A DNA stretch of 64,000 bases, from positions 62,001-126,000 of the forward strand of contig CATQHC010000006.1 of assembly GCA_958295775.1 (NCBI GenBank), given 5' to 3'. The number at the start of each line of letters is the position of its first letter. Position 1 is the stretch's first letter. The DNA is from Chloroflexota bacterium. Lineage in GTDB: Bacteria; Chloroflexota; UBA11872; VXOZ01. The position numbers and the translations under genes were made by a program. The notes below the pieces were generated by a model. It did no database searches. It was not told the origin of the DNA and saw only the letters and a program-made list of their open reading frames with translations. This document shows positions 1 to 64,000 of this stretch, piece by piece.

Positions 1-1
1 A

Positions 2-238
2 CTTCCCTGGGACAGTCTTAAGGTAGCATTTGACTACGGGAATTTGCCTCTCCAGAGCGCAGTAGACTTTGTAGCATTCTTGGTAAATCTGCAATCAGGG
101 AAGTCGCGGTTTGCTCCTGGAGTTGCGACTGTTGGCGGGAGAACTCAGGTTGCGGTAATCTCGAAAGTAGAAGGATTTCGAATTCTCAATGAACCGGAGT
201 TGCAGCATCGGCACACAGGATTTGGCGACGATGTATAA
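2..238 (+). CDS. 3' end of an unidentified protein (cut by window edge)
   Basis: This frame is open from the first bases of the window to a TAA at 236-238 and gives 78 residues with a natural composition (motifs FAPGVATVGGR, KVEGFRILNEPEL, HTGFGDDV). The other forward frames here are broken by stops. I do not recognise the family. The C-terminal acidic ending and the lack of hydrophobic segments suggest a soluble domain. A rho-independent hairpin lies about 200 bases downstream, which fits the end of a transcription unit. The protein start lies outside the window. Confidence 0.45.
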   Translation, partial: LPWDSLKVAFDYGNLPLQSAVDFVAFLVNLQSGKSRFAPGVATVGGRTQVAVISKVEGFRILNEPELQHRHTGFGDDV

Positions 239-240
239 CA

Positions 241-416
241 GTGATCGAAGTGGCGTTGTCAGACAAAGCAAAGGCAAAGAACCTCGGCCACGTGATGGAT
301 GGCGGAGTGGTAGTTCTGGCGACTCTGAAAAACAGGAAAAGGCAGTACCTGAAAAAAAAGAGGAGCGCGTGCGGCTTGTTCAGGTTAGGGGCAAGATTAG
401 GCCCGTGCGAGTGTAA
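241..416 (+). pseudogene. Possible small basic ORF split by an A8 frameshift
   Basis: A GTG at 241 begins just after the stop of the preceding ORF and reads VIEVALSDKAKAKNL and on to a lysine-rich stretch encoded by eight A residues at 352-359. In that frame the reading then runs through the downstream terminator. One frame over, the same A-run leads into EERVRLVQVRGKIRPVRV and a TAA at 414-416, 21 bases before the terminator. The arrangement suggests one small basic protein of about 58 residues whose reading frame is broken or programmed to slip at the A-run. No family is recognised, and it could be non-coding. Confidence 0.25.
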
Positions 417-437
417 GTCGAAACCTCTTGTATTCAA

Positions 438-468
438 GCAAACACCCGCAACTAAAGCGGGTGTTTGC
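438..468 (+). terminator. Rho-independent terminator-like hairpin
   Basis: A perfect 12-bp stem (gcaaacacccgc at 438-449, gcgggtgtttgc at 457-468) with a 7-base loop. The T-run after it is weak (ctattctt). It lies after the stop codons of the first ORFs. The region 469-760 has no ORF that I can support. Confidence 0.6.
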
Positions 469-760
469 TATTCTTGATTCTCAAGTGGGACACACAGATA
501 GGCCAATTCTTCAATAAGGGAGACTTCATCTCAACTGCCGCAGTTCATTGTTATTCTTGTGAACGATGCTCAACATCTGTCCGAGAGCAAGCCACGGCTA
601 GGAATTGGTTCATCAGAGATATCAACTATTGCCTAGATGTCTAAGCCAGACTACCGTTGCAAGCTGCCAGCAGCCTAGAATTAAATGAGTAGACACACCC
701 CGATTCAGCTAGTATTCTAGACGCTGCGGCAGTGGGAGCATCAAGGAGGATGCGCAACGC

Positions 761-2290
761 ATGCTGACCACGTGGGTACTGATCGTCTTCTTGGCGTACT
801 TCGCCGCACTCATCGGCATTGCGGTCTTTCGCAGCCGCCAGATGCGGGAGATGTCCGACTACGTGCTTGCGGGCCGCAAGGTTGGCAGCTTCACCTCGGC
901 GTTGAGTTCCAGTTCTTCCGCCACCAGCGGCTGGACGATGCTGGTCTTCCCCGCGCTGGCATTCATGAATGGCGCCGTGGAATTCTGGACGGTGTTTAGC
1001 ATCGTCATTGGGCTCTGGTTGACGTGGACGATCTATGCCAAGCGGCTGCGCCGCTACACGATTGCCGCAGATAACTCCTTGACGTTCCCAGAGTTCTTCG
1101 AAAAGCGATTCGGGGATAAGCGGGGCGTGCTGCGCACGCTCTCCGCGGCTATCGCCCTCTTTTTCATCATTTTCTACATTAGTTCCGGCTTGATTGCCGG
1201 TTCCAAACTGCTGAATACGGTTTTCGGCCTCGACGGCATCGTGGGTATATTGGTGACACTGGTCGCTGTCGCGTCTTACACGTTTATCGGCGGCTTTCTC
1301 GCCGTTTCCCGCACCGACGTCTTTCAGGCCTTGATCATGCTGGCCGGATTCGTCATCTTGCCGATTACGCTGCTTTTCCTTACCTCGGACCCGTTCCAGG
1401 GACTGGAAGATACAGCCGCCGGCTTTTGGAATCCGTTTACGGACGCCGCGGGCGACGGCATCACCGTAACGTTCGTGCTTTCTACAATCGGCTGGGGCTT
1501 GGGCAGTTTTGGCTCGCTGCGCATCCTGCAGCGCTTCATGGCGGTGGAAAACGAAGCGCGCATACGGCCCAGCCGTGACATCGGCACACTATGGACGACA
1601 GTAATTTTCTTATTCGGCCTCTTGCTGGGGCTTGTCGCCTTACCGGCGCTGGGTGAGATTGGGAGGCTCGATGAGGTTACCGCCGACCCGGAGCGCCTTT
1701 ACTTAGTCGCCGCTACGGTATTCTTCCCGCCAATCCTAGCGGGTGTCCTGCTGTCAGCCGTTATCGCCGCAGTAATGAGTACGGCAGACTCACAATTGCT
1801 CTTGGCATCGGCCATGGCGACTGACGACCTGCCGCTCATTCGGCGTTACGCGTATGCCAACCGGTACATCTATGTGCTTGGCGCCTTTGCCCGTGTGTGG
1901 CTGGGCCGCTTCCTGCTGGTCGTGGTTGGCATCATCGCGGCCCTGCTCTCGATCTTCAACCCCGAATCGGTGTTCAATCTGGTGTCGTACGCCTGGGGCG
2001 GTATGGGCGCGGCCTTTGGCCCACTCATTCTATTGTCGCTCTATTGGCGCCGCTTTAACTTCTGGGGTGCGCTGGCATCGATGCTCTCCGGTACGGTGAT
2101 TGCTTCCATTTGGGGCTATTTCTCCGGCGGTCCCGGCGGCATGATGGACATTGAACCGGCCACCCCCGGCTTTCTCATCGCCATTCCCATCGCCGTGGTA
2201 GTCACATTGCTCACAGCCCAGCCGTCTGAGGAGATTACGGAAGTCTTCGATGACGTCACTACCGGCTGGTCTGAAGCTCACCGGGTCTAG
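761..2290 (+). CDS. putP: Sodium:solute symporter, PutP-like (SSS family)
   Basis: 509 residues, almost wholly hydrophobic, with about 13 membrane segments as expected for the sodium/solute symporter (SSS) family. The N-terminal part carries the family pattern SDYVLAGRKVGSF followed by a Ser-rich helix (SSSSSATSGW), as in sodium/proline symporters, and an internal conserved region with SADSQLLLASA-type sequence near residue 345. The likely role is sodium-coupled uptake of proline or a related solute across the inner membrane. The start is chosen from a strong ribosome binding site (AAGGAGGA, 743-750) ten bases before ATG 761. It is monocistronic, with a terminator 80 bases after the stop. The substrate is inferred from family likeness only. 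Confidence 0.85.
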   Translation: MLTTWVLIVFLAYFAALIGIAVFRSRQMREMSDYVLAGRKVGSFTSALSSSSSATSGWTMLVFPALAFMNGAVEFWTVFSIVIGLWLTWTIYAKRLRRYTIAADNSLTFPEFFEKRFGDKRGVLRTLSAAIALFFIIFYISSGLIAGSKLLNTVFGLDGIVGILVTLVAVASYTFIGGFLAVSRTDVFQALIMLAGFVILPITLLFLTSDPFQGLEDTAAGFWNPFTDAAGDGITVTFVLSTIGWGLGSFGSLRILQRFMAVENEARIRPSRDIGTLWTTVIFLFGLLLGLVALPALGEIGRLDEVTADPERLYLVAATVFFPPILAGVLLSAVIAAVMSTADSQLLLASAMATDDLPLIRRYAYANRYIYVLGAFARVWLGRFLLVVVGIIAALLSIFNPESVFNLVSYAWGGMGAAFGPLILLSLYWRRFNFWGALASMLSGTVIASIWGYFSGGPGGMMDIEPATPGFLIAIPIAVVVTLLTAQPSEEITEVFDDVTTGWSEAHRV

Positions 2291-2369
2291 ATTAACGTGG
2301 GGCTTAGAGAAAGATAGCGCGGACACGTTTTGGTACGACTGAGCGGCCGGAACCCATTCTGATGGAACA

Positions 2370-2391
2370 ACACCCGCCTTGCGGCGGGTGT
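2370..2391 (+). terminator. Hairpin terminator after the symporter gene
   Basis: Perfect 9-bp stem acacccgcc/ggcgggtgt with loop ttgc, followed by gtgtatttct. It lies between the convergent symporter and NIF3-like genes and may serve both strands. The stem core resembles the hairpin at 438-468. Confidence 0.65.
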
Positions 2392-2429
2392 GTGTATTTC
2401 TCAGACCGCTTGGGGCCGGCACTTGCTCT

Positions 2430-3446
2430 TCAATGCCTGAGTGACCTGATTATGGGTCCAGACGCCAGCAACTGCGCGAGGTCTCCCGCCCGGTCTACGC
2501 GGCCGAAGTAGTTGCAGGGAACTACCTCGAACGTCTCCAAACGGCGCATGAGTTCATCGAGCAGCAAGTTCTGGCCGATGTTGTCCGTGGCGTAGTGGGG
2601 CAAGCGCACGAGCGCAATGCCGTGCTCGCGGCAGGCCTCTACTGTTGCCGCTCCCGCCGACACCTGCACCACTGTAGTCACACCGGCTTTCACCAACAGC
2701 GGGAAGGCGCTGGGTGGATACGCGTAGCCACCGGCAAATTTCGCGTGGATGCGCCCGGCGGGCTGATCTGCAGCGCCGGTCATGATGCGGGGCACGGCGC
2801 CAATGCGGGCGGCTTCCTGCATCTCCGGTATCGTCAGCATGATCTCGATAATGTCGCCCACGGTCCGCGGCTGCTCCCGCGCGAAGAGCGCGTTGATGTA
2901 TTGGCGGTGGGCGAGGTCTACCGGCGTATGGATGCAGGCCAGCGGATACCCCAGCAGTTTGGCGGTATCGGGCCCAATGCGGTGCACGTCTTCGTGTTCC
3001 CGCAGCCGTGCCGCCATGAAGTCGAAGATGCAGGTACGCGCCTCATCTTCCGGCACACCTTCCCAGATGAGATAATCGGCGTTGATCTCCATGAAGTCGG
3101 CAACCAAAGAGGCTGAGATACCGACGCTGTTCGTATGGTGCGAAATGAACGCATCGATCTTCGTTCCCTTCGCGGCGAGTTGCGCGCCGAGCAGCATCTC
3201 TTGCACGTGCATGTTAATGCCGACCAGCGCGGTGCCGATGGACGTGTCATCGGGGCCGTTGGCAATGCGCACGTCGCCGTAAGGATTCCTAAAGCGCTCT
3301 TGATCATAGAGCGCCTTTTCCCAGGTAGGCAGCGCGGCGTATTCGTCGCGTCGATGCTGCAGTTGCCGCTCAATGGCTTCCTGGCCCCTGGGATCGAGCT
3401 CTCGGCCGATTTCGATGGACGTCTCGTACAAGTCGCGCAGGGTCAT
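2430..3446 (-). CDS. NIF3-like protein, paralogue 1
   Basis: About 338 residues, starting at ATG 3446 so that it begins MTLRDLYETSIEIG like its two paralogues in this window; the longer reading frame to 3488 has no counterpart in them. The layout resembles the NIF3 (NGG1-interacting factor 3) superfamily: a HH pair in SHHTNSVG near residue 102, ACIHTPVD near residue 178, and a C-terminal VRLPHYATDN, all likely metal-ligand regions. The C-terminal CNYFGRV motif is shared by all three copies. NIF3 proteins are dinuclear-metal proteins, often linked to GTP cyclohydrolase-like chemistry, but their role is poorly known. This copy lies alone, 8.5 kb from the other two. The family assignment rests on motif spacing. 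Confidence 0.6.
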   Translation of the reverse strand: MTLRDLYETSIEIGRELDPRGQEAIERQLQHRRDEYAALPTWEKALYDQERFRNPYGDVRIANGPDDTSIGTALVGINMHVQEMLLGAQLAAKGTKIDAFISHHTNSVGISASLVADFMEINADYLIWEGVPEDEARTCIFDFMAARLREHEDVHRIGPDTAKLLGYPLACIHTPVDLAHRQYINALFAREQPRTVGDIIEIMLTIPEMQEAARIGAVPRIMTGAADQPAGRIHAKFAGGYAYPPSAFPLLVKAGVTTVVQVSAGAATVEACREHGIALVRLPHYATDNIGQNLLLDELMRRLETFEVVPCNYFGRVDRAGDLAQLLASGPIIRSLRH

Positions 3447-3717
3447 ACACGTGCTCCCATGCCACAATTCGGTTGCGGTACCATCCACATACTAGCCTTG
3501 CTGCGGAGATTGAACCGTGGGGGCGAGGCAATCCGGTATTCAGCCTCACCCTATCCCTCTCCCACAGTATACAGAGCGGGGTGTACACTTTGGGAGAACG
3601 CCTTCGCGAGGAGGCGTGGGAGCGCGGAGCTCTCCACTTTCACCTGTACTTAAGTCTCTGGCCGATTGAAAAGCAACGGAAGGAAAAAACGCCATTACAA
3701 CCGCTAAGGTAGGGACT

Positions 3718-5076
3718 ATGCTGCGGCGAATTGCCATTGTTGGCGGAGGCATTTCAGGGCTGGGCGCCGCCTGGGCACTGGATCAGCATCGGGACCGTTT
3801 TGACTTCCGGCTGTTCGAGGCCCAAGAACAAATCGGTGGAAATGCGATTACGGCTGACATGCCGCAAGCTGACGGCAGTTCAATCCCCTTCGATATTTCC
3901 GTCACCGCTTGTATCCCGTCGGTCTACCACCACATCCTCCTATTAATGGAAAAGTACGGCATCGACCTGATCGATACCAAATTCAGCTATAGCGTGAAGT
4001 ACCGCGGCCAGGTGTACGCACACGACTTCGAATCTGAAATCAGGGAGCAATTACAGTTCGAAATCACGAAGTTCCAAAGACTCTTGGAGCGTCTCCACTG
4101 GTTTGGCGGCCTGACCCGCGCCCAATCGAAGCTGCTGAACGCCCTCAACCCATTCAATTACCTGAGCATGGGGACGGTTTTGAATCTGGGAGGGTTTTCC
4201 GGGGAATTCAGATACAAGATATTGAAGCCGATGTTCGTCAACTTTCTGATGGCAACGAACGTATTCGACATGCCCGCAGCGCTCTTTGCCCGGTATCTTG
4301 AATTTTTCGACATCGAGTCCGCTACTCCCATGCAAACGTGGGGCCAGGGCACACGGGGCATTTACGAGAACCTAACGGCGAACTTTCGGGACAAGATCTA
4401 CCTCAACCGGCCGGTCCGCAAGGTGCACCGGCAAGAATCTCGCGTCGTAATCGAGGACGAGAACGGTGACCGCGAGGTATTCGACGAGGTGATTCTCGCC
4501 TGTAATGCGAACCAAACTCTGATGCTGCTCGACAGACCCACTTTTCTTGAACGCTATATTCTCTCGTCAATACGCTACGAGAGCGAGCTCCACAACCATA
4601 CGGTAGTCCATTCCGACTCCTCGGTCCTGCCGGACAACGAAGTGAAGCCCTTGACGACGCGGAGCAATCACATCGAACAGTACGGCGCGAGACCGGACAA
4701 CTATGAAATCACGTACATCATGCACAACCAGCAACCGTGGGCAAACCGCTCAGACAAACCCTGCTTGGTGACCTATAACCCCATCAGCCCCATCGACGAA
4801 CGCAAGGTTGTCAAGAAGTGGTGGTTTCAGCACATCGTCCATGACGTGCGGCACGTCGCGTGGCTCGTCAACCTGTTTCGCTTCATCCAGGGCAAGCGAC
4901 GCACGTGGCACTGTGGGGCGCATACTCTGATCAACAGCCAGGAGACGTGCCTCGTTACCGGGCTCGCGACGGCACGGCAAATCGGCGCGGCCTACCCTTT
5001 CGACGATCCCGCGGCAAAGCGCATGTTCAACTACTACGGACGCATCATGTACGGTTGGCGCTTTCGGAAGGCGTAG
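3718..5076 (+). CDS. FAD/NAD(P)-binding amine-oxidase-like oxidoreductase (COG2907-like)
   Basis: 452 residues. The N-terminus has the Rossmann dinucleotide-binding motif IVGGGISGLGAAW (residues 6-18) with an acidic strand end (LFEAQEQIGGNA), diagnostic of the flavin amine oxidase / phytoene desaturase fold. Mid-protein NHTVVHSDSSVLPDN and the C-terminal WHCGAHTLIN resemble the predicted NAD/FAD-binding COG2907 proteins, which often accompany lipid-modifying enzymes. A flavin oxidase or desaturase acting on a hydrophobic substrate is the likely role, by inference. ATG 3718 follows a modest purine stretch (AAGGTAGGG). It precedes a convergent Rieske oxygenase gene, with a repeat-containing gap between them. 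Confidence 0.75.
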   Translation: MLRRIAIVGGGISGLGAAWALDQHRDRFDFRLFEAQEQIGGNAITADMPQADGSSIPFDISVTACIPSVYHHILLLMEKYGIDLIDTKFSYSVKYRGQVYAHDFESEIREQLQFEITKFQRLLERLHWFGGLTRAQSKLLNALNPFNYLSMGTVLNLGGFSGEFRYKILKPMFVNFLMATNVFDMPAALFARYLEFFDIESATPMQTWGQGTRGIYENLTANFRDKIYLNRPVRKVHRQESRVVIEDENGDREVFDEVILACNANQTLMLLDRPTFLERYILSSIRYESELHNHTVVHSDSSVLPDNEVKPLTTRSNHIEQYGARPDNYEITYIMHNQQPWANRSDKPCLVTYNPISPIDERKVVKKWWFQHIVHDVRHVAWLVNLFRFIQGKRRTWHCGAHTLINSQETCLVTGLATARQIGAAYPFDDPAAKRMFNYYGRIMYGWRFRKA

Positions 5077-5118
5077 CACGGGGGCTTGCGCCGCCAGAAC
5101 ACACGGAACGGCGACCGC

Positions 5119-5213
5119 GTCAGCAGCGGACGCAGGTTGCAGACCTGCGCTACCGGAGTCAGCAGCGGACGCAGGTTACGCGCACCTCCCGTGCGAACCT
5201 GCGCTACCGGAGT
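5119..5213. repeat. Two tandem copies of palindromic repeat family A (gap 5077-5380)
   Basis: Two head-to-tail copies of a unit that begins gtcagcagcggacgcaggtt and ends acctgcgctaccggagt: 5119-5159 and 5159-5213. The second copy carries a longer, different loop. Each is a hairpin, and the core is the inverse of the family-A elements at 26456 and 43196. The rest of the 304-bp gap holds no gene that I can support. Confidence 0.75.
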
Positions 5214-5380
5214 TTCGGGGCATTGAGAGTGCACTGTTCCTTGCCGGAAGAGTACGTGCAATGCTGTTGGGGCTCGTCCTCCGCCACTTGGCGAGGAACG
5301 CACACACCATCTCTGGCAAGGCGCTAAGCGGACCGGGCGTGAGCCGTGCAGCAGCCACGGCGGTCAACCGGCCGGCAACG

Positions 5381-6433
5381 TCAGGCAGTTGAGCCGCCGT
5401 TTTCGCTCGCATCGGGATAGAATTGGGCGCAGTAGCGGCGGTAGCGGGTGATCTCGCCGTCGGACTTGCAGAGGCGCGGCCGGGATTGGTACCGCTTGCG
5501 GCTCCAGATGATCTCATCCTGCAGCACTTCCCGCTCTTGCTGCGACGCGGTGAACTTGTTCATGATTGGCGCGCGCATGCCCACCGGCAGAAAACCCAGG
5601 CCTGCGAGCCAGCGTTTCGGCTTGCGCAACTCCCGCACTTGCGAGGCCAGCGACATCTCTATGAGCGTGCCGTCAATAGGAGTCGACAGCACCCAGAGAC
5701 GCATGTCCATGCCGATCGAGTGTTCGCGAATGTCCACGAATGAGTAGCCGAGCCCGTGGACATGCGTGTCGGCGGTAAGATCAAACGTGAGTTTTGCGAC
5801 TCTCGCGATGGAGCGGGTGGACCTGAAGTTGAAACGGCTCCTCAGATAGGGACCGTCCACCGACACCGGCTCAATGCGTTCCACCTTGCCAAAGCCGTGG
5901 ATGTAGCGCAGATGGGCCAGGTCCACCGCGTTCTCCGAAGTCTCCTGGGGATGGCCGGCAAAGCGGACGGTGCGGATTTCGAGGTCACACCAGCCGTCTT
6001 CATCCAGGGAGTCCGCAGGCAGGCGCCACTGCGGTTCCCGTCCCTCGCTCCCCCACCAAGCGAAGATCATGCCGGCGATTTCCTCTGTCTCGAAAACGCG
6101 CAACCCCGTGGCCCGTGGCGCGGGGGCATACGGCGTGGCGACGCACGTGCCGGTGGCATCGAACTCATAGCCGTGAAATGGACATACCAGCCGGCCCGCG
6201 CGCACGCGGCCCCCGGCAGCGGGGCTCAGGTCGGAGCCCAGGTGCGGGCAGAACCCCTCGGCAACGCAGATTTGGCCGCTATCATCGCAATACACGACGA
6301 TGTTCTCACCCATCCAGGTCTTCTGGATGAGCTTCTCTTTCTCGATGTCCTTGCGGCTTGCTATGAAGTACCAGCCCTCGGGAAACGGAGAAGGGAGCGT
6401 ACCGCTCTCAGGCGCTCTGAGTTGAGTTGCCAT
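5381..6433 (-). CDS. Rieske [2Fe-2S] non-heme iron oxygenase
   Basis: 350 residues with the two-domain layout of a ring-hydroxylating oxygenase alpha subunit. The Rieske centre is C62-x-H64 and C84-x2-H87 (FCPHLG ... CPFHGYEF). The mononuclear iron site lies in ENAVDLAHLRYIHG: bridging Asp171, His174 and His179. The short catalytic domain and the SENAVDLAH form are closer to sterol or ketosteroid Rieske oxygenases (KshA, Neverland/DAF-36 type) than to benzoate-type enzymes; this is inference from pattern. No reductase or ferredoxin gene is adjacent, so electrons must come from elsewhere. It is divergent from the GPP34-P450 gene, with 250 bases between the starts, suggesting shared control. 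Confidence 0.85.
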   Translation of the reverse strand: MATQLRAPESGTLPSPFPEGWYFIASRKDIEKEKLIQKTWMGENIVVYCDDSGQICVAEGFCPHLGSDLSPAAGGRVRAGRLVCPFHGYEFDATGTCVATPYAPAPRATGLRVFETEEIAGMIFAWWGSEGREPQWRLPADSLDEDGWCDLEIRTVRFAGHPQETSENAVDLAHLRYIHGFGKVERIEPVSVDGPYLRSRFNFRSTRSIARVAKLTFDLTADTHVHGLGYSFVDIREHSIGMDMRLWVLSTPIDGTLIEMSLASQVRELRKPKRWLAGLGFLPVGMRAPIMNKFTASQQEREVLQDEIIWSRKRYQSRPRLCKSDGEITRYRRYCAQFYPDASENGGSTA

Positions 6434-6683
6434 TGCTTCAAGCTTAGATTAAGTAAGTTTGGCAGGCATTGACTTGCTTGCCGTCAGCAAACTAACATAC
6501 ACTCAATAGTAGCAAATCCACTTACATGTCACATTGCGGACGCGTTTATGTATGGAGTGCCGCCCGCTTCCTCGGATAGACAGAACCCATTTTCTATTCC
6601 TATTGCGCTGGATTAACCTACCCAATTCTTTGCCGCGTTGAGACGGCCTCCCGGGATCCAAGTCATACAAGGAGGTAAGACTT

Positions 6684-8717
6684 GTGTCTGTCGCAACCGA
6701 AAACATCGCCACCCACGAACTGACGCTGCCGCAAGAACTCGTTCTGATGTTCCTCAATGAGGAGACCGGCTACTTCCACCAAGTGCCCGGCTGGAATTTG
6801 AATTGCGCCATCATCGGCGCCCTCCTGGCGGAACTCTTAGTCCGCTACCGCATTGACGCGGATGGGGAATCCCTTAAAGTTCTGGACCGGACAGAGACGG
6901 GCAACCTTGTCTTGGATCCCATTCTAGCGAGAATCGCAGACGAACCGGAGGAGCACACTGTTGAGTATTGGGTCGAGCGGCTCGTCTTTCGCGCACCGTC
7001 GATCATCGAACTGATTCTGGAGCGCTTAGTTGAGCAAAATGTCCTGGATTATCATGAGGGCGAGTTCTGGACGCTGGCGCGCACTTCCTGGCAAACGGAA
7101 GTTTACGCTAAATCCCGTGGCAGCACTGCGGTTGAGTTCGTCAAGACGCGCGTGGGCAAGACGATCTTCGACAATGAGATTCCCAGCCTAAGAGATGCCA
7201 TCATTATCTGCCTCCTCGATACGTGCGACGTCCTCCGCTTCATATTCCAACTTGACGATGAGTCAGAGGAACGCATCAAACTCATCTGCAGGATGAGTTT
7301 GATTGGCCGGTCAGTCGCCGAGGCGGTCGCCAGCAATTTCGCCGGCGGCACGCTCCAGCGGTCCGTTCTTGCCAAGTCGATTCCAACCGTCCCATTGCAC
7401 AAGCTGCTGTTGAATCCGCATGTGCGCACCGGCAACATTCCGGCGATCTTTGCGGAACTGAGAAAAGAGTACGGCCCGGTGTTTCAGTTGCGTCCGCCCT
7501 TTTCCGAGCCTCTATATTTCATAGGCGGACCCCGCGTAAATCAATGGGTGCAACGAAACGGGCGGCAGTACCTACGGGCGCGGGATTACTTTGCCGACTT
7601 CGAGAAGGTCTACGGCGCGTCCGGACTCATTCCCGCCGTGGATGGAGCCGACCACTTCCGGCTGCGCAAGGCCATGTCTCCGGGGTATTCACGCGAGAGA
7701 CTGGAGGCGCAACTGGATGAGGTCTATCGCAACGCCCGCACGTATATGGCGGATTGGAAGGTCGGTGACTCCTATTCTGCGCGGTCACTGTGCCGGCGGA
7801 TGATCAATGCGCAAATTTCGCCGCTCACCGTCAGCATTGAGTCACAAGACATCGTCGACGATCTCATGGCATACAAAGAACGGGGCCTCTGCACGCACGT
7901 CGCGCGGGTCCTGCCCAAGTTCATGCTCTATACCCCCGGCATGAGACGCCGGGCGAAAGTCGTCGATGAGGTGACGAACCGGGTCCAACGCGTCCATACG
8001 CCCGCCCAGCGCGCGGGTCGTCCACGGGATCTTGCGGATGACCTTCTCAGCCTTCAGGCCAGCGATCCGCAGTTCCTGCCGGAATCGAATATGCCGTTCA
8101 TGCTCTCGGCGCCGTTGCTTGCCAGCATGTATCTGGGCGATGCGCTGAGCTTCGCGGTCTACGCCATGGCGGCGCAGCCCGAAATGTACGCAAGGATTCA
8201 GAAAGAAGCCGACGCCTTGTTTGGCGATGGCGATCCGCAGGGCGAAGACTTCACCCTGGAAGCACTCGACGTCACGCACCGCTTCCTCATGGAGGTCATG
8301 CGCATGTACCCGGTTGTGCCCATGTCTATTCGCAACGTCATGAACACCTGCGTGGTGGAAGGCTTCGAGTTGCCGGTGGGCGCGCGGATCCATATCGCTA
8401 CGACCGCCTCTCATTACTTGGAAGACGCCTTTCCTGAACCGTTCACCTTCGATATCGACCGCTATACGGCGCCGCGCAATGAGCATCGCAGCCGGGCGTA
8501 CGCCCCCTACGGCCTGGGTACACACACCTGTCTCGGCACTCGGCTAATGGAACGGCAATTGGCGATCAACGTGCTGATGATCGCGCACTACTTCACGCTC
8601 GAGGTATCCCCAGACAAGTTCAAGCGCAAGCTCACGTTCAGCCCCTTCCCGTCCAACAAACCGAGCGGGAAGCTGAAGTTCGTCATCGCCGAGCAGCGGC
8701 GCGAGTTATCTGCTTGA
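6684..8717 (+). CDS. GPP34-like domain fused to a cytochrome P450
   Basis: 677 residues. Residues about 12-215 match the Golgi phosphoprotein 3 (GPP34) pattern: ELTLPQELVLMFLNEE, AIIGALLAELLV, a LERLVEQNVLDYH winged-helix-like strand, and a closing LRDAIIICLLDTCDVL ... IGRSVAEAV helix pair. Residues about 235-670 are a cytochrome P450: K-helix E537-V-M-R540, and heme loop PYGLGTHTCLG with ligand Cys616. The loop has Tyr in place of the usual Phe. The I-helix (478-493, LLASMYLGDALSFAVY) lacks the normal acid-alcohol pair, with Met482-Tyr483 at that place. The start is GTG 6684, eight bases after AAGGAGGT. GPP34 binds phosphoinositide in eukaryotes; its bacterial ligand is unknown. A membrane-lipid or terpenoid substrate is likely but inferred. 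Confidence 0.85.
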   Translation: MSVATENIATHELTLPQELVLMFLNEETGYFHQVPGWNLNCAIIGALLAELLVRYRIDADGESLKVLDRTETGNLVLDPILARIADEPEEHTVEYWVERLVFRAPSIIELILERLVEQNVLDYHEGEFWTLARTSWQTEVYAKSRGSTAVEFVKTRVGKTIFDNEIPSLRDAIIICLLDTCDVLRFIFQLDDESEERIKLICRMSLIGRSVAEAVASNFAGGTLQRSVLAKSIPTVPLHKLLLNPHVRTGNIPAIFAELRKEYGPVFQLRPPFSEPLYFIGGPRVNQWVQRNGRQYLRARDYFADFEKVYGASGLIPAVDGADHFRLRKAMSPGYSRERLEAQLDEVYRNARTYMADWKVGDSYSARSLCRRMINAQISPLTVSIESQDIVDDLMAYKERGLCTHVARVLPKFMLYTPGMRRRAKVVDEVTNRVQRVHTPAQRAGRPRDLADDLLSLQASDPQFLPESNMPFMLSAPLLASMYLGDALSFAVYAMAAQPEMYARIQKEADALFGDGDPQGEDFTLEALDVTHRFLMEVMRMYPVVPMSIRNVMNTCVVEGFELPVGARIHIATTASHYLEDAFPEPFTFDIDRYTAPRNEHRSRAYAPYGLGTHTCLGTRLMERQLAINVLMIAHYFTLEVSPDKFKRKLTFSPFPSNKPSGKLKFVIAEQRRELSA

Positions 8718-8895
8718 CGCGGCAATGCTCGCTTACTCCTCTCGCCACGTCGGACGCAGCGCGGGCTCTAGGCGGCTTTAGCAGTCGCCGGCCCGTATGC
8801 AGGCAGCCCCAGGGAATACTGACCCCAGCAGCCGGTCACGGCATTTAGGCCGCCAGCACGCAAGCATCCCCTTTTAGCGCACGTTCAGGCGAGTT

Positions 8896-11361
8896 CTATG
8901 CCTGCTCGTAGCGCTGCTGCACGGCCTCGATCTCCAGATCGAGCTCGTCCGCCCAGCGCTTCACCTTGGAGCGCAGCCGGACATTCTGGTAGGCGCCCCA
9001 GATTGTCATCGCAGGTGGAACCAGCAGGACGGACACTAACAGCGAGTAGAGGATCGTGATGGAAGCCGCAATTGCGAACTGCTGGGACGCAAGCAGCGGC
9101 GAGGCAATTAGCGCGCCAAGTCCGAGCGCCGTCGTGAGCGCGGAACCCAGCAGCGCCGAGCCGGTAGTCGCGAGTGTCCGGATTGCCGCCTGCTCCGGGT
9201 CCCGCCCGCGGGCGTACTCTTCGCGATAGCGATGAATCACATGGATAGTGTAGTCAACGCCGATGCCTACTGAAAGCGCCGTGATAATTGACGTAACCAG
9301 CGAATAAGGAATATCCAGCAGCGCCATGGTGCCCAGCACCGAGATCAGCACGAGCACGATCGGGCCCACCGCGATGATGGACAGCGCCGGCTGGCGCACC
9401 GTCACCCAGAAGAAGAGCGTCAGCACGCCGAGAGCCACCGCGATGGTAGTAGCAATCGCCTCTGTCTGTCGTTCTGTAATAGCGTCCGTGATTGTGATAG
9501 AGATGATACTCTCCGATGTTGCCGTTATATCCTCGGCATCACCTAACCAAAGAGTCTCTATTGCCTCCTGAATCTCTTTAGCTTGACTGGTGTCGCCCGA
9601 GAAGGCCGGGAATTGGAGCAGCATCGCATCAGTGCCGGCCGGATTGTTGACCAGGAGATACGAGAGCGTCGGGTCCTGCGCTTGGAGCCTATCGAGGAAC
9701 TCCTGCATCAGCCTGGTATCCAGTCGCACACCCGCCGAGGCTTGCCGGAAAAGGGCGGCGAGCTCCGGATCGTATTTGTCGCCGGGCTGGCCGCTGTCGT
9801 GAATCCAGTCACGCACAAGCAGTTCATACGATGCCTGAATTGGCCCCGCCGCGGCGCCTGGGCGGCGCTCTTCGTCCTCGAAGGCGGCGGTGATGTCCCG
9901 CAGGTTCAGCAGCGTGCGGGTCTCTGTGGCCTCGGCTTGGACGAGTACACTAACTATCTCCGTTGAGCCGCCAAATGCCGCGTCGATGGTGTCCAAGTCC
10001 GCCAGTAAGCTGCCGCCTCTGGGCAAAATGTCGCGGATGTTGAATTCCGACTTGATTCCTGTCGCCGCGTAGCCCAGCGCAATCGTAACCCCGAGCACTA
10101 CGATGAGGTAGGGCGCAGGCGCGCGCGTGATACTCCTGCCCAGCAGTGCCGCCAAGCCTTCGATACCGGGCAACGCCGCAGCTACCAGACGGGGCGACTT
10201 TAGTTTGCCCCGGGCTTCCCGACGCCGGTCGATGATCGTCCTGCCGGCCGGGAGCAGTGTCAGCATCACGATGAGGGTCATGCCCACACCCAAACCCGCA
10301 ACCATGCCGAAATCGCCAATAATTCCTATAGGAGAAAACAGACTTACCAACAGGCTCACGATAGTGGTGACTGCGGCCAGCACCAGCGGAATGGTAACGT
10401 TGCGCAGTCCTCTTTGGGCGGCCGCTACCACCGGCTCGCCTTCATGTCGCTGCTCGCGATAGTGTGAGACGATCTGAATCGCGTAGTCCACCGTAAGGCT
10501 GATTACAATAATTGGCACCATCGCGGTAAGCTGATTTGGCGGCCCGATGATGCCCAGCGCGTCAGGACCCAACCAACCTTCCACACCAACAATCCACATC
10601 AGCGAAATGAAGAGTCCGGCCAGCGTGAGTAGTAGATCAGATAGTGTGCGCAGGAAGAGCATGATAAGCCCGGCGATGAGCAAGAGCGCCAGCCCAATCA
10701 ACGGCCCCATGCCTTCCTGGGTGGCCTTCTTGTACTCGTCCTCGATCACCGCAGGTGATACGCTGCTCACCTGCAGCGGCCCCTCCGATGCGGCTGCAAG
10801 TTCGTCTATTCTAAGTTCAGCGTCGTCAATGCGCTCATCACCCGTGTCCCGCAAACGGATAATGGCAATTGCCACCTCAGTACCATCCGTATCGGCGCCG
10901 GTCAGGGCGTCAAGCGCCGCCTGAATCTCGGGTGGGCCGCGGGCAGCATTGATCTGTTCCTGCGTGACAGCTGCTACGTTGTCCGTTTGGAGCACAGCCT
11001 TGATCAGCAACACGGGCGCGATGAGGGGATCGACCGGCGCAAACAACCCATTTACGGCTGGATCGCCGACGATCTCATCGATCAGGGCATCCATCTGCGC
11101 TAGACCGCCGGGCGTGAGCGCGCTGCCGCGGAAGAGGAGCGTTACCACATTGGCTTTACCGGATTCACCAAAGAGCTCATCGATCTCAGCTATGGCTTCG
11201 GCAACGCTGCTCCCTGGGGGAAGTATTGCCTCGTCTCCGGGGGGCGGCGCGCGACGCACGGCTCCCGCGGTCAGGAAGATCGTTATGTTGAGAATCACGA
11301 AGATCGTGATCCACGGGTAGGTAGTTATTAACCGGCTAAACCTACCAAGTATCCCTTCCAT
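8896..11361 (-). CDS. MMPL/RND-family transporter
   Basis: 821 residues with the RND repeat layout: one membrane helix near residues 16-35, a large extracytoplasmic loop, five or six helices, then the whole arrangement again. Each half has the family signature at the fourth helix region, DYAIQIVSHYREQ in the first and DYTIHVIHRYREE in the second. The family (COG1033; HpnN, MmpL and sterol-sensing Patched relatives) exports lipids, hopanoids or other hydrophobic compounds by proton motive force. ATG 11361 has GAGGAG eight bases upstream. It lies convergent with the GPP34-P450 gene and may move the product of the neighbouring oxygenases, by inference. Confidence 0.85.
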   Translation of the reverse strand: MEGILGRFSRLITTYPWITIFVILNITIFLTAGAVRRAPPPGDEAILPPGSSVAEAIAEIDELFGESGKANVVTLLFRGSALTPGGLAQMDALIDEIVGDPAVNGLFAPVDPLIAPVLLIKAVLQTDNVAAVTQEQINAARGPPEIQAALDALTGADTDGTEVAIAIIRLRDTGDERIDDAELRIDELAAASEGPLQVSSVSPAVIEDEYKKATQEGMGPLIGLALLLIAGLIMLFLRTLSDLLLTLAGLFISLMWIVGVEGWLGPDALGIIGPPNQLTAMVPIIVISLTVDYAIQIVSHYREQRHEGEPVVAAAQRGLRNVTIPLVLAAVTTIVSLLVSLFSPIGIIGDFGMVAGLGVGMTLIVMLTLLPAGRTIIDRRREARGKLKSPRLVAAALPGIEGLAALLGRSITRAPAPYLIVVLGVTIALGYAATGIKSEFNIRDILPRGGSLLADLDTIDAAFGGSTEIVSVLVQAEATETRTLLNLRDITAAFEDEERRPGAAAGPIQASYELLVRDWIHDSGQPGDKYDPELAALFRQASAGVRLDTRLMQEFLDRLQAQDPTLSYLLVNNPAGTDAMLLQFPAFSGDTSQAKEIQEAIETLWLGDAEDITATSESIISITITDAITERQTEAIATTIAVALGVLTLFFWVTVRQPALSIIAVGPIVLVLISVLGTMALLDIPYSLVTSIITALSVGIGVDYTIHVIHRYREEYARGRDPEQAAIRTLATTGSALLGSALTTALGLGALIASPLLASQQFAIAASITILYSLLVSVLLVPPAMTIWGAYQNVRLRSKVKRWADELDLEIEAVQQRYEQA

Positions 11362-11732
11362 GGCACTCCTCTTTATCTGAGAGAATCTCGCAGAGCGGCG
11401 TAGAACCCAGGCGGAGTCCGAGTGCTGGCACGGGAGCCTTGGACGTGGCAGACGACATTGTCCTCCTCAGGTTAGGCGACGGTGTACTGCCCCATCCAGG
11501 ACTCTTCTACGAGCCTATCCCTAACAATCGCCTCACGGCGTCCGCCAGATTCCGGTTGTCCGGAGGTGGAGAAGACAGCGGTGCGATCTCGGGCGATTTC
11601 TCTCAATTTGCTCTCTCATAACACTCGCCACAGTAGATTTTCAATTGACAGCATACCCATAAGCCAACTAACGCGTTCTCAATGGTACCAAAACCCCTTG
11701 TCCAGCACAGACCGGTATCCGCACTTCCACTG

Positions 11733-11903
11733 TACTCCGGCTTCGGCGCAGGGACAGCGGTTGATTTCGCCAAATCTCGTATTGGCAAGGTGCGATTTAA
11801 TTGCGAGTTGCCGAGTACAACGGACGCGATGCTCGTCACACCCATGGATTTGTGCGCTGTCCTTCGCTTGATAATCCTACTCGATGAGGCATTTGAGGAG
11901 CAC
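11733..11903 (+). pseudogene. Relic of a second GPP34 domain
   Basis: In one forward frame 57 residues align without gaps to residues around 146-202 of the GPP34-P450 protein; I count 25 identities (for example FAKSRIGK against FVKTRVGK, and LCAVLRLI against TCDVLRFI). No GPP34 N-terminal part, no P450 part and no ribosome binding site are visible around it, and the 3' part runs into the convergent NIF3-like gene. It is best read as the remains of a duplicated GPP34 gene. The rest of the gap 11362-11923 holds nothing I can name. Confidence 0.6.
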
Positions 11904-11923
11904 ACGCCCAATGCCAATGAGGG

Positions 11924-12895
11924 TCAAATCCCGTTGCGTTTGATGCGCTCGAAGTAGTTGCAGGGAATGACGTGCAGCGGCCCGAGACGCTGCTCCACCT
12001 TGTCGAGCAAGAGGTTGAGGCCGACGTTATCGCAGGCGTTGTGGGGCATGCGCACCCAGCCCATGCCGAGTTCCTGCGCCTGGCGCTGGTGGGCAGCCGG
12101 GCAACCGATGGTGACGAACGTGCCGACGCCTGCCTCTTTAAGCAATGGGATCACCTCTACCGGAAACATCCAGCCGCCGCCGTCCTGATGGAAGATGCGG
12201 CCCATCGGCTGTTCCGCGTCTCCCGCCATAATCCGCGGGATCGCCCCAATCCGCGCCGCGCCCTGAAATTCAGGCAACGCCAGCAGCGCCTCCACCACGT
12301 CGCCCACCGTCTCGGCATGAGCGTCCTCAATAGCCCCCCGCACGCCCCGGCCGTGATGAAAGTCGGCCGGTGTATGGATGCACGCCAGCGGAAACTCCAG
12401 CAATTTCGCCATGTCGATGCCGTTGCGGTTGAAGTCTTCGGCGTAGTTCCAACGGTCGGTCATCATGTCCGTGATGTGGGGCTCGGCGTCGGCCCGGGCT
12501 ACACCCGCATCTGCGAGCAGGTCAACGTGATAGGGCACCGTGTCATAGATGAGCGTATCCGCCGGTACCCCGATGCCGTTGGTATGGTGGGAGAGGACGG
12601 CGTCGATGCGTGTGCCGCTGCCGCGCAAATTGTCCGCTAGCAGGAGTTCTTGCGTGCCGATGTTTATGCCCATGAGGATGGTAGTGAGTTCGGTATCTGC
12701 CGGACCATGCACAATGCGCACGTCGCCGTAAGGATTGTTGAAACGCTCTTGGTCGTAATAGGGCTTGCGCCACTCCGGCAGCGCTGCGTACTCCTGTCGC
12801 CGCTGCACAAGCTGGCGGTCAAGGGCTGCCCGTCCGCGCGGGTCCACTTCACGGCCGATTTCGATGGCTGTATCGTACAGATCACGCAGGGTCAT
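11924..12895 (-). CDS. NIF3-like protein, paralogue 2
   Basis: 323 residues, beginning MTLRDLYDTAIEIG. It shares with the other two copies the N-terminal block RFNNPYGDVRIVHGPAD, the HH pair in SHHTNGIGV (His103, His104), LACIHTPAD (His174, Asp178), the C-terminal VRMPHNACDN and the closing CNYFERIKR. These match the metal-ligand segments of the NIF3 superfamily, though the copies are divergent from YbgI/YqfO and lack the inserted PII-like domain. It lies 137 bases downstream of paralogue 3 on the same strand and could be co-transcribed with it. The function is unknown. Confidence 0.6.
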   Translation of the reverse strand: MTLRDLYDTAIEIGREVDPRGRAALDRQLVQRRQEYAALPEWRKPYYDQERFNNPYGDVRIVHGPADTELTTILMGINIGTQELLLADNLRGSGTRIDAVLSHHTNGIGVPADTLIYDTVPYHVDLLADAGVARADAEPHITDMMTDRWNYAEDFNRNGIDMAKLLEFPLACIHTPADFHHGRGVRGAIEDAHAETVGDVVEALLALPEFQGAARIGAIPRIMAGDAEQPMGRIFHQDGGGWMFPVEVIPLLKEAGVGTFVTIGCPAAHQRQAQELGMGWVRMPHNACDNVGLNLLLDKVEQRLGPLHVIPCNYFERIKRNGI

Positions 12896-13032
12896 ACCAC
12901 TATTCCCAGTCTATTGCCCGTTGCCCGTGATTTGCCTAATCGCGTCACTCCCGTGACCTGCCTATTCCCGTCACTCCCGCTGCGCTGCTCGCTCTCGCCG
13001 GGCACTTGGTCGCAATAGGCACTAACCATACT

Positions 13033-13995
13033 CTAGTTGCGCTTTACTCTTTCGAAGTAGTTGCACGGGATGACATTGAGCGGTCCCAACCGGCGTTCCA
13101 CTTCATCCAGCAGCAAGTTGATCCCAATGTTGTCGCACGCCGCGTGGGCGATGCGCACGATTGCCACGCCCGCTGCCTGCGCGGTCTGCGCGTGCACCGG
13201 CGTACAACCTATCTGCAGCACGGTATTCACCCCTGCGTTGCCGAGCAACGTGTACGCATCCGGCGGCAGCAAGTAGCCGCCGCCAAACTTGAGCAGCATG
13301 CGTCCCGCCGGCCAGTTTTCTTCTCCACTCATCACGCGGGGTTCAGCGCCAATGCGGGCCGCGCTCTGCACTTCAGGTATCTCCATCAGGGCGCGCACCA
13401 CGTCGCCAACGGTCTGGGGCTCTGCTGCTTCCACTGCGGGTCGGACGCCTTCGCCAATGTAGTAGTCCGCCGGCGTATGGATGCAGGCCAACGGGAACCC
13501 CAGCAACTTCGCCATGTCGGGCCCCATGCGGGCCGTATCCTCAAGTGACTGCTCTTTCTCCTCGATAGAGCGGTTGATGCACACCGCCGCGTCCGCGCGG
13601 GGCACTCCTTCTTCGGCTAAGAAGTCAATCGCTACCGGCATGAAATCGTGCACCAGCGAAATGGCTACGCCGATGCCGGTGGTGTGGTGGGCAATCACGG
13701 CGTCGATCTTCGTGCCCTTGCTGCGCAAGCGGTCGGCCAGCAAGAGTTCGTCCAAACCGATATTGATGCCCAGCAGGACCGTTTCTAGCTCCACGTCCGC
13801 CGGGCCGTTGACGATGCGCACGTCGCCGTAGGGATTGCGAAACCGCTCCTGGTCGTAGAAGGGCTGTTGCCACGCGGGTAACGCCGCATACTCCGCACGC
13901 CGCCGCGCGAGTTGCTGCCGCAACGCCGCCTCACCGCGCACGTCAAGCGCCATGCCAAGCTCAATTGACGTCTCGTAAAGGTCGCGTAGTGTCAC
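13033..13995 (-). CDS. NIF3-like protein, paralogue 3
   Basis: 320 residues from GTG 13995 (MTLRDLYETSIELG). It carries the same landmarks as paralogue 2: RFRNPYGDVRIVNGPAD, AHHTTGIGV, LACIHTPAD, VRIAHAACDN and a final CNYFERVKRN. Its first half is the closest of the three to paralogue 1 in the helix that follows the start. It is the upstream member of the 13995-11924 pair and is divergent from lhgO. A dinuclear-metal hydrolase role is plausible from the family; the substrate is unknown. Confidence 0.6.
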   Translation of the reverse strand: MTLRDLYETSIELGMALDVRGEAALRQQLARRRAEYAALPAWQQPFYDQERFRNPYGDVRIVNGPADVELETVLLGINIGLDELLLADRLRSKGTKIDAVIAHHTTGIGVAISLVHDFMPVAIDFLAEEGVPRADAAVCINRSIEEKEQSLEDTARMGPDMAKLLGFPLACIHTPADYYIGEGVRPAVEAAEPQTVGDVVRALMEIPEVQSAARIGAEPRVMSGEENWPAGRMLLKFGGGYLLPPDAYTLLGNAGVNTVLQIGCTPVHAQTAQAAGVAIVRIAHAACDNIGINLLLDEVERRLGPLNVIPCNYFERVKRN

Positions 13996-14245
13996 CCAAA
14001 ACTCTTTTCCGGTAAAACGTATGCGGTGAGTATAGCACAGCGGATTGCCACACCTTTACCTGTCACCTTCAATACGCGAGCGCGACTGTGAGCACTCATT
14101 CAGCATCCCCAAAAAGAGGTCTACGACTGCAGCCTACCTACAATTCCGCCAAACGGTCATGCTCCGGCCCACATGGCTGCCACAGGCGCAGTATAATTCG
14201 ATGCAGCACCGATCTCACCTGGGCAGGGGAAGTCTACGTCTGAAA

Positions 14246-15466
14246 ATGAAATCAGGGTCTCTCCTAGACATCGCCATCGTCGGCGGCGGCATCGTCGGCT
14301 TGTCAACGGCGCGCACGCTTGCCGAGCGGCATCGCGGTCTCCGCATCGCCGTCATCGAAAAAGAGGCCGATACTGCCCAACACCAGACCGGCCATAACAG
14401 CGGCGTAATCCACTCCGGTATCTATTACCGGCCGGGTTCGCTGCGCGCGCGCATGGCCGTGCAAGGGTCCGAACGCATGGTGGCCTTCTGTGAAGAGCAC
14501 GCTATTCCTTACGACCGCTGCGGCAAGGTGATTGTGGCCACTGAGGAATTCCAGATCGCGGCTTTGGAAGCGCTGGCCCGGCGCGGCGCAGCGAACGGTG
14601 TGCCGGGGGTGCGCATGATTGGACCCGAAGAACTGGCAGATCTGGAGCCGCACGCCACTGGCATGCAGGCGCTGCACGTGCCGAGCGCCGGCATTGTCAA
14701 TTACAGCCTGGTAGCGCAAACGTATCGCAAGCTCTTCGAGCAAGCCGGCGGTGAGGTGCGCACCGGGGCGGAAGTAACCGCAATTGCCGAAGAACCCAAT
14801 GGCTTGCGGTTGGAGACGGCGCAAGGGGACGTGCGCAGTAAGCACGTCATCATTTGCAGCGGCTTGTTTGCGGACCGCGTCAGCATCTCCGCCGGCCTAA
14901 AACCGCCGCTCAAGACCGTGCCCTTCCGCGGGGAGTACTACGAACTCGTACCGGAGAAACGTCACTTGGTGCGCAATCTCATCTACCCCGTGGCCAATCC
15001 CGCGTTCCCCTTTCTCGGCGTCCACTTCACCCGGCGCATTAGCGGCGCAATCGAAGTGGGGCCGAATGCCGTGTTCGCATTCAAGCGCCAGGGCTACCGC
15101 TGGCGCGACGTGAGTATCAAGGACACGGCCGACATCCTGGGATACGTGGGTTTCTGGCGGATGACGGCCCGCTACTGGCGCACCGGCCTCGGCGAAGTGT
15201 ACCGTTCGTTGCGCAAACAGGCGATGGTGAAAGAGTTGCAGAAGCTCGTGCCGGTCGTTGCCAACCAAGACCTGGTGCGCGCCGGCGCGGGGGTACGCGC
15301 CCAAGCGTTGGACCCGCAAGGGAAGCTCATCGAGGACTTTCACATCGTGCAGAAGCCGCGCATTATCCACGTGCTCAACGCACCCTCGCCGGCGGCCACG
15401 GCCTCGCTCAGCATTGGCGACGCGGTGGCCGATATGGCGGGACAATGGCTCCCGCCATCCACATGA
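14246..15466 (+). CDS. lhgO: L-2-hydroxyglutarate oxidase (LhgO-like)
   Basis: 406 residues from ATG 14246. The reading frame extends upstream to 14045, but that part is low-complexity and the flavin-binding motif IAIVGGGIVGLSTA follows this ATG directly, as in the family; AGGGGA lies 14 bases before it. LhgO features include HQTGHNSGVIHSGIYY, where the flavin sits, and a C-terminal AGVRAQALDPQGKLIEDF. The enzyme oxidises L-2-hydroxyglutarate to 2-oxoglutarate, passing electrons to the quinone pool, and so repairs or recycles this by-product. The gene stands alone between NIF3-like paralogue 3 and the rpsB operon. Confidence 0.85.
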   Translation: MKSGSLLDIAIVGGGIVGLSTARTLAERHRGLRIAVIEKEADTAQHQTGHNSGVIHSGIYYRPGSLRARMAVQGSERMVAFCEEHAIPYDRCGKVIVATEEFQIAALEALARRGAANGVPGVRMIGPEELADLEPHATGMQALHVPSAGIVNYSLVAQTYRKLFEQAGGEVRTGAEVTAIAEEPNGLRLETAQGDVRSKHVIICSGLFADRVSISAGLKPPLKTVPFRGEYYELVPEKRHLVRNLIYPVANPAFPFLGVHFTRRISGAIEVGPNAVFAFKRQGYRWRDVSIKDTADILGYVGFWRMTARYWRTGLGEVYRSLRKQAMVKELQKLVPVVANQDLVRAGAGVRAQALDPQGKLIEDFHIVQKPRIIHVLNAPSPAATASLSIGDAVADMAGQWLPPST

Positions 15467-15615
15467 GCATTGCGTCGAGAAAGAGGACAATGGCCGCCTG
15501 TGCGCAACGCACACCATAGCGCGGCAGCCTCCCTGCGGACGGCATGACTGCAGTGGCAAGAGGTCGGCGGTGCGGTCGAGCGTATGGTACATACGCGCAT
15601 AAAAGCCTGCGTGCG

Positions 15616-15645
15616 TTGCCGCACGCGCGGCGAAACCGGTATACT
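15616..15645 (+). promoter_or_regulatory. Sigma-70-type promoter for the rpsB operon
   Basis: TTGCCG (15616-15621) and TATACT (15640-15645) are 18 bases apart. This places a start site near 15652, about 110 bases before rpsB, leaving a leader that could carry S2 autoregulation. The assignment is by consensus match only. Confidence 0.5.
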
Positions 15646-15763
15646 GTGTTAGATAGTCAATGAGCCTGCTACGTAGGTATACGTGCGAGGCTCAATAAAC
15701 GTGTGTAATAGCAGCGAGCCTGACCGCTCGTAGGCACAAGAGTGCAGAAGGGGTCGCGAACGT

Positions 15764-16564
15764 ATGGCGGTGGCGAGTCTTAAGGATCTGTTTGATGCTG
15801 GGGTGCATTTTGGGCATCCAACCAATCGTTGGAACCCCAAGATGAAGCCCTACATTTACATGGCGCGCAGCAAGATCCACATCATCGATCTGGAACAAAG
15901 CGCACGCGGACTCCAAGAAGCTTGCGATTTCGCACGCGACCTCGCGTTGGAGAACCGCGAAATCCTCTTTGTCGGCACGAAGAAGCAGGCGCAGGAGATT
16001 GTGGAGCAGCAAGCCTCCCGGGTAGGGATGCCCTTCGTAAACCAACGCTGGCTCGGTGGCATGCTCACGAACTACTCCACCATCAGCCGGCGCTTGGCAA
16101 AGATGAAAGAGATGGAATCGGAACAGGCAAATGATGCCTGGAAGAGTTTTTCCAAGAAGGAGGTCGGCCGCCTCCAGGACCGCTTGGCAAAGCTCCAGCG
16201 CTTTTTCAACGGCATCCGGGATATGCACCGTTTGCCCGCTGCCCTCTATGTGGTTGACACCGTGCGCGAACACATCGCGGTGGCAGAGGCACAAATACTC
16301 GGCATTCCCGTCATTGCGTTGCTGGATACGAATTGCGATCCCGACCACGTTGAATACTCCATACCCGGCAATGACGACGCGATCAAGGCGATTCGGCTCA
16401 TTACCGGCCTGATTGCCAATGCGGTAAACAGCGGCCAAGAGCTGCGCGCGGCCAAAGCAAAAGAATCACAGACTGAAGCGGCCCAGGAAGCCGTGGCTGC
16501 CGATCCTGACGCAGAAGCCGCAGCGGAGCCTGAAGAGAGCGCCGCAGCAGCAGACGCAACCTAG
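15764..16564 (+). CDS. rpsB: 30S ribosomal protein S2
   Basis: 266 residues starting [18 protein letters not shown], with the S2 hallmark segments [29 protein letters not shown] and [16 protein letters not shown]2 sits on the head/body junction of the small subunit and is needed for S1 binding. A purine stretch (AAGGGG) lies ten bases upstream. The C-terminus carries an acidic Ala/Glu tail beyond the conserved domain, common in this phylum group. It is the first gene of the six-gene operon, followed by tsf after 53 bases. Confidence 0.97.
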
Positions 16565-16617
16565 ACCGCAATCAATTTGAAGATTTAGACCAGCTAAAGG
16601 GAGTTTTAATTCAACCA

Positions 16618-17124
16618 ATGGCAACGGTGACTACCGCGGACATAAAGACCCTGCGCGAGGCAACCGGCGCAGGCATTATGGACTGTAAACGCGCGCTTGA
16701 GGAAGCCAACGGCGACCAAGCGGAAGCGAAGAAAATCCTGGACGCGCAAGGCTTGGCCAAGGCGGAGAAACGCTCGGGCAGAGAGGCATCGCAGGGACTG
16801 GTGCACTCCTATATCCACGGTAACGGGCGCGTCGGTGTCCTGGTGGAAGTAAACTGCGAGACGGACTTTGTCGCGCGCACGGAGGAATTTCAGCATCTTG
16901 TCCACGAAATCGCGCTGCACGTGGCCGGCATGAGCCCGGAGTTTGTCAGCGAGGAGGAGCTGCCGGAAGACTACGAAGGCAATCGCGAAGAAACGGTCCT
17001 GCTCGCGCAGCCGTTCGTGCGCGATCCGTCGCTCACTGTTGCCGACCTCGTAAAGCAGGTTATCGTAAAGACCGGCGAGAATATCGTCATTCGGCGCTTC
17101 TGCCGCTTCGAGCGCGGCCTGTAG
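16618..17124 (+). CDS. tsf: Elongation factor Ts (short form)
   Basis: 168 residues, the guanine-nucleotide exchange factor that regenerates EF-Tu-GTP. The N-terminal UBA-like helix pair is clear ([16 protein letters not shown]), and the TDFVAR core ([13 protein letters not shown]) needed to displace magnesium from EF-Tu is present near residue 82. The length is nearer the short Thermus-type form (about 196) than the E. coli form (283), so only one core subdomain is expected. AAAGGGAG lies upstream of ATG 16618. It follows rpsB as in most bacteria. Confidence 0.95.
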
Positions 17125-17191
17125 AAAGCACGCGGAGATCGCGTGGTTTCATTTTTCGCGCAGGCAACCAGGTCACGACCAGAGAGGACCC

Positions 17192-17938
17192 ATGGCAATG
17201 CTACGCTATAGGCGCGTGCTGCTCAAGATTGGCGGCGAAGCGCTTATGGGCAAGGGAAAGGGCGAGTATGGCATAGATCTTGCTATTGCGCGCAACATCG
17301 GCAAGCAGATCGCCTCAGCCCGCCGCCTTGGGACTCAAATCGGGGTCGTCATCGGCGGCGGCAACATCTGGCGCGGCGAGTTGGCAGCCGACCAGGGGAT
17401 GGACCGCGCCACCGCCGACTACATGGGTATGCTGGCAACGGTTATAAACGCCCTGGCGCTCCAGGACGCCCTCTCCCGTGAGGGAATCGATGCCCGCGTG
17501 CAAACGGCAATCGAGATGCGGGAAGTCGCCGAACCATATATCCGCGCGCGCGCCATCGACCACTTGGAAAACGAGCGAGTCGTCATCTTCAGCGCAGGCA
17601 CGGGCAACCCCTTCTTCACGACCGATACCGCAGGCGCGCTGCGCGCGATGGAAATCAATGCGGAAGTGCTGATTAAGGCTACCAAGGTAGACGGCGCCTA
17701 CGAGAGCGACCCGATCACGCACCCAAACGCCAGGAAGTTTGACAACCTTTCCTACCTCGATGCCCTCAACATGGGCCTGAAGGTGATGGATAGCACGGCG
17801 ATTTCACTCTGTATGGAGAATAGCCTCCCCATCGCGGTCTTCAAGCTGGAGAATGCCGGAGCATTGGAGCAACTGCTGCAAGGGGACCCAATAGGAACCC
17901 TGATAGGAGATAGGGACGATGCTGGAGCCAATTCTTGA
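17192..17938 (+). CDS. pyrH: Uridylate kinase
   Basis: 248 residues of the amino-acid-kinase fold: glycine-rich [11 protein letters not shown] near the start, [10 protein letters not shown], and the nucleotide-binding [17 protein letters not shown]. It phosphorylates UMP to UDP, feeding pyrimidine and cell-wall precursor synthesis, and is usually allosterically controlled by GTP and UTP. There are two possible starts (ATG 17192 and ATG 17198) after GAGAGG; the first is taken. The last 20 bases overlap the start of frr, suggesting translational coupling. Confidence 0.95.
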
Positions 17939-18476
17939 GGAAACTGAACTCGCAATGGGCAACGCCACGGAGGCGTTGCAGCGCGAAATTGCCCGCATCC
18001 GCACAGGCAGAGCGTCAACGGCGCTTGTGGAAGAGATATCCGTAGAGTACTACGGCACGCAGTTACCCCTGAACCAAGTAGCGACCATCATCATACCGGA
18101 ACCCCGGCTTATCGTCATTCAACCGTGGGACACGCAGTCAATCCCCGCTATCGAGCGCGCGATCCTCAAGTCGGAACTCGGTATCACGCCATCCAACGAC
18201 GGCACGGTCATCCGCATTGCGCTGCCCCAACCGACGGCGGAACGGCGGCAAGAACTGGCCAAGATGGTACGTCAACGGGCCGAAGAAGCCCGTGTGACCA
18301 TCCGCAATTCCCGGCGCACGGCGCAGGAGGCATTGCGTAAAGGGCAGAAGAGCAGCGGAGTTTCCGAAGACGACGTGCGTCGGGCCCAAGGCGAATTGCA
18401 GAAACTCACCGATGCCGAAATCGAGCGAGTAGACGCGGTCCTTGCCGACAAAGAGCAGGAGATTTTGACCATCTAG
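17919..18476 (+). CDS. frr: Ribosome recycling factor
   Basis: 185 residues, the full usual length. It has the RRF landmarks [36 protein letters not shown] and the C-terminal helix with [20 protein letters not shown]. With EF-G it splits the post-termination ribosome. ATG 17919 lies within the end of pyrH, with its binding site (GGAGATAGGG) in the pyrH coding sequence. Confidence 0.96.
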
Positions 18477-18478
18477 CG

Positions 18479-19315
18479 ATGGAGCCAACCCCTTCCAAAT
18501 CATTGAATACGGTCTCGGCAACGGACGAGCACTTTCCGCCTCTGACCGCTACTCCAGTCCACGTCGGTATCGTGATGGACGGCAACGGCCGCTGGGCGGC
18601 TCAGCGCGGCCTGCCCCGCTTGGAAGGGCATCGCGCGGGCGCGCGCCGCGTGCGGGAGGTAGCCGAAGCGGCGATCGACTTCGGTGTCCAGGTTCTCACC
18701 CTGTACGCCTTTTCCACGGAGAATTGGGCGCGTCCCGAAGAGGAAGTCAGCGGGCTCATGTCTCTGCTCGAACAGACGATTGCACAGGAACAGGATGCAG
18801 TCGTTGAGAATCAGATCCAAGTCCGCTCCATCGGACGGCGTGACGCTGTGCCCTCGACCCTGCAAATCGCCATAGACCAACTTGAAGAAGCGACGCGCGG
18901 CAACGATCGGCTCACAATCAACTTTGCCTTCAACTACGGCGGGCGCAGCGAGATCGTCGACGCCGTACGGGAAATCGTGGAGAAAGGCGTGCCCGCATCT
19001 CACGTCTCGGAAGAGACGATCGCGCAACACCTCTATACGCGCAATCTGCCCGACCCAGATCTCGTAATCCGCACTGCCGGCGAGATGCGGCTTTCCAACT
19101 TCCTGCTTTGGCAAGCCGCCTACGCCGAGTACTATGCTGCGGAAGTCTACTGGCCTGATTTTGGGCGCAAAGAGTTCTACGCCGCCCTCGCCAACTACAG
19201 CCGCCGCGAGCGCAAGTTCGGCGGCCTGGGTAGTAGCGACGACCCCGCTACAAGCGACAGCCTCGCTGGTGACGGCGGCCTTGCCGACAGCCAGAATGGC
19301 AAAGCGAAACAGTAG
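18479..19315 (+). CDS. uppS: Isoprenyl (undecaprenyl) diphosphate synthase
   Basis: 278 residues, two bases after the frr stop. It carries the cis-prenyltransferase motifs: VMDGNGRWAAQRGL with the catalytic Asp, HRAGARRVREV, TLYAFSTENWARP, and RTAGEMRLSNFLLWQ (most members have RTSGE, so Ser to Ala here). It builds the C55 carrier lipid for peptidoglycan by adding isopentenyl units to farnesyl diphosphate. The tail after residue 240 is low-complexity and overlaps the start of cdsA by 20 bases. Confidence 0.94.
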   Translation: MEPTPSKSLNTVSATDEHFPPLTATPVHVGIVMDGNGRWAAQRGLPRLEGHRAGARRVREVAEAAIDFGVQVLTLYAFSTENWARPEEEVSGLMSLLEQTIAQEQDAVVENQIQVRSIGRRDAVPSTLQIAIDQLEEATRGNDRLTINFAFNYGGRSEIVDAVREIVEKGVPASHVSEETIAQHLYTRNLPDPDLVIRTAGEMRLSNFLLWQAAYAEYYAAEVYWPDFGRKEFYAALANYSRRERKFGGLGSSDDPATSDSLAGDGGLADSQNGKAKQ

Positions 19316-20204
19316 GCGCGGCGAGACTGGCCGCGAATCCCCCCGTGCGAGTTGGCAGGAATTCGCAAAGCGCGCCCTCTCGTCTGTGGTCTACGCGCCA
19401 CTCTTACTCGCGTTGGCCTATTTTGGTAATCCCTGGCTGCTCATCGGCATGCTCGTCTGCGGCGGGCTGGCGCTGTGGGAGTACCTCCATCTGGTGCGCG
19501 GCATGGGGTTCGCCGTGCAGCGGATCACTGCCGGTGCGCTTGCCCTCGGCTTCTTCCTCTGGCCCTATAGCTTGATCTGGGCGGGCTACGCGGAGCTCGT
19601 GATCCTGCCGCCGCTGTTCTTTACGGTGATTGTGGTTTGTTCGCTCTGGGTGTTGCTGCTGCCCCGGGCTCACGGTCATGCGCAGGCGTTCACAGGTTGG
19701 GCCATGGCGGTCGCCGGCGCGATGTATATCGGCTGGTTGCTGGGACACACTGTCGCGCTCCGCGACTACATCTACGTGCGGGGAGAGCTGTGGCTCATCT
19801 TTGCCCTGGTCGTCACATGGGCCTACGACACCGGTGCGTACCTTGTGGGCAGGAGCATCGGCAAACGCCGCATCTTCCAGCACCTGAGCGCCGGCAAGAC
19901 CCTGGAAGGCACGCTGGGCGGCGCGTTCATCGCAGTCACGGTCGCGGCGCTCTACGCCCAGTTCACCCCATTCCCGCCGAGCCCGATCTTGGCCGGCCTC
20001 ATCGGTCTTGGCGCTGCGGTAGCGGCGCAACTGGGCGACCTGGTGGAGTCCCTCCTCAAACGCGGGGCGGACGTTAAAGAGTCCGGCTCCCTTATCCCCG
20101 GCCACGGGGGCATCCTGGACCGCATCGACAGCCTGCTCTTCACTGGCCCATACATGTTCTACGCAGCCCTAATCTGGGCCAGCCTGCAATTGGGCGCACA
20201 GTAG
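19296..20204 (+). CDS. cdsA: Phosphatidate cytidylyltransferase
   Basis: 302 residues from ATG 19296, just inside the 3' end of uppS; the longer frame back to 19134 only mirrors uppS. About eight membrane helices precede the family signature at the C-terminal end: SLLKRGADVKESGSLIPG, then HGGILDRID. The usual Asp after the Lys is Glu here (KE instead of KD), a conservative change at a metal-site residue. It makes CDP-diacylglycerol from phosphatidate and CTP, the branch point of phospholipid synthesis. It closes the operon; dxr and rseP, often next, are absent. Confidence 0.92.
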   Translation: MAKRNSRRGETGRESPRASWQEFAKRALSSVVYAPLLLALAYFGNPWLLIGMLVCGGLALWEYLHLVRGMGFAVQRITAGALALGFFLWPYSLIWAGYAELVILPPLFFTVIVVCSLWVLLLPRAHGHAQAFTGWAMAVAGAMYIGWLLGHTVALRDYIYVRGELWLIFALVVTWAYDTGAYLVGRSIGKRRIFQHLSAGKTLEGTLGGAFIAVTVAALYAQFTPFPPSPILAGLIGLGAAVAAQLGDLVESLLKRGADVKESGSLIPGHGGILDRIDSLLFTGPYMFYAALIWASLQLGAQ

Positions 20205-20306
20205 GAGTAGCGCAGGCACTTGCGCATACCTCGTCAATACTTCAACTCATCCGACCCGACTAGAACGGGCAGGCCTAGCACGAACGGAATGCAATTCCGG
20301 TCAGCC

Positions 20307-21135
20307 TTACTCTCCAACCGCCATCTCCACCACCGGTCGGCCGTCTTCCTCCACCCACACGCCGCAGGGGCCGCCCCGCTCGCTGGTGCCGAGGTCTACG
20401 ACGCTGCCGTCCATGCGCAGCACGGGATGGTAGTACTTGGAGACCTTCTCGGCGCTGCCCATGATGTAGTGGCCGATGAGCGACCGGCGGAAGCGGTCGG
20501 TTGTCGTATTCGGCAAGCTACCGTGAATTAGCTGACCGTTGAAGAAGAGCACGTCGCCGGCATCCATCAATACAGGAACGGTCTGCACCTGTTTCGGTAA
20601 CGGCACCGTCACATCCGTAAAGCTCTGCGCAGTGTCCGCCTCTTCCGTGCACAGTTCCGGCAGCGTATGGCTGCCGGGCACCACCTGCAAGCAGCCGTTC
20701 TCCTCGTCACAGCGGTCAAGCGCCAGCCAGGCCGCCATGCAGGTGCCCGGTTTGCACCTGCAAGTAGAACTGGTCCTGGTGCAGGGCCTGTCCGCGCGCG
20801 CCCGGCGGCTTGAAATAGATCATGGACTGCACCGCAAACGGGTCGCCGCCTAAGAGCGTCGCCAGACCTTCGCGAAACCGTGGATCCAGCATCCATTGCA
20901 GGCTGAGGTCGTCCCAGCGATGCATGTGGATCATGCGCGGGAACTTCTTCAAGGGATCGGCCGCTGGGTCGCCATTCGGCACATCCACGCCGGCCGCGTC
21001 ACCTTTATATGTCCCGTTCTGCCGCAAGAACATGTAGTGGTCGGTGAGCGCGGCGACCTCTGCCGGTGAAAAGAGGCCGCGAGCTACCGAATAGCCCTTC
21101 TGTTCAAAACTATCCTTGAATGCTTGATCGAACAT
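20307..21135 (-). pseudogene. Phytanoyl-CoA dioxygenase (PhyH) family, broken by a one-base frameshift
   Basis: The N-terminal part starts at ATG 21135 (MFDQAFKDSFEQKGYSVARG, AAAGGG upstream) and has the iron-binding HQDQFYLQVQ (H-x-D). The frame is lost near 20745 (minus strand gtgcaaaccgg). Removing one A restores PGTCMAAWLALD and joins the C-terminal part with ENGCLQVVPGSH, the distal His in GQLIHGSLPN, and the oxoglutarate Arg in RFRRSLIGHY. Intact it would be about 275 residues: an Fe(II)/2-oxoglutarate oxygenase. All catalytic residues remain, so the break is either very recent or an error in the sequence. It is convergent with cdsA. Confidence 0.85.
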
Positions 21136-21424
21136 TGTGCCGACCCTTTCGCCTGTGAATGACCATATCGTCGCGCGGCCGCCGTTCCGCATGCTCTGCC
21201 GCTTTGCCCGGCAGTGCTGCCGCGTGCTTGCAGCGAGCGAAGCTTGCCTTGAGTGAGATTATTCACTCCTTCATAGTCTACTCCAGCCCAATCAAGAAGA
21301 CTATGTCTCTAGACGCATAGGCCCACGTTCGTCCGTTTGCCACGCAGCGGTCTCGCTGCAGGTGCGAGTGAGAAAACGTACAATAGTGTGGGAAAAGCCT
21401 GAACAGCGTGGGAGAGGTGCATCT

Positions 21425-22624
21425 ATGGCGAAACAAGCGGCAGACTACCAGCTCGTGTGGGGAGACTTGCACATTCATTCGTACTTCTCTTCATGCTATT
21501 GGGGCGAAGAGACGCTTCCCGACGGCTTCGACGGCTCGCCAGCCGATTGCTACCGCTACGCCCGCGACGTGGCGGGCATGGACTTTGGCGCGGTGACCGA
21601 CCATACCTGGTCGGGCAACGGCAGAATGCTGGTTGAGGACGAGTGGGCGGAGATCCTTGATGCCAGCCGGCAATACCATGCGCCGGAACGGTTTGTTACG
21701 GTCCCCGGGTACGAGTGGAATGCGCCCAAGGACCGCCAGTGGGGACACCGCAACACGCTCTTCAACCACGACGAGCCGCCAATCCTGCACAGCGGCGCGG
21801 AAGTAACGGACCTCGCCCAGCTCTGGCAGCAGCTTGACGACCTGCCGTACGACGCCCTCAGTATCCCCCACCACCTCGCCCGCGACGCCACGCCCTATGA
21901 CTGGTCGCAACATCACGACCACTGGGAACCGGTGGTGGAGATTACCTCGCTCTGGGGCAACTACGAATATCAGGGCAATCCCAATGAGTGCGATCCCAAC
22001 TGGTCGCCCAGCGCCACCGGCAGTTTTCTTCAGGACGGCTTGGCACAGGCCAATCGCGTGGGCGTCATCGGCGGCGGCGACAACCACACCGGCCACGCCG
22101 GCGGGCATTACTTCAACACGCAGCAGCCAAATGTGACAAATTCCCAGCGCCTCAACCGCCTCAGCCGATTCCGCATGAACGCCCTGGGCACAGGTATCGG
22201 CGGACTGTATGTGACGGAGTTTACGCGGGACGGTATCTTCGAGGCGTTGCGCGCCCGCCGCTGCATCGCGGCGTCCGGACGCAAGATCAGCCTCTGGACG
22301 GAGACTAACGGCCTGCTCATGGGTGCGGAAGGGCCTGCGCTCGATGGAAGCCCGCGCACTGTCGCTTACACCGTCACCGGCAGCGAGCGCATTGCAACCG
22401 TGACCCTCGTCCGCAACGGCGTGGATGTAAAGCGTTTCCACGGCGATGACTATTACCACGAGGGTGTCTTCGAGGATGCCGACCCGCTGGATCGGCTGTT
22501 CACCATTTCTCCCAGCGTCGGCAACGGCAACGGCGAGGCGTGGGTCTACTACTACGTGCGCGCCGTGCAGGAGGATGGGCGTACCGCCTGGTCAAGCCCG
22601 GTCTGGTTTCCGGTTGCCTTCTAA
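21425..22624 (+). CDS. DUF3604/PHP-like metal-dependent hydrolase
   Basis: 399 residues from ATG 21425 (GAGAGG upstream); the longer frame to 21362 is not supported. It begins with WGDLHIHSYFSSCYW, the first metal-binding HxH of the PHP-like fold, then FGAVTDHTW, SIPHHLAR, and GVIGGGDNHTGHAGG near residue 220, together giving a plausible set of metal ligands. The C-terminal third (after residue 300) looks like a beta-sandwich. The pattern fits the DUF3604 family, for which substrates are mostly unknown; phosphoesterase or amidohydrolase chemistry is likely. It is transcribed away from the PhyH gene. Confidence 0.75.
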   Translation: MAKQAADYQLVWGDLHIHSYFSSCYWGEETLPDGFDGSPADCYRYARDVAGMDFGAVTDHTWSGNGRMLVEDEWAEILDASRQYHAPERFVTVPGYEWNAPKDRQWGHRNTLFNHDEPPILHSGAEVTDLAQLWQQLDDLPYDALSIPHHLARDATPYDWSQHHDHWEPVVEITSLWGNYEYQGNPNECDPNWSPSATGSFLQDGLAQANRVGVIGGGDNHTGHAGGHYFNTQQPNVTNSQRLNRLSRFRMNALGTGIGGLYVTEFTRDGIFEALRARRCIAASGRKISLWTETNGLLMGAEGPALDGSPRTVAYTVTGSERIATVTLVRNGVDVKRFHGDDYYHEGVFEDADPLDRLFTISPSVGNGNGEAWVYYYVRAVQEDGRTAWSSPVWFPVAF

Positions 22625-22639
22625 TTGGTTGTGGCCGGT

Positions 22640-22694
22640 CATGCCCACTGCCGTTCCCACTTCGACAAGTTCAGTACGAACGGCAGTGGGCATG
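22640..22694. repeat. Long hairpin with a family-C repeat in its loop (gap 22625-22912)
   Basis: Arms 22640-22655 (catgcccactgccgtt) and 22679-22694 pair perfectly over 16 bases. The 23-base loop contains the dispersed sequence cttcgacaagttcagtacg. It begins 16 bases after the stop of the DUF3604 gene, so it could act as a terminator, but no T-run follows. Confidence 0.7.
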
Positions 22695-22912
22695 TAGCGC
22701 AGAGCCGGGTCTCTAGCCTTGGGTACGCCTCCATGTGTGTAGAGTTGCGCAAGCATTGCCTCCTGTACTCTTGCCTAACCGGGTTGTTGCAGGGAGTCTT
22801 GCGTCGTAGAATGCACATAGCTCGTGTGGCCGGCCGCAGGTCTCATTGACGACGACGGCGAGGGCGGGACTCGAGACACATGTGTAAGACTGGCTGAAAT
22901 GGAAAACATCCA

Positions 22913-23647
22913 ATGGCCGATTCAACACCAAACGAACCGGAATCTGACGCCGCGTCGGTTTTCTCGCCGGTTCGCAGCCTGGTCATGCCGGCGCTGGAAC
23001 TTCCCGACCACTTCGAGTACAACTCCAGACTGCAAATGGACGGCTTGGAGTTCCTCGCCCACCTGCCGGCAGGCAAGTTTCCGGTAGCGTTTCTCGATCC
23101 GCAGTACCGCGGCCTCTTGGACAAGATGTCGTACGGGAACGAGGGCCGCAGCCGAAATCGCGGGCGCTCCTCGCTGCGTCAAATGGATGATGAGAAGATT
23201 ACTGCCTTTGTTCGCGGCATTGACCGCGCGCTCATGCCCAGCGGACACTTGTTCCTCTGGATGGACAAGTTTCACCTGTGCACGGGTTTCTCCCACTGGC
23301 TCAAGGACACGAAACTCGCCGTGGTTGATCTCGTCACCTGGGATAAGGGCCGCATCGGCATGGGCTACCGCACCCGGCGCAAGAGCGAGCACTTGGTTGT
23401 GCTGCAAAAGACGCCGCGCCGCGCGAAAGGCGTGTGGAAAATCCACGACATCCCGGACGTGTGGGCCGAGACCGTGCCGCGGGATGCGGTGACGCACCGG
23501 AAGCCGGTGGAACTCCAGGGGGCCCTGATTGCGGCGGTTACGAATCCGGGAGACGTGGTGATCGATCCGGCCGCGGGGAGTTTCTCCGTGCTGGAAGCCT
23601 GCCGCCAGCGCAATCGCGTCTTCCTCGGTTGCGATGTTGAAGGCTAA
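22913..23647 (+). CDS. Solitary DNA methyltransferase (N4/N6 type, beta order)
   Basis: 244 residues. The catalytic motif IV is DPQYRG at residues 62-67 (most relatives have DPPY), and the AdoMet-binding motif I is near the C-terminus (VIDPAAGSFSVLEAC, preceded by THRKPVELQGALI, motif X). Motif IV before motif I is the beta-class order of N4-cytosine and N6-adenine DNA methyltransferases. The small size leaves little room for a target-recognition domain. No restriction gene is adjacent, so it is a solitary enzyme, perhaps regulatory or of phage origin. ATG 22913 has only a weak binding site. Confidence 0.75.
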   Translation: MADSTPNEPESDAASVFSPVRSLVMPALELPDHFEYNSRLQMDGLEFLAHLPAGKFPVAFLDPQYRGLLDKMSYGNEGRSRNRGRSSLRQMDDEKITAFVRGIDRALMPSGHLFLWMDKFHLCTGFSHWLKDTKLAVVDLVTWDKGRIGMGYRTRRKSEHLVVLQKTPRRAKGVWKIHDIPDVWAETVPRDAVTHRKPVELQGALIAAVTNPGDVVIDPAAGSFSVLEACRQRNRVFLGCDVEG

Positions 23648-23725
23648 AGAATTTCAAGCGCGAGGAACGGGCTAAAGCGTTGCGGCCCTGTGCTTAACAC
23701 GTGCGATACATAGAGGCGAAAGACT

Positions 23726-24757
23726 ATGAGCTCAGAACCGATTCATGTCGGCATCATCGGCGCGGGCGCGAACACGCGCGACCGCCACATCCCCGGTCTG
23801 CAAGCAATTGAGGGAGTCGAGATCGTCAGCGTCTGCAACCGCAGCCAGGAATCGAGCGCGCGCGTGGCGCAGCAGTTCGGCATTCCCCAGACCTACGCAA
23901 ACTGGAACGAGCTGATCGACGCGCCGGATACGAATGCCATCGTCATCGGCACGTGGCCGTATCTGCACTGCCAGGCCACGCTCGCCGCGCTGGCTGCCGG
24001 CAAGCATGTGCTCTGCGAAGCGCGCATGGCCATGAATGCCGCCGAAGCCTGGGAGATGCAGGCTGCGGCTCAGGTAAATCCACAGCTCGTCGTGCAGATC
24101 GTGCCATCGCCTATGACGCTGCGGGTGGACACAACGCTGAAACGTCTGCTGGCAGAGGGCTACGTGGGCGACCTGCTCGCCATAGAGGTCCGCGTGGGCG
24201 GTGACTTCCTGGATGCCGCCGCGCCCCTGCACTGGCGGCAGGACTTCGATCTGAGCGGCTTCAATATCATGAGCATGGGCATCTGGTACGAGGCGGTCTT
24301 GCGCTGGGTCGGCGAGGCCAACCACGTGCAGGCCATGGGCAAGATCTTTACGCGAATGCGCGCGGACGAGACAGGTGAGCTACGAGCAGTGCGCGTGCCT
24401 GAGCACGTTGACGTGGTCGCCGACATGGCCTGCGGCGCGCAACTGCACATGCAGGTCTCGAGCGTCACCGGCCTGGCGGGCGCGCCGGAAGCGTTTCTCT
24501 TCGGGAGCGAGGGCACGTTGCGCTTTGCAGACAACACCCTCTACGGCGGCAAGCGCGGCGACGCCGCTTTAGATGAAATCCCAATACCGGCTGACGAAGC
24601 GGGCGGTTGGCGCGTGGAAGAGGAATTCGTCAGCGCCATTCGCGGACAGGAACAGGTCACCCACACCCCACCCGAGACCGGGGTAAAGTACATGGAGTTC
24701 ACCGAGGCGGTCACACGCAGCCTGCAAACCGGCCAAGTGATCGCCCTGCCGCTCTAG
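23726..24757 (+). CDS. Gfo/Idh/MocA family protein with an altered EKP motif
   Basis: 343 residues. The N-terminal Rossmann motif VGIIGAGANTRDRHIPGL (residues 8-25) and the C-terminal alpha/beta domain fit the Gfo/Idh/MocA family of NAD(P)-dependent sugar and polyol dehydrogenases. The conserved EKP that supplies the catalytic Lys is replaced: GKHVLCEARMAMNAAEA shows E-A-R. The general fold is clear, but ordinary dehydrogenase chemistry is doubtful. AGGCGA precedes ATG 23726. It lies 78 bases after the methyltransferase gene on the same strand. Confidence 0.82.
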   Translation: MSSEPIHVGIIGAGANTRDRHIPGLQAIEGVEIVSVCNRSQESSARVAQQFGIPQTYANWNELIDAPDTNAIVIGTWPYLHCQATLAALAAGKHVLCEARMAMNAAEAWEMQAAAQVNPQLVVQIVPSPMTLRVDTTLKRLLAEGYVGDLLAIEVRVGGDFLDAAAPLHWRQDFDLSGFNIMSMGIWYEAVLRWVGEANHVQAMGKIFTRMRADETGELRAVRVPEHVDVVADMACGAQLHMQVSSVTGLAGAPEAFLFGSEGTLRFADNTLYGGKRGDAALDEIPIPADEAGGWRVEEEFVSAIRGQEQVTHTPPETGVKYMEFTEAVTRSLQTGQVIALPL

Positions 24758-24876
24758 TGCATTCGAGAGTATTCTCGGAGACCTCTACAAAGCCTGAGAA
24801 TTGGCCGGCATTCGCTCTCCGTTGAGGAGAACCTTCAAAAAGCACTTGCCAAGGCGAGAAAGTCCCCTCTTCCGGT

Positions 24877-24976
24877 GGAGACCTTTGCGTAACCCTAGCG
24901 GAAGCGAGAGAGTTCCCTCTCCCTCGACGGGAGAGGGAGTGCCCCTGCCTGAAGGTGGGGTTATGCAAAGGTCTCC
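24877..24976. repeat. Composite inverted repeat
   Basis: Outer arms ggagacctttgcgtaaccc (24877-24895) and ggggttatgcaaaggtctcc (24957-24976) pair with few mismatches. Inside lies a second hairpin, tccctctccc (24914-24923) with gggagaggga (24929-24938). The nested design resembles a small non-autonomous element. Confidence 0.6.
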
Positions 24977-25563
24977 CGCGGGAGAGGGTTAGAGCCTGCC
25001 CCGTACTTGATACGGGGGCGAGGGCGAGTCCCCGCAATCCGGGCCAATTTCACCGATATTGCACACTTTCGTCTAAGTCTTTGAGGTAGGTAAGGACAGG
25101 ACAAGCAGTAATCCCCTCACCCCGGCCCTCTCCCGGCGGGAAAGGGAGTAATTCTTGCGCCGCTGGCCGGAGTTACACAAGGATCTCATTGAGGGAAAGA
25201 GTGAGGGTGAATCTTTGTTGATGCAGCCCGAACACGCTTGCCCGGCCGGTTCTTGCTAAGGCCCGCATCGGGAAATCTGAACCCAATCTAGCTTGTATAG
25301 ACCGGGTACATGGGTTACACCGCCGAATTTAGAGACATCGTAGTATGCGATGACCTTGCCATGAGAGTTAGAGCCTCTCAATACCTCTGCGCAATCGCTC
25401 TGCTTCCTTAGCGCAAACTAACGACCTGAACTTGAACCCGTAGTGTCGCCTGGAATGTCACCATCCCGGTCCAATCAGGAGCGCCTGTGGGTGTCAATAT
25501 GCTCAATGTGTTACCTATTTCCCCGAACAACCGTTACTTATGTCCCAGTCTGTACACTACTAC

Positions 25564-25588
25564 GTAGCGCGGGGGCTTGTCCCCCGCT
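25564..25588 (-). repeat. Family-B palindrome
   Basis: An inverse copy of the element whose core is gcgggggacaagcccccgc followed by gctac. Other copies lie at 40543, 43131, 43264, 51461, 51567 and 51675. Confidence 0.75.
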
Positions 25589-25658
25589 CTTTGCATCCAC
25601 GCCCGTCGTGCCTGACGAGTAGGGCATTTTATACCCCACCGCCACGTAGGAAATTCGC

Positions 25659-26330
25659 CTACAGAATCCCATGGCGCTCGAACACCGTCCGCATTTTGTC
25701 GCCCGCGGCGAGTTCCGCGCGGACAGTATTCTCTCCCCGCACTTTTACCTCGGCAGGCTGCAGGACCGCCTCGATGTGTTGGTGAGGAATGACCACCACG
25801 CCGTCGTATTCAGCCAGGATGTAGTCGCCGGGTTGCACCAGCACGCCGCCGCACGTAATCGGCACGTTGTGGGCGATCGCCTCGGCACGGCCCGCGGCGT
25901 CGGCGGCGCAGAAGTCCGTGGCAAAGACCGGGAAGGGCTTTGCAATGATCATGCCGCTGTCGCGCACCGGACCGTCGATCACCGCGCCGGTGGCGCCCCG
26001 CGCCTGGGCACAGGTGGAAAACAACTCGCCCCAGAGCGCGCACGACGGGGCGTCACCTAACGCGGCGACGTACACCTCTCCCGGCTGCAAACTGTCCATG
26101 GCTTCGATTTCCATGAAGTGGTATTCCTCCTGGGAGGGAATGCGCTCGGCCGGACGAAAGTGGATCGGGTGGGCGCGGCCCACGACCCGCGCCTCGACAT
26201 AGAGCGGCCGCACACGCGGCGCCATCACCTGATGCCGCAAGCCAAGCGCATCGAGCGCGTCCGAAACCACGGCCACGTAAACGTGCTGCAAGCGTTCGAG
26301 ATAGAGATCTTGGGGAATTAAGGCGGACAT
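25659..26330 (-). CDS. RraA-like protein (HMG/CHA aldolase family)
   Basis: 223 residues of the RraA / class II 4-hydroxy-4-methyl-2-oxoglutarate aldolase fold. Diagnostic segments are LWGELFSTCAQARGATGAV, IDGPVRDSG with the substrate-binding Arg-Asp, and CGGVLVQPGDYILAEYDGVVVIP, where the usual ADxDGV reads AEYDGV. These proteins cleave pyruvate-type aldols with a divalent metal, or, in RraA proper, restrain RNase E. With a divergent livG promoter region nearby, an aldolase or lyase role in catabolism is more likely. AAGGAG precedes ATG 26330. Confidence 0.82.
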   Translation of the reverse strand: MSALIPQDLYLERLQHVYVAVVSDALDALGLRHQVMAPRVRPLYVEARVVGRAHPIHFRPAERIPSQEEYHFMEIEAMDSLQPGEVYVAALGDAPSCALWGELFSTCAQARGATGAVIDGPVRDSGMIIAKPFPVFATDFCAADAAGRAEAIAHNVPITCGGVLVQPGDYILAEYDGVVVIPHQHIEAVLQPAEVKVRGENTVRAELAAGDKMRTVFERHGIL

Positions 26331-26749
26331 ATCGGGCTGCTCCTTACGATTTTGGGCGGCGGCAAAGTCTTGCGCCTATCATAACGTGCCGAGACGCGGA
26401 TCGTGGCTTGACCTGCAATAATTGGGCTCATTGGACTCTTCAGGCAGACCCTTCTCCGGTAGCGCAGGTTTGCAACCTGCGCCTACTGCCAGCCCAGGCA
26501 TCAGCAGCACCGACCCACGAATTTCGTTGCCCTTGGAAGGGGGGGCCTCTGGATTCCGGCTTGCGCCGGACTGACGGGCTTCTTGCATTCTTCCCTGAAG
26601 AAAGTGATGAGCCTGCCACTCTCTCAGGCTCCTGCGCGAACATCCACACGCGTGAGCGTCCCTTAGCAAGCGCCGCTTGCACTATCATAGAGGTGACCTC
26701 CCGCCATCGCGGTGAATGGGAACGGGTCTCCAACCTCTCTGACTTGAAC
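26331..26749. other. Gap between RraA-like gene and livG with repeats A and D
   Basis: This holds a family-A palindrome at 26456-26484 (agcgcaggtttgcaacctgc) and a family-D element at 26551-26578 (ggattccggcttgcgccgga). The livG frame is open upstream to 26408, but that part is made of these repeats and is not taken as coding. The promoters of both divergent genes must lie here; none stands out. Confidence 0.65.
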
Positions 26750-27553
26750 ATGGGGACAAGCAGGACCGTGGCTACGGACACGCAGCATGTACTCTTGCAG
26801 GTAGAGAACGTCGCCAAGTCGTTTGGAGGCTTGCAGGCGGTGCAGAACTGCTCCATGCAGGTGCGCTCAGGTACGATCACGGGTCTGATCGGACCTAACG
26901 GGGCGGGCAAGACGACGTTATTCAATCTCATTTCCGGTTTCTACGCCCCGGACGCGGGCAGCATCGTGTTCCAGGGAAAGCGCATCGACGGGCTGCCGCC
27001 GCACCGCATCTTCCACCACGGTCTCTGCCGCACTTTCCAGGTGCCCAAAGAACTCAAGCAAATGACCGTGCTCGAAAACCTGATGCTGGTGCCTGCAGGC
27101 CAAGCGGGCGAACGGATGGGGACGGCGTGGCTCATACCGTGGCGCGTGCGCCGGCAGGAGCAGGAAGCCTACGACAAGGCGCTGGACGTGCTGGAGTTCG
27201 TAAGCCTGGCCCACCTGCGGGACGAGTATGCGGCAAATCTCTCCACCGGCCAGAAGAAGCTGCTGGAACTTGCCCGCGCCATGATGACGGACCCGCGACT
27301 CATCATGCTGGACGAGCCGGGCGCCGGGGTGAACCCAACGCTCTTGGATAGCCTCATGCGGCAGATCGAGCGCCTTGTTGCCGAACGCGGCATTACCGTC
27401 CTGCTCATAGAGCACAACATGGCGGTGGTGATGGGTCTCTGCGACCCCGTCATCGTCATGAGCAACGGCGAGAAGCTCGCGGAAGGCACACCGGCGGAAA
27501 TCCAGCGGAACGAGCAGGTGCTCGCGGCGTATCTGGGAGGCCAAAACCGGTGA
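26750..27553 (+). CDS. livG: Branched-chain amino acid-type ABC transporter ATPase LivG
   Basis: 267 residues from ATG 26750. It has Walker A GPNGAGKTT, the LivG-type long insert after the Q-loop, the ABC signature NLSTGQKKLLELARAM, Walker B LIMLDEPGAGV, and the H-loop LLIEHNMAVV. It is one of the two ATPases of a LivFGHM-type importer for branched-chain amino acids, amides or urea. The stop overlaps the GTG of livF by four bases (GTGA), so the two are translationally coupled. Confidence 0.93.
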   Translation: MGTSRTVATDTQHVLLQVENVAKSFGGLQAVQNCSMQVRSGTITGLIGPNGAGKTTLFNLISGFYAPDAGSIVFQGKRIDGLPPHRIFHHGLCRTFQVPKELKQMTVLENLMLVPAGQAGERMGTAWLIPWRVRRQEQEAYDKALDVLEFVSLAHLRDEYAANLSTGQKKLLELARAMMTDPRLIMLDEPGAGVNPTLLDSLMRQIERLVAERGITVLLIEHNMAVVMGLCDPVIVMSNGEKLAEGTPAEIQRNEQVLAAYLGGQNR

Positions 27554-28260
27554 GTTTGCTTGAGGCGTCTGAGATTGTTTCCGGTTACGGCGATATTGAG
27601 ATTCTGCATGGCGTCTCCCTCTCCGTTGGCCGCGGCGAAATGGTGGCCGTCATCGGTCCCAACGGCTGCGGCAAGTCCACGCTGATGAAGACAATCTTCG
27701 GCCTGCTCACGCCGACCGGCGGCAGGGTCACATTCAAGGATACGGACATTACCGGCATGCCGCCCCATGAAATCGTCTGCCAGGGCTTGAGCTACGTGCC
27801 GCAGGCGGACAACACGTTTTTGAGTCTCACGGTGCAGGAAAACCTGGCGATGGGCGCCTTCCTCCGGCCCGACATCTATGCAGTGCAAGCGGAGATGGCC
27901 TACGGCCTCTTTCCCGATCTCAAGGCGCGCCGCAACGCGAAGGTCTCGTCGCTGAGCGGCGGCCAGCGCCAAATGGTGGCCATGGCGCGCGCGCTCATGC
28001 TCGAACCGCAGCTCCTCCTGCTCGACGAACCCACGGCGGGCCTCGCGCCGGTCTTTGTGGAAGCGGTGTTCGCGCAGATAGCGCACGTCAATTCCCAGGG
28101 CATCGCCGTGCTCATGGTGGAGCAAAACGCGCGCCTGGCGCTGGAACACGCGCAGCGCGGCTACGTGCTCGCCAGCGGCGAGAACCGCTTCACCGGTGAG
28201 AGCAGCGCGCTGCTGGCAAACGAGGAAGTAGCCCGGCTCTACCTGGGAGGGGCGGCATGA
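27550..28260 (+). CDS. livF: Branched-chain amino acid-type ABC transporter ATPase LivF
   Basis: 236 residues starting at GTG 27550. Walker A is GPNGCGKST, the signature SLSGGQRQMVAMARAL, Walker B LLLLDEPTAGLAP, and the switch His lies in the segment VLMVEQNAR (Gln in place of His, usual for LivF). It forms the ATPase heterodimer with LivG. The stop overlaps livH by four bases (ATGA). Confidence 0.94.
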   Translation: MSLLEASEIVSGYGDIEILHGVSLSVGRGEMVAVIGPNGCGKSTLMKTIFGLLTPTGGRVTFKDTDITGMPPHEIVCQGLSYVPQADNTFLSLTVQENLAMGAFLRPDIYAVQAEMAYGLFPDLKARRNAKVSSLSGGQRQMVAMARALMLEPQLLLLDEPTAGLAPVFVEAVFAQIAHVNSQGIAVLMVEQNARLALEHAQRGYVLASGENRFTGESSALLANEEVARLYLGGAA

Positions 28261-29174
28261 TTGCGCTGGTCGTGGACGGCATCATCCTCGGCAGCATCCT
28301 CTCACTCGGCGCAGTGAGTCTCACGCTGGTGTACGGCATCGTGCGCTTCGCCAATTTCGCGCACGGCGACCTCATGGCCGTCGGCGCCTACGTGGCGTTT
28401 TTCCTGGTGAACACGGTCTTCGCCACGCTGGATATTCCAATCGCCACGTTCGGGCCGCTCTCATTCGGTCTGCCGATGTTGCTCGCGCTGCCGCTCGCTA
28501 TGCTCATGACCGCCGTGGTCGCCGTGGTTGTCGATCGCCTGGTGTTCCGCCCCATGCGCGCGCGCCGCTACGCGACGGTGATGTTCGTCATCGGCTCCTT
28601 GGCGGTGGCCTTTGCAATCCGCGCCCTGGTCTTCATCATCTGGGGGCCGGAATTCCACTTCTACACGCAAGCGCTGCGGCCGGCGTTGAAATTGCCGTTC
28701 GACGTCCGCGTAAAACCGGATCAAATCTTCATTCTGCTTGCCTGCCTGGCCATGGTGGCGGGACTCTATCTCTTCCTGCAACGCTCGAAGATCGGCCAGG
28801 CGCTCCGCGCCACGGCGGATAATCCGGATTTGGCGCGCATTAGCGGGATCAACACCGAGCACATGATGATCTGGACCTGGGCAATTGGGGCGGCGCTGGC
28901 GGCGACCGCGGGCATCCTGCTCGGTATCGACTCGCAGATTCGTCCCGAGATGGGGTGGAACCTGCTGCTGCCGCTCTTTGCGGCAGCCATTCTCGGCGGC
29001 ATTGGCAACCCGTACGGCGCGCTCGTAGGCGGTATGGTAATCGGAATCGTGCAGCAGGTATCGACCGCGTTCCTCCTGCCCACCTACAAACCCGCCGTGG
29101 CGTTCGTCATTCTGATTTTGGTGCTGTTGATCCGGCCGCGGGGGCTCTTTGGCAGCGAGCAACGGGGGTTCTAG
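28257..29174 (+). CDS. livH: Branched-chain amino acid-type ABC permease LivH
   Basis: 305 residues with about eight membrane helices. It starts with GIILGSILSLGAVSLTLVYGIVRFANFAHGD, the LivH signature region, and has the cytoplasmic coupling segment ALRATADNPDLARISGI that contacts the ATPases. The last helices carry AAAILGGIGNPYGALVGG. It is one half of the permease; livM follows 70 bases later. Confidence 0.93.
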   Translation: MIALVVDGIILGSILSLGAVSLTLVYGIVRFANFAHGDLMAVGAYVAFFLVNTVFATLDIPIATFGPLSFGLPMLLALPLAMLMTAVVAVVVDRLVFRPMRARRYATVMFVIGSLAVAFAIRALVFIIWGPEFHFYTQALRPALKLPFDVRVKPDQIFILLACLAMVAGLYLFLQRSKIGQALRATADNPDLARISGINTEHMMIWTWAIGAALAATAGILLGIDSQIRPEMGWNLLLPLFAAAILGGIGNPYGALVGGMVIGIVQQVSTAFLLPTYKPAVAFVILILVLLIRPRGLFGSEQRGF

Positions 29175-29244
29175 CCGCTCGCAGTGGAAGACAAAATCGT
29201 GTGGTGTGCATTCAAAAAAAGTGTGACAGGAAGCGGACAGTAGC

Positions 29245-30234
29245 ATGACAGTGGAAGCAATTCTCAGTTCAGGCTTGCTCAATTACCTGGTCGGTTTCTT
29301 GATCGTTGCCAGTATCTATGCCTTGTTCACACTCGGTCTCAACGTGCACTTCGGCGATACCGGCCTGATCAACTTTGGTGTGGCCGGGTTCTTCGCAATT
29401 GGCGCATACACCGCCGCCTTGGTTACAAAGCCGCTGCCCACCGGCGAACTTGCCCGCTACACGCAGCAAGCATTTGGTCTCGACCAGCCGTTTCTCGTAG
29501 GCATCATTGCCGCTGCGCTCGTTTCCGGGATTATTGCCGTGCTCATCGGGATTCCCACGCTGCGCCTGCGCGAGGACTATCTGGCAATTGCCACGATCGG
29601 TATCGCGGAGAGCATCCGGCTCGTTTTCAACAACGAGCAGTGGCTCGCCAATGGTTCGAAAGGGCTGGTCGGCATCCCCCGCCCACTCTACGACCTCGTG
29701 CCCACCGCATACTACAATTATGTCTATCTCGGCATCGTGATCATCGTCCTTGCCGTTGTTGCCGTGTTATTGGAGCGGATGATCCGTTCGCCGTGGGGGC
29801 GTGTGTTGCGGGCGATCCGCGAAGATGAGGTGGTCGCCGCCGCGTACGGCAAGAACGTGTTTGCGTTCAAGCTGCAAGCGCTGGTGCTGGGCGCGATGGT
29901 GATGGGAATTGGCGGCGCGCTCTACGCCCACAACGCCGGCACCATCAGCCCCAGCGTGTTCGAGCCGGTCTTCGGCACGTTTATCGTATGGGTAATGCTG
30001 ATCCTCGGCGGCAGCGGCAACACCAAGGGCGTGATACTCGGCGCATTTGTGTTCTGGGCAATCTGGGCGGGGACCCAATTCGCGACCGATGCGTTCGTGC
30101 CGCCTGCGCTGAATTCCCGCGCGCCCCACTTCCGCTTTCTCCTCATGGAGACGCTGCTCGTGCTGATGCTGCTCTTCCGGCCGAAGGGCATCCTGGGCGA
30201 AGAGCGGTTCGTTTCCACCCTGCGTCCGCGGTGA
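29245..30234 (+). CDS. livM: Branched-chain amino acid-type ABC permease LivM
   Basis: 329 residues, about eight to nine membrane helices, with YALFTLGLNVHFGDTGLINFG near the start and the coupling-loop segment RVLRAIREDEVVAAAYGKN around residue 190, both typical of LivM. AGGAAG lies upstream of ATG 29245. The last gene of the cluster: no livJ/livK binding protein is found on either side, so the binding protein must be encoded elsewhere. Confidence 0.93.
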   Translation: MTVEAILSSGLLNYLVGFLIVASIYALFTLGLNVHFGDTGLINFGVAGFFAIGAYTAALVTKPLPTGELARYTQQAFGLDQPFLVGIIAAALVSGIIAVLIGIPTLRLREDYLAIATIGIAESIRLVFNNEQWLANGSKGLVGIPRPLYDLVPTAYYNYVYLGIVIIVLAVVAVLLERMIRSPWGRVLRAIREDEVVAAAYGKNVFAFKLQALVLGAMVMGIGGALYAHNAGTISPSVFEPVFGTFIVWVMLILGGSGNTKGVILGAFVFWAIWAGTQFATDAFVPPALNSRAPHFRFLLMETLLVLMLLFRPKGILGEERFVSTLRPR

Positions 30235-30666
30235 AGTGGGCGATAGTGGCGGCTTAAGCACGAAGAAAAACCGGAGTGTTGGGAACTGATGCCACTCCGA
30301 GCGGAGCGACGTATCGAGCGTCTCGACCGAAAGATGCGCCTGCGGCTGGAATTCCGACATGTGCGACAAAGTGCGGGGCAAGCCCCCGGCGCTAACTCTA
30401 GAAGACAGAGCAATCCTCATTACCGGTACTTAGACTTGCCGGAGTGTTTCCGAGCGCAGCGAGAAGCCTAGAATCCATGTGCAAAACGCTTCGTCCCGGA
30501 GTACCCCAGTAATAGAAGCGTCCTCAATCCCCTAGTACTTCGACAAGCTCAGCACGAACGGATAGCGGGCGAGCCGTTTGTGCGGATAGCGGGCAAACCG
30601 TGTGAATGGATAGCGGGCGAGCCGTTTCTTGGCATTTGCAATAGTCGGACTGCGGGACCGGCTATG
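30235..30666. other. Gap with family-C repeat and 24-bp tandem repeats
   Basis: Between the convergent livM and PASTA genes. It holds a degenerate family-B element near 30370, a family-C copy (cttcgacaagctcagcacg, 30538-30556) and three 24-base tandem units at 30560-30631. No gene is supported. Confidence 0.65.
30560..30631. repeat. 24-bp tandem repeat, three units
   Basis: Units start at 30560, 30584 and 30608 and share ggatagcgggc followed by gagccgttt (the middle unit reads aaaccgtgt). The first abuts the family-C repeat directly. Confidence 0.75.
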
Positions 30667-31596
30667 CTAGTTCGTTGTGCAGCCGGGAGTGCCGCGAATA
30701 TTGAGCTTCACCTCGTGATCTCGCTCCACCTCGATGCCGGGCCGGGGGTCCTGGCTGGCAACCGTGCCGCACGCTCCGGTGTCGTTGGTAAGTTTGATAC
30801 CTTCAACACCCCGCAGCCCGCTGGCGGTAAGGTTTTGCTGCGCAAAAGCAAATAGCTGATTGCGCACATCCGGCACCTGCACGCGGTCCACGCCCTTGCT
30901 GACGATGAGACTCACGGTGCTCCCCGACTCTACAAGGGTCTCGGGAGGCGGCTCTTGGCCCATCACAATTCCCGCTGGCACCGTTTCGCTCCACTGCTCT
31001 ATCTCTTCGACGTCAACACCCAACAGTTCCAACTGCGCACGCGCGTTATCCACCGTGATGCCTACCAAGTTGGGCATTGCGGGGTTCTCGGGGCCTTTGC
31101 TGATCCTTATAGTTACGACGGTACCCGCATCCACCTCGGAATTCGCCGCCGGCGACTGACTGACAACCAATCCGGGGGCCACGCTGTCGTTAAAGACCTC
31201 TTCGACTTCCACCGCAAGCTGAAACTGTTCCAGCAGAGCGACCGCCCGCTCCTCGGTGCTCTGCAAAAGAGTAGGCACGATCACACGCGGTGTGGCGGAA
31301 GCCTGGGGGGTTTGGCCGGCCGCTCCGTTCGCCGGGGTCGGCAACGCGGGTGTGGCCTTGGCAACGGCGCCAATCGTCAGCGTTGGCGTGGCGGACGTCG
31401 AGACAAGCGGCACGTCGCCCAGGAAGGCCCCCAGGTCCGGCTTGAGGCGGAAACCGAGCCACAGCGCAAGAATGACTGCGAGAAAAATCAGCGGAATGCC
31501 CCAGCGGGATACCGGCTCCGGGGAACGTCCGCCCGGCTTGCCTGTGTTATCTGGGCTGCCCGCTCTCCAAGAGCCCGGTATTCCTCGATTGGCCAT
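30667..31596 (-). CDS. Membrane-anchored PASTA-domain protein without a kinase
   Basis: 309 residues: a Gly/Pro/Ser-rich cytoplasmic N-terminus (1-30), one membrane helix (about 33-49), a Thr/Pro/Ala linker, and three PASTA repeats (about 104-168, 171-238, 239-305), each starting VPxL/V and ending in a strand such as VTIRISKGP. PASTA domains bind peptidoglycan fragments or uncrosslinked muropeptides. No Ser/Thr kinase or transpeptidase domain is present, unlike PknB or PBP2x. It lies 155 bases after smc on the same strand, so it is likely part of the cell-division block. It may anchor or sense the cell wall, by inference. Confidence 0.85.
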   Translation of the reverse strand: MANRGIPGSWRAGSPDNTGKPGGRSPEPVSRWGIPLIFLAVILALWLGFRLKPDLGAFLGDVPLVSTSATPTLTIGAVAKATPALPTPANGAAGQTPQASATPRVIVPTLLQSTEERAVALLEQFQLAVEVEEVFNDSVAPGLVVSQSPAANSEVDAGTVVTIRISKGPENPAMPNLVGITVDNARAQLELLGVDVEEIEQWSETVPAGIVMGQEPPPETLVESGSTVSLIVSKGVDRVQVPDVRNQLFAFAQQNLTASGLRGVEGIKLTNDTGACGTVASQDPRPGIEVERDHEVKLNIRGTPGCTTN

Positions 31597-31751
31597 CGTG
31601 TCTTGTCACTGTTCTTTCCGTGAATCCTGCGAAAGATGGGAGCCCTGTGCCCGCCGCGTTTTATGTTAGGTCTTTGACGGCCGCCTTACGACAGGCTCAA
31701 GACGAACGATGGCGCCATACCTCTCAGACCCGCCAAATGGACGAGGCGCGC

Positions 31752-34700
31752 CTATCCCGCAGGCGACAACACTTCCTCGCGCAATTCCTCCAAGCGGAGG
31801 GAGAGCACCTGCGAAACACCCTCTTCTGACATGCTAACACCAAAGAGGGCATCCGCCATCTCCATGGTGCCGCGATTGTGGGTAATGATGAGGAATTGGG
31901 TCTCCCGCCCATACTCGCGGAGCAGTTTGCAAAAACGTCCCACGTTCGTCTCATCCAACATGGCGTCCGCCTCGTCGAGCAAGCACAGCGGCGTGTGGCG
32001 CGCGCTGAGGAGCGCGAAAAGCAATGCCAGCGCCACGAGCGCGCGTTCGCCGCCGGAAAGGAGCGACAGCGCCTGCCGCCGCTTGCCGGGAAGGCGCACG
32101 GTAATCTCGATTCCGGTTTGGTCCGGATTGTGCGGGTCGGTCAGGCTGAGCTCGGCATCGCCCCCGTCAAACAGTACCTTAACCATCGTGCGAAAGTCGG
32201 CGGCGACCTGCTGGAAAGTGGCGGTAAAGTCATGGCGAATCGTGCGCCGGAGTTGCCGCTTGACTTCGTCGAGGTCTTCCTGGGCGGCTTCCAGATCGGC
32301 AATCTGCTCGCGCAGGAAAGTCGCGCGTTGTTCGAGCTCGGAGAACTCTTCCACGGCCAGCGGGTTCACAGGGCCAATGCGCCGCAGCCGATTTCGCAGC
32401 GAGGTGACACGTCCTTGCAACTCTGCCAAGGGATCGGCAGCAGGCTTGGGCACCGGCTCTACGTCCGGCTCATCGCTCAGCCAGCGCATGATCGTATCCT
32501 CGCGCCGCTGCCGCACACCCGCAAGCACCTGCTCGGCGCGGACTAAGTCCCGTTCCCGCGCGGCTTGCCTGTTCTCCAAGTCGCTGCGCGTCTGGGCGAG
32601 CTGGCCGCGCTGCGACCGCATCTGTTGCAGAACGGCCTGCTGCTGCTCGTGAGCGGCTGCGGCTTCTTCAACCAATGAGGCAGTCTGCTGGGAAGCATCT
32701 GCGGTTTTCAGCAGCTCTGCCTGTAGTGCGTGGAGGGCTTCTGCCCGCTCGGCGCGTGTTGACTCGACTTGACCGCGTTCACGCAGAATATTCTGCTGCT
32801 CGGCGCGCAACTGCGCGATCGCGCGGGCCAGATGCTCTTTGCGCTGCTGCTGCACCGCGAGTTGCGTCTGCAGGGAACTCACCGTAGCGCGTTGCGTTTC
32901 AACTCCCTGTTGGAGCCCGTTGCGCGCGCGCTCGCGCTCGCCAATCTCCCGCGTCAGGCGCTCCTTGGCGGCCACGGCCAGTGGCGCTTCGCGTTCACGC
33001 GCGGCGATGGAGTCATCCAGTTCTACGCGCTGCGCGCGCGTCTCCTCCTCTACCTGCTCCCACCACGCGCACTGGCGGGCGAGTTCATCACATTCATGGG
33101 TCCGCTGCTGCACCGCCGCGCGCGCAGCCTGCGCCTGGGCAGCACTTTCATTGTGCGCCGCGGCTGTCTCCCGCGCTTCCTCCCGCAGGCGGTCGCGGGC
33201 AACCCGCAGTTCGGATTCCTTTTGTTCCAGCTCCCGGCACTGGCGGCGCACTTCGTCCAAACGGGCGGTGAGCTTCCGATACTGCACTTGCTGCTGCCCG
33301 CGCTGCACGGAGGCCTGCGCATACCGGAAAACGCCCTGGCTGAAGACCACGCCATCGGCGCTCACAATGAGCGGCCACGAGCGCTGCGCGGCAGCGGCAA
33401 GAATCGCGCCAACGTCTTCGACCACCAGGATTGCTCGGAGCACCGGTTTGAGGGCCGCGATCTTCAGCGGCAGCGCAACCAGGTCTGCGGCACACCCAAT
33501 GACCCCGGGAACATTGGGCACAGTGAGATTCTGCGTATCCAGCAGATCGGCCGCTACCACGGTGGCATTTGCCGCGGCCGTCTGCACGACGTGCGCGACG
33601 AGCTTCTCCGCGTCCTGCTTCGTGCCGGCGAGAAAGGCCTCTTTGGGCAATGCCGCCGCAAGCGCGGTGGTAATGCCAGCGGGCAGGTCCGCCTCGGCAA
33701 CCTTGGGTAGCAGCGAGACTCCGACTCGCTTAGCTACTTCCGCCGGCTGCGACTCTTCGTCTGCGGCCGCGCCCGCGAGGAGTGCCCGCAGTGCTTCCGT
33801 GCGGCCTTCCAGATCAGCGCGCTGGCGCAGCGGCTCTTGGCGTTCCGCTTCCAGCCGGTGCACCGCTTGCTCCGCTGCCGTCAGCGCAGACTCACATCGG
33901 TCTTTCGCAGCTTGCCTGCGCTCAGTCTCAGCCTGAAGGGTCTCCGCATCACTCTGCAAAGACTTCAACCCGGCAGCGCGGTCATGCTGCTGCTTGCGCA
34001 CGAGCTGCAACTGCTCGGCGGCTTCCGCGGCGCGCGTGAGCACCGCTTCTCGTTGGCGTTTCGCGTCGTTGATGGCAGCAGTGAGGCTGCTCAACCGTGT
34101 GGTGACGCCAACACCTTCCTGCCGCAACTGCTGCAGGGCAGTTTCCGCCGCCTGACGGGCTTCCTCCTTGTCCGCGATGCCGTTTCTGAGCGTTTGCCAC
34201 TCCGCTTGCAGGGCGGTAAGAGCCGCTGCGGCTTCCGTCAAGGCGGTTTCCTGCTGGGGCAAGCGCGCGCCGACCGATTCGTACCGTTCGGCAAGCTCAC
34301 TCTCCCGCGATTCGGATTCTGCGACGTTCCTGCGTAGGTGCGTCTGCCGTTCTTGCTGCACTGCCTGCCGCTGCGCAAGATCGCGCATGCGGTTGCGTAA
34401 CCCCCCTACGCGCGCCACCAGCCGCTGCATGCCCTGCTCGTGCTCTCCAAGCGCTTGCTCCAGATGCTGGCGCTCAGCCTCTTGGCTCGCGATCTGCGCT
34501 GCTAACGCCGTGAGCGTTGCCCGTACCTGCTCTAGTTCATTGACTGCCGCCGCTTCCTCGGCAACGACCTGCGCGAGTTGCGCAGCATACCAGTCGTGCA
34601 GTACCCGCGCGAGTTCTTGCTGGAGCGATTCGGCCCGCTGCGCCTCTCTTGCCTGGGTTTCGAGCACAGTGAGGCGCGGCTCCAATTCCAGCAGAATATC

Positions 34701-35270
34701 GCGCACACGGTTCATGTTTTCGTGTACGCGGTTGAGCTTGTTCTCGGCCTCGTGCTCCTGCATGTAGAGGGAGCGCACGCCCGCGGCTTCTTCGAGCAAG
34801 GCACGGCGATCTTCCGGCCGCTGTGCCAGCACTTGGTCCACGAGCCCTTGCCCAATCATCATGCCCTGCCCGATGCCGGCGTCCGCGAGCAGTTGCTGAA
34901 TATCGCGCAGACGCACGCGGTTGCCGTTGAGCAGGTACTCATTCTCGCCGGAGCGATACGCCCGCCGCGCAATGCTGATCTCGGCAAGCTCCAAGGGAAA
35001 AGTCCCGTCCTCGTTGTCAAAGGTGAGCGTGACCTCCGTCATGCTGCCCCGCGCCCGCCGGGGCGTGCCCGCAAAGACCACGTCCTCGCTCTTGCGGCCC
35101 CGCAACGCCAGCATGCTCTGCTCGCCAAGCGCCCACCGGATCGCGTCCGCCAAATTGCTCTTGCCGCTGCCGTTGGGCCCAACAATGGCCGCGATCCCTT
35201 CAGGAAACGCCAGCTTCATTCTGGTGGGAAAGGTCTTGAAACCGTGGACTTCCAACTGAGTGAGGTACAT
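31752..35270 (-). CDS. smc: Chromosome partition protein SMC
   Basis: 1172 residues, the usual SMC length. Walker A GPNGSGKSN is at residues 31-39, followed by WALGEQS. Two long coiled-coil arms rich in Glu, Gln, Arg and Ala (about 165-480 and 670-985) flank a globular hinge (about 490-650). The C-terminal head has the ABC signature LLSGGERALVALALLFA and Walker B PLCLLDEADAMLDE. As a dimer with ScpA/ScpB it loads at parS sites and extrudes loops to organise and separate chromosomes. It follows rnc by 14 bases, so the two are surely co-transcribed. Confidence 0.96.
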   Translation of the reverse strand: MYLTQLEVHGFKTFPTRMKLAFPEGIAAIVGPNGSGKSNLADAIRWALGEQSMLALRGRKSEDVVFAGTPRRARGSMTEVTLTFDNEDGTFPLELAEISIARRAYRSGENEYLLNGNRVRLRDIQQLLADAGIGQGMMIGQGLVDQVLAQRPEDRRALLEEAAGVRSLYMQEHEAENKLNRVHENMNRVRDILLELEPRLTVLETQAREAQRAESLQQELARVLHDWYAAQLAQVVAEEAAAVNELEQVRATLTALAAQIASQEAERQHLEQALGEHEQGMQRLVARVGGLRNRMRDLAQRQAVQQERQTHLRRNVAESESRESELAERYESVGARLPQQETALTEAAAALTALQAEWQTLRNGIADKEEARQAAETALQQLRQEGVGVTTRLSSLTAAINDAKRQREAVLTRAAEAAEQLQLVRKQQHDRAAGLKSLQSDAETLQAETERRQAAKDRCESALTAAEQAVHRLEAERQEPLRQRADLEGRTEALRALLAGAAADEESQPAEVAKRVGVSLLPKVAEADLPAGITTALAAALPKEAFLAGTKQDAEKLVAHVVQTAAANATVVAADLLDTQNLTVPNVPGVIGCAADLVALPLKIAALKPVLRAILVVEDVGAILAAAAQRSWPLIVSADGVVFSQGVFRYAQASVQRGQQQVQYRKLTARLDEVRRQCRELEQKESELRVARDRLREEARETAAAHNESAAQAQAARAAVQQRTHECDELARQCAWWEQVEEETRAQRVELDDSIAAREREAPLAVAAKERLTREIGERERARNGLQQGVETQRATVSSLQTQLAVQQQRKEHLARAIAQLRAEQQNILRERGQVESTRAERAEALHALQAELLKTADASQQTASLVEEAAAAHEQQQAVLQQMRSQRGQLAQTRSDLENRQAARERDLVRAEQVLAGVRQRREDTIMRWLSDEPDVEPVPKPAADPLAELQGRVTSLRNRLRRIGPVNPLAVEEFSELEQRATFLREQIADLEAAQEDLDEVKRQLRRTIRHDFTATFQQVAADFRTMVKVLFDGGDAELSLTDPHNPDQTGIEITVRLPGKRRQALSLLSGGERALVALALLFALLSARHTPLCLLDEADAMLDETNVGRFCKLLREYGRETQFLIITHNRGTMEMADALFGVSMSEEGVSQVLSLRLEELREEVLSPAG

Positions 35271-35284
35271 AGGGACAACTGATG

Positions 35285-36019
35285 CTATGTGTGGCTGGTG
35301 TGCAGCAGACGCTCAGACTCGATCTGCACCAGTGCCCGCGCCGCGGCTGCTTTCTCCGCTTTCTGGGTGCTGGAGCCTTCACCGGTGGCGAGCAGGATTT
35401 CCTCTTGATAGACACCAACGACATAGATCGGCGCGTGGTCGGCGCCCTGAGAGTCAAGCACCCGGTAGGTCGGCTTAATGTTGAACTGCGCCTGCAAGTA
35501 CTCTTGGAGTTCCGTCTTGGCGTTGCGGTCGCCGGCTGTGAGCAGGATGGTCGCGATCGCTGCCTCGAGCTGAGGAGTAAGGAAGGACTTCACGTGCGCA
35601 AAGGTGGTGTCTAGCAAAAGCGCGCCGATAACTGCCTCGAAGCCGCTCGCCAAGATGGAGTCCCGCTCTCTCCCGTTGTTGGCCTCTTCGCCCTTGCCCA
35701 GCCGGAGCAGCGGGCCCAGACCGGCAGCCTGGGCAAATTCGCACAACTGTTCCTTGCGGACCAGCGCCGCCCGCAAACGCGTCAAGTCTCCTTCTGTCTT
35801 GCCGGGAAAACGCAGGTAGAGGAATTCGGCCGTAATCGCGCCAATAATGGCATCCCCAAGGAACTCAAGCCGTTCGTTGCTATCCAGGTGTGTCAGTTCA
35901 TGCTCGTGCGCATACGAACGGTGTGTGAGCGCCTGCGACAGGAGCGGCACTTCTTTGCTGCCGACACCGAGTGTTTCGCGGAGTTTGCCGAGGTCATGTT
36001 CATTACGTGCAGCAGGCAC
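35285..36019 (-). CDS. rnc: Ribonuclease III
   Basis: 244 residues from GTG 36019. The catalytic signature is NERLEFLGD (residues 48-56), with the second acidic cluster further on. A double-stranded RNA-binding domain makes up the C-terminal 70 residues (from DAKTELQEYLQ to AEKAAAARALVQIE). It processes rRNA precursors and structured mRNAs. The position between the acpP block and smc is the widespread acpP-rnc-smc arrangement. Confidence 0.95.
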   Translation of the reverse strand: MPAARNEHDLGKLRETLGVGSKEVPLLSQALTHRSYAHEHELTHLDSNERLEFLGDAIIGAITAEFLYLRFPGKTEGDLTRLRAALVRKEQLCEFAQAAGLGPLLRLGKGEEANNGRERDSILASGFEAVIGALLLDTTFAHVKSFLTPQLEAAIATILLTAGDRNAKTELQEYLQAQFNIKPTYRVLDSQGADHAPIYVVGVYQEEILLATGEGSSTQKAEKAAAARALVQIESERLLHTSHT

Positions 36020-36182
36020 GGATCATCCCTTCACGCCTGTCCGGTGGGGGTTCAATGTATTAATGCGCAACGGTTCGTTGGGCCGTTCTCTTTCAGGAAG
36101 CGTAGTTTTGGAGTTTCGGCACACACGCGCAGGCGCGTGAAATTGCCCGGCCGCCGCGCCCGCTGGCGCTGGCACGTGCCGA

Positions 36183-36953
36183 TCAGATCAAAGAGCGAGA
36201 TTGGCACCCGTCAACCGGGATGCACGCGCCATTCACCCAACTTGCGCGCGGCGACGCAAGAAACGCGACCACGTTGGCGACTTCTTCCACCGTGCCAAAG
36301 CGACCGCCGGGTATTTCACGTTCGACAAATGCGGCCATGCCCGCCGGGTCATCGCGCACGCGTCGATCCCAGCTACCGCCGGGAAAGCGAATAGACCCCG
36401 GGGCAACACTGTTGACGCGAATGTGCTGGGGCGCAAGATCGCGGGCCAGGCTGGCAGCCAAGCCGATCGTGGCGGCTTTCGTGCTCACATAGACGGTGGG
36501 CCCGCCCGCCTCACGGCCCCAGATCGAGGAGACAAAGACAACAGACCCGCCGCCGGCCGCCGTAAGATGCGGTATAGCAGCGCGCGTCATGCGCACGCCG
36601 GAGAGCAGGTTCAGGCCGATGACCTCGTCCCACTCTGCATCGCTTTGCTGGGGGAACGGCGTGCGGTTATTCCCGCCAACGTTGTTCACGAGAATATTGA
36701 GCTGGCCGAATGCCTTGATTGCCGCAGCCACAACCTGCGCCGCCGCATCCGGCGCCGTGACGTCGCGGGCAATTTCGCAGACTTCCGCGCCACTCTCACG
36801 CAGTTTTGCCGCCGTCTCCGCGAGATTCTCGCGACCGCGAGCGCAGATAACGAGCTTGCAGCCTTCGCGTGCGAGAGCAGCCGCAATACCTTTGCCAATG
36901 CCACGACTGGCGCCGGTTACCAGGGCAACGTGTCCGCCAAGTGCGAGATCCAT
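36183..36953 (-). CDS. SDR-family oxidoreductase (FabG-like)
   Basis: 256 residues with the short-chain dehydrogenase layout: TGASRGIG near residue 14 for the cofactor, NNVGG (most members have NNAG), catalytic Ser in FVSSIWG, and YVSTK (Tyr-x3-Lys). The proline- and glycine-rich C-terminus ends WVNGACIPVDGC. It could be the 3-oxoacyl-ACP reductase of fatty-acid synthesis, since it follows acpP by 16 bases and precedes rnc, but the sequence is closer to the broad 3-oxoacyl/gluconate SDR group than to classic FabG. It might act on another ketone. Confidence 0.85.
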   Translation of the reverse strand: MDLALGGHVALVTGASRGIGKGIAAALAREGCKLVICARGRENLAETAAKLRESGAEVCEIARDVTAPDAAAQVVAAAIKAFGQLNILVNNVGGNNRTPFPQQSDAEWDEVIGLNLLSGVRMTRAAIPHLTAAGGGSVVFVSSIWGREAGGPTVYVSTKAATIGLAASLARDLAPQHIRVNSVAPGSIRFPGGSWDRRVRDDPAGMAAFVEREIPGGRFGTVEEVANVVAFLASPRASWVNGACIPVDGCQSRSLI

Positions 36954-36969
36954 CTCTAGGGCAAGGTCG

Positions 36970-37209
36970 CTAGCCGGACGTTTGCGCTTCGATGTAGGCT
37001 ACCGCGTCCTTGATGCTTCGGATCTCCTGTGCTTCTTCATCCGAAATCTGGATGCTGTATTCATCTTCCAGCGCCATAATGAGCTCGACGAGATCAAGCG
37101 AGTCTGCTTCCAAGTCCTCCTGGAAGCGGGTATCCTCCGTGATCTCCCCGATTTCGGCGCCGAGCTTATCCGCTACTACCGACTTTACTTGCTCTAGCGT
37201 ATCGCTCAT
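36970..37209 (-). CDS. acpP: Acyl carrier protein
   Basis: 79 residues, acidic, four-helix type. The phosphopantetheine attachment serine is Ser37 in ADSLDLVELIM, followed by the acidic helix II that docks fatty-acid synthase enzymes. AGGAGCG lies seven bases upstream of ATG 37209. It heads the acpP - SDR - rnc - smc - PASTA run. Confidence 0.95.
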   Translation of the reverse strand: MSDTLEQVKSVVADKLGAEIGEITEDTRFQEDLEADSLDLVELIMALEDEYSIQISDEEAQEIRSIKDAVAYIEAQTSG

Positions 37210-37741
37210 TTCTCGCTCCTATACGCATTACAAATCGACACTACAAAACCAAAGATTCTACCAAGGGACACTACCGCCACGGTACCATTCACTACGCTGC
37301 GGGGTGACTTCTCTTCAAGACCTCGTCTCTAGCTGCCGTGGCTTGGCGAAAGCGGTTGTGACACTACATCGGACAGGACCGACCGGAGAGACATTGCGTC
37401 CTACGCACACCGCTGTTAAGAGGGTGTGCCAACGGCCCCGGCCATTTACTTTGCGCAGGCGCATTCGGCGCCGCTCGACGCACCGTCATCGCTATCCGCT
37501 TTGGCCGTGCGTCTCAAGTGCATGCCTGAGTCCGCGGTCGCCGCACATTGCCCCGGACCACTGCTATTTTCGCCTCTATCAAGTATATAACCACTGGTAT
37601 GCGTTAAGAAAGTGTAAAGGCGTCTGCCAAGGCACTTAGGCGCGATTTTGCCGCAACACGCTGCACCTTCGCCGCCAAACGCCCGGAATTCGTCAATTCC
37701 CTGCAAAGGCTCTCCCAGTCGGCCGCTACCCAGAGCAGGCA
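37210..37741. other. Gap upstream of acpP, no gene seen
   Basis: 532 bases between the bioY stop and the acpP start. Reading frames that cross it are continuations of the bioY shadow or short and unlike protein. It presumably holds the promoter of the acpP run; no clear -35/-10 pair, terminator or repeat stands out. Confidence 0.6.
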
Positions 37742-38338
37742 TCACTTCTTTGCGCCCGGCAGGGTCAGACCCAAGCGCGTGCCGCCATACACCAAGGCGA
37801 CGGCGATGACTGCCTTGGCAATGTCTATCAAGACAAACGGCTCCACACCATTGCGATAGGCGAGCAACCACGGACTTTGCTCTTCTCTTGCCAGGAAATA
37901 CCATTGCGACAGATGGTACCAACCCAGGACGTAGATCACCGCAATGCCCGCCAGCGCCGCGACGATCGACCAACGCTGCCCCAGCCAGAGCGCCAAAACG
38001 CCGACCAGTGGGGCGGCAATGAGAAAGCCCCAGATGTACCCGCCGGTAGGCCCCAGCAACCACGCGATGCCGGCGCCGCCGCCGGAGAAAACCGGCAGGC
38101 CCACGATGCCGGCGCCAATGTATTCGGCCAGCGCGAGGAATGACTGCCGCGGGGTGAGGCTGAGGCCGATGAGCAGCACGACCAATACCTGCAGCGTGAT
38201 GGGCACCGGCGTAAACCACAGGTGAAACTCCGCCCGCGCCGCCACGGCCACCAAGGCCGCGGCGAAGGTCGCAATCGCAACTGACGTAAGAATACTGCGG
38301 GCGCGCGCGCCGCTGAGAATCGTCTCCCGTGCCGTCAT
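37742..38338 (-). CDS. bioY: Biotin transporter substrate-binding subunit BioY
   Basis: 198 residues with about six membrane helices. Typical BioY features are TPVPITLQVLVVLL near residue 45, LALAEYIGAGIVGLPVFSGG, and GPTGGYIWGF. It is the S-component of an ECF transporter; the shared ECF ATPases and EcfT are not in the window. AAGGAG precedes ATG 38338. Its place beside accB, whose product needs biotin, fits supply of the cofactor to acetyl-CoA carboxylase. Confidence 0.92.
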   Translation of the reverse strand: MTARETILSGARARSILTSVAIATFAAALVAVAARAEFHLWFTPVPITLQVLVVLLIGLSLTPRQSFLALAEYIGAGIVGLPVFSGGGAGIAWLLGPTGGYIWGFLIAAPLVGVLALWLGQRWSIVAALAGIAVIYVLGWYHLSQWYFLAREEQSPWLLAYRNGVEPFVLIDIAKAVIAVALVYGGTRLGLTLPGAKK

Positions 38339-38575
38339 CCTTTCATCTCCTTGTTTCCAGTTCTACCTCAACTATGGGAATACCAGTTGCAGAGTATCGC
38401 TGCGTCAACGCGCGCGCCCGGCAGCCCCTGGTCCGGTACGCCGGTTTATGCCCACTCTCGCAGGACACTGCTGCGCGATGCAAATCTAGCTCCTTACGCA
38501 CCAACGTCTACGCAAGAGTGCAACCACCGGCTTTGCGCGCTGCCGTCGTATCGAATCGAGGACAGGCCTCCGGCG

Positions 38576-39022
38576 CTACGATTCATCCGGGCCTGCCGCC
38601 TCTACATCCAGCTCTATAAGCTCTCTTCCGCTCTCTACCATGTCACCGGACTCTACGAGCAAGGCTGTCACCCAGCCGGAACGCTCGGCATGCACCTCGT
38701 TGAATACCTTCATGGCTTCGATGATTGCCACCACCTGGCCGGCTTCGATTAGGTCACCCACTTGCACGAAGGCATCGGCATCGGGGCTCGAGCGGTCGTA
38801 GTAAATGCCGTTCAGGGGCGCCTGAATCGCGGCCCGACTAGGCTTCCGCTCAGCCGGCGCACGCGCAACTTCCACAGGCGCCTGGGGGATGACACCCGGC
38901 CGGCGGCGCAAGTGCACTGCCGTATCGCCAAAGCGAATTTCGACCTCATTCACCGCGGTGCCTTGCAGGGCGGCGATGAGGTCATGCAGGCCCTCCAGCC
39001 AGGCGGAGCCTTCGTCGTTCAT
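38576..39022 (-). CDS. accB: Biotin carboxyl carrier protein of acetyl-CoA carboxylase
   Basis: 148 residues from ATG 39022. The frame opens further to 39073, but the family start fits here, since the N-terminal helix WLEGLHDLIAALQ follows at once; neither start has a strong binding site. An Ala/Pro linker (about 43-66) separates it from the C-terminal biotinyl domain. The biotin attachment site is IEAMKVFNEV with Lys105; most bacteria have EAMKLMNE. It carries carboxybiotin between AccC and the carboxyltransferase. No accC is adjacent. It lies between fabF and bioY. Confidence 0.9.
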   Translation of the reverse strand: MNDEGSAWLEGLHDLIAALQGTAVNEVEIRFGDTAVHLRRRPGVIPQAPVEVARAPAERKPSRAAIQAPLNGIYYDRSSPDADAFVQVGDLIEAGQVVAIIEAMKVFNEVHAERSGWVTALLVESGDMVESGRELIELDVEAAGPDES

Positions 39023-39113
39023 CTTCTTGTCCGATTGCTGCCCGAACTCCACAGTATCCGTTCCAATAACCATTCCAAAATTGTTCTGCTCGGTTGTCTA
39101 ACCCTCACCCTAG

Positions 39114-39134
39114 CCCTCTCCCTGAGGGAGAGGG
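39114..39134. repeat. Family-E hairpin between accB and fabF
   Basis: Perfect 9-bp stem ccctctccc / gggagaggg with loop tga, preceded by ctcaccctag. The same type of element occurs around 24914 and 25123. On the minus strand it follows fabF and could act as a weak terminator or processing site. Confidence 0.65.
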
Positions 39135-39180
39135 GACATGACTGAGACTTTGGCTTGGGAAAGTCCATTCTGAGACAAGC

Positions 39181-40422
39181 CTAGGCTTCGAAACGTGTGA
39201 AAAGAAGACTTGCATTGTGACCGCCAAAGCCAAAGCTATTGTTCATGGCCGCGTGAATCTCGACGTCCCGCGCGCTGTTGGGCACATAGTCCAAGTCACA
39301 ATCGGGATCGGGCTCTACATAGTTGATAGTTGGCGGAATACGGTTTTCGCCAATTGCCTTTAGGCAGAAGACGGACTCCACACCGCCCGCGCCGCCGAGC
39401 AAGTGGCCGGTCATGGACTTGGTGGAACTTACGGCAAGCGCGCCGGCATGCTCGCCGAACGTCGCCTTAATCGCTTGCGTTTCCGCCCGGTCGTTGAGGG
39501 GCGTGGAAGTGCCGTGGGCATTGATGTACTGCACCTCATGCGGCTGGAGCTCCGCCTGTGCCAATGCGCTCTGCATGGCGCGGGCCGCGCCTTCGCCATC
39601 CTCCGGTGGGGCGGTAATGTGACTGGCGTCCGCCGTGGCGCCGTAGCCCGCGACCTCACCGTATATGCGTGCGTCGCGGTCGAGCGCATGCTCCAGACTT
39701 TCGAGCACCAGCACCCCGGATCCTTCGCCCACTACGAAGCCATCACGCTGCTTCTCAAATGGACGCGACGCAGCCGCCGGCGCGTCGTTCCGGGTGGAGA
39801 GCGCGCGCATGGCGGCAAAGCCGGCAATCGTCATGGGCGTTACGGCGGCCTCGCTGCTGCCGCAGAACATCACGTCGGCGTCGCCGCGCCGTATTGCCGC
39901 CGCGCCTTCGCCGACGGCATGCGCGCCGGTGGCGCAGGCCGAGACAACCGCAAGGTTCGGCCCGCGCAGGCCGAAGCGAATTGAGATTGCCCCGGCCGCC
40001 GTATCCGTAAGCAGCATGGGGATGAGAAACGGGCTCAAGCGGCTGGGTCCGCGCGCGGCCATGACCGCAAACTGCGCTTCAAGTGACTCGATGCCGCCAA
40101 TACCGGAGCCGACAAAGACGCCGATGCGCGCGGAATTCTCCGCAGTTATCGCCAGGCCTGAGTCGTCGAGGGCTTCCTGGGCCGCAGCCACCGCGTACTG
40201 AGTAAAGCGGTCCATCCGCCGTGCCTCGCGCGCATCCACGTACATGCGCGCGTCGAAGTCCTTGACCTCACCGGCAATCTGCGCGGCGAAGCCCTCTGTA
40301 TCAAAGCGGCTGATGCGCGTAATCCCCGCTGTACCCGCACACACGGCGCGCCACGAGTCCGCCACGGTATTCCCCACAGGGGTTACCGCGCCCATGCCGG
40401 TGACAACAATACGCGTACGCAC
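39181..40422 (-). CDS. fabF: 3-oxoacyl-ACP synthase II
   Basis: 413 residues of the thiolase fold. The active-site Cys163 lies in SACATGAHAVG; the two catalytic histidines are in NAHGTSTPLND and SMTGHLLGGAGGVE, and the phenylalanine gate is in NNSFGFGGHN. It extends acyl-ACP with malonyl-ACP in fatty-acid synthesis. The start is GTG 40422 after GAGGATAC. It is the first gene of the minus-strand fatty-acid block (fabF-accB-bioY-acpP). Confidence 0.95.
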   Translation of the reverse strand: MRTRIVVTGMGAVTPVGNTVADSWRAVCAGTAGITRISRFDTEGFAAQIAGEVKDFDARMYVDAREARRMDRFTQYAVAAAQEALDDSGLAITAENSARIGVFVGSGIGGIESLEAQFAVMAARGPSRLSPFLIPMLLTDTAAGAISIRFGLRGPNLAVVSACATGAHAVGEGAAAIRRGDADVMFCGSSEAAVTPMTIAGFAAMRALSTRNDAPAAASRPFEKQRDGFVVGEGSGVLVLESLEHALDRDARIYGEVAGYGATADASHITAPPEDGEGAARAMQSALAQAELQPHEVQYINAHGTSTPLNDRAETQAIKATFGEHAGALAVSSTKSMTGHLLGGAGGVESVFCLKAIGENRIPPTINYVEPDPDCDLDYVPNSARDVEIHAAMNNSFGFGGHNASLLFTRFEA

Positions 40423-40800
40423 CGTATCCTCATTCCATGATCTAAGAGCGGCGTGGCGCCTCAGGAGAAGCCGTCGCGGTAGCGAATCTCAATCACTTCT
40501 ACGAAGCGCCTTGCTTGGAGCAGTGTACGTTTCGCGCCAAGAGGCGGGGGACAAGCCCCCGCGCTACAACGGAGTAGCGAGCGTTCGCGTAGCACGAGAA
40601 CATTAACTGAATCCAAGCGCTTAGCGCAATTATACAACCTTGCTAGGGAAAATATGGAAATGCGTTCCGTTCGCCTTGAGCCTGCCTGTCCTGAGCACTT
40701 CGACAAGCTCAGCACAGGCTTATCGAAGGGTCGAAAGGTGAACAGGCGCATTAACAGCCCACACCGCACGGTCGCTGCACATTCGCCAAAGCGCATTTGG
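40423..40800. other. Gap upstream of fabF with repeats B and C
   Basis: A family-B palindrome lies at 40543-40567 and a family-C element at 40697-40730, the latter with its partner tatcgaaggg making a small hairpin. No gene is supported. The promoter of fabF is expected near 40440-40520, but none is clear. Confidence 0.65.
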
Positions 40801-41919
40801 TCATGCGCCTAGGAACCTACTCGCCAACCACGGCGCCAAGTCCAGTTCAGTTTTGCCTTCCATAATCCACTTGGCGTTGTACTCGCCGAGCGCCACGGAG
40901 AACTTGAAGCCGCGGCCGCTCCAACCGCAATCGAGAAAAAGGTTTTCGTATCCCGCAATGTAGCCCAACAGAGGTTTCAGGTCGGGCGTATCGTCATAGC
41001 AAGTCTGGTATGCGCCCTGGAAGCGGCCGCGCTTCATCTTGGGCAGCCGCCTTTCGATCACTTCCGTCGTCCAGTCCACCATCCACTGCGGCGGCACGGC
41101 GTTCGTGGGGTCCGGTTCGATCTTCACCAGCGGGTCGCGGCGGTCACATAAGACGCGGAAGTGCTTATTGTGCCAGGGAATTATGGCAAGCTCCACGCTA
41201 AACACGGGCGGGCGGTCGTAGAAGTCCGGCGGCTGGCGGTAGAATGACACGCCGACCTGCGAGGGTTGAATGGGGAGGCGCAAACCGGCGGAACGCGCCA
41301 CTTTGTGGCTCCACGGCCCACAGGCGAGGACGACTTTGCCCGGCACGATTGAACCGCCGGGGGTTTCCAGCCGTTCAATGCGCCCGTTCTTGGCATGAAT
41401 GTGGGTAACCGGTGTGAATTCTCTTATTTCCGCCCCGTAGGACCGCGCGCCCGCCACGAACGACTGCATGGTGCGGTAGGCATCGACATTGCCGGTCTCG
41501 CCGTAGAGCAGCGCCGCGCCCGCGCCCTCCAGGTTGGCTTCCGGGTAGTAATCCTTGGCCTCGTCGAGCGTGATGGCGCGGGCCGCCGAGCCATTCTTCC
41601 TTGCCCTCGCGGCAGCCTGTTCGGCTAAATCCATAGCATTGAAGAGATTTAAGATGCCATATTTGAAGAAACCGCAATCTCCGCCAATGACGTCGGAAAA
41701 ATTGTCGTAGATATCGCGGGCGCGTACTGCCAGTTTGGCGATGGTGTCCGTCATTTCGGCCTGCTGGCCGCACATCGCGCCGGACATGGAACTCGTGCCC
41801 GAGCCGATGGTTTTGCGCTCGCAGAGCACAACCTTGCCCGCGCCGGCTTTCGCGAGATGATACGTGATCGTCGTGCCGACAATCCCACCGCCAATGACAA
41901 CGACGTCTGCGGTTTCCAT
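40801..41919 (-). CDS. FAD-dependent amino acid/amine oxidase (DAO family)
   Basis: 372 residues. The N-terminal dinucleotide motif is VVVIGGGIVGTTITYHLA, followed by ERKTIGSGTSSMSGAMCG; the C-terminus has NLFLDCGWSGRGFKFSVALG, the flavin-contact loop of the D-amino acid oxidase / sarcosine oxidase beta / glycine oxidase group. It likely oxidises a secondary or D-amino acid with oxygen or a quinone as acceptor. No Rossmann-type NAD site is visible beyond FAD. GAGGAAAG precedes ATG 41919. The real substrate cannot be told from sequence. Confidence 0.82.
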   Translation of the reverse strand: METADVVVIGGGIVGTTITYHLAKAGAGKVVLCERKTIGSGTSSMSGAMCGQQAEMTDTIAKLAVRARDIYDNFSDVIGGDCGFFKYGILNLFNAMDLAEQAAARARKNGSAARAITLDEAKDYYPEANLEGAGAALLYGETGNVDAYRTMQSFVAGARSYGAEIREFTPVTHIHAKNGRIERLETPGGSIVPGKVVLACGPWSHKVARSAGLRLPIQPSQVGVSFYRQPPDFYDRPPVFSVELAIIPWHNKHFRVLCDRRDPLVKIEPDPTNAVPPQWMVDWTTEVIERRLPKMKRGRFQGAYQTCYDDTPDLKPLLGYIAGYENLFLDCGWSGRGFKFSVALGEYNAKWIMEGKTELDLAPWLASRFLGA

Positions 41920-42114
41920 AATTTCGCTGCTTTCCTCTCGTACCCAGTAGGTTAACGCCTGTCTATTTTGGTGCGCAGTATTGCCACTATTCTAGACGCA
42001 ACGCGGTTGCGCCGTACACTTTCAGGCCTTGAGGCGTTTGTGGTGGGGAAATGCCGCCGTACGCGTGATTCTGATTGCGGTGGATGTGCCGGACTGTGTG
42101 CCGTTCTTGGGTTC

Positions 42115-43023
42115 TCAGTCGTTCAGGTGGTCGGCGATTTCGCGGTTGGTGGTGGCCCAGCAACCGCCGGGCTTGTCCAGCGCGTGGCGCAATACCGAAT
42201 CAACCATGTCGCAGTGGGGATCGCGCGCGGCGATGTCCGACGGATGGCAGCACAGGCTGAAGATTTGCTTGTTCTCATGGGCGTAGTCCACGCCGGCTTT
42301 GATGAGATCGATGAACTCCCAGCGGTCCAGGTCCATGTGCCGGAAGGCCCAGATGGACGTGATCCCCATGAGAGGAATTTCCAGCAGGCCGTTGGGATAG
42401 CGATAGGGCTGCAGCACGTTAAGACTGGCGCGAAACGCCGCCTCGAGCTCTTCCCGGGGCTGGTGCCGCTCGGTATGGTCTACGGGATAGTGATAGTTGG
42501 CCGAGGCAAACCGAAAGCCTTCGTCCTTGAGCAGGTCTTGCACCTCAGGCACGTCGTCGAGCCCGCCAGCGAAACCGCCCGGCGTCCGGAAGCCCTGGGG
42601 CCTCTCACCCAATTTTTCTTCGATTGCCTCGTTCGTCTGCCGGACTTCCCGTCGAATTACTTCCAAAGGCGTGAGCCCAACCGCACGCCAGGGGGCGGCG
42701 GCGTATACTTCCTGCAACCCGGCGATATTCTTGGCTTTCACGTTCACGTGGGTGTACGTATGGTTATCGATGGCGTGACCGTCGTCCACGAGTTGCTTGA
42801 GGTAGTCGATGTCCGGGTCTTCCAGCGCGCTGCCCACCAGGAAGAACTGCAATTCGACCCCATAGCTCTTCGCAATTTCGCTCATCTTTCGCAGGTAGAG
42901 CTTGGTCGCCTCGTCGATCTCCCCTTTGCGATGATTCCACCGCGACGTCCAGTAAGGAAAATTGGGAGTCATCTCAATATCGAACGTCAGACTAAGAGAG
43001 AACTCGGAGCCGTTTGGGAACAT
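42115..43023 (-). CDS. NodB-type polysaccharide deacetylase, copy 1
   Basis: 302 residues of the carbohydrate esterase 4 (NodB) fold. Motif 1 is LTFDIEM (the classical TFDD is changed to FDIE), motif 2 is DNHTYTHVN (the two metal histidines), and motif 3 FRTPGG. The late motif is probably CCHPSDIA. No signal peptide is visible, so it may act in the cytoplasm, as for the PuuE allantoinase-type and related members; the substrate could be a small amide rather than a polymer. It shares the whole length with the copy at 43348-44256. GGAAG precedes ATG 43023. Confidence 0.8.
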   Translation of the reverse strand: MFPNGSEFSLSLTFDIEMTPNFPYWTSRWNHRKGEIDEATKLYLRKMSEIAKSYGVELQFFLVGSALEDPDIDYLKQLVDDGHAIDNHTYTHVNVKAKNIAGLQEVYAAAPWRAVGLTPLEVIRREVRQTNEAIEEKLGERPQGFRTPGGFAGGLDDVPEVQDLLKDEGFRFASANYHYPVDHTERHQPREELEAAFRASLNVLQPYRYPNGLLEIPLMGITSIWAFRHMDLDRWEFIDLIKAGVDYAHENKQIFSLCCHPSDIAARDPHCDMVDSVLRHALDKPGGCWATTNREIADHLND

Positions 43024-43347
43024 GTGCTCTTCCTTTTGTCAAAGTGGATGAAACTTCCGAAATCTCCGCGTCGCTGTCTTCTGTGCGTTGCGAGCACCTT
43101 GTCCAAAGTGATGCTGTTCTTACGGCCAAGGGCGGGGGACAAGCCCCACTTCTGTCGCATTAAACGCAATGGCAAGAAAACCACGCCTAACATCTCCGGT
43201 AGCGCAGGTTTGCAACCTGCGTCGCTGTAAGTTCAATCCTGTTTCGTGTCCGTTTTCTTGATCGGGCGGGGGACAAGCCCCCGCGCTACGGTCGGTCAAG
43301 GGCACTTGAGCTTGTTCTGTACGTGCAAGCCTGCTGAGCCCAAGTGC
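43024..43347. other. Gap between the two NodB-like genes with repeats A and B
   Basis: Holds family-B palindromes at 43131-43148 (half copy) and 43264-43289 (full copy) and a family-A palindrome at 43196-43222. The three lie in the space between the duplicated genes; no gene is supported. Confidence 0.7.
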
Positions 43348-44256
43348 TTAGTTCAGCGTATGGGCGACCATCTCTTGGTTTGTCGTCACCCAACAGCCGC
43401 CGGGTTTCTCCAATGCGTAGCGCAACACGCCGTGCAGCATGTCGCAGTGCGGGTCGCGGACGGCGAGCACCGGCGGATGGAAGCAGAGACTCAGCACCTG
43501 CCGGTTGGCGTGGGCATGGTCGATGCCGTGCTTGAGCACGTTGATGAAATCCCAACGGTCCAGATCCAATACACGAAACGCCCAAATGTCCGTGATGCCC
43601 GCCAGGGCAATCTCCGGCAATCCGTTCGGATAGCGGTAAGGTTGCAGCGTGTCGATGCTCGTCTCCATCGCCTGATTCAACACGTCCGCCGTCGGGCGCT
43701 TCTTTTGCGGATCTACCGGAAAGTAGTAGCGTGCCGAGGCGTACTGCATGCCCGCATCGCTCAGGACTTCCTGCACGGCGGGCACATCGTCAAGGCCGTT
43801 GTTGAAACCGCCGGGCGTGCGGAAGCCGGTTGGCGCGGCGCCGAGCTTCTCGGTAATCGCCGTGGAGGTCTGCTGCACTTCGCGTCTGAGGCAGGCCAAC
43901 GCATCCAGGCCGGCGGCCCGCCAGGGCGCGTTCTTGTACACCGGCTGAAGCTGGGGAATCTCCTTCGCCTTCACGTTCACGTGGTGAAAGGTATGGTTAT
44001 CCACCGCGTGCCCTTCGGCCACCATGCGCTTGAGGTAATCGATGTTTGCGTCTTCCAGCGCGCTTCCCACGAGGAAATACTGGAATTTGACCCCGTATTC
44101 CTGCGCAACGTCGAGCATCTTGCCCATATAGAGCTTGCTGTCTTCGTCGATGGCGCCCTTGCGATGGTCCCAGACTGATGTCCAATAGGGGAAGTTGCTG
44201 CACATTTCAATGTCGAACGTCAGACTGAGGCCGAAATCCGCGCCATTTGGGTACAT
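43348..44256 (-). CDS. NodB-type polysaccharide deacetylase, copy 2
   Basis: 302 residues, the same length as copy 1 and clearly its paralogue: both read LTFDIEM, QYFLVGSALED (QFFLVGSALED in copy 1), DNHTFHHVNVKAK and GFRTPGGF, with similar C-terminal CFHPPVLAVRDPHCDM. The pair gives a tandem duplication. The repeated variant motif FDIE argues for a shared, unusual substrate. AGGAGAGG precedes ATG 44256. Confidence 0.8.
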   Translation of the reverse strand: MYPNGADFGLSLTFDIEMCSNFPYWTSVWDHRKGAIDEDSKLYMGKMLDVAQEYGVKFQYFLVGSALEDANIDYLKRMVAEGHAVDNHTFHHVNVKAKEIPQLQPVYKNAPWRAAGLDALACLRREVQQTSTAITEKLGAAPTGFRTPGGFNNGLDDVPAVQEVLSDAGMQYASARYYFPVDPQKKRPTADVLNQAMETSIDTLQPYRYPNGLPEIALAGITDIWAFRVLDLDRWDFINVLKHGIDHAHANRQVLSLCFHPPVLAVRDPHCDMLHGVLRYALEKPGGCWVTTNQEMVAHTLN

Positions 44257-44420
44257 GCGTCCTCTCCTGTGCTACATAGAATGCGCTCGCATACGCTGGA
44301 GTACTGCCTCTACGACTAGACCTCGCTGCCAGACCTGAGTGGCAATTGTGAAACATTGCTTCCGAAGCACGGACTGGGGTGAATCAAGCCGCAATGAAGC
44401 TAGTTCGCGGGATGCGTCTT

Positions 44421-44681
44421 CTACGGGCATACCTTGAGTACCACGACTACCAAGCCCCATGCGACAAACAACATTAAACCGAACCGAATCGTCATGCGTA
44501 GTTCGAAATCCCGCACGCTGGCTTGGAACGCCTGCTCATATGCTCTTACACAGGCCGAAGTCTCTTGTCCAATAGCTTCCGGGTCTGCTAGGACACGCCT
44601 ATCGGATCGATCAGAGTTTCGGCTTGCGTTTCGCTGAAGATTATGCCGGCTCACGCCGTTGCCTTCTTGCGCTATCCCCAC
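44421..44681 (-). CDS. Possible small single-span membrane protein
   Basis: Up to 86 residues (GTG start, weak support). The N-terminal half is polar; the C-terminus has a clean membrane helix (RFGLMLFVAWGLVVVVLKVCP) preceded by RDFELRM, so it would be tail-anchored. The start may lie further in. No family is recognised. It sits in a 587-bp gap (44257-44843) that otherwise shows nothing; the frame could be non-coding. Confidence 0.3.
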   Translation of the reverse strand: MGIAQEGNGVSRHNLQRNASRNSDRSDRRVLADPEAIGQETSACVRAYEQAFQASVRDFELRMTIRFGLMLFVAWGLVVVVLKVCP

Positions 44682-44843
44682 TCCTGTTCGCCCACATTCT
44701 CGGTTAGACTGAACTTATGGTTTCCGTTTGTCAAACCCGGTTCCAGGGCCAACAGGCTACTCAAATTCTGGACACCTGAGCATTATACTCACCAATCAAG
44801 AGGTGGGTATGTGATTGCGTCATTCGGGGTGGAAGGAGAAAGC

Positions 44844-45104
44844 CTAGCGCGACTCAAGCATAAACTTGATTGCGGTACGCTCGCCGTTGTCTACCATAAC
44901 TTCGATGAAGGCCGGAATGCAGATGAGGTCAATTCCGCTTGGCGCCAAGTACCCGCGCGCGATTACGACGGACTTGACAGCCTGATTCACGGCGCCCGCG
45001 CCGATAGCCTGAACCTCGACCCGCCCGGCCTCGCGCATTACGCCCGCGATGGCGCCGGCCACGGCCGTTGGCTTCGACTGAGAAGCTACTTTAAGAATCT
45101 CCAT
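44844..45104 (-). CDS. spoVS: Stage V sporulation protein S
   Basis: 86 residues from ATG 45104, exactly the family length; the longer frame to 45140 is less likely, and GGAG lies eight bases before this ATG. The sequence matches SpoVS throughout: MEILKVASQSKPTAVAGA, QAIGAGAVNQAVK, ARGYLAPSGIDLICIPAF, ERTAIKFMLE. SpoVS is a small Alba-like nucleic-acid-binding protein, needed for coat assembly in Bacillus but widely present in non-spore-formers such as Thermus and Chloroflexota. It follows rny by 180 bases, a conserved pairing. Confidence 0.93.
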   Translation of the reverse strand: MEILKVASQSKPTAVAGAIAGVMREAGRVEVQAIGAGAVNQAVKSVVIARGYLAPSGIDLICIPAFIEVMVDNGERTAIKFMLESR

Positions 45105-45284
45105 CAGGTCCGCTCCAGCTTCGATGTTGAGTGCAACCACAATTGCGGAGGAAGGCCGCAGTACCCACTCCTTGAGCGCTTCGCCTCGTACCTGTCTCCC
45201 CTTGTGCCGTTCCTGCTATTTGCTGCGCGCCATGCAGCGGGCGCGTCTGCCGCCGGTCAGCAACGGACAGCGCCCGCACCCCTC

Positions 45285-46814
45285 TTATTTTGCATAGCCT
45301 ACCACTCTGGTCTCCCGGATCAACGTGACCTTTACTTGGCCCGGGTAGTCGAGTGAATCTTCAATCTGCTTGCAGATGTCGCGCGAAAGCCGCACCGCGC
45401 CCAACTCGTCGATTTCGTCGGGACGCACCATTATGCGCACTTCCCGCCCGGCCTGAATTGCATATGACTTCTCGACGCCGGAGAACGAATTGGCCACGGA
45501 TTCCAGGGCACGCAGGCGCTGCATGTAGCGCTCGATCGAATCGCGGCGCGCGCCCGGCCGCGATGCCGAGATTGCGTCTGCCGCCGAGACGACGAACGCT
45601 TCGACGGTTCGCGGTTCCTCGTCGTTGTGGTGAGCGGCAATGGCGTGAATGACTTTGGGCGACTGGTTGTAGCGGCGCGCCATTTCCGCGCCCACCAGCG
45701 CGTGGGGACCTTCCATATCGGCGTCCACTGCCTTACCGATATCGTGCAGCAGGCCGGCGCGCCGCGCGACGTTCACGTCGGCGCCAATCTCCGCGGCCAT
45801 GCTTGCTGCCAACTGGGCTACTTCGACACTATGCGCCAGCACGTTCTGGCCGTAGCTGGAACGGTAGCGCAGCCGTCCGATCAGGCGTACCAGTTCTGCG
45901 GGCAAGCCGCGCACCTGCGCCATGTCTGCCGCCTGCTCGCCTTCCTCCCAGATCGTGTCCTCAATTTCCTTATCGGCCTTGCCCACCATCTCTTCGATAC
46001 GCGCGGGATGTATGCGCCCATCTTGGATTAGCCGGTTCAGCGCTAAGCGCGCGACCTCCCGCCGCACCGGGTCATGGGCGGACAGCACCACCGCCTCGGG
46101 GGTTTCATCTATGATGAGGTCCACGCCGGTGAGGAGTTCCAGGGCGCGAATGTTGCGCCCTTCACGGCCGATGATGCGGCCCTTCATCTCCTCATTGGGT
46201 AAGGAGACGACCGAAACTGTTGTTTCGACCGTATGGTCGGCTGCGAGCCGTTGGATCGCCGTTGCGATTACCCGTCGGGCGCTACGCTCCGACTCTTCCC
46301 GCGCCGCGGCTTCGAGCTGCTTGATCATACGGGTACACTCTTCTCGTACCTCGTCTTCGATGCTTCTCGTCAGCACCTCTTTGGCCTCGCCGGCCGTCAT
46401 TTGCGCGATGCGCTCGAGTTCGCTTATCTGCTTCTGGCGCAATTCGTTGACTGCGCCGCGATCGCGCTCTAGCCGCTTCTCGAAGTCGCCAAGCTTTTTG
46501 TCGCGGCGCTCCGCCTGCGTCGTGCGTTGGTCTAGCGTCTCCTCGCGTTGCTGCAGGCGGCGCTCGGTACGGGTAAGCTCGCCCCGCCAACGTCCAATTT
46601 CCTCTTCTGCTCTCGTCTTGAGCCTAAGCGCCTCATCTTTAGCCTCCACCGTCATTCGTCTGCGTGTTGTCTCTGCATCCTCCAAAAGCCTCTGTGCTTC
46701 AGCCGCTGCCGCCTGAGTATTTCGATGTTGGATCAATCGTTGAGTCCAAAAACCAACCACAAAAGCTCCAGGAACTAGGACAAGCAGAGGCACGACAAGC
46801 ATCCAAAGCTCCAT
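45285..46814 (-). CDS. rny: Ribonuclease Y
   Basis: 509 residues. An N-terminal membrane helix (LVVPLLVLVPGAFVVGFW) is followed by a long coiled coil (about 30-190), a KH domain with GRIIGREGRNIRALE, and an HD domain (LLHDIGKAVD, AHHNDEEP) with the metal-binding His-Asp pair. This is the usual RNase Y architecture. It starts mRNA decay at the membrane. ATG 46814 is upstream of spoVS on the same strand. A 36-bp block shared with the solute-binding gene duplication lies about 125 bases upstream of its start. Confidence 0.96.
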   Translation of the reverse strand: MELWMLVVPLLVLVPGAFVVGFWTQRLIQHRNTQAAAAEAQRLLEDAETTRRRMTVEAKDEALRLKTRAEEEIGRWRGELTRTERRLQQREETLDQRTTQAERRDKKLGDFEKRLERDRGAVNELRQKQISELERIAQMTAGEAKEVLTRSIEDEVREECTRMIKQLEAAAREESERSARRVIATAIQRLAADHTVETTVSVVSLPNEEMKGRIIGREGRNIRALELLTGVDLIIDETPEAVVLSAHDPVRREVARLALNRLIQDGRIHPARIEEMVGKADKEIEDTIWEEGEQAADMAQVRGLPAELVRLIGRLRYRSSYGQNVLAHSVEVAQLAASMAAEIGADVNVARRAGLLHDIGKAVDADMEGPHALVGAEMARRYNQSPKVIHAIAAHHNDEEPRTVEAFVVSAADAISASRPGARRDSIERYMQRLRALESVANSFSGVEKSYAIQAGREVRIMVRPDEIDELGAVRLSRDICKQIEDSLDYPGQVKVTLIRETRVVGYAK

Positions 46815-46937
46815 GCCCTTTGCCTTCCTCTCCGCGATACCTTGTAAGAAATCGAATCATTTCTAACACCATGCGAGGCTATCAAGCCTCATTTATTGGG
46901 AGAGTGATCACCGCTAGCGTGAACATATTCGCCCACA

Positions 46938-46973
46938 CTAACGGTACTAAGTTGCTGTTCCGCTGTCAACGCA
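46938..46973. repeat. 36-bp block, copy 1 (partner at 48588)
   Basis: Starts ctaacggtactaagttgc and ends gctgtcaacgc; 33 of 36 bases match the copy at 48588-48623. On the minus strand it reads TTGACA, then a 17-base spacer and TACCGT, so it could serve as a promoter for the gene that follows on that strand (rny here). Confidence 0.7.
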
Positions 46974-47067
46974 CTGGCAGCATGTTAAAAGGCGAACATT
47001 CGTTGAAGGCAATAGGCCAAGGTAGGCTGCGACGCGGAGAAAAAGACCGATCTCCTTTAAAGAAAGG

Positions 47068-47093
47068 CCGGGCGGGTTGCGCAACCCGCCCGG
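47068..47093 (-). terminator. Perfect 26-bp palindrome terminating the first solute-binding gene
   Basis: ccgggcgggttgc pairs with gcaacccgcccgg with no mismatch. On the minus strand it follows the stop at 47129 and is followed by cctttcttt, as expected for a rho-independent terminator. Confidence 0.8.
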
Positions 47094-47128
47094 TCCTATT
47101 CTCTTGCTACAAGTAGAGTTGGCTAAAC

Positions 47129-48514
47129 CTACTCGCCGCCGCTGGCGATCACCTGGTTGAGTAGCACTTCGGCCTGAGCCAACGCCTCTTCCACGGTGAT
47201 GGTGCCCTCAGTCAACTGAGTCCAGACGTCACCGGTGGCCTCGTTGGCCTTACCCGTGTGCACCCATGGATAGGGGCCGGAAGTATCGGCAATCGTCTCC
47301 AGGTCCGCCAACACCGGGCGTTCTTCCACACGCGCCAGCCAGGCGTCGCTCTGGTAGAACGACTTGCGACCGGCTGCACGGGAGAGGATGCCGGCAAAGT
47401 ACTTGTCCAGAGTCTCCGCGCTGTTGACCCAGCTAATCCACTGCCAGGCTAGTTCCGGGTCCGGGGAGAGACCGAAGAGGCACCACTGATTCGTCCAGGT
47501 GACGCTGCCCGGGGATGCGCCGTCCGGGCCCTTGGGGAAGGGCGCAAAGTCGAACTCCAGTTCTGGATTCTCGCCAAACAGGTAGCCAACCTGCCACGAA
47601 CCGCGGACGTCCGTAATAATCTGTTCGTTCTCGAACGTCGCGCCTTCCGGCTTGTTGCTGAACTGGTACTTCTGGCGCAAGTCCTGCTTGAACTGGGCCG
47701 CGCCTATGCCTTGCGGACTATTGAAAGCGGCAGCGGAATTGTCAGCGTTGTAGAGCGTGCCGCCGTTGGGATACAGCCAGTAGCCAAGTCCATACAGACT
47801 AAAGCCGCTGGGATCAAAGCCCAAGCGCAGGACGTTATCGCCTTCCGCCTCGTGCGACTTCTGCGCGTACTCCAAGAACGTGTCCCAGTCCCAATTCCAG
47901 GTAACTTCCCGTGAAGGGTCGAGGCCGGCGTCCGTGAGCAGACGCGTGTTGAGTCCTACCACGGTGGTAGCAGGACCGTCATACGGGATGCCGTAGGTCA
48001 TGCCGTTGTGCACGTTGAAGAAGCGACCGGAATCCACGAACTTGTCCGGCGCTGATTCGGGGTCTTTGGCCTGGAATGGGTCCAGCGGCTGCAGAAAGTC
48101 CTTCAGCAGCCAGTCAAGGATGAAGGCTACCGAAACCTGCGAGGAGTCTACCTGCTCGCCGGCGGCAATCATCACGGTGACGTGTTCCCGTAGCCCTCCC
48201 GTGCCCTGCACGTGGACCGACTCGACGGTCACGCCGGGATTGAGTTCCGCAAAGTCGGCCTTGATGCCGTCGAAGTACTCCTGAATGGTGGGCGCGCCGC
48301 CGGGCCGCCACCAGTCAGTGTGCACGACTTTGCGCGGCTCCATCGCTTTCGTGTCTTCCATCTCCGCCTTGGGGGCTTCTTCCTTGGCCTCCATCTCACC
48401 CTCGCCCTCCATAGCGCCAGTCTGCGCACCGCATGCTGCCAGCAGCACGCCGCCGCCTACAACGCCACTCCAGCCGAGGAGAGAGCGTCGACTAAATCTT
48501 CCTGTGCTTCTCAT
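47129..48514 (-). CDS. ABC solute-binding lipoprotein, copy 1
   Basis: 461 residues of the extracellular solute-binding protein family 1 (sugar type). The N-terminus combines a twin-arginine motif (FSRRSLLGW, Arg9-Arg10), a hydrophobic stretch and a lipobox with Cys28 (GGVLLAAC), so it is exported folded and lipid-anchored. A Glu/Lys/Ala-rich linker follows (about 35-60). The mature part starts VVHTDWWRPGG. No permease or ATPase gene is adjacent. It is about 85-90 percent identical to the tandem copy at 48781. AGGAGGT precedes the ATG. Confidence 0.9.
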   Translation of the reverse strand: MRSTGRFSRRSLLGWSGVVGGGVLLAACGAQTGAMEGEGEMEAKEEAPKAEMEDTKAMEPRKVVHTDWWRPGGAPTIQEYFDGIKADFAELNPGVTVESVHVQGTGGLREHVTVMIAAGEQVDSSQVSVAFILDWLLKDFLQPLDPFQAKDPESAPDKFVDSGRFFNVHNGMTYGIPYDGPATTVVGLNTRLLTDAGLDPSREVTWNWDWDTFLEYAQKSHEAEGDNVLRLGFDPSGFSLYGLGYWLYPNGGTLYNADNSAAAFNSPQGIGAAQFKQDLRQKYQFSNKPEGATFENEQIITDVRGSWQVGYLFGENPELEFDFAPFPKGPDGASPGSVTWTNQWCLFGLSPDPELAWQWISWVNSAETLDKYFAGILSRAAGRKSFYQSDAWLARVEERPVLADLETIADTSGPYPWVHTGKANEATGDVWTQLTEGTITVEEALAQAEVLLNQVIASGGE

Positions 48515-48587
48515 GGTATGAGGACCTCCTGAGCACTACCCTATCTAGCTACTCTCGGTATGTTCAATGGTGAACACAACCGTTGAC

Positions 48588-48623
48588 CTAACGGTACTAA
48601 GTTGCCGTTTTGCTGTCAACGCT
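48588..48623. repeat. 36-bp block, copy 2 (partner at 46938)
   Basis: Lies exactly 1650 bases from copy 1, the same shift as between the two binding-protein genes (1652). On the minus strand it lies just upstream of the first solute-binding gene, and gives TTGACA with 17 bases to TACCGT, a possible promoter. Confidence 0.7.
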
Positions 48624-48715
48624 TTGACTGTGGTTAGACGAACACTATTTCACTGGCTCGTTGATCGTTCTTCCTGAAGACTGCCCATAGAGAAATGCCG
48701 TGACACAAATCAAAG

Positions 48716-48743
48716 ACTGGGCGGGTCGTACGACCCGCCCAGT
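48716..48743 (-). terminator. Perfect 28-bp palindrome terminating the second solute-binding gene
   Basis: actgggcgggtcgt pairs with acgacccgcccagt with no mismatch; on the minus strand a T-rich segment follows. It sits at the same offset from its gene as the palindrome at 47068 does, but the sequence has changed on both arms together. Confidence 0.8.
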
Positions 48744-48780
48744 CCCTCTTGCCTACTTTAGAAGCAATTGGCGAAGAAGC

Positions 48781-50166
48781 CTAGACGCCGAGCTCCTCCA
48801 ATACGCCGTTGAGCAATCCCACTGCTTGCGGGAACGCTTCCTGTACGGTGAGTTCCTGGTTATTCAGGGCTTCCCACACCGGATTGGTGGCTTCGTTGCC
48901 CGCTGCGGTGTGTACCCATGGGTACGGACCGGAATTGTCGGCGATGATCTCCAGGTCCTTCAGCACCGGACGGTCTTCCACAATCTTCGCCCACGCCTCG
49001 CTCTGGTAGAATTCCTTGCGGCCGGCATTGCGGGAGAGGATACCGGCGAAGTATTTCTCCAGGGTGGGCTCGCTGTTCACCCAGCTAATCCACTGCCAGG
49101 CCAGGTCCGGATCCGGCGAGGGGCCGAAGAGGCACCATTGATTCGTCCAGGTTACGCTACCCGGAGTCGTGCCGTCGGGCCCTTTGGGGAAGGGCGCAAA
49201 GTCAAACTCCAAGTCGGGATTCTCACCCAGCAAGTATCCTACTTGCCACGAACCACGGGCGTCCGTAATTACCTGTTCGTTCTCGAAGGTCGCGCCTTCC
49301 GGCTTGGGGCCGAATTTGTACTTCAGGCGCAGGTCTTCCTTGAACTGGCCCGCCGCTATGCCTTGCGGGGAATCGAAGGCCGCTGCCGTATTGTCAGCCG
49401 TGTACAGCCTGGCTCCATTGGGATAGACCCACCGCGCAATACCATACAAGCTAAAGCTGTCGGCATCATAACCCAGGCGAAAAATATTATCGCCTTCCGC
49501 CTCGTGCGCTAGCTGCGCAGACTCCAAGAACTGATCCCAATCCCAGTTCCAGGTAAAATCGCGCGCGGGGTCGAGACCCGCGTCGAGGAATAGGCGTGTA
49601 TTGATGCCAACCACGGTGGTGGAGGGGCCGTCATACGGCAGGCCGTACGTCATGCCGTTGTGCTGGTTGAAGAAGCGGCCGGAGTCCACAAACTTGTCGG
49701 GGGCCGATTCGGGGTCCCGCGCCTGGAACGGGTCGAGCGGCTGCAGAAAGTCCTTCAGCAGCCAGTCAAGGATGAAGGCTACCGAGACCTGCGAAGAGTC
49801 CACTTGCTCGCCGGCAGCAATCATCACGGTAACGTGTTCCCGTAACCCATTCGTGCCCTGCACGTGGACCGACTCGACGGTCACGCCGGGATTGAGTTCC
49901 GCGAAGTCGGCCTTGATGCCGTCGAAGTACTCCTGAATTGTGGGCGCGCCACCGGGCCGCCACCAGTCAGTGTGCACGATGAGACGGGGCTCCATTTCCT
50001 TCGTGTCTGCCATCTCGGCCTTGGGGGCCTCTTCTTTGGCCTCCATCTCACCTTCGCCCTCCATGGCGCCGGTCTGCGCGCCGCAGGCTGCCAGCAGCAC
50101 GCCGCCGCCTACCACGCCACTCCAGCCGAGCAGAGAGCGTCGACTTAGTTGTCCAATGCTTCTCAT
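48781..50166 (-). CDS. ABC solute-binding lipoprotein, copy 2
   Basis: 461 residues, the same length and domain plan as copy 1: twin-arginine signal LSRRSLLGW, lipobox ending at Cys28, acidic linker, then IVHTDWWRPGG. Differences gather in the C-terminal half (for example GFDPSGFSLYGLGYWLYP against GYDADSFSLYGIARWVYP), which suggests that ligand preference has begun to part. AGGAGGT precedes ATG 50166, and a good promoter lies 52-81 bases upstream. No permease gene is nearby, so both copies probably serve a transporter encoded elsewhere. Confidence 0.9.
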   Translation of the reverse strand: MRSIGQLSRRSLLGWSGVVGGGVLLAACGAQTGAMEGEGEMEAKEEAPKAEMADTKEMEPRLIVHTDWWRPGGAPTIQEYFDGIKADFAELNPGVTVESVHVQGTNGLREHVTVMIAAGEQVDSSQVSVAFILDWLLKDFLQPLDPFQARDPESAPDKFVDSGRFFNQHNGMTYGLPYDGPSTTVVGINTRLFLDAGLDPARDFTWNWDWDQFLESAQLAHEAEGDNIFRLGYDADSFSLYGIARWVYPNGARLYTADNTAAAFDSPQGIAAGQFKEDLRLKYKFGPKPEGATFENEQVITDARGSWQVGYLLGENPDLEFDFAPFPKGPDGTTPGSVTWTNQWCLFGPSPDPDLAWQWISWVNSEPTLEKYFAGILSRNAGRKEFYQSEAWAKIVEDRPVLKDLEIIADNSGPYPWVHTAAGNEATNPVWEALNNQELTVQEAFPQAVGLLNGVLEELGV

Positions 50167-50217
50167 GGTACGAGAACCTCCTGAGCACTACCTACTTACC
50201 CATTTTCGGACACGCTC

Positions 50218-50247
50218 AAAATAGAACAAGAACATCTACGCTGTCAA
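50218..50247 (-). promoter_or_regulatory. Promoter for solute-binding gene copy 2
   Basis: On the minus strand TTGACA (50247-50242) and TATTTT (50223-50218) are 18 bases apart, followed about 50 bases later by AGGAGGT and the ATG at 50166. The -35 is a perfect sigma-70 consensus. Confidence 0.6.
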
Positions 50248-50430
50248 GTGTCAGAATGCCAAAGTGCTTAGAATGGTGTTACTGTCACCTTTTTCGGCAA
50301 AATTACGCTCAATTGGTCTGCCGTCAAGAGTCAGACTATGGACTATTGACGCTTAGCCTAAAGCCACTCTTAACCCAGATGAAAGACAGAGAGCGAGGAA
50401 CCCCGTTCAAAACGCCAATCCTACGGAGTC

Positions 50431-51435
50431 CTACCATGCAAAGGTCACGCCCAGCCAGTCCGACCCGCCCCGTGCGATCATGTCGTAGGTCTCAGGGGCC
50501 TGCTCAGGCCGCATGCGGTGGGTAATCAGATGGTCCACGCGCAGTGCGGCTCTCGCGAGCAACTGAAGGATTTCGGCGCGGTTACGCTCCTGCGTCCAGG
50601 GATAGTAGGCATGGGCGATCATGGGCGAGCGCGGCTGCAACACGCCGATGATGCTAAGCTCCTTTGTCTGCAGGGGGTCGAAGAGGGGAATCTCCACAAT
50701 GCGTGGAATGCTGCCCACCAGCAGGATCTTGCCGCTCTGAGCGGCCATGTCCATGAGCGTGCGCATAGCCGTGCCGCTGCGGGTGGCGTCAAAGCCATAG
50801 GTGACGCCGGCGCCGTCCGTCTCCGCCATCACCCGCTGCACCACGTCTTCTTCAGAAGCGTTGATCAGGACGGGGGTACGGCTCTGCACGCCCGCTTCCA
50901 AACGCTCGGGAAAGACATCGATGCCAATCACCGGATGGATGCCGCTCAAACGGAGCAGTTGGCACAGGAGTTGCCCCACCACTCCTTGCCCCACCACGGC
51001 AGCGGATTGCCCCAGTTTTGGCTCCGCTTTGCGAATGCCGTGCATCGCCACCGCACCCAAGGTTGTAAACGTCGCGTCCGCAGGGTCAACGCCCTCAGGC
51101 ACGCGGAGTAAGGTCTGCGGCGCGCCGGCGCCATCGGTTGCGCGGCTGACTATGTGATGTGAAGCGTGCCGGCCGTTGCTCAGCACGCGGTCGCCGACGG
51201 TGAAGTCGTCAACCCGGTCGCCCACCGCTGCCACAATGCCCACGTTGGAGTACCCCGGATACTTGGGAAACGATTGCCTCTCCATATCGCCCAGGAGGTT
51301 CGTCAACTCCGTGCCGGCGCTGATAAGACTGACTTCAGAACGCACCAGCACGTCGTGGGGGCCAAGCGGCGGCAGGGCTGTTGTCTCCAACGCCACCTTG
51401 TTTCGTTCAGGAAAAGTTATCTGCGTTGCTTGCAT
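50431..51435 (-). CDS. MDR-family (zinc-type alcohol dehydrogenase-like) oxidoreductase
   Basis: 334 residues from ATG 51435 (GAGGAG upstream); the longer frame to 51471 is not supported. The N-terminal GroES-like domain has SEVSLISAGTELTNLL and YPGYSNVGIVAAVGDRV, and the Rossmann part has AAVVGQGVVGQLLCQLL. The usual Cys/His set for structural and catalytic zinc is missing, as in the BchC- and threonine-dehydrogenase-like proteins of COG1063, so zinc binding is doubtful. It probably oxidises or reduces a sugar or polyol. The family is firm; the substrate is open. Confidence 0.85.
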   Translation of the reverse strand: MQATQITFPERNKVALETTALPPLGPHDVLVRSEVSLISAGTELTNLLGDMERQSFPKYPGYSNVGIVAAVGDRVDDFTVGDRVLSNGRHASHHIVSRATDGAGAPQTLLRVPEGVDPADATFTTLGAVAMHGIRKAEPKLGQSAAVVGQGVVGQLLCQLLRLSGIHPVIGIDVFPERLEAGVQSRTPVLINASEEDVVQRVMAETDGAGVTYGFDATRSGTAMRTLMDMAAQSGKILLVGSIPRIVEIPLFDPLQTKELSIIGVLQPRSPMIAHAYYPWTQERNRAEILQLLARAALRVDHLITHRMRPEQAPETYDMIARGGSDWLGVTFAW

Positions 51436-51440
51436 GGCTA

Positions 51441-51706
51441 TCACTCCTCTTCCAGGATCAGCGGGGGACAAGCCCCCGCGCTACTGGCTTCGATTGCACT
51501 CCGCACAGTTGCTTGCACTATGCGCGACTTTTAACTTGCTTGGTTTTCACTGTTCTTCCACGTCCTGCGGGGGACAAGCCCCCGCGCTACTGTCTTCGAC
51601 TGTACTCCGCGCAGTTGTTTGGACTTTGCGCAATCGTTTGCACTTGCTTGCTTTTCACTCCTCTTCCGCGTTCAGCGGGGGACAAGCCCCCGCGCTACTA
51701 ACTTAG
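51441..51706. repeat. Tandem array of a 106-108 bp unit with family-B palindromes
   Basis: Three units, each with gcgggggacaagcccccgc followed by gctact (51461, 51567, 51675) and a linker containing cttcgattgcactccgc and tgcactatgcgc. The third unit is cut by the IS element at 51707; its remainder resumes at 52893 (tagattgcactccgcgcag). The array starts just upstream of the dehydrogenase gene. Confidence 0.85.
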
Positions 51707-52892
51707 GAAAGGTCTGAACAACTCTGTGTAGGCTTGGTGTTAGTGGTGTGTGCGGGATTATGGGGCGTTTTGGGGTGTGTTTTGGCGTTTCGGTGGGGCT
51801 GTTTTGCCCGTGTTTTGGCGCTGCTGGGAGCGTTTTTCGCTCCCGCTCGTGTTTTGGGCGCACTACTGCCGTGTCACGCAGTCACGTAGCGTGCGGCCGT
51901 CACCACATTGGTCAGCCCCAGCAGCAACGCCAGCCGTTGCGTGTTCTTGGACAGACCCCGGTAGCGCACCGTGGCGTAGCCGAAGTGCCGCTTCACCCAC
52001 AGGAACGGATGTTCGACCTTGGCTCTGACTGACGCTTTGCGCTGCTCGGCCAGCGCCGCCGCGCTCTCAGGCGCCAGTTGCCGCCGCTGCCCCGGCTTGA
52101 GCGCCACCTGCCACGCTACCGCGCGCCCCTGATGCTCCAGCCGCTTCTGCACGCCGATGTACCCGGCGTCTCCCCACACCTGCTGCTCCCCACCGTGCAG
52201 CAACGCTCCCGCTTGCGTCACGTCGTGCACGTTGGCCGCTGTGGTGCTGAAGCTGTGCACGAGCCCCGTCTGTGCGTCGGCGCCGATGTGCAGCTTCATT
52301 CCAAAGTAATACTGGTTCCCCTTCTTCACCTGCCGCATCTCCGGGTCCCGCTGCCCTTCGCGGTTCTTGGTCGATGTCGGCGCTGCGATGATGGTCGCGT
52401 CCACGACCGTCCCTGCCCGCAGCCGCAAGCCTTGCCTCGCCAGATGCGCGTTGATCTCCGCCAACAACCCCTCTCCCAACCGATGCTGCTCCAGCAAATG
52501 CCGAAAGTGCAGGATCGTCGTCTCGTCCGGCAGCGCTGCCGACAGCCGCAGCCCCACGAACCGCCGCACCGGTTCCACCTCGTACAGCATGTCCTCCATC
52601 CCAGGATCACTCAGATTGTAGAACAACTGCACGCAGTGTACCCGCAGCATTACCGACAAAGGATACGGCCGCCGCCCACGCCCCGCCTTGGGATAGTACG
52701 GCGCGATACGCGCCTCCATCTCCGCCCACGGGAGCAACGCGTCCATGCGCTCCAAGAACTTCTCCCGCCGGGTCTTCCGCTTCTTCTGCGCGTACTCCAA
52801 CTCGGCAAACGTCGGCTGCTCCATTCCCCATCTCCTCGCCATAAGCTGCTTTCTTGCTATCATACTATGCCAAGGGCTTGTTCAGAGTTTTC
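51707..52892. mobile_element. IS5-group insertion sequence
   Basis: 1186 bp, close to the 1195 bp of E. coli IS5. Ends: gaaaggtctgaacaa on the left, gaaaactctgaacaa on the complementary right strand (13 of 15 match). The flanks carry a 4-bp duplication TTAG (51703-51706 and 52893-52896), which fits the YTAR rule of the IS5 group. The target is the third unit of the palindrome array, which becomes whole if the element and one TTAG are removed. The transposase reads intact, so the element may still be active. Confidence 0.9.
51874..52824 (-). CDS. IS5-family (IS5 group) transposase
   Basis: 316 residues from ATG 52824, which has GAGGAG seven bases upstream; the frame opens further to 52863. 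The closest known pattern is IS5 InsH: TFAELEYAQKKRKTRREKF, YYPKAGRGRRPYPLSVMLR, LPDETTILHFRHLLEQH. The DDE triad sits in VDATIIAAP, WGDAGYIG and AKVEHPFLWVKRHFGY. The enzyme cuts and joins the element's ends. Intact, with no frameshift. Confidence 0.95.
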   Translation of the reverse strand: MEQPTFAELEYAQKKRKTRREKFLERMDALLPWAEMEARIAPYYPKAGRGRRPYPLSVMLRVHCVQLFYNLSDPGMEDMLYEVEPVRRFVGLRLSAALPDETTILHFRHLLEQHRLGEGLLAEINAHLARQGLRLRAGTVVDATIIAAPTSTKNREGQRDPEMRQVKKGNQYYFGMKLHIGADAQTGLVHSFSTTAANVHDVTQAGALLHGGEQQVWGDAGYIGVQKRLEHQGRAVAWQVALKPGQRRQLAPESAAALAEQRKASVRAKVEHPFLWVKRHFGYATVRYRGLSKNTQRLALLLGLTNVVTAARYVTA

Positions 52893-53001
52893 TTAGATTG
52901 CACTCCGCGCAGTTGTTTGCACTATGCGCAAAAAGACCCATAATAGGACGTAGTCTTGACTGCTGACAGGTTCAATTGTACGGGAAAGGACACAAGCCGG
53001 G

Positions 53002-54027
53002 ATGTTAGGTGTTGGCATAATCGGATGCGGCGGCATTAGTAACGGCCACGCGCGCGGCTGGAACGCCAATAGTGAGCGCGCCAAGGTAGTCGCCGTCGCG
53101 GACGTGGTCGATTCCGCGGCACAAACGCGCGCGGCGCAAGTGGGCGGGGCCCAAGTTTACGCAGACTACCACGAGCTACTGCAAAACCCCAGTGTAGACG
53201 CGGTGGACATCTGTCTGCCGCACCACCTCCACAAGGAGGCCGCGGTGGCGGCGGCAAACGCCAAGAAGCACGTCCTCATCGAAAAGCCACTCTGTCTGGA
53301 CATGGATGAAGCCAAGGAGATCGAAGCGGCCGTGAATGCGAGCGGCATCACGCTCATGTGCGCCCACAACCAGGTGTTCACGGAATCAGTGCAGGAAATC
53401 AAACCCCGCATCGAGGACGGGTTGCTAGGCGACATCTATTGGATCCACTCTGCCGACTGCTTCTTGAGCCGGCCCTTCATCAGAACCGGCTCCGCCGCGC
53501 TTTCGTCGCATGGGCCCGGCACGTGGCGTTCCAAACGCGAACTCATGGGCGGCGGCGAACTCATCGACACCGGCTACCATCCGACCTACCGCCTGCTGTA
53601 TCTGGCCGGGGCCGAAGCGATGACCGTGAGCGCGGTGCTCACCAACCACCGCCTGCCGCAACTCGACGGCGAAGATACGGCACAGGTGCTTGTGGCCTTC
53701 GCCAACGGCTCGTCTGGCTTTATCCTCAGCTCGTGGGCCATGAATCTGCCGTCGGGCTATTCGATCCACGTGGTTGGCGACCGGGGCACGATCTCGGCGG
53801 GGCCGGGCCGCATTGAGATGATGCTGAACGGCATGGAACGGCCCGCAGTAAAGGAACTCCAGGTCCCCGACACGTTTGCCAGAGAGATCGAACACTTTAT
53901 CGGCTGCCTTGAAAACGGCGAGACGCCGGTGCAGAGTCTGGCCGACGGCATCGCCACGTTGCGCCTCATCCGCGGTGCGTACCAGTCGGTAGCGGAACAG
54001 AGAGTTGTGTCACTCGATACGGTTTAG
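53002..54027 (+). CDS. Gfo/Idh/MocA family oxidoreductase
   Basis: 341 residues. The Rossmann motif is GVGIIGCGGISNGHARGW near the start. The catalytic EKP is intact here (HVLIEKPLCLDMDEAKE), followed by a His-containing GGELIDTGYHPTYRLLY, the usual active-site helix. The C-terminal half binds the sugar-like substrate. NAD(P)-dependent oxidation of a sugar, inositol or glucuronate derivative is expected. GGAAAGGA precedes ATG 53002. A strong terminator follows the stop, so it is monocistronic. It differs from the relative at 23726 in keeping EKP. Confidence 0.88.
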   Translation: MLGVGIIGCGGISNGHARGWNANSERAKVVAVADVVDSAAQTRAAQVGGAQVYADYHELLQNPSVDAVDICLPHHLHKEAAVAAANAKKHVLIEKPLCLDMDEAKEIEAAVNASGITLMCAHNQVFTESVQEIKPRIEDGLLGDIYWIHSADCFLSRPFIRTGSAALSSHGPGTWRSKRELMGGGELIDTGYHPTYRLLYLAGAEAMTVSAVLTNHRLPQLDGEDTAQVLVAFANGSSGFILSSWAMNLPSGYSIHVVGDRGTISAGPGRIEMMLNGMERPAVKELQVPDTFAREIEHFIGCLENGETPVQSLADGIATLRLIRGAYQSVAEQRVVSLDTV

Positions 54028-54117
54028 TCCCACGCAACCCGCCGGCAGTTCGCACCCGGCGCGATTGGAGGTGGGAGAAATCGGCACAAGCTGAGCTTCC
54101 GCCCAATACTCGCCAAA

Positions 54118-54160
54118 GACAAGACTGGCAGCTTACCCAAGGTAAGCTGCCAGTCTTGTC
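54118..54160 (+). terminator. Strong rho-independent terminator, probably bidirectional
   Basis: A perfect 20-bp stem (54118-54137 with 54141-54160) and a loop of only three bases (caa). It is followed on the plus strand by gattgcgctttttaatc. It sits between the convergent Gfo gene and the hyf-like operon. Confidence 0.85.
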
Positions 54161-54272
54161 GATTGCGCTTTTTAATCTCCGCTGCGTGGGACCTAGGATC
54201 ACACATCTCAAGTCGCGCCTGCGGGTGCGGCGATACACGGTAGAGCCAATTCTCTCATTGGCGACAGTCCGC

Positions 54273-55664
54273 CTATACCGCGCGCACGAAACTGAGTTCT
54301 TTGACTACGTCTAGAATCGGCGAAAAGATGGGCGATGGATATACGCCCATGCCGATACAGATTACGGCTACAAAGGCGGCAATTATCGTTCCGGAGCGGG
54401 AGAAAGGACTGATTCTGCCGGGTAGCTGAAACGGCTGCAGGCATGCGCGCAGCGCCCGCGCATACGCAAGCATGAGCAGTCCACTCCCCGCGAGCAACGT
54501 GAAGAGAAACCATTCACCCTGTTGCGACGCAGCCTGAAAAACCAGCCAGCGACCGGGGAAACTGGCAAATCCCGGTACGCCGACGATGGAGAAACTGCCC
54601 ACCACAAAGGTAAGGGTGAGTATGGGCGCGCGCGTGGTCAACCCTGCCAATTGCGCGAACGTCGTCCCGCCCATGCGCTCTTCAATCACCCCTACCAGGA
54701 CGCCCAGCAACAAGAGCGCCACTGCCATTGCGAGGGTCTGGTAGAGCACACCGGTCACGGCCAGGGCCGAGCGGGAAGAAATCCCCACGATGATAAACCC
54801 GCTCGCGCTCACCGTGGAATAGCCTAGGAGGCCCCGCAAGTCATCCGTACTGTATGCGAGCAGCGCCCCCAGGAGCACTGTCGCTAACCCGCCCACAGCA
54901 ACCATGGAGTTGAGTTGCGTGTCATTGGTGAGCCACGGGAACGTGGCCAAGACCGACACGAGAAACGTCGTCGTCGACATGTGGAGAACCGAGGCGATGA
55001 GAATGAAGCCCATCACCGGTGCGCGAAACGCGACGTCAGGCAACCAGAAGTAGAGCGGCGCAGCCGCAATCAGGGTGCCAAACCCCACCGCAAGCACTGC
55101 CGCAATAACCTGAACGCTAAATTCCGTCTCCGGACTCACCCGATATTGGTCTACCAGCAGCAGACCCAGAACGACCAGAGCGCCCCCGAGCGTCATCATG
55201 AGCGCATAGCGGATGACGGTGACGCCAACCCAATGCGTGGGCGCCCTGCCCAAGATGCCCATGGCGGCCACGATGTGCGCCAGTTGGAGCAAGGCTGCCG
55301 CCACTACGTAACGGGTGTAAATCATCGCGCTGGCAATGATGACTGCGGCCAGTATGCACGTTGTTGCCGGGAAGAACTCTCCCTGATTGCGTATAAGGTG
55401 GAATACCAGCGTAAACGCGAGCAGCGCCAGGACAGTAAGCAGCGGTACGCGCGCCCTGGCGTCGAGTTGCAGCGAAAGCGTCAGTATCGAGCTGCTTGCC
55501 TGGTCGTCCAGAATGGTCCCTAAAAGAATCACGAAGATAAATGCGCACAGAGCGACAATGCCGGCGAATGCCAACGAGCGGCGAAAGACCAGGGCAGGAC
55601 CTGCCGCCAAGACCAGAACAGCCAGCAGGTGCAACGGCGTGATGAGCGTACTATCTACCGGCAT
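54273..55664 (-). CDS. NuoN/HyfF-like membrane subunit
   Basis: 463 residues from ATG 55664 (GGAG upstream); the longer frame begins with TTG 55685. About 14 membrane helices with the proton-conducting membrane transporter core (PLYFWLPDVAFRAPVMGFI, YSTDDLRGLLGYSTVSASGF). By hand alignment the helix-5 Glu reads Gln (ALLQLAHIV) and the helix-7 Lys reads Leu (GTLIAAAPLYF), so its own proton channel may not work. It is the last gene of a three-gene unit (58115 to 54273, minus strand); it overlaps the upstream gene by 14 bases. Confidence 0.75.
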   Translation of the reverse strand: MPVDSTLITPLHLLAVLVLAAGPALVFRRSLAFAGIVALCAFIFVILLGTILDDQASSSILTLSLQLDARARVPLLTVLALLAFTLVFHLIRNQGEFFPATTCILAAVIIASAMIYTRYVVAAALLQLAHIVAAMGILGRAPTHWVGVTVIRYALMMTLGGALVVLGLLLVDQYRVSPETEFSVQVIAAVLAVGFGTLIAAAPLYFWLPDVAFRAPVMGFILIASVLHMSTTTFLVSVLATFPWLTNDTQLNSMVAVGGLATVLLGALLAYSTDDLRGLLGYSTVSASGFIIVGISSRSALAVTGVLYQTLAMAVALLLLGVLVGVIEERMGGTTFAQLAGLTTRAPILTLTFVVGSFSIVGVPGFASFPGRWLVFQAASQQGEWFLFTLLAGSGLLMLAYARALRACLQPFQLPGRISPFSRSGTIIAAFVAVICIGMGVYPSPIFSPILDVVKELSFVRAV

Positions 55665-56244
55665 CGCGCTCCAAGATTCCTTCAAAGTCGATGATTTGCA
55701 TCAAGGTGGCCAGGAAGCCCACTCCGACCAGCACCATCCCTTCTACCGTGAGCAATGCCATGCCTTGTTCGCCCAGGAACAGGCAGATCATGAAGTCTAG
55801 TCCGGTGGCTATGAGGAGCACACCCATGCTGAGGCCAAAGATGCTCGTCCGCAGTACCAGTGTGAAGAAGCCAAGGAGAAGCACGGCCGCCACCGCCATG
55901 GTGGCGACGGGCGCAATCAACGGGGGCATGCGGTCAACCAGCAAGTATGCCGCCAGGATGCCGAAAATCGCGACTCCGACTAACGTGGGGGTCTCAAATA
56001 TGGACTGGCTATGCAGGGGCCTATCCCTTTCTACCCATAGCGCCACCGCAAGCATGACGGCCACGGTGCCGCCAATGATAAGCCGGGTAACGCCTACAAC
56101 GGTGCCCGTGTACGCCATAAGCAGGATTGCGGTGCCCAGCCAGGTCGTGACGAGACCTGCCAATGCCGGCAACCACTGCCGCGCCACAAGTACAGTGCAA
56201 GCCCCGGCCACCACCAGGACTAGTATCAGCGATTCCCAACTCAC
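55651..56244 (-). CDS. HyfE/NuoK-like membrane subunit
   Basis: 197 residues, about six membrane helices, from GTG 56244, which overlaps the stop of the upstream gene by four bases (GTGA). The C-terminal half (FFTLVLRTSIFGLSMGVLL and on) is like NuoK and HyfE in length and helix spacing, while the N-terminal half adds extra helices as in HyfE. The two Glu residues that NuoK uses are not at their places in my alignment (Leu and Met). It likely forms part of the membrane arm of a small ion-moving complex. Family assignment is moderate. Confidence 0.55.
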   Translation of the reverse strand: MSWESLILVLVVAGACTVLVARQWLPALAGLVTTWLGTAILLMAYTGTVVGVTRLIIGGTVAVMLAVALWVERDRPLHSQSIFETPTLVGVAIFGILAAYLLVDRMPPLIAPVATMAVAAVLLLGFFTLVLRTSIFGLSMGVLLIATGLDFMICLFLGEQGMALLTVEGMVLVGVGFLATLMQIIDFEGILERDAGR

Positions 56245-58115
56245 AGGGAGATTCCTTGAGTTTCTATGAGCAGGACAAAGAGCGCGAGCAGCGCGAGCAT
56301 GGCAATCGCAATGTAGTAGCGCCGTTCGGCCGCGGCAGACGTTCTGCCGAGAAAAGTCAGAAAGCGCCCCAAGAGCACAAGTATGCTGTTTGGCGGCACC
56401 AGGAGCCTGTCCGCGGAGCCGCCGACGGAGCGCGTCATGGACGCCAATTGCCGCCGGTCGCGGGGATGCATGCGCCGCAACAACAGCACCGCAACCACCC
56501 CCACGCCGCCGACCAACGCCGTTGCAACTGTGCTCTGGAGCAGCAGCGAGACCCAGGAGAGCCCTGGCGGATCCATCAGAACAGCATGGCTAATCGTGGT
56601 GACTGCCGGCCAAACGAGCACCGGAAACCGCCAATGCAGCACCGCCACAACAATGCCCACCGCGACGAATTGCCAGGCAAGATTGCTCTGATCGAGCATG
56701 ACGTCGTCATGTCTCACGGAAGTCAACGGCGGATTGATGAACAGTCGTTGCATCCAGCGCCCAAAGGTGACAACCGTAGTAATGCCAAAGAGCACGATAA
56801 GCGCCTGTATGGGAATGGACCACACCTCTCCCTCCACCGCAGTAAACAGGAGTGCGCGCGAGGCGGCGCTGAGGGGAAGCAGCACTCCCGCCAACGTCGA
56901 GATGCCGATTACTACAATAGCCGCCGGCAAGGCCCAGAGGGCGCGCTGGCTCTGGCGATTGATCGCCAAGAGCGAGGGACCTGCCGCCGCTACCAGCGCC
57001 ATGCCGATTCCCCCACTGAACAGGATCAACGCTGCCGCAGCCATCGCTTGATAGGTGCCAATGGCAACTGCTATCGCGATGAGGCCGGCGTGTCCGATCC
57101 AATTGACGGCGAGGAGCGACGCCAGCCTGCCCATTGCGAGCATCGCGGCAATCGAAAGCGCCAAACTCAGGCTGCCGACTATGAGCAGCGGCGTAGTAAA
57201 GGGAATAAACGGATCGGGACCGGAAATTACCATGAAACGCGCCACAACGTATACCGCGCCAAGCAGCATGATTCCCGCTACATTGGCATAGATTGGCGCA
57301 AGATGACTTCGCAATGAGGCGGCCCAACCGTGAAACGGCGGCCAACTGGCCCGCGCCGCTACCGCTGCCAGCACCAGACTTATCACCAAAGCGTCGAATA
57401 CGCCCTCGGAAATACTGCTATACAGATACTGATCGCTGCGGCGCGACAGAATGAGAATTGCCGCGAGCAAGCCGTAACCTGAAAAGTGACTGACCATGAG
57501 CAGGCGCACCGCCACCGCGCTCACCTGGGGCCGTTCCTCGCGCGGCAAGACCGCCAAGAAATAGTGGGCGAGACCCAGCGCTTCCCAAAAGACGTAGAGG
57601 AACAACAGGTTTTCCGAGAGCACTAGACCGCCGTACGCACAGAGCGTGAGCAGAATGAACGCGTAGGCTCTACCCATCTGGTCCCGGGAAAGCCGGGCCG
57701 CCGGGAGGGTCCAAAGAAAGCAGAGTATCAAAGCTGCGCCGAGCCAAAGAAAGAGCAAACTCACGGAGTCCAGCCGGAAGGAAAGCACTATCTCATTGTT
57801 GAGCAGCGCAAGCCAGGTACCGACTTCGACTGCCAATGGGACGTCTGCGCGGAACGATGCGTAGACGGTGGTCTGGATGAGGAGTCCCGCGATGGCAACG
57901 GTGGCAACAATGGGGTAGACCGTTGTCCACGAGTTGGAAAGGCGCAGCACGACCACCAGCGGCCGCATCCAGCGCCAGAGCAACATACGTTGCTGCAGCC
58001 ACGCGCTGCCGCGCACAACATAATCAGCGCCAATGAGAAGCAGGCTCAAGCCGAGGAAGACGATTGCGGGGCCAATCAACCAGGGAAGCGGCACGTTCGT
58101 GACAAGATCCTGCAC
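56241..58115 (-). CDS. NuoL/HyfB-like membrane subunit
   Basis: 624 residues, about 16 membrane helices, GTG start. The proton-conducting core is visible: the helix-5 Glu in LLFLYVFWEALGLAHYFL is kept, while the helix-7 Lys position reads Arg (AAVAARASWPPFHGW). The extra C-terminal helices after residue 500 match NuoL/HyfB. No NADH- or formate-binding, iron-sulfur or hydrogenase subunit is adjacent. It is the first gene of the operon, with HyfE- and HyfF-like genes next, the same order as in hyf clusters. Confidence 0.75.
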   Translation of the reverse strand: MQDLVTNVPLPWLIGPAIVFLGLSLLLIGADYVVRGSAWLQQRMLLWRWMRPLVVVLRLSNSWTTVYPIVATVAIAGLLIQTTVYASFRADVPLAVEVGTWLALLNNEIVLSFRLDSVSLLFLWLGAALILCFLWTLPAARLSRDQMGRAYAFILLTLCAYGGLVLSENLLFLYVFWEALGLAHYFLAVLPREERPQVSAVAVRLLMVSHFSGYGLLAAILILSRRSDQYLYSSISEGVFDALVISLVLAAVAARASWPPFHGWAASLRSHLAPIYANVAGIMLLGAVYVVARFMVISGPDPFIPFTTPLLIVGSLSLALSIAAMLAMGRLASLLAVNWIGHAGLIAIAVAIGTYQAMAAAALILFSGGIGMALVAAAGPSLLAINRQSQRALWALPAAIVVIGISTLAGVLLPLSAASRALLFTAVEGEVWSIPIQALIVLFGITTVVTFGRWMQRLFINPPLTSVRHDDVMLDQSNLAWQFVAVGIVVAVLHWRFPVLVWPAVTTISHAVLMDPPGLSWVSLLLQSTVATALVGGVGVVAVLLLRRMHPRDRRQLASMTRSVGGSADRLLVPPNSILVLLGRFLTFLGRTSAAAERRYYIAIAMLALLALFVLLIETQGISL

Positions 58116-58296
58116 AGCCTATGCGCCTTCGAATTGCAGCGGACCAGCTTCTTCCTCAATTCATGGCAGCGCTCTGTCCGCGGTCTGCTCTATTGAGTAT
58201 GGCGGGCCAGCCGCGCGAGCCGGTGGCTCACAGCGAGGCTCGCCTCTTCAATGTCCCACACGCCGTCGTGAAGTATTCCCCACGTCGTCGTGGAGC

Positions 58297-59760
58297 CTAT
58301 ACTTGGAAATACTCCCGCCAGCGGCGCGTCACGCGCCCCGTAATCTCCGGACTCATCTCGATGTCCGCCGGCCACTCGCGCGTAAAGCCCTCTTCCGCCG
58401 TCTTGCGTGTGGCATCCACGCCCATCTTGCCGCCGTAGTTCGGCAGCGGCGCGGCGTGATCGAGCGAGTCGACAGGCCCCTCTACGATTACTGTGTCCCG
58501 TTTCCAGTCCACGTTGTTCCCCATGCGGAACAGCACCTCGGAAGTGTTTTGAACATCAATGTCGTCATCCACCACCACGATGAGCTTCACGCACATCATC
58601 TGATGCAAGCTCCAGAGCGCGTACATGGTCTTGCGGGCGTGGCCGGGGAAGCGCTTCTTGATGGCAACGAAGACAATGTTGTGGAAGACTCCTTCATCCG
58701 GCAGTGCGATGTCTGCCACTTCCGGCACCATCATCTTGATGAGCGGCAAGAATATCCGTTCGGTGGCTTTGCCCATGTAAAGGTCTTCCATCGGCGGGCG
58801 GCCCACGATTATCGTCACGTAGATCGGGTCGCGCCGGTGGGTGATGGCAGTAACGTGAAAGACCGGGTACTCGTCCGCGGTGGAGTAGTAGCCCGTATGG
58901 TCGCCAAAAGGCCCCTCCGTCGCGAACTCGCCTGGCTCCACATAGCCTTCCAACACGATCTCACTGTTGGCAGGCACCATCACGTCTACGGTTTTGCCCT
59001 TGACGAGTTGCACCGCCCCCCCGCGCAGGAACCCGGCAAAAAGGAATTCGTCGATGCCTTGGGGCAGCGGCGCGGTACCTGAGTAGACTGCGGCCGGCTC
59101 TGCGCCCAATGCTACCGCCAGTTGCAGCCGTTCCTTCTTCTCTACGCTGTCGTCGTAGTGCTCGCGGCCGCCTTTGTGCCGCTGCCAGTGCATCGCCGTG
59201 GTGTTCTTGCTGAGCACCTGCATACGGTAGCAGCCCACGTTGCGTTTGCCGGTGTTGGGATCGTAGCTGCACACAAGCGGCAGGGTGATGTACTTACCCG
59301 CGTCCAGCGGCCAACACTTGATGATGGGCAGCATGCCGAGGTCTACCTCGTCACCGGTTAGCACTACCTCTTGGCACGGCGCGGCGTCGACAGCCTTGGG
59401 CGCGATTCTTGCCAATTTAAGGAGCTCACCACCGGCTTGCAGCTTGGCGCCGATTCCTTCCGGCGGACCCCCAAGCACGATTCCAAGCAGGCTCTCCAGC
59501 TTCTGCGGCAATTCTTCCCATGTGTCCGAACCCAATGCCCACGCCGTGCGCTGTTCCGAGCCAAACGTGTTGATGAGGAGCGGCACCTCCGAGCCCTGCA
59601 CGTTCTCGAAGAGCAGCGCCGGTCCGCCTGCCTTGGTCACGCGGTCGGTAATCTCCGTAATCTCCAGCTCCGGGTCTACCGGCGCCGTGATGCGCTGTAG
59701 CTCGCCTCTCTCTTCGAGGAACCCAATAAACTCACGCAGGTCTTTAAACGTGGGTGGCAT
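58297..59760 (-). CDS. ubiD: UbiD-family decarboxylase
   Basis: 487 residues from ATG 59760; the longer frame starts with TTG 59784. The sequence follows UbiD along its whole length: TFKDLREFIGFLEERGELQRI, EITEITDRVTKAGGPALLFEN, IVLEGYVEPGEFATEGPFGDHTG with the catalytic E-x-E/R set, and GKMGVDATRK at the C-terminus. UbiD uses prenylated FMN, made by UbiX, to decarboxylate aromatic or unsaturated acids, in ubiquinone or menaquinone (futalosine) synthesis or in catabolism. No ubiX is seen nearby. The gap 58116-58296 shows nothing else. Confidence 0.88.
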   Translation of the reverse strand: MPPTFKDLREFIGFLEERGELQRITAPVDPELEITEITDRVTKAGGPALLFENVQGSEVPLLINTFGSEQRTAWALGSDTWEELPQKLESLLGIVLGGPPEGIGAKLQAGGELLKLARIAPKAVDAAPCQEVVLTGDEVDLGMLPIIKCWPLDAGKYITLPLVCSYDPNTGKRNVGCYRMQVLSKNTTAMHWQRHKGGREHYDDSVEKKERLQLAVALGAEPAAVYSGTAPLPQGIDEFLFAGFLRGGAVQLVKGKTVDVMVPANSEIVLEGYVEPGEFATEGPFGDHTGYYSTADEYPVFHVTAITHRRDPIYVTIIVGRPPMEDLYMGKATERIFLPLIKMMVPEVADIALPDEGVFHNIVFVAIKKRFPGHARKTMYALWSLHQMMCVKLIVVVDDDIDVQNTSEVLFRMGNNVDWKRDTVIVEGPVDSLDHAAPLPNYGGKMGVDATRKTAEEGFTREWPADIEMSPEITGRVTRRWREYFQV

Positions 59761-59945
59761 TTGCTGTCTACGCTTCTCCTTCAATCATGCAGAGCGCCGC
59801 TGGCTTGGACGATGCGGTATCGCCAGGCCTCTGCAATACAGGTTTCCACAAGGGTGATCTACTCTTCATAGGGCAACGACTTGGACACATCGGCCAAGCT
59901 GCCGGCCGGTCGAGACCGCAACACGCCGCTGGTGGCGGGCTCGTG

Positions 59946-60620
59946 CTACCTGTTTTCGCTCTCCTGCCGCGCCCGCACGATTTCCGCGCGCAATGCCCGT
60001 GTCGCTGCCGTCACACGCTCGAACCGGGCATCTAAGCCCTGCCAGTTTAGGAGTCCGGCGCCGACGCCCAGCGCCAGCGCACCATGCTGAATGTACGTAG
60101 CGGCATTCTCAGTAGTGATCCCACCGGTCGGCAGCAACGGGATTTGACCGAACGGTCCCTGCAAATCCTTGAAGAACTGCGGGCCGACGATATTCGCGGG
60201 AAACACCTTCACAATGTGCGCCCCCGCCCGCAGGGCCGTAAACACCTCAGTGGGGGTGAACGCGCCGGGGACCACCATGCAGTCGCGCTCGTTCGCAAAC
60301 CGCACAATCTCCGTATCGAGATGCGGCGACACGAAAAACTCGGCGCCGGCGGCGCGTGCGTTCTCCGCATCCGCCACCGAGAGCACGGTGCCGGCGCCAA
60401 TTGCCATCTGCTCGCCCAGCGCCGCGCGCAGCGCGGCAATCATCTCCAACGCGTGCGGCGTATTGAGCGTGATTTCCATCACGTCTACCTCCGCCGCCAG
60501 CAGCGCCTCGCCGATGGGCACCGCCCAGTCAGGCGGCACGTTGCGAATGATCATTACCATGCCGGCGTCTCGGGTGCGTGCTACCTGCGCTTCCGCGCGC
60601 GTGCTCTGCAGAGTCTGCAT
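59946..60620 (-). CDS. eda: KDPG/KHG aldolase
   Basis: 224 residues from ATG 60620; the frame extends to 60701, but the aldolase fold starts here. The class I aldolase residues are visible: Glu in VMEITLNTP, the Schiff-base Lys in HIVKVFPAN, and phosphate-binding LPTGGIT. It splits 2-keto-3-deoxy-6-phosphogluconate into pyruvate and glyceraldehyde 3-phosphate (Entner-Doudoroff), or the related keto-hydroxyglutarate. No edd is in the window. It may serve breakdown of sugar acids with its neighbours, by inference. Confidence 0.9.
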   Translation of the reverse strand: MQTLQSTRAEAQVARTRDAGMVMIIRNVPPDWAVPIGEALLAAEVDVMEITLNTPHALEMIAALRAALGEQMAIGAGTVLSVADAENARAAGAEFFVSPHLDTEIVRFANERDCMVVPGAFTPTEVFTALRAGAHIVKVFPANIVGPQFFKDLQGPFGQIPLLPTGGITTENAATYIQHGALALGVGAGLLNWQGLDARFERVTAATRALRAEIVRARQESENR

Positions 60621-60893
60621 CTTACCGTTAACCTGGTTGGCTGCCTCGATCTGTGAGTCGCTCGCTGATTCGCGACCACGGCTCTCTATACTATAAACCA
60701 CTTGCCGCAGATTAATGCACTGCGCAATGTACCGGCGCTGGCACGAGCGGCACTAGCCTCACCTGGCTTCCTGCACAGTTCTGCTGAGCCCAGAGGTTTG
60801 GTGGGAACTTGGACTATGCGCAAGTCTCGCTTTGCAAAGACCACGCCAAAGCCCGTAGGTCCGATGGCGGGATGTAGCGGATACGATTGGAAC

Positions 60894-62177
60894 TCAGGCA
60901 AGCACCTGGGTGGCAACCTTCCAGAGGCCGTGGACCACGTCGGCGCAGTCTTCCTCTGTGTAGCTCGGCGCAATGCTGACAAGCACGGCGCGGGCCATGA
61001 TCGCTTCCGTGCGCGGGCACAGGCCGGGGCCGTACTCTTGAGTAAGGGAGCCAACTGCGGGACGGTAATTCTGCAGCGCTTCGCTGGTGTAGACCGGCTT
61101 GCCGCCGTACACGTGCCGCGCCGGGATGCCCTCCGCGCGGAGTGCCTTTACAAAGGGTCCGGTATTGGCGGGATCGTCCAGCAGCAGGCCGAACGCTACG
61201 CCCGCGACGCCGTTGGGATCGGGCAGGTGGCGGAGAGTCACGCCGGGCAGTCCCTGGGTCTCGCTCTTGATGGTGTCGTGCGCGTGTCGCATCCGGTCGA
61301 TGATCCCCGGCAACTTGCGGAGTTGCGCCAGCGCGAGCGCCCCGGCAAGCTCGCCCATGCGGTAGACCTCGCCCGGGAAAGCGTCGAGTTGCCCCGGCGG
61401 ATACGCAGTGAGATCGCCCATGGTGTCGTCCGGTGCGCTCGTTTCCACAGACATGCGCCCAAAGCGGTAGTTGCCGTGGTCGTGGTAGCGTACGGCGCGC
61501 TCGAACATTGCCGGATCGCTAGTGGTGACAAAGCCGCCTTCACCTGCGGTGATGATCTTGTTGACCTGCAGGCTAAACGCGCCCACGTCGCCCCACGCGC
61601 CGATGGGCTTGTCCTTGTAGGCCGTGCCCGCCGACTGTGCGCAGTCCTCGATCACGCGGAGGTCGTGCCGCCGCGCAATGTCCATGATGGTATCCATCTC
61701 AGCGGCAACTCCGCTCGTGTGCACCGGCATGATAGCGCGGGTGCGTGACGTGATGCGGTTTTCGATGTCGTCAGGATCAAGCGTGTACGACTCATTAACG
61801 TCGGCAAATACCGGTATCGCATGATGTGCCGCCACGGTGCCGGGCGAGGCGATGAAGGTGAGCGCCGGGACTATGACCTCGTCGCCGGGGGCTATGTCCA
61901 GCGCCTTTAGGCCGACTTTCAAGGCCGCGGTGCCGGAGGTCACCCCCAGGGCGTACGACGTGCCCATCATGCGGGCCGCTTCACGCTCTAATGCCGCTAC
62001 CTTATCCGGCTCGTTCACGCCGTAGAAGCGGAACGGCGCCCGACGCTCCAGCACCTCTAGAATGAGTTCCCTTTCCTCATCACCAATGAGGCGCGCGCCG
62101 GGATAGCCGGTTTCCATGGGTGTGGTGCGCACCGGCTCACCGCCGTCTACCGCCAAGCGTTCGATTTTCGTTGCCAT
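60894..62177 (-). CDS. DegT/DnrJ/EryC1/StrS-family aminotransferase
   Basis: 427 residues, PLP-dependent fold I. It has the substrate-binding GVTSGTAALKVGLKAL, the PLP-ring Asp in VIEDCAQSAGTAYKD, and the Schiff-base Lys in FSLQVNKIITAGEGGF (usual FSFHxxKxIxxGEGG). Such enzymes transaminate nucleotide keto-sugars for surface glycans or secondary products. No sugar-nucleotide genes are near, so a different keto substrate is possible. AGGAGA precedes ATG 62177. Confidence 0.88.
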   Translation of the reverse strand: MATKIERLAVDGGEPVRTTPMETGYPGARLIGDEERELILEVLERRAPFRFYGVNEPDKVAALEREAARMMGTSYALGVTSGTAALKVGLKALDIAPGDEVIVPALTFIASPGTVAAHHAIPVFADVNESYTLDPDDIENRITSRTRAIMPVHTSGVAAEMDTIMDIARRHDLRVIEDCAQSAGTAYKDKPIGAWGDVGAFSLQVNKIITAGEGGFVTTSDPAMFERAVRYHDHGNYRFGRMSVETSAPDDTMGDLTAYPPGQLDAFPGEVYRMGELAGALALAQLRKLPGIIDRMRHAHDTIKSETQGLPGVTLRHLPDPNGVAGVAFGLLLDDPANTGPFVKALRAEGIPARHVYGGKPVYTSEALQNYRPAVGSLTQEYGPGLCPRTEAIMARAVLVSIAPSYTEEDCADVVHGLWKVATQVLA

Positions 62178-62225
62178 GTTCAGTTTCTCCTAACTGTCGG
62201 CTACCGGCGCCACATTGCGCTCACT

Positions 62226-62253
62226 GTAGGGGCACGACATGTCGTGCCCCTAC
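62226..62253. repeat. Perfect 28-bp palindrome (family F)
   Basis: gtaggggcacgacat at the left pairs completely with gtcgtgcccctac on the right. It could form a cruciform, but no T-run follows, so a terminator role is uncertain. Confidence 0.8.
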
Positions 62254-62350
62254 GCATCTTCAAATCGCTATAGGGCAAGCCGCCCGACCACTCTTTCTAC
62301 TGATGTCCCCGCTCGCTCGAGAGTTTCCTGTGTTTATGCAGACCAATTGC

Positions 62351-62476
62351 CCCGTCATTCCGGCGAAAGCCGGAATCCATCTTCTGTGTGCGCACCGACT
62401 GTTGAGGCCTTTCAAGTCCGGCGGGAAACTGCATTCTTGCCCCGTACCTGTACTCCGGCCTCCGCCGGAGTGACGG
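62351..62476. repeat. Nested family-D inverted repeat
   Basis: Left part has cattccggcgaaagccggaa (62357-62376), right part actccggcctccgccggagt (62451-62470). The outer flanks cccgtca / tgacggg are inverted, giving a 126-bp element. A single family-D unit lies at 26551. Confidence 0.7.
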
Positions 62477-62511
62477 GCCTGACTACTGAGTTGGCGGGTA
62501 AAGAGATAAAA

Positions 62512-63366
62512 TCACCGCTTCTTGGTATGCAGATGCTTATCCTTCAAGATGACTTTCTCCGCCGTGCCGCCCATGATCGCCTCACGCTGCTCGTCGCTCA
62601 TGGGGAATTCGCGCAGGAATTCAACTTGGGGCAGCGGTTGCCAGGGGTGGAGGTAATCGGTGCCGAGCATCAGCTTCTGCCAGTTGCGGTCAATGAACCC
62701 GGGTGTAAAGTCGGGGTCGCGCGAGATGGCGTTGAAGCCTGAGCCTGCTGAAAGATCGCCGTACATGTTCGGGTATTCCTGCAGCAAGCGCTCCGTACTG
62801 CCGCCGGGCGTAACCTTGCCCGGAGGATAGCCGACCCTGCTGGCGCGCTTGAAGTCGGCGGAAATCTCCGCCCACCACGCCGGGCCGTGACCCATGAAGA
62901 CCGTATTGGGGCATTCCTTGAGTACGCGTTCCATCCCCGGCTGGCCGTCCTCGTCGGTGCAGAGGTTGAGGTCCAGATGCAGCATCACGGGCAAGTCGAA
63001 CTCACCGGCAAGGGCAAAAAGCTCAATGGCGCGGGGATCGTCAATTGCCAAACCGTTCTTGTGTTCGCCGAAGCCCATGATGCCCCTGGCGACCATTCTT
63101 TCCAGCAACATACGTTTGTTGACGGAGTTGCGCGGATCGATGACGCCAAACGGGATGAATCGCTCCGGGTACCGCTTCCAGTCCTCCAGCGCCTCCGCCG
63201 TCAGGAAGTATTCCGGAAACGACTCCGGACTCTCCAGCGGCAACAGCACTGACATATCCACGCCCATCTTGTCCATGCGGTTCACCATCTGGTCCGCCGA
63301 CATGGTGAGCGCGTTTCCCATACTCCACCGCCCACGGCACGTGTGCGTGTGGACATCGATAACCAT
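62512..63366 (-). CDS. Amidohydrolase-2 family metal-dependent hydrolase
   Basis: 284 residues of the TIM-barrel amidohydrolase type (COG2159). The first metal site is DVHTHT at residues 4-9; later ligands are likely in PVMLHLDLNLC, FMGHGPAWW and MLGTDYLHPW. These enzymes hydrolyse or decarboxylate small aromatic or lactone substrates (ACMS decarboxylase relatives). GGAGGT precedes ATG 63366. Direction and spacing do not tie it to the genes upstream. Confidence 0.85.
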   Translation of the reverse strand: MVIDVHTHTCRGRWSMGNALTMSADQMVNRMDKMGVDMSVLLPLESPESFPEYFLTAEALEDWKRYPERFIPFGVIDPRNSVNKRMLLERMVARGIMGFGEHKNGLAIDDPRAIELFALAGEFDLPVMLHLDLNLCTDEDGQPGMERVLKECPNTVFMGHGPAWWAEISADFKRASRVGYPPGKVTPGGSTERLLQEYPNMYGDLSAGSGFNAISRDPDFTPGFIDRNWQKLMLGTDYLHPWQPLPQVEFLREFPMSDEQREAIMGGTAEKVILKDKHLHTKKR

Positions 63367-63812
63367 AGTGTGTTCTTACCTCCGAGATTGCTCAGACTGG
63401 CTGTACTGCGTTTGCGATTACCTATGCTGTTAGGAGTATACCGTATTCGGTTGCCGCGCTTTGACGCACGGGCATTACGGATAGTCTTCAGGCACAAGCT
63501 TGCTATGACATCTTGAAGAGCGCCTTTGTTACAATCGGACGCGGACAGCTATATACTTAGTGCCAAGTCAACAACTAATACGTCCGTTCGCACTGAGTCT
63601 GTCTGCCCTGAGCTTGACGAAGGGTTGAAGCAGGAGCGGTACGAAGTTATCGCGAAGTACAGCCGTTCGCCCAGAGCTTGTCGAAAGGTAACGGCGGCCT
63701 AGGCGCGGACAGGTCTCCCGCTACCGCCCAATAGGTTTCCGCGCGTGTACAAGCGCATATCGGAAAGGTCTCCCCTCAAGAAGCCAGATAGTCCCCTTGG
63801 AGCAAATACACC
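63367..63812. other. Gap with family-C repeats
   Basis: 446 bases between the divergent amidohydrolase and aldolase genes. Two inverse family-C copies are visible (cctgagcttgacgaaggg at 63609 and ccagagcttgtcgaaagg at 63671). No gene is supported. Confidence 0.65.
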
Positions 63813-64000
63813 GTGAATAAATTCGATCTCCCAACCCCGGCGCTCTGCATCGATATGGCTGCGGTCAGCCACAATCTGCGCACCATGCAGGACTTCGCCA
63901 ATGAGGCCGGCGTGGACCTGCGTCCACACGCGAAGACGCACAAGAACCCCTTCTTTGCGCACATGCAGTTGGACCAAGGAGCGGTGGGAATCTGCGTGGC
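63813..64000 (+). CDS. D-threonine aldolase / alanine racemase N-domain-like protein, start only
   Basis: The frame opens at GTG 63813 (GGAG ten bases upstream) and runs to the window edge, 62 residues. It reads FDLPTPALCIDMAAVSHNL, then LRPHAKTHKNPFFAHMQL and GAVGICVA. This is the start of the DSD1 / D-threonine aldolase group of the alanine racemase fold III: the PLP-binding Lys is in HAKTHK. It probably cleaves D-threonine or D-serine-like beta-hydroxy amino acids. The remainder lies outside. Confidence 0.8.
   Translation, partial: MNKFDLPTPALCIDMAAVSHNLRTMQDFANEAGVDLRPHAKTHKNPFFAHMQLDQGAVGICV

Follow-up and report, generated by a model that had tools for sequence, protein, structure and literature searches.

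Four neighboring genes in a Chloroflexota bacterium (NCBI GenBank assembly GCA_958295775.1) belong to a gene module that travels between very different groups of sponge-associated bacteria and that probably changes sterols which most of these bacteria cannot make themselves, using a cytochrome P450 of unusual build. The genes lie in a stretch of 64,000 nucleotides (the window; contig CATQHC010000006.1, positions 62,001 to 126,000 of the forward strand). A sequence-only reading had placed four genes of one theme here: a flavin oxidoreductase, a Rieske oxygenase with a sterol-type catalytic motif, a GPP34-P450 fusion and an MMPL/RND exporter, with the Rieske and P450 genes sharing a 250-bp divergent control region. 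That observation was correct: all four open reading frames are present where they had been placed and match the types named. The features, in coordinates of the window, are as follows.

3718..5076, plus strand: flavin (FAD) oxidoreductase of the amine-oxidase family
5381..6433, minus strand: Rieske oxygenase with a KshA_C domain
6434..6683: divergent intergenic region of exactly 250 bp, with a promoter-like TTGACT-18-TAACAT at 6469-6498 (plus strand)
6684..8717, plus strand: GPP34-P450 fusion protein with a GTG start, preceded by AGGAGG at 6670-6675
6726..7331, plus strand: GPP34 (GOLPH3-like) domain, residues 15-216 of the fusion
7416..8678, plus strand: P450 domain, residues 245-665 of the fusion
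8121..8141, plus strand: I-helix stretch A480-S-M-Y-L-G-D486
8529..8531, plus strand: heme-ligand Cys616
8718..8895: the place where the sister genome G004 carries an SMT-like (sterol-methyltransferase-like) gene; no remnant was detected here
8896..11361, minus strand: MMPL/RND (HAE3-type) transporter with Sterol-sensing and Patched hits
11733..11903, plus strand: GPP34-like fragment, 44% identical to fusion residues 141-197, a probable remnant

These genes form a real unit. Among 41 genomes of the same class, the fusion, flavin oxidoreductase and Rieske genes occur together in 22, the fusion alone in 1 (G037, a fragmented genome) and none of them in 18 (Fisher 9e-11, although these genomes are related, so that the Fisher values overstate independence). 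We also examined the best 80 of 295 relatives: in these loci, from MAGs of nine named phyla, the genes again cluster but in shuffled order, with 46 arrangement strings in 80 loci, so the block spreads as a module. Forty-two of the 80 loci hold the FAD gene, the Rieske gene, the fusion and a transporter within 6.8-10.9 kb, an arrangement far above chance. Individually, the FAD gene is near the fusion in 53 of 80 loci (77-90% identical), the Rieske gene in 60, the SMT-like family in 46, the MMPL/RND transporter in 38 and a transporter of one of three kinds in 62; 8 of the 80 loci show none of FAD, Rieske or SMT nearby, though some of these are short contigs. The alternating strands of the genes in the window might suggest ordinary neighbors with no common function, but the joint presence or absence in 41 genomes and the linkage in nine phyla refute this, and the flanks differ in two loci from congeners (L042 and L043). 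The phyla are interleaved in the tree of the fusion, a quick tree without bootstraps; in it, L110 (Chloroflexota) and L111 (Rhodospirillales) carry near-identical fusions, probably due to a binning error in one of them. One gene family (u711) was dropped, since it proved to be a shadow ORF opposite a second MMPL plus LolA_like pair.

The shared divergent control region is, by contrast, lineage-specific, a divergent Rieske/fusion pair standing in 23 of 80 loci. The ATTGAC of the promoter-like element is invariant in 5 of 5 congeners, but the sigma-70 promoter scan as a whole, like the terminator scan, was not above shuffles. Inverted repeats in the divergent region were not kept in G003, another of the genomes compared, and an Rfam scan of positions 1-20000 gave no hits.

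Profile searches supported the assignment of each protein. The flavin enzyme matched PF01593 (60 bits, 3.2e-16), and its nearest solved relatives are LkcE (7.5e-29), an enzyme of lankacidin biosynthesis, and the fatty-acid isomerase PAI (2b9w, 4.4e-14); it reached only 30.4 bits against the HpnE hydroxysqualene dehydroxylase model (TIGR03467, cut-off 283), at the N-terminal FAD site only. The Rieske protein matched PF00355 and the KshA_C domain PF19298 (65 and 88 bits, both over cut-off), and is nearest among solved structures to KshA (8.6e-29). Its CxH..CxxH and NxxDxxHxxxxH motifs are intact in the window and are present in 61 of 61 and 56 of 61 full-length homologues, respectively. Against the model of the 4-methylsterol monooxygenase SdmA (NF052579, cut-off 600 bits) it scored 35.9 bits, over the Rieske part only. 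The transporter matched PF03176 (MMPL, 168 bits), PF12349 (Sterol-sensing, 53 bits, cut-off 22.3) and PF02460, but its 195.5 bits against TIGR00921 were below the cut-off of that model, and it remained far from the cut-off of the hopanoid transporter HpnN (TIGR03480, 101.2 bits against 751.85).

The fusion is the most unusual member, and it is full length in relatives. Its GPP34 domain is well above the Pfam cut-off (PF05719, 100.9 bits against 29.1; 1.3e-28), with weak hits to GOLPH3/Vps74. Trp37 and Arg170 are conserved in 81 of 81 sequences. In a comparison with the PI4P-site Trp and Arg residues of GOLPH3/Vps74, Trp37 is kept while the Arg before the conserved Gly is Ile/Val/Ala, the other Arg positions being compared by eye only. 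A literature search on GPP34 in bacteria returned mostly papers on insecticidal proteins (many under the unrelated name Gpp34) and on insect pests. The P450 domain (PF00067, 125 bits, 5.6e-36) is best matched among profiles by CYP51 (8.4e-36). An initial AlphaFold2 model (pLDDT 60.6) was replaced by one built from 29 sequences (pLDDT 79.9), and the best structural matches of the predicted fold were cholesterol 24-hydroxylase CYP46A1 (Z 35.3, rmsd 2.6 over 401) and CYP51 (Z 34.3, rmsd 3.1 over 427), although these two and the fatty-acid-binding CYP184A1 are nearly tied. Cys616 and the ExxR residues E537 and R540 are each conserved in 81 of 81 sequences, yet the acid-alcohol pair of oxygen activation has been lost: where CYP51 has AGHHTSS, these proteins have A-S-V/M/A-Y-L, with Tyr483 (81 of 81) at the acid/His position and Leu484 (80 of 81) at the Thr position. 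A distant paralogue in G003 keeps AGADT.

The interpretation in the sequence-only reading, that the genes could together oxidize and export a membrane lipid, hopanoid or terpenoid, is supported in part. Of the two outcomes that had been set to refute it, neither occurred: related genomes keep the genes linked (in sponge-symbiont genomes as well), and the Rieske protein is nearest to KshA among solved structures, with KshA_C over cut-off. The substrate can, however, be narrowed to probable sterols rather than hopanoids or terpenoids in general. The KshA-type Rieske protein, the CYP51/CYP46-like P450 and the SMT-like gene in 46 of 80 loci point to sterols. ERG4/ERG24-type reductase hits occur in 23 of 23 same-class cluster genomes against 1 of 18 others, and SMT hits in 20 of 23 against 2 of 18. 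Sterol_MT_C is over cut-off in the one member of the SMT-like family scanned (from locus L086, 52.1 bits against 21.7), and SMT hits lie beside the fusion in G001 and in the sister genome G004. In the window's own genome there is no SMT hit and the only ERG4/ERG24 homologue carries an internal stop, so that here the sterol link rests on relatives; moreover, KshA_C and MMPL are not sterol-exclusive. The SMT-like protein is also only about 40% identical to the canonical SMTs of the same kinds of bacteria and its nearest solved relatives are general methyltransferases; in a comparison of 38 proteins of this diverged clade (SMT-B) with 20 canonical proteins (after length filters), it showed 15 clade-specific substitutions, and the SMT-B sequences displayed had M(V/E/I)(F/Y)GW(G/S) in place of the Region I motif YEYGWG.

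The sterol is probably taken from the host. The window's genome has no hit to the squalene/oxidosqualene cyclase model PF13243, nor has any of the 6 genomes of the genus, which makes a hopanoid of its own unlikely and, together with the low HpnN score, led us to reject hopanoid export as such; de novo sterol synthesis by this genome was rejected on the cyclase searches. Among 70 cluster genomes (21 of the 23 same-class cluster genomes and the genomes of 50 of the 80 loci), 62 lack an oxidosqualene-cyclase-grade hit, and the other 8 scored 722-755 bits, none over the cut-off of 851. It remains possible, though we consider it doubtful, that the module tailors another isoprenoid or polyketide-like lipid made by the bacterium (a carotenoid, hopanoid or secondary metabolite), with SMT-like and reductase genes recruited from sterol families. 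The relation of the FAD enzyme to LkcE, the divergence of the SMT-like clade and the squalene-cyclase-type PF13243 hits in 17 of 23 cluster genomes would fit this view; the lack of any recurring synthase or cyclase family in the module, the absence of PF13243 hits from the window's whole genus and the consistent ERG4/ERG24 co-occurrence argue against it.

Two other roles seem less likely still. A detoxification module, in which oxygenases and RND pumps oxidize and expel a sponge-made toxic lipid or xenobiotic, would be in keeping with the frequent pump (AcrB-type with adaptor in several phyla) and the interleaved phyla, but an SMT-type methyltransferase and sterol reductases do not fit simple detoxification, and the conservation of the FAD enzyme across phyla suggests one fixed substrate. 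Catabolism of host steroids for carbon, which the KshA-like Rieske protein and the occurrence of steroid degraders in sponges (PMC5790920) might suggest, is very unlikely: the ring-cleavage model TIGR03213 was over cut-off in 0 of the 70 cluster genomes and had no match in the window's genome (although this is a 2,3-dihydroxybiphenyl dioxygenase model, so a diverged HsaC could score low), only Actinobacteria and Proteobacteria were found as degraders in that study, and the presence of an SMT is anabolic.

We therefore favor, with moderate confidence, a horizontally spread sterol-tailoring and transport module of sponge-associated bacteria, of which the window's genome carries the core without the SMT. 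While the genes, their co-inheritance, their linkage across phyla, the intact Rieske and heme-ligand motifs and the lost I-helix pair are established by the data, the substrate, the reactions and the transport with its direction are inferred. In this view, host (sponge) sterol enters the cell; where an SMT-like gene is present, its product would alkylate the side chain; the KshA-type Rieske enzyme would oxidize the ring system; the P450, held on the membrane by its GPP34 domain, would carry out on the same lipid a heme-thiolate reaction that does not rely on the usual acid-alcohol oxygen activation (isomerase, dehydratase or peroxygenase chemistry, or substrate-assisted oxidation); the flavin enzyme would dehydrogenate or isomerize a double bond; and the MMPL/RND pump would move the lipid across the envelope.

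Who makes the unusual sterols of sponges, and hence what sterane fossils such as 24-isopropylcholestane mean, is debated, and Brown et al. 2023 (PMC10070321) ask whether symbionts alkylate host-acquired sterols and note that C-26 methyltransferases are undiscovered. A module that often carries a diverged SMT-like gene, sits in many symbiont phyla and mostly lacks a sterol cyclase makes that question directly testable. A more far-reaching possibility, unlikely on present evidence but not excluded, is that symbionts of at least nine phyla share a mobile host-sterol remodeling module in which a sterol-fold P450 has been turned into a non-oxygenase heme enzyme (acting, for example, on a sterol peroxide formed after ring desaturation) docked to the membrane by a GOLPH3-like domain, and in which the diverged SMT carries out a side-chain alkylation unlike that of 24-SMTs (for instance at C-26), so that part of the odd sterols and sterane biomarkers credited to sponges would be joint host-bacterium products. 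In addition, the fusion is a concrete protein for studying what GPP34 domains do in bacteria and what a P450 does without its oxygen-activating pair, and one module shared across phyla in one habitat is a case of parallel gene acquisition in symbiosis.

Several known systems resemble parts of this module. The transporter shares the MMPL-type RND family with HpnN and MmpL3 but is far from the HpnN model, and the flavin enzyme has a near full-length sequence relation to LkcE and PAI, but is conserved at 77-90% across phyla and acts on a substrate still to be identified. The Rieske protein shares both domains with KshA (3-ketosteroid 9alpha-hydroxylase), but is linked to SMT-like and reductase genes, with no ring-cleavage dioxygenase over cut-off in 70 genomes. 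The P450 is closest to CYP51 by profile and to CYP46A1 by structure, but bears an N-terminal GPP34 domain and Tyr and Leu in place of the I-helix acid/His and Thr. The closest clusters are the msb sterol cluster of a Melophlus gammaproteobacterial symbiont (PMC7074536) and the CSG clusters of Ircinia symbionts (PMC9531527), which are likewise from sponge symbionts (CSG in ten phyla, with evidence of horizontal transfer) and hold sterol genes including ERG24, CYP51, SMT and, in msb, a Rieske oxygenase. The papers searched do not mention a Rieske gene in the present setting. Those clusters hold a lanosterol/oxidosqualene cyclase and make sterols de novo, whereas the module described here has no oxidosqualene-cyclase-grade hit in 62 of 70 genomes and has a GPP34-P450 fusion, an LkcE/PAI-type flavin enzyme, a diverged SMT-like gene and its own transporter.

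The four ORFs of the cluster are present as the sequence-only reading had described them, and they match the types it named: a flavin amine-oxidase family protein (the FAD gene), a Rieske protein with a KshA_C domain, a GPP34 domain fused to a cytochrome P450, and an MMPL transporter with a Sterol-sensing hit. The fusion starts at a GTG codon at 6684, just behind the sequence AGGAGG, and the gap between it and the start of the Rieske gene is 250 bp. The window corresponds to C6:62001-126000 of a 3.42-Mb genome (G000) that is 95.3% complete. Within this genome each of the four genes has one full copy, although a second, broken MMPL remnant (G000:C2:873762-874142, minus strand) with four in-frame stops is 70% identical to the C-terminus of the cluster's MMPL protein. 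Four further features lie close to the cluster:

2430-3488, minus strand: gene of the first of three paralogous proteins
11733-11903, plus strand: degenerate GPP34-like stretch beside the MMPL gene, 44% identical to residues 141-197 of the fusion
11924-12895, minus strand: gene of the second paralogous protein
13033-13995, minus strand: gene of the third paralogous protein

The three paralogues (about 320-350 aa, 52-60% identical to each other) flank the cluster on both sides and hit no Pfam family; the cluster may have landed inside a tandem array.

The genes behave as a unit. We searched 61 genomes (41 of the same class, including the window's own, and 20 others of the same phylum) and found the fusion at 58-100% identity in 23 same-class genomes (partial at contig ends in G031 and G037, and in two overlapping frames in G001), the FAD gene at 80% identity or more in 22, and the Rieske gene at 62% or more in 22. 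All three occur together in 22 genomes, the fusion occurs alone in one (G037, an assembly of 510 contigs), and none of them is found at that level in 18; one congener (G002), although 95% complete, lacks all three. The fusion-bearing loci also carry the FAD, Rieske and MMPL genes nearby, as far as the short stretches retrieved around them reach.

The module also crosses phyla. A scan of 84,980 species genomes with the alignment of the fusion gave 354 stretches and 295 relatives, of which the best 80 (62-89% identity) were examined; by their record titles these fall in Chloroflexota (41), Gemmatimonadota (10), Pseudomonadota (10), Nitrospirota (6), Latescibacterota (3), Binatota (2), Actinomycetota (2), Verrucomicrobiota (1) and Myxococcota (1), with four assigned to no phylum. 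In these 80 loci the Rieske gene is found in 60, the FAD gene in 53, an SMT-like gene in 46 and a transporter of one of three kinds in 62, while none of FAD, Rieske and SMT is found in 8; for the 52 loci of 20 kb or longer the corresponding numbers are 43, 36, 31, 46 and 5. An MPAB/Lcp-type oxygenase (L067:13423-14634 in one locus; PF09995 in the one protein scanned) also lies near the module in 6 of the 80. Gene order and strand vary (46 different arrangements), yet 42 loci keep FAD, Rieske, fusion and a transporter within 6.8-10.9 kb. The transporters differ by lineage: MMPL in Chloroflexota and Actinomycetota; an AcrB-type RND, often with an adaptor, in Gemmatimonadota, Latescibacterota, Verrucomicrobiota and two of the ten Pseudomonadota loci; and a second MMPL in five of the ten Pseudomonadota loci (with a LolA_like protein) and in Binatota.

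In the tree of 81 fusions the phyla are interleaved, and Chloroflexota need at least 7 label changes, 5 of them forced by well-supported branches. Binning errors in MAGs can mimic transfer (the loci L110 and L111 look like one such case), but hardly at this scale. The window's flanking genes were not found near the cluster in two loci of congeners (L042 and L043), so the block has changed place even within the genus. Five of the 80 loci (L048, L053, L096, L107, L121) are bins of the sponge Aplysina aerophoba according to the table of PMC5649159, and we infer a sponge source for 26 more from their codes RHO, COS, IRC or APA, which fit the sponge species sampled in PMC8163846; for the other 49 a sponge source is only suggested, in that several of their codes are those of sponge projects.

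Several lines of evidence point to sterols. The Rieske protein is nearest to KshA among solved structures (8.6e-29) and carries KshA_C, whereas aromatic dioxygenases come far lower in that list. The P450 is nearest to CYP51 by profile (8.4e-36; the Methylococcus protein), and its predicted structure (pLDDT 79.9) gives human CYP46A1, cholesterol 24-hydroxylase, in the top 18 rows (Z 35.3 to 34.6; best row rmsd 2.6 over 401 residues), followed by CYP51 (Z 34.3, rmsd 3.1 over 427) and the oleic-acid-bound CYP184A1 (Z 34.2, rmsd 3.1 over 434), although these lie within about 1 of each other and are nearly tied. The gene most often beside the fusion in relatives, apart from the four of the window, is a methyltransferase with Sterol_MT_C over cut-off (in the one member scanned). 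Hits to the ERG4/ERG24 family over cut-off occur in 23 of 23 cluster genomes and 1 of 18 without the cluster, and SMT hits in 20 of 23 and 2 of 18 (P values calculated from these counts ignore relatedness). Finally, the MMPL protein scores over cut-off for Sterol-sensing whereas another MMPL of the same genome does not, but since a second-type MMPL of a relative does so as well, this is weak evidence.

The sterol itself would, in most bearers, probably have to come from the host. No squalene/oxidosqualene cyclase hit was found in any of the 6 genomes of the genus. With the oxidosqualene cyclase model, 8 of 70 cluster genomes (six Nitrospirota, two Alphaproteobacteria) gave 722-755 bits, none of them over the cut-off of 851, and all other matches were at most 288 bits, which fits hopene cyclases. 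The one of these eight that was examined (L169:1408-4866, minus strand, in an alphaproteobacterial MAG that also carries the GPP34-P450 fusion) is a squalene epoxidase-oxidosqualene cyclase fusion with a canonical SMT next to it, like the bifunctional MsbE of PMC7074536. So most bearers probably cannot make sterols; incomplete MAGs weaken single absences, but not the pattern. A different sterol-type cluster was seen in G011, one of the genomes without a cyclase hit, where an ERG24-type reductase, a canonical SMT hit and a second KshA_C Rieske gene (28% identical to the Rieske protein of the window) stand side by side (L187:6553-10185).

The P450 is of unusual build. Across the 81 fusions the heme cysteine and the ExxR pair are invariant, but the I-helix motif AGHHT of CYP51 aligns with A-S-(V/M/A)-Y-L, with Tyr in 81 of 81 and Leu in 80 of 81 at the acid/His and Thr positions. 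A second, distant GPP34-P450 fusion family (30-32% identity) is represented by L166:1272-3314 in the congener G003 and by G034:C3:95289-97271; the G003 member, about 30% identical, keeps the canonical motif as AGADT and is followed by an ORF that, by eye, reads like a membrane acyltransferase. P450s without the acid-alcohol pair include isomerases and dehydratases (prostacyclin and thromboxane synthases, CYP74), peroxygenases (CYP152) and substrate-assisted hydroxylases (EryF), and we therefore infer some form of non-canonical chemistry, without favoring any one of these. The GPP34 domain stands where eukaryotic P450s carry a membrane anchor; Trp37 is invariant whereas the Arg before the conserved Gly is lost, so that membrane docking is plausible and PI4P specificity doubtful.

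The window's version of the module lacks the SMT-like gene. In G004, the nearest genome, that gene lies between the fusion and the MMPL gene (L189:2810-3847), while the window has 178 bp there without detectable remnant; the SMT hit is also missing in the congeners G003 and G005, so loss or gain happened more than once. The single ERG4/ERG24 homologue of G000 has an internal stop. The core of fusion, Rieske, FAD and pump is nevertheless intact, so its role does not need the SMT. The SMT-like clade is 71% identical within itself and 40% identical to canonical SMTs of the same kinds of bacteria, and its region I reads FMVFGWG, FMEFGWG or close to it where the canonical sequences inspected read FYEYGWG or FYEFGWG.

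Taken together, the cluster proposed from sequence alone is real, conserved and mobile. The proposal that the four genes could jointly oxidize and export a membrane lipid, hopanoid or terpenoid is partly supported: the genes belong together, and sterol tailoring is the best-supported function (a conclusion we hold with moderate confidence), but while the presence, conservation and mobility of the genes rest on the comparisons made here, the enzyme reactions and the direction of transport are inferred.

Our searches for literature on GPP34 together with cytochrome P450, on sponge symbionts with sterol, Rieske and P450 genes, and on similar topics returned nothing on this module (among open-licence papers), and it did not appear when PMC10070321 was searched for Rieske and P450, PMC9531527 for Rieske, or PMC5649159 for sterol, Rieske and P450, each without a match. 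Sterol clusters of sponge symbionts are, however, already published: the CSG (ERG24-CYP51-LSS) in 115 of 537 Ircinia MAGs over ten phyla (PMC9531527) and msb in a Melophlus symbiont (PMC7074536), as well as functional bacterial SMTs, including formers of 24-isopropyl sterols (PMC10070321). On present evidence the module described here works like a sterol-modifying module, and it is not a member of these published de novo sterol clusters.

Follow-up and report, generated by a model that had tools for sequence, protein, structure and literature searches.

The closest described systems are the steroid gene clusters (CSGs) of Ircinia symbionts (Kelly 2022, PMC9531527) and the bacterial SMT clusters (Brown 2023, PMC10070321). 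Like the locus presented here, these occur in sponge symbionts of many phyla, contain sterol genes with an SMT nearby, and carry evidence of transfer between classes. However, they consist of ERG24, CYP51 and LSS together with sdmAB and SMT, whereas the cassette described in this study is found mostly in genomes without an oxidosqualene cyclase. The gene set of a de novo CSG (oxidosqualene cyclase, CYP51 and ERG24) is missing here, since the cyclase is absent from the genome and such genes lie beside the fusion only in Nitrospirota.

Two further systems are relevant to the fusion protein itself. The CYP51-ferredoxin protein of Methylococcus capsulatus (6mcw, 7jj1) is a bacterial sterol P450 that likewise carries an additional domain in the same chain and has a heme loop of the same FGxGxHxC type, but its partner is a C-terminal ferredoxin instead of an N-terminal GPP34 domain, and identity is only about 18-20%. 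The eukaryotic proteins GOLPH3/Vps74 share with our GPP34 half the fold, the Pfam family and a hydrophobic hairpin; in contrast, the fused domain lacks the PI4P-binding arginines, is strongly acidic and is joined to an enzyme.

Sterol clusters and their transfer in sponge symbionts are already known, but the GPP34-P450 fusion and its cassette were not found in the open-access papers searched. The main texts of PMC9531527 and PMC10070321 mention neither GPP34, nor Rieske proteins, nor the fusion P450, and a search of open-access papers (subscription papers, supplements and preprints lay outside it) for GPP34 with P450, or for sponge symbionts with Rieske and P450, returned nothing relevant.

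Architecture of the fusion gene

The analysed stretch of DNA (64,000 nucleotides of Chloroflexota contig CATQHC010000006.1, positions 62,001 to 126,000; hereafter the window) encodes the fusion with the following features:

6669..6676, + strand: strong Shine-Dalgarno site AAGGAGGT, 7 bases 5' of the GTG, read directly
6684..8717, + strand: GPP34-P450 fusion gene, 677 aa, GTG start, stop included
6726..7331, + strand: GPP34 domain (residues 15-216), with the hydrophobic hairpin and without the GOLPH3 PI4P residues
7416..8678, + strand: cytochrome P450 domain (residues 245-665), with Pfam, profile and structural matches
8121..8141, + strand: I-helix segment A480-S-M-Y-L-G-D486, in place of A-G-x-D-T; A, S, Y, G and D invariant in 55 fusions
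8505..8537, + strand: heme loop P608-Y-G-L-G-T-H-T-C616-L-G618

The position of the Shine-Dalgarno site ahead of the GTG indicates that translation begins at the GPP34 end. The original prediction, that one frame joins a whole GPP34 domain to a whole P450 with heme ligand Cys616, was borne out by the Pfam scan. A significant GPP34 match (PF05719) was found within residues 1-230, at 15-216, spanning profile positions 1-199 of 201 (E 1.3e-28; 100.9 bits against a cut-off of 29.1), and the p450 match (PF00067) covers residues 245-665 and profile positions 14-461 of 462 (E 5.6e-36). The linker comprises approximately residues 217-239, and the P450 ends near residue 670 of 677. Cys616 is invariant in 55 fusions, as are E537 and R540 of the ExxR motif.

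The prediction was to be refuted if homologues had the two halves as separate genes and the frame arose from an assembly join. Such a join, together with misbinning, was ruled out by about 55 full-length loci in other genomes, by chromosome-level records (L008, L012, L019, L025 and L046), which neither misbinning nor a contig join can explain, and by purifying selection on both halves (dN/dS 0.11-0.19 against three congeners). The pairwise distances of the two halves correlate (r 0.80), and the halves are equally conserved, with 26% and 25% invariant positions in the 55 fusions. Between window positions 6684-8714 and L004:10001-12031, dS amounts to 0.90 in the GPP34 part and 0.38 in the P450 part; this inequality may reflect recombination within the gene.

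A second, older type of GPP34-P450 fusion was identified at L108:7284-9287, L109:1272-3311, L111:6969-9032 and L046:5258-7282. These paralogues occur in the same groups and have the same domain order as the window protein but only 29-32% identity to it, and the representatives in L108, L109 and L111 retain A-G-x-D-T, unlike the window type. The next gene in L108 and L109 encodes an acyltransferase, and no neighbours of the cassette described below surround the copies in L108, L109 and L111. The L111 copy is interrupted by a TAG codon.

The GPP34 half

Because comparison of the whole-fusion structure was silent on GPP34, this half was modelled separately with AlphaFold2. The only PDB entries matched by the model (Foldseek) at E < 0.001 were GOLPH3/Vps74 (8 chains, E 1e-8 to 5e-6), the next match having an E of 0.45. 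The GOLPH3 fold and the full-length profile match above the cut-off place the domain in the GPP34 family (PF05719).

The PI4P pocket of GOLPH3 is formed by W81, R90, R171 and R174 (PMC4414131). The aligned positions of the fusion are P, V/I, E and I/V, and the replacement of the three arginines holds in nearly all 55 fusions; W37 is invariant, yet lies two alignment positions away from W81. The net charge of the window domain is -16 (family median -19). The expectation of a basic, phosphoinositide-type pocket therefore had to be abandoned, and PI4P-like binding was rejected on the residues. Most stand-alone GPP34 proteins encoded in these genomes have Arg at the R174 position, which shows that the fused domain has diverged further.

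The broader part of that prediction, a membrane or lipid role, fared better than the pocket, as a lipid link is backed by the genomic context (an SMT-like protein, a KshA-like Rieske oxygenase, a sterol-sensing match of the MMPL transporter, and the sterol genes of Nitrospirota). A hydrophobic beta-hairpin (F128, W/Y129, L/V131), which aligns with GOLPH3 F194-F197, is conserved, and peripheral membrane docking through it is possible, judging from the alignment. The strong acidity of the domain disfavours anionic membranes.

The stand-alone GPP34 gene of the window genome (L116:7974-8621, - strand; contig C9) sits between two genes with neutral-ceramidase-like domains (L116:6515-10240), and related genes flank a stand-alone GPP34 gene in the same arrangement in a congener (L087). 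These neighbours represent a putative second lipid-enzyme context for bacterial GPP34.

The P450 half

The fold, the PF00067 match, the ExxR motif and the heme-Cys motif place this half in the cytochrome P450 superfamily. In structural alignment CYP46A1, CYP184A1 and CYP51 were the best matches (VIA Z 33-35), practically tied with each other and also with non-sterol P450s. The highest Z (35.1) was obtained for CYP46A1, the cholesterol 24-hydroxylase, a P450 acting on the cholesterol side chain, but its identity to the fusion is 16-17% and its lead over CYP184A1 and CYP51 of about 1 unit amounts to a tie. The best PDB profile match was CYP51 of M. capsulatus. P450s are assigned to one family at a threshold of about 40% identity. 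Membership of CYP51 was ruled out at 18-20%; moreover, CYP51 has A-G-x-H-T in the I helix, in contrast to the A-S-x-Y-x-G-D of the fusion.

The latter motif was present in 55 of 55 close fusions and in three from another Chloroflexota family, and the acid-alcohol pair of canonical monooxygenases (A-G-x-D/E-T) was accordingly missing from all 55. By alignment, the acid position has been deleted (one residue) and Thr replaced by Tyr; the heme loop is poorly modelled in the predicted structure, and for this reason the position of the Tyr was taken from the alignment. Among 15 more distant relatives, with or without a fusion, 14 keep both the acid and the Thr. In the tree, the branch leading to the A-S-x-Y-x-G-D family is long and has full support. 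The loss of the pair suggests a changed reaction rather than mere drift, without indicating which one.

Genes surrounding the fusion

The fusion is part of a cassette, whose other members in the window are the first three entries below; the fourth is a remnant beyond them:

3718..5076, + strand: FAD enzyme with amine-oxidase fold, nearest solved relatives LkcE and a polyenoic fatty acid isomerase-type aminooxidase
5381..6433, - strand: Rieske oxygenase of the KshA_C family, nearest solved relative 3-ketosteroid 9alpha-hydroxylase
8896..11361, - strand: MMPL-family transporter with sterol-sensing-domain and HpnN/HAE3 matches
11709..11900, + strand: decayed GPP34-like remnant, 44% identical over 57 aa to fusion residues 140-196 (E 6e-10)

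The Rieske protein (KshA-like match at E 9e-29) is of the KshA type, having both Rieske and KshA_C domains and the metal-site residues CxH...CxxH and DxxHxxxxH. The GPP34-like remnant downstream of the MMPL gene is probably an old second copy; it was not found at the matching place in L003-L005. Three related genes without a Pfam match lie on both sides of the cassette (2430-3488, 11924-12895 and 13033-13995, - strand). No redox partner was found in the cassette.

Over 60 loci (including the window and two duplicate copies, and with many loci cut by contig ends), the Rieske gene was present in 48, the FAD enzyme in 34 (median identity 82%), a class B SMT-like gene in 33, an MMPL transporter in 22 and an AcrB-type RND pump in 20. 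Among 41 Chloroflexota genomes of the window's class, the Rieske gene accompanied the fusion in 22 of 23 carriers and occurred in none of the 18 non-carriers.

The SMT-like proteins (e.g. L006:12070-13131 and L016:17515-18546) fall into two classes: (i) a regular class, with region I Y-E-Y/F-G-W-G, located near cyclase genes, and (ii) the divergent class B, which accompanies the fusion. Class B has a PF08498 C-terminus above the cut-off, but its region I is altered (e.g. M-V-F-G-W-G) and its divergent catalytic domain is closest in the PDB to other methyltransferases. For the MMPL protein, the score against the hopanoid transporter HpnN exceeds that against the sterol transporter BstA.

Next to the cassette in Nitrospirota lie genes for a fused squalene epoxidase-oxidosqualene cyclase, for ERG24, for proteins resembling SdmA and SdmB, and for a second P450. 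The epoxidase and cyclase apparently form one frame in Nitrospirota sponge bins (L010:4523-7927, L048:13998-17600 and L054:17595-21032).

Distribution and probable horizontal spread

A scan of one genome per species yielded full-length copies of the fusion from about 55 further species and at least eight phyla, mostly at 60-67% identity to that of the window. By record title these are Chloroflexota, Gemmatimonadota, Nitrospirota, Pseudomonadota, Actinomycetota, Binatota, Latescibacterota and Bdellovibrionota. Across the same phyla, ribosomal protein S2 is only 43-50% identical, whereas within the genus both proteins show 88-89% identity. In the fusion tree, sequences cluster with others of their phylum, yet well-supported splits divide Chloroflexota, Actinomycetota and Pseudomonadota into at least two clusters each. 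Taken together, the identity values and the tree splits point to horizontal spread between phyla, although two proteins can saturate differently. Within Acidimicrobiia, 16 of 296 sampled genomes had a match to the fusion, all at 58-64%, and tandem copies were observed in two bins of this class (L037:1917-7849 and L040:9929-14083). A plasmid-borne copy was sought in PLSDB, where no record covers 80% of the fusion.

The carriers are apparently sponge symbionts, as documented for three loci (L022, L040 and L042, whose accessions mark them as bins from the sponge Aplysina aerophoba; PMC5649159) and by name only for the others. The prefixes RHO and COS would be consistent with Rhopaloeides and Coscinoderma, which PMC8163846 examined as hosts.

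Sterol capacity of the carrier genomes

No squalene/oxidosqualene cyclase domain was found in the window genome or in five congeners, and no SMT C-terminal domain in the window genome. A sterol substrate would therefore have to come from outside the cell. Strong oxidosqualene cyclases were detected in only 9 of 34 genomes (all but a few of them chosen as fusion carriers), a count limited by incomplete bins. In many carriers a sterol substrate would likewise need to be imported, probably from the host or from neighbours.

Discussion

We propose that the fusion is a membrane-docked, sterol-tailoring P450 within a horizontally shared cassette of sponge-associated bacteria, a reading to which we assign a probability of roughly 0.55. 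The P450 half would share a sterol or steroid substrate with the KshA-like Rieske oxygenase and the flavoenzyme, a dedicated SMT-like methyltransferase would often handle the same molecules, and substrate or product would be carried by the MMPL transporter or RND pump. In the window genome, which lacks a cyclase, the sterol would be of host or community origin. GPP34 would most likely dock the enzyme on the membrane face via its hydrophobic hairpin, with no phosphoinositide binding, and so stand in for the N-terminal anchor that holds eukaryotic sterol P450s at the membrane. As no close member retains the acid-alcohol pair, the enzyme probably catalyses something other than a standard hydroxylation, or else receives its protons by another route.

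The sterol as substrate is inferred from the KshA-like Rieske, the SMT C-terminus, the sterol-sensing match of the MMPL protein, the Nitrospirota sterol genes and a P450 fold near CYP46A1, CYP51 and CYP184A1. Against the proposal as a whole stand the divergence of the class B SMT, the closer similarity of the MMPL protein to HpnN, the acidic GPP34 half, the lack of a redox partner in the cassette, the tied non-sterol P450s and a sponge origin documented at just three loci. A bolder version is conceivable but doubtful: GPP34 could be a sterol-facing membrane module and the P450 could perform a rearrangement, a desaturation or a peroxide-driven step leading to unusual sponge sterols, in a pathway exchanged across phyla inside sponges and fed partly on host sterol.

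The cassette might instead serve catabolism, with the P450 starting side-chain oxidation, the Rieske enzyme opening the ring, and host sterol as food. The Rieske gene next to the P450 and the absence of sterol biosynthesis from the window genome would suit such a role, but the SMT-like protein and the biosynthetic sterol genes near the cassette argue for building rather than breaking. Furthermore, the ring-cleavage dioxygenase model TIGR03213 matched neither the window genome nor its congeners and was strong only in a Binatia genome among 15 tested, which, for this single marker, speaks against complete degradation of the steroid ring. We consider catabolism unlikely. Still less probable is a hopanoid or another polycyclic lipid as the substrate: the resemblance of the MMPL protein to HpnN and the squalene-hopene cyclases of many carriers in families f3 and f4 are in its favour, but neither kind of cyclase occurs in the window genome and congeners, and the SMT and KshA families have sterols and steroids as their substrates.

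Two other alternatives concern the halves of the protein. GPP34 could serve as an acidic module for protein docking or regulation (with a redox partner, the Rieske enzyme or the transporter), in keeping with its net charge of about -19 against +7 on the P450, the invariant, surface-type residues R56, R156, R170, D171 and R185, and the role of GOLPH3 itself as an adaptor for protein tails (PMC12494035). The membrane hairpin is nevertheless conserved, and no partner was found for this half; we prefer membrane docking without phosphoinositide and regard the docking module, though a tentative proposal, as its close rival. There is a somewhat better, if less than even, chance that the P450 is an ordinary monooxygenase in which another residue or water delivers the protons, an explanation that concerns the reaction only and is compatible with sterol tailoring. 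The heme Cys and ExxR are intact, and some P450s hydroxylate without the conserved Thr. However, here the acid and the Thr have both gone and one residue has been deleted; this state is fixed throughout the close members, whereas the relatives nearly all keep the pair (14 of 15).

Which organisms make the unusual sterols of sponges is debated, and one such sterol serves as what may be the earliest chemical evidence for animals (PMC10070321). With the cassette, sterol tailoring by bacteria gains a concrete candidate that can be tested, one present even in bacteria without a cyclase, and the fusion offers a P450 family with a fixed and unusual active-site helix. As bacterial GPP34 is here physically tied to a defined enzyme, its role becomes accessible to assay.
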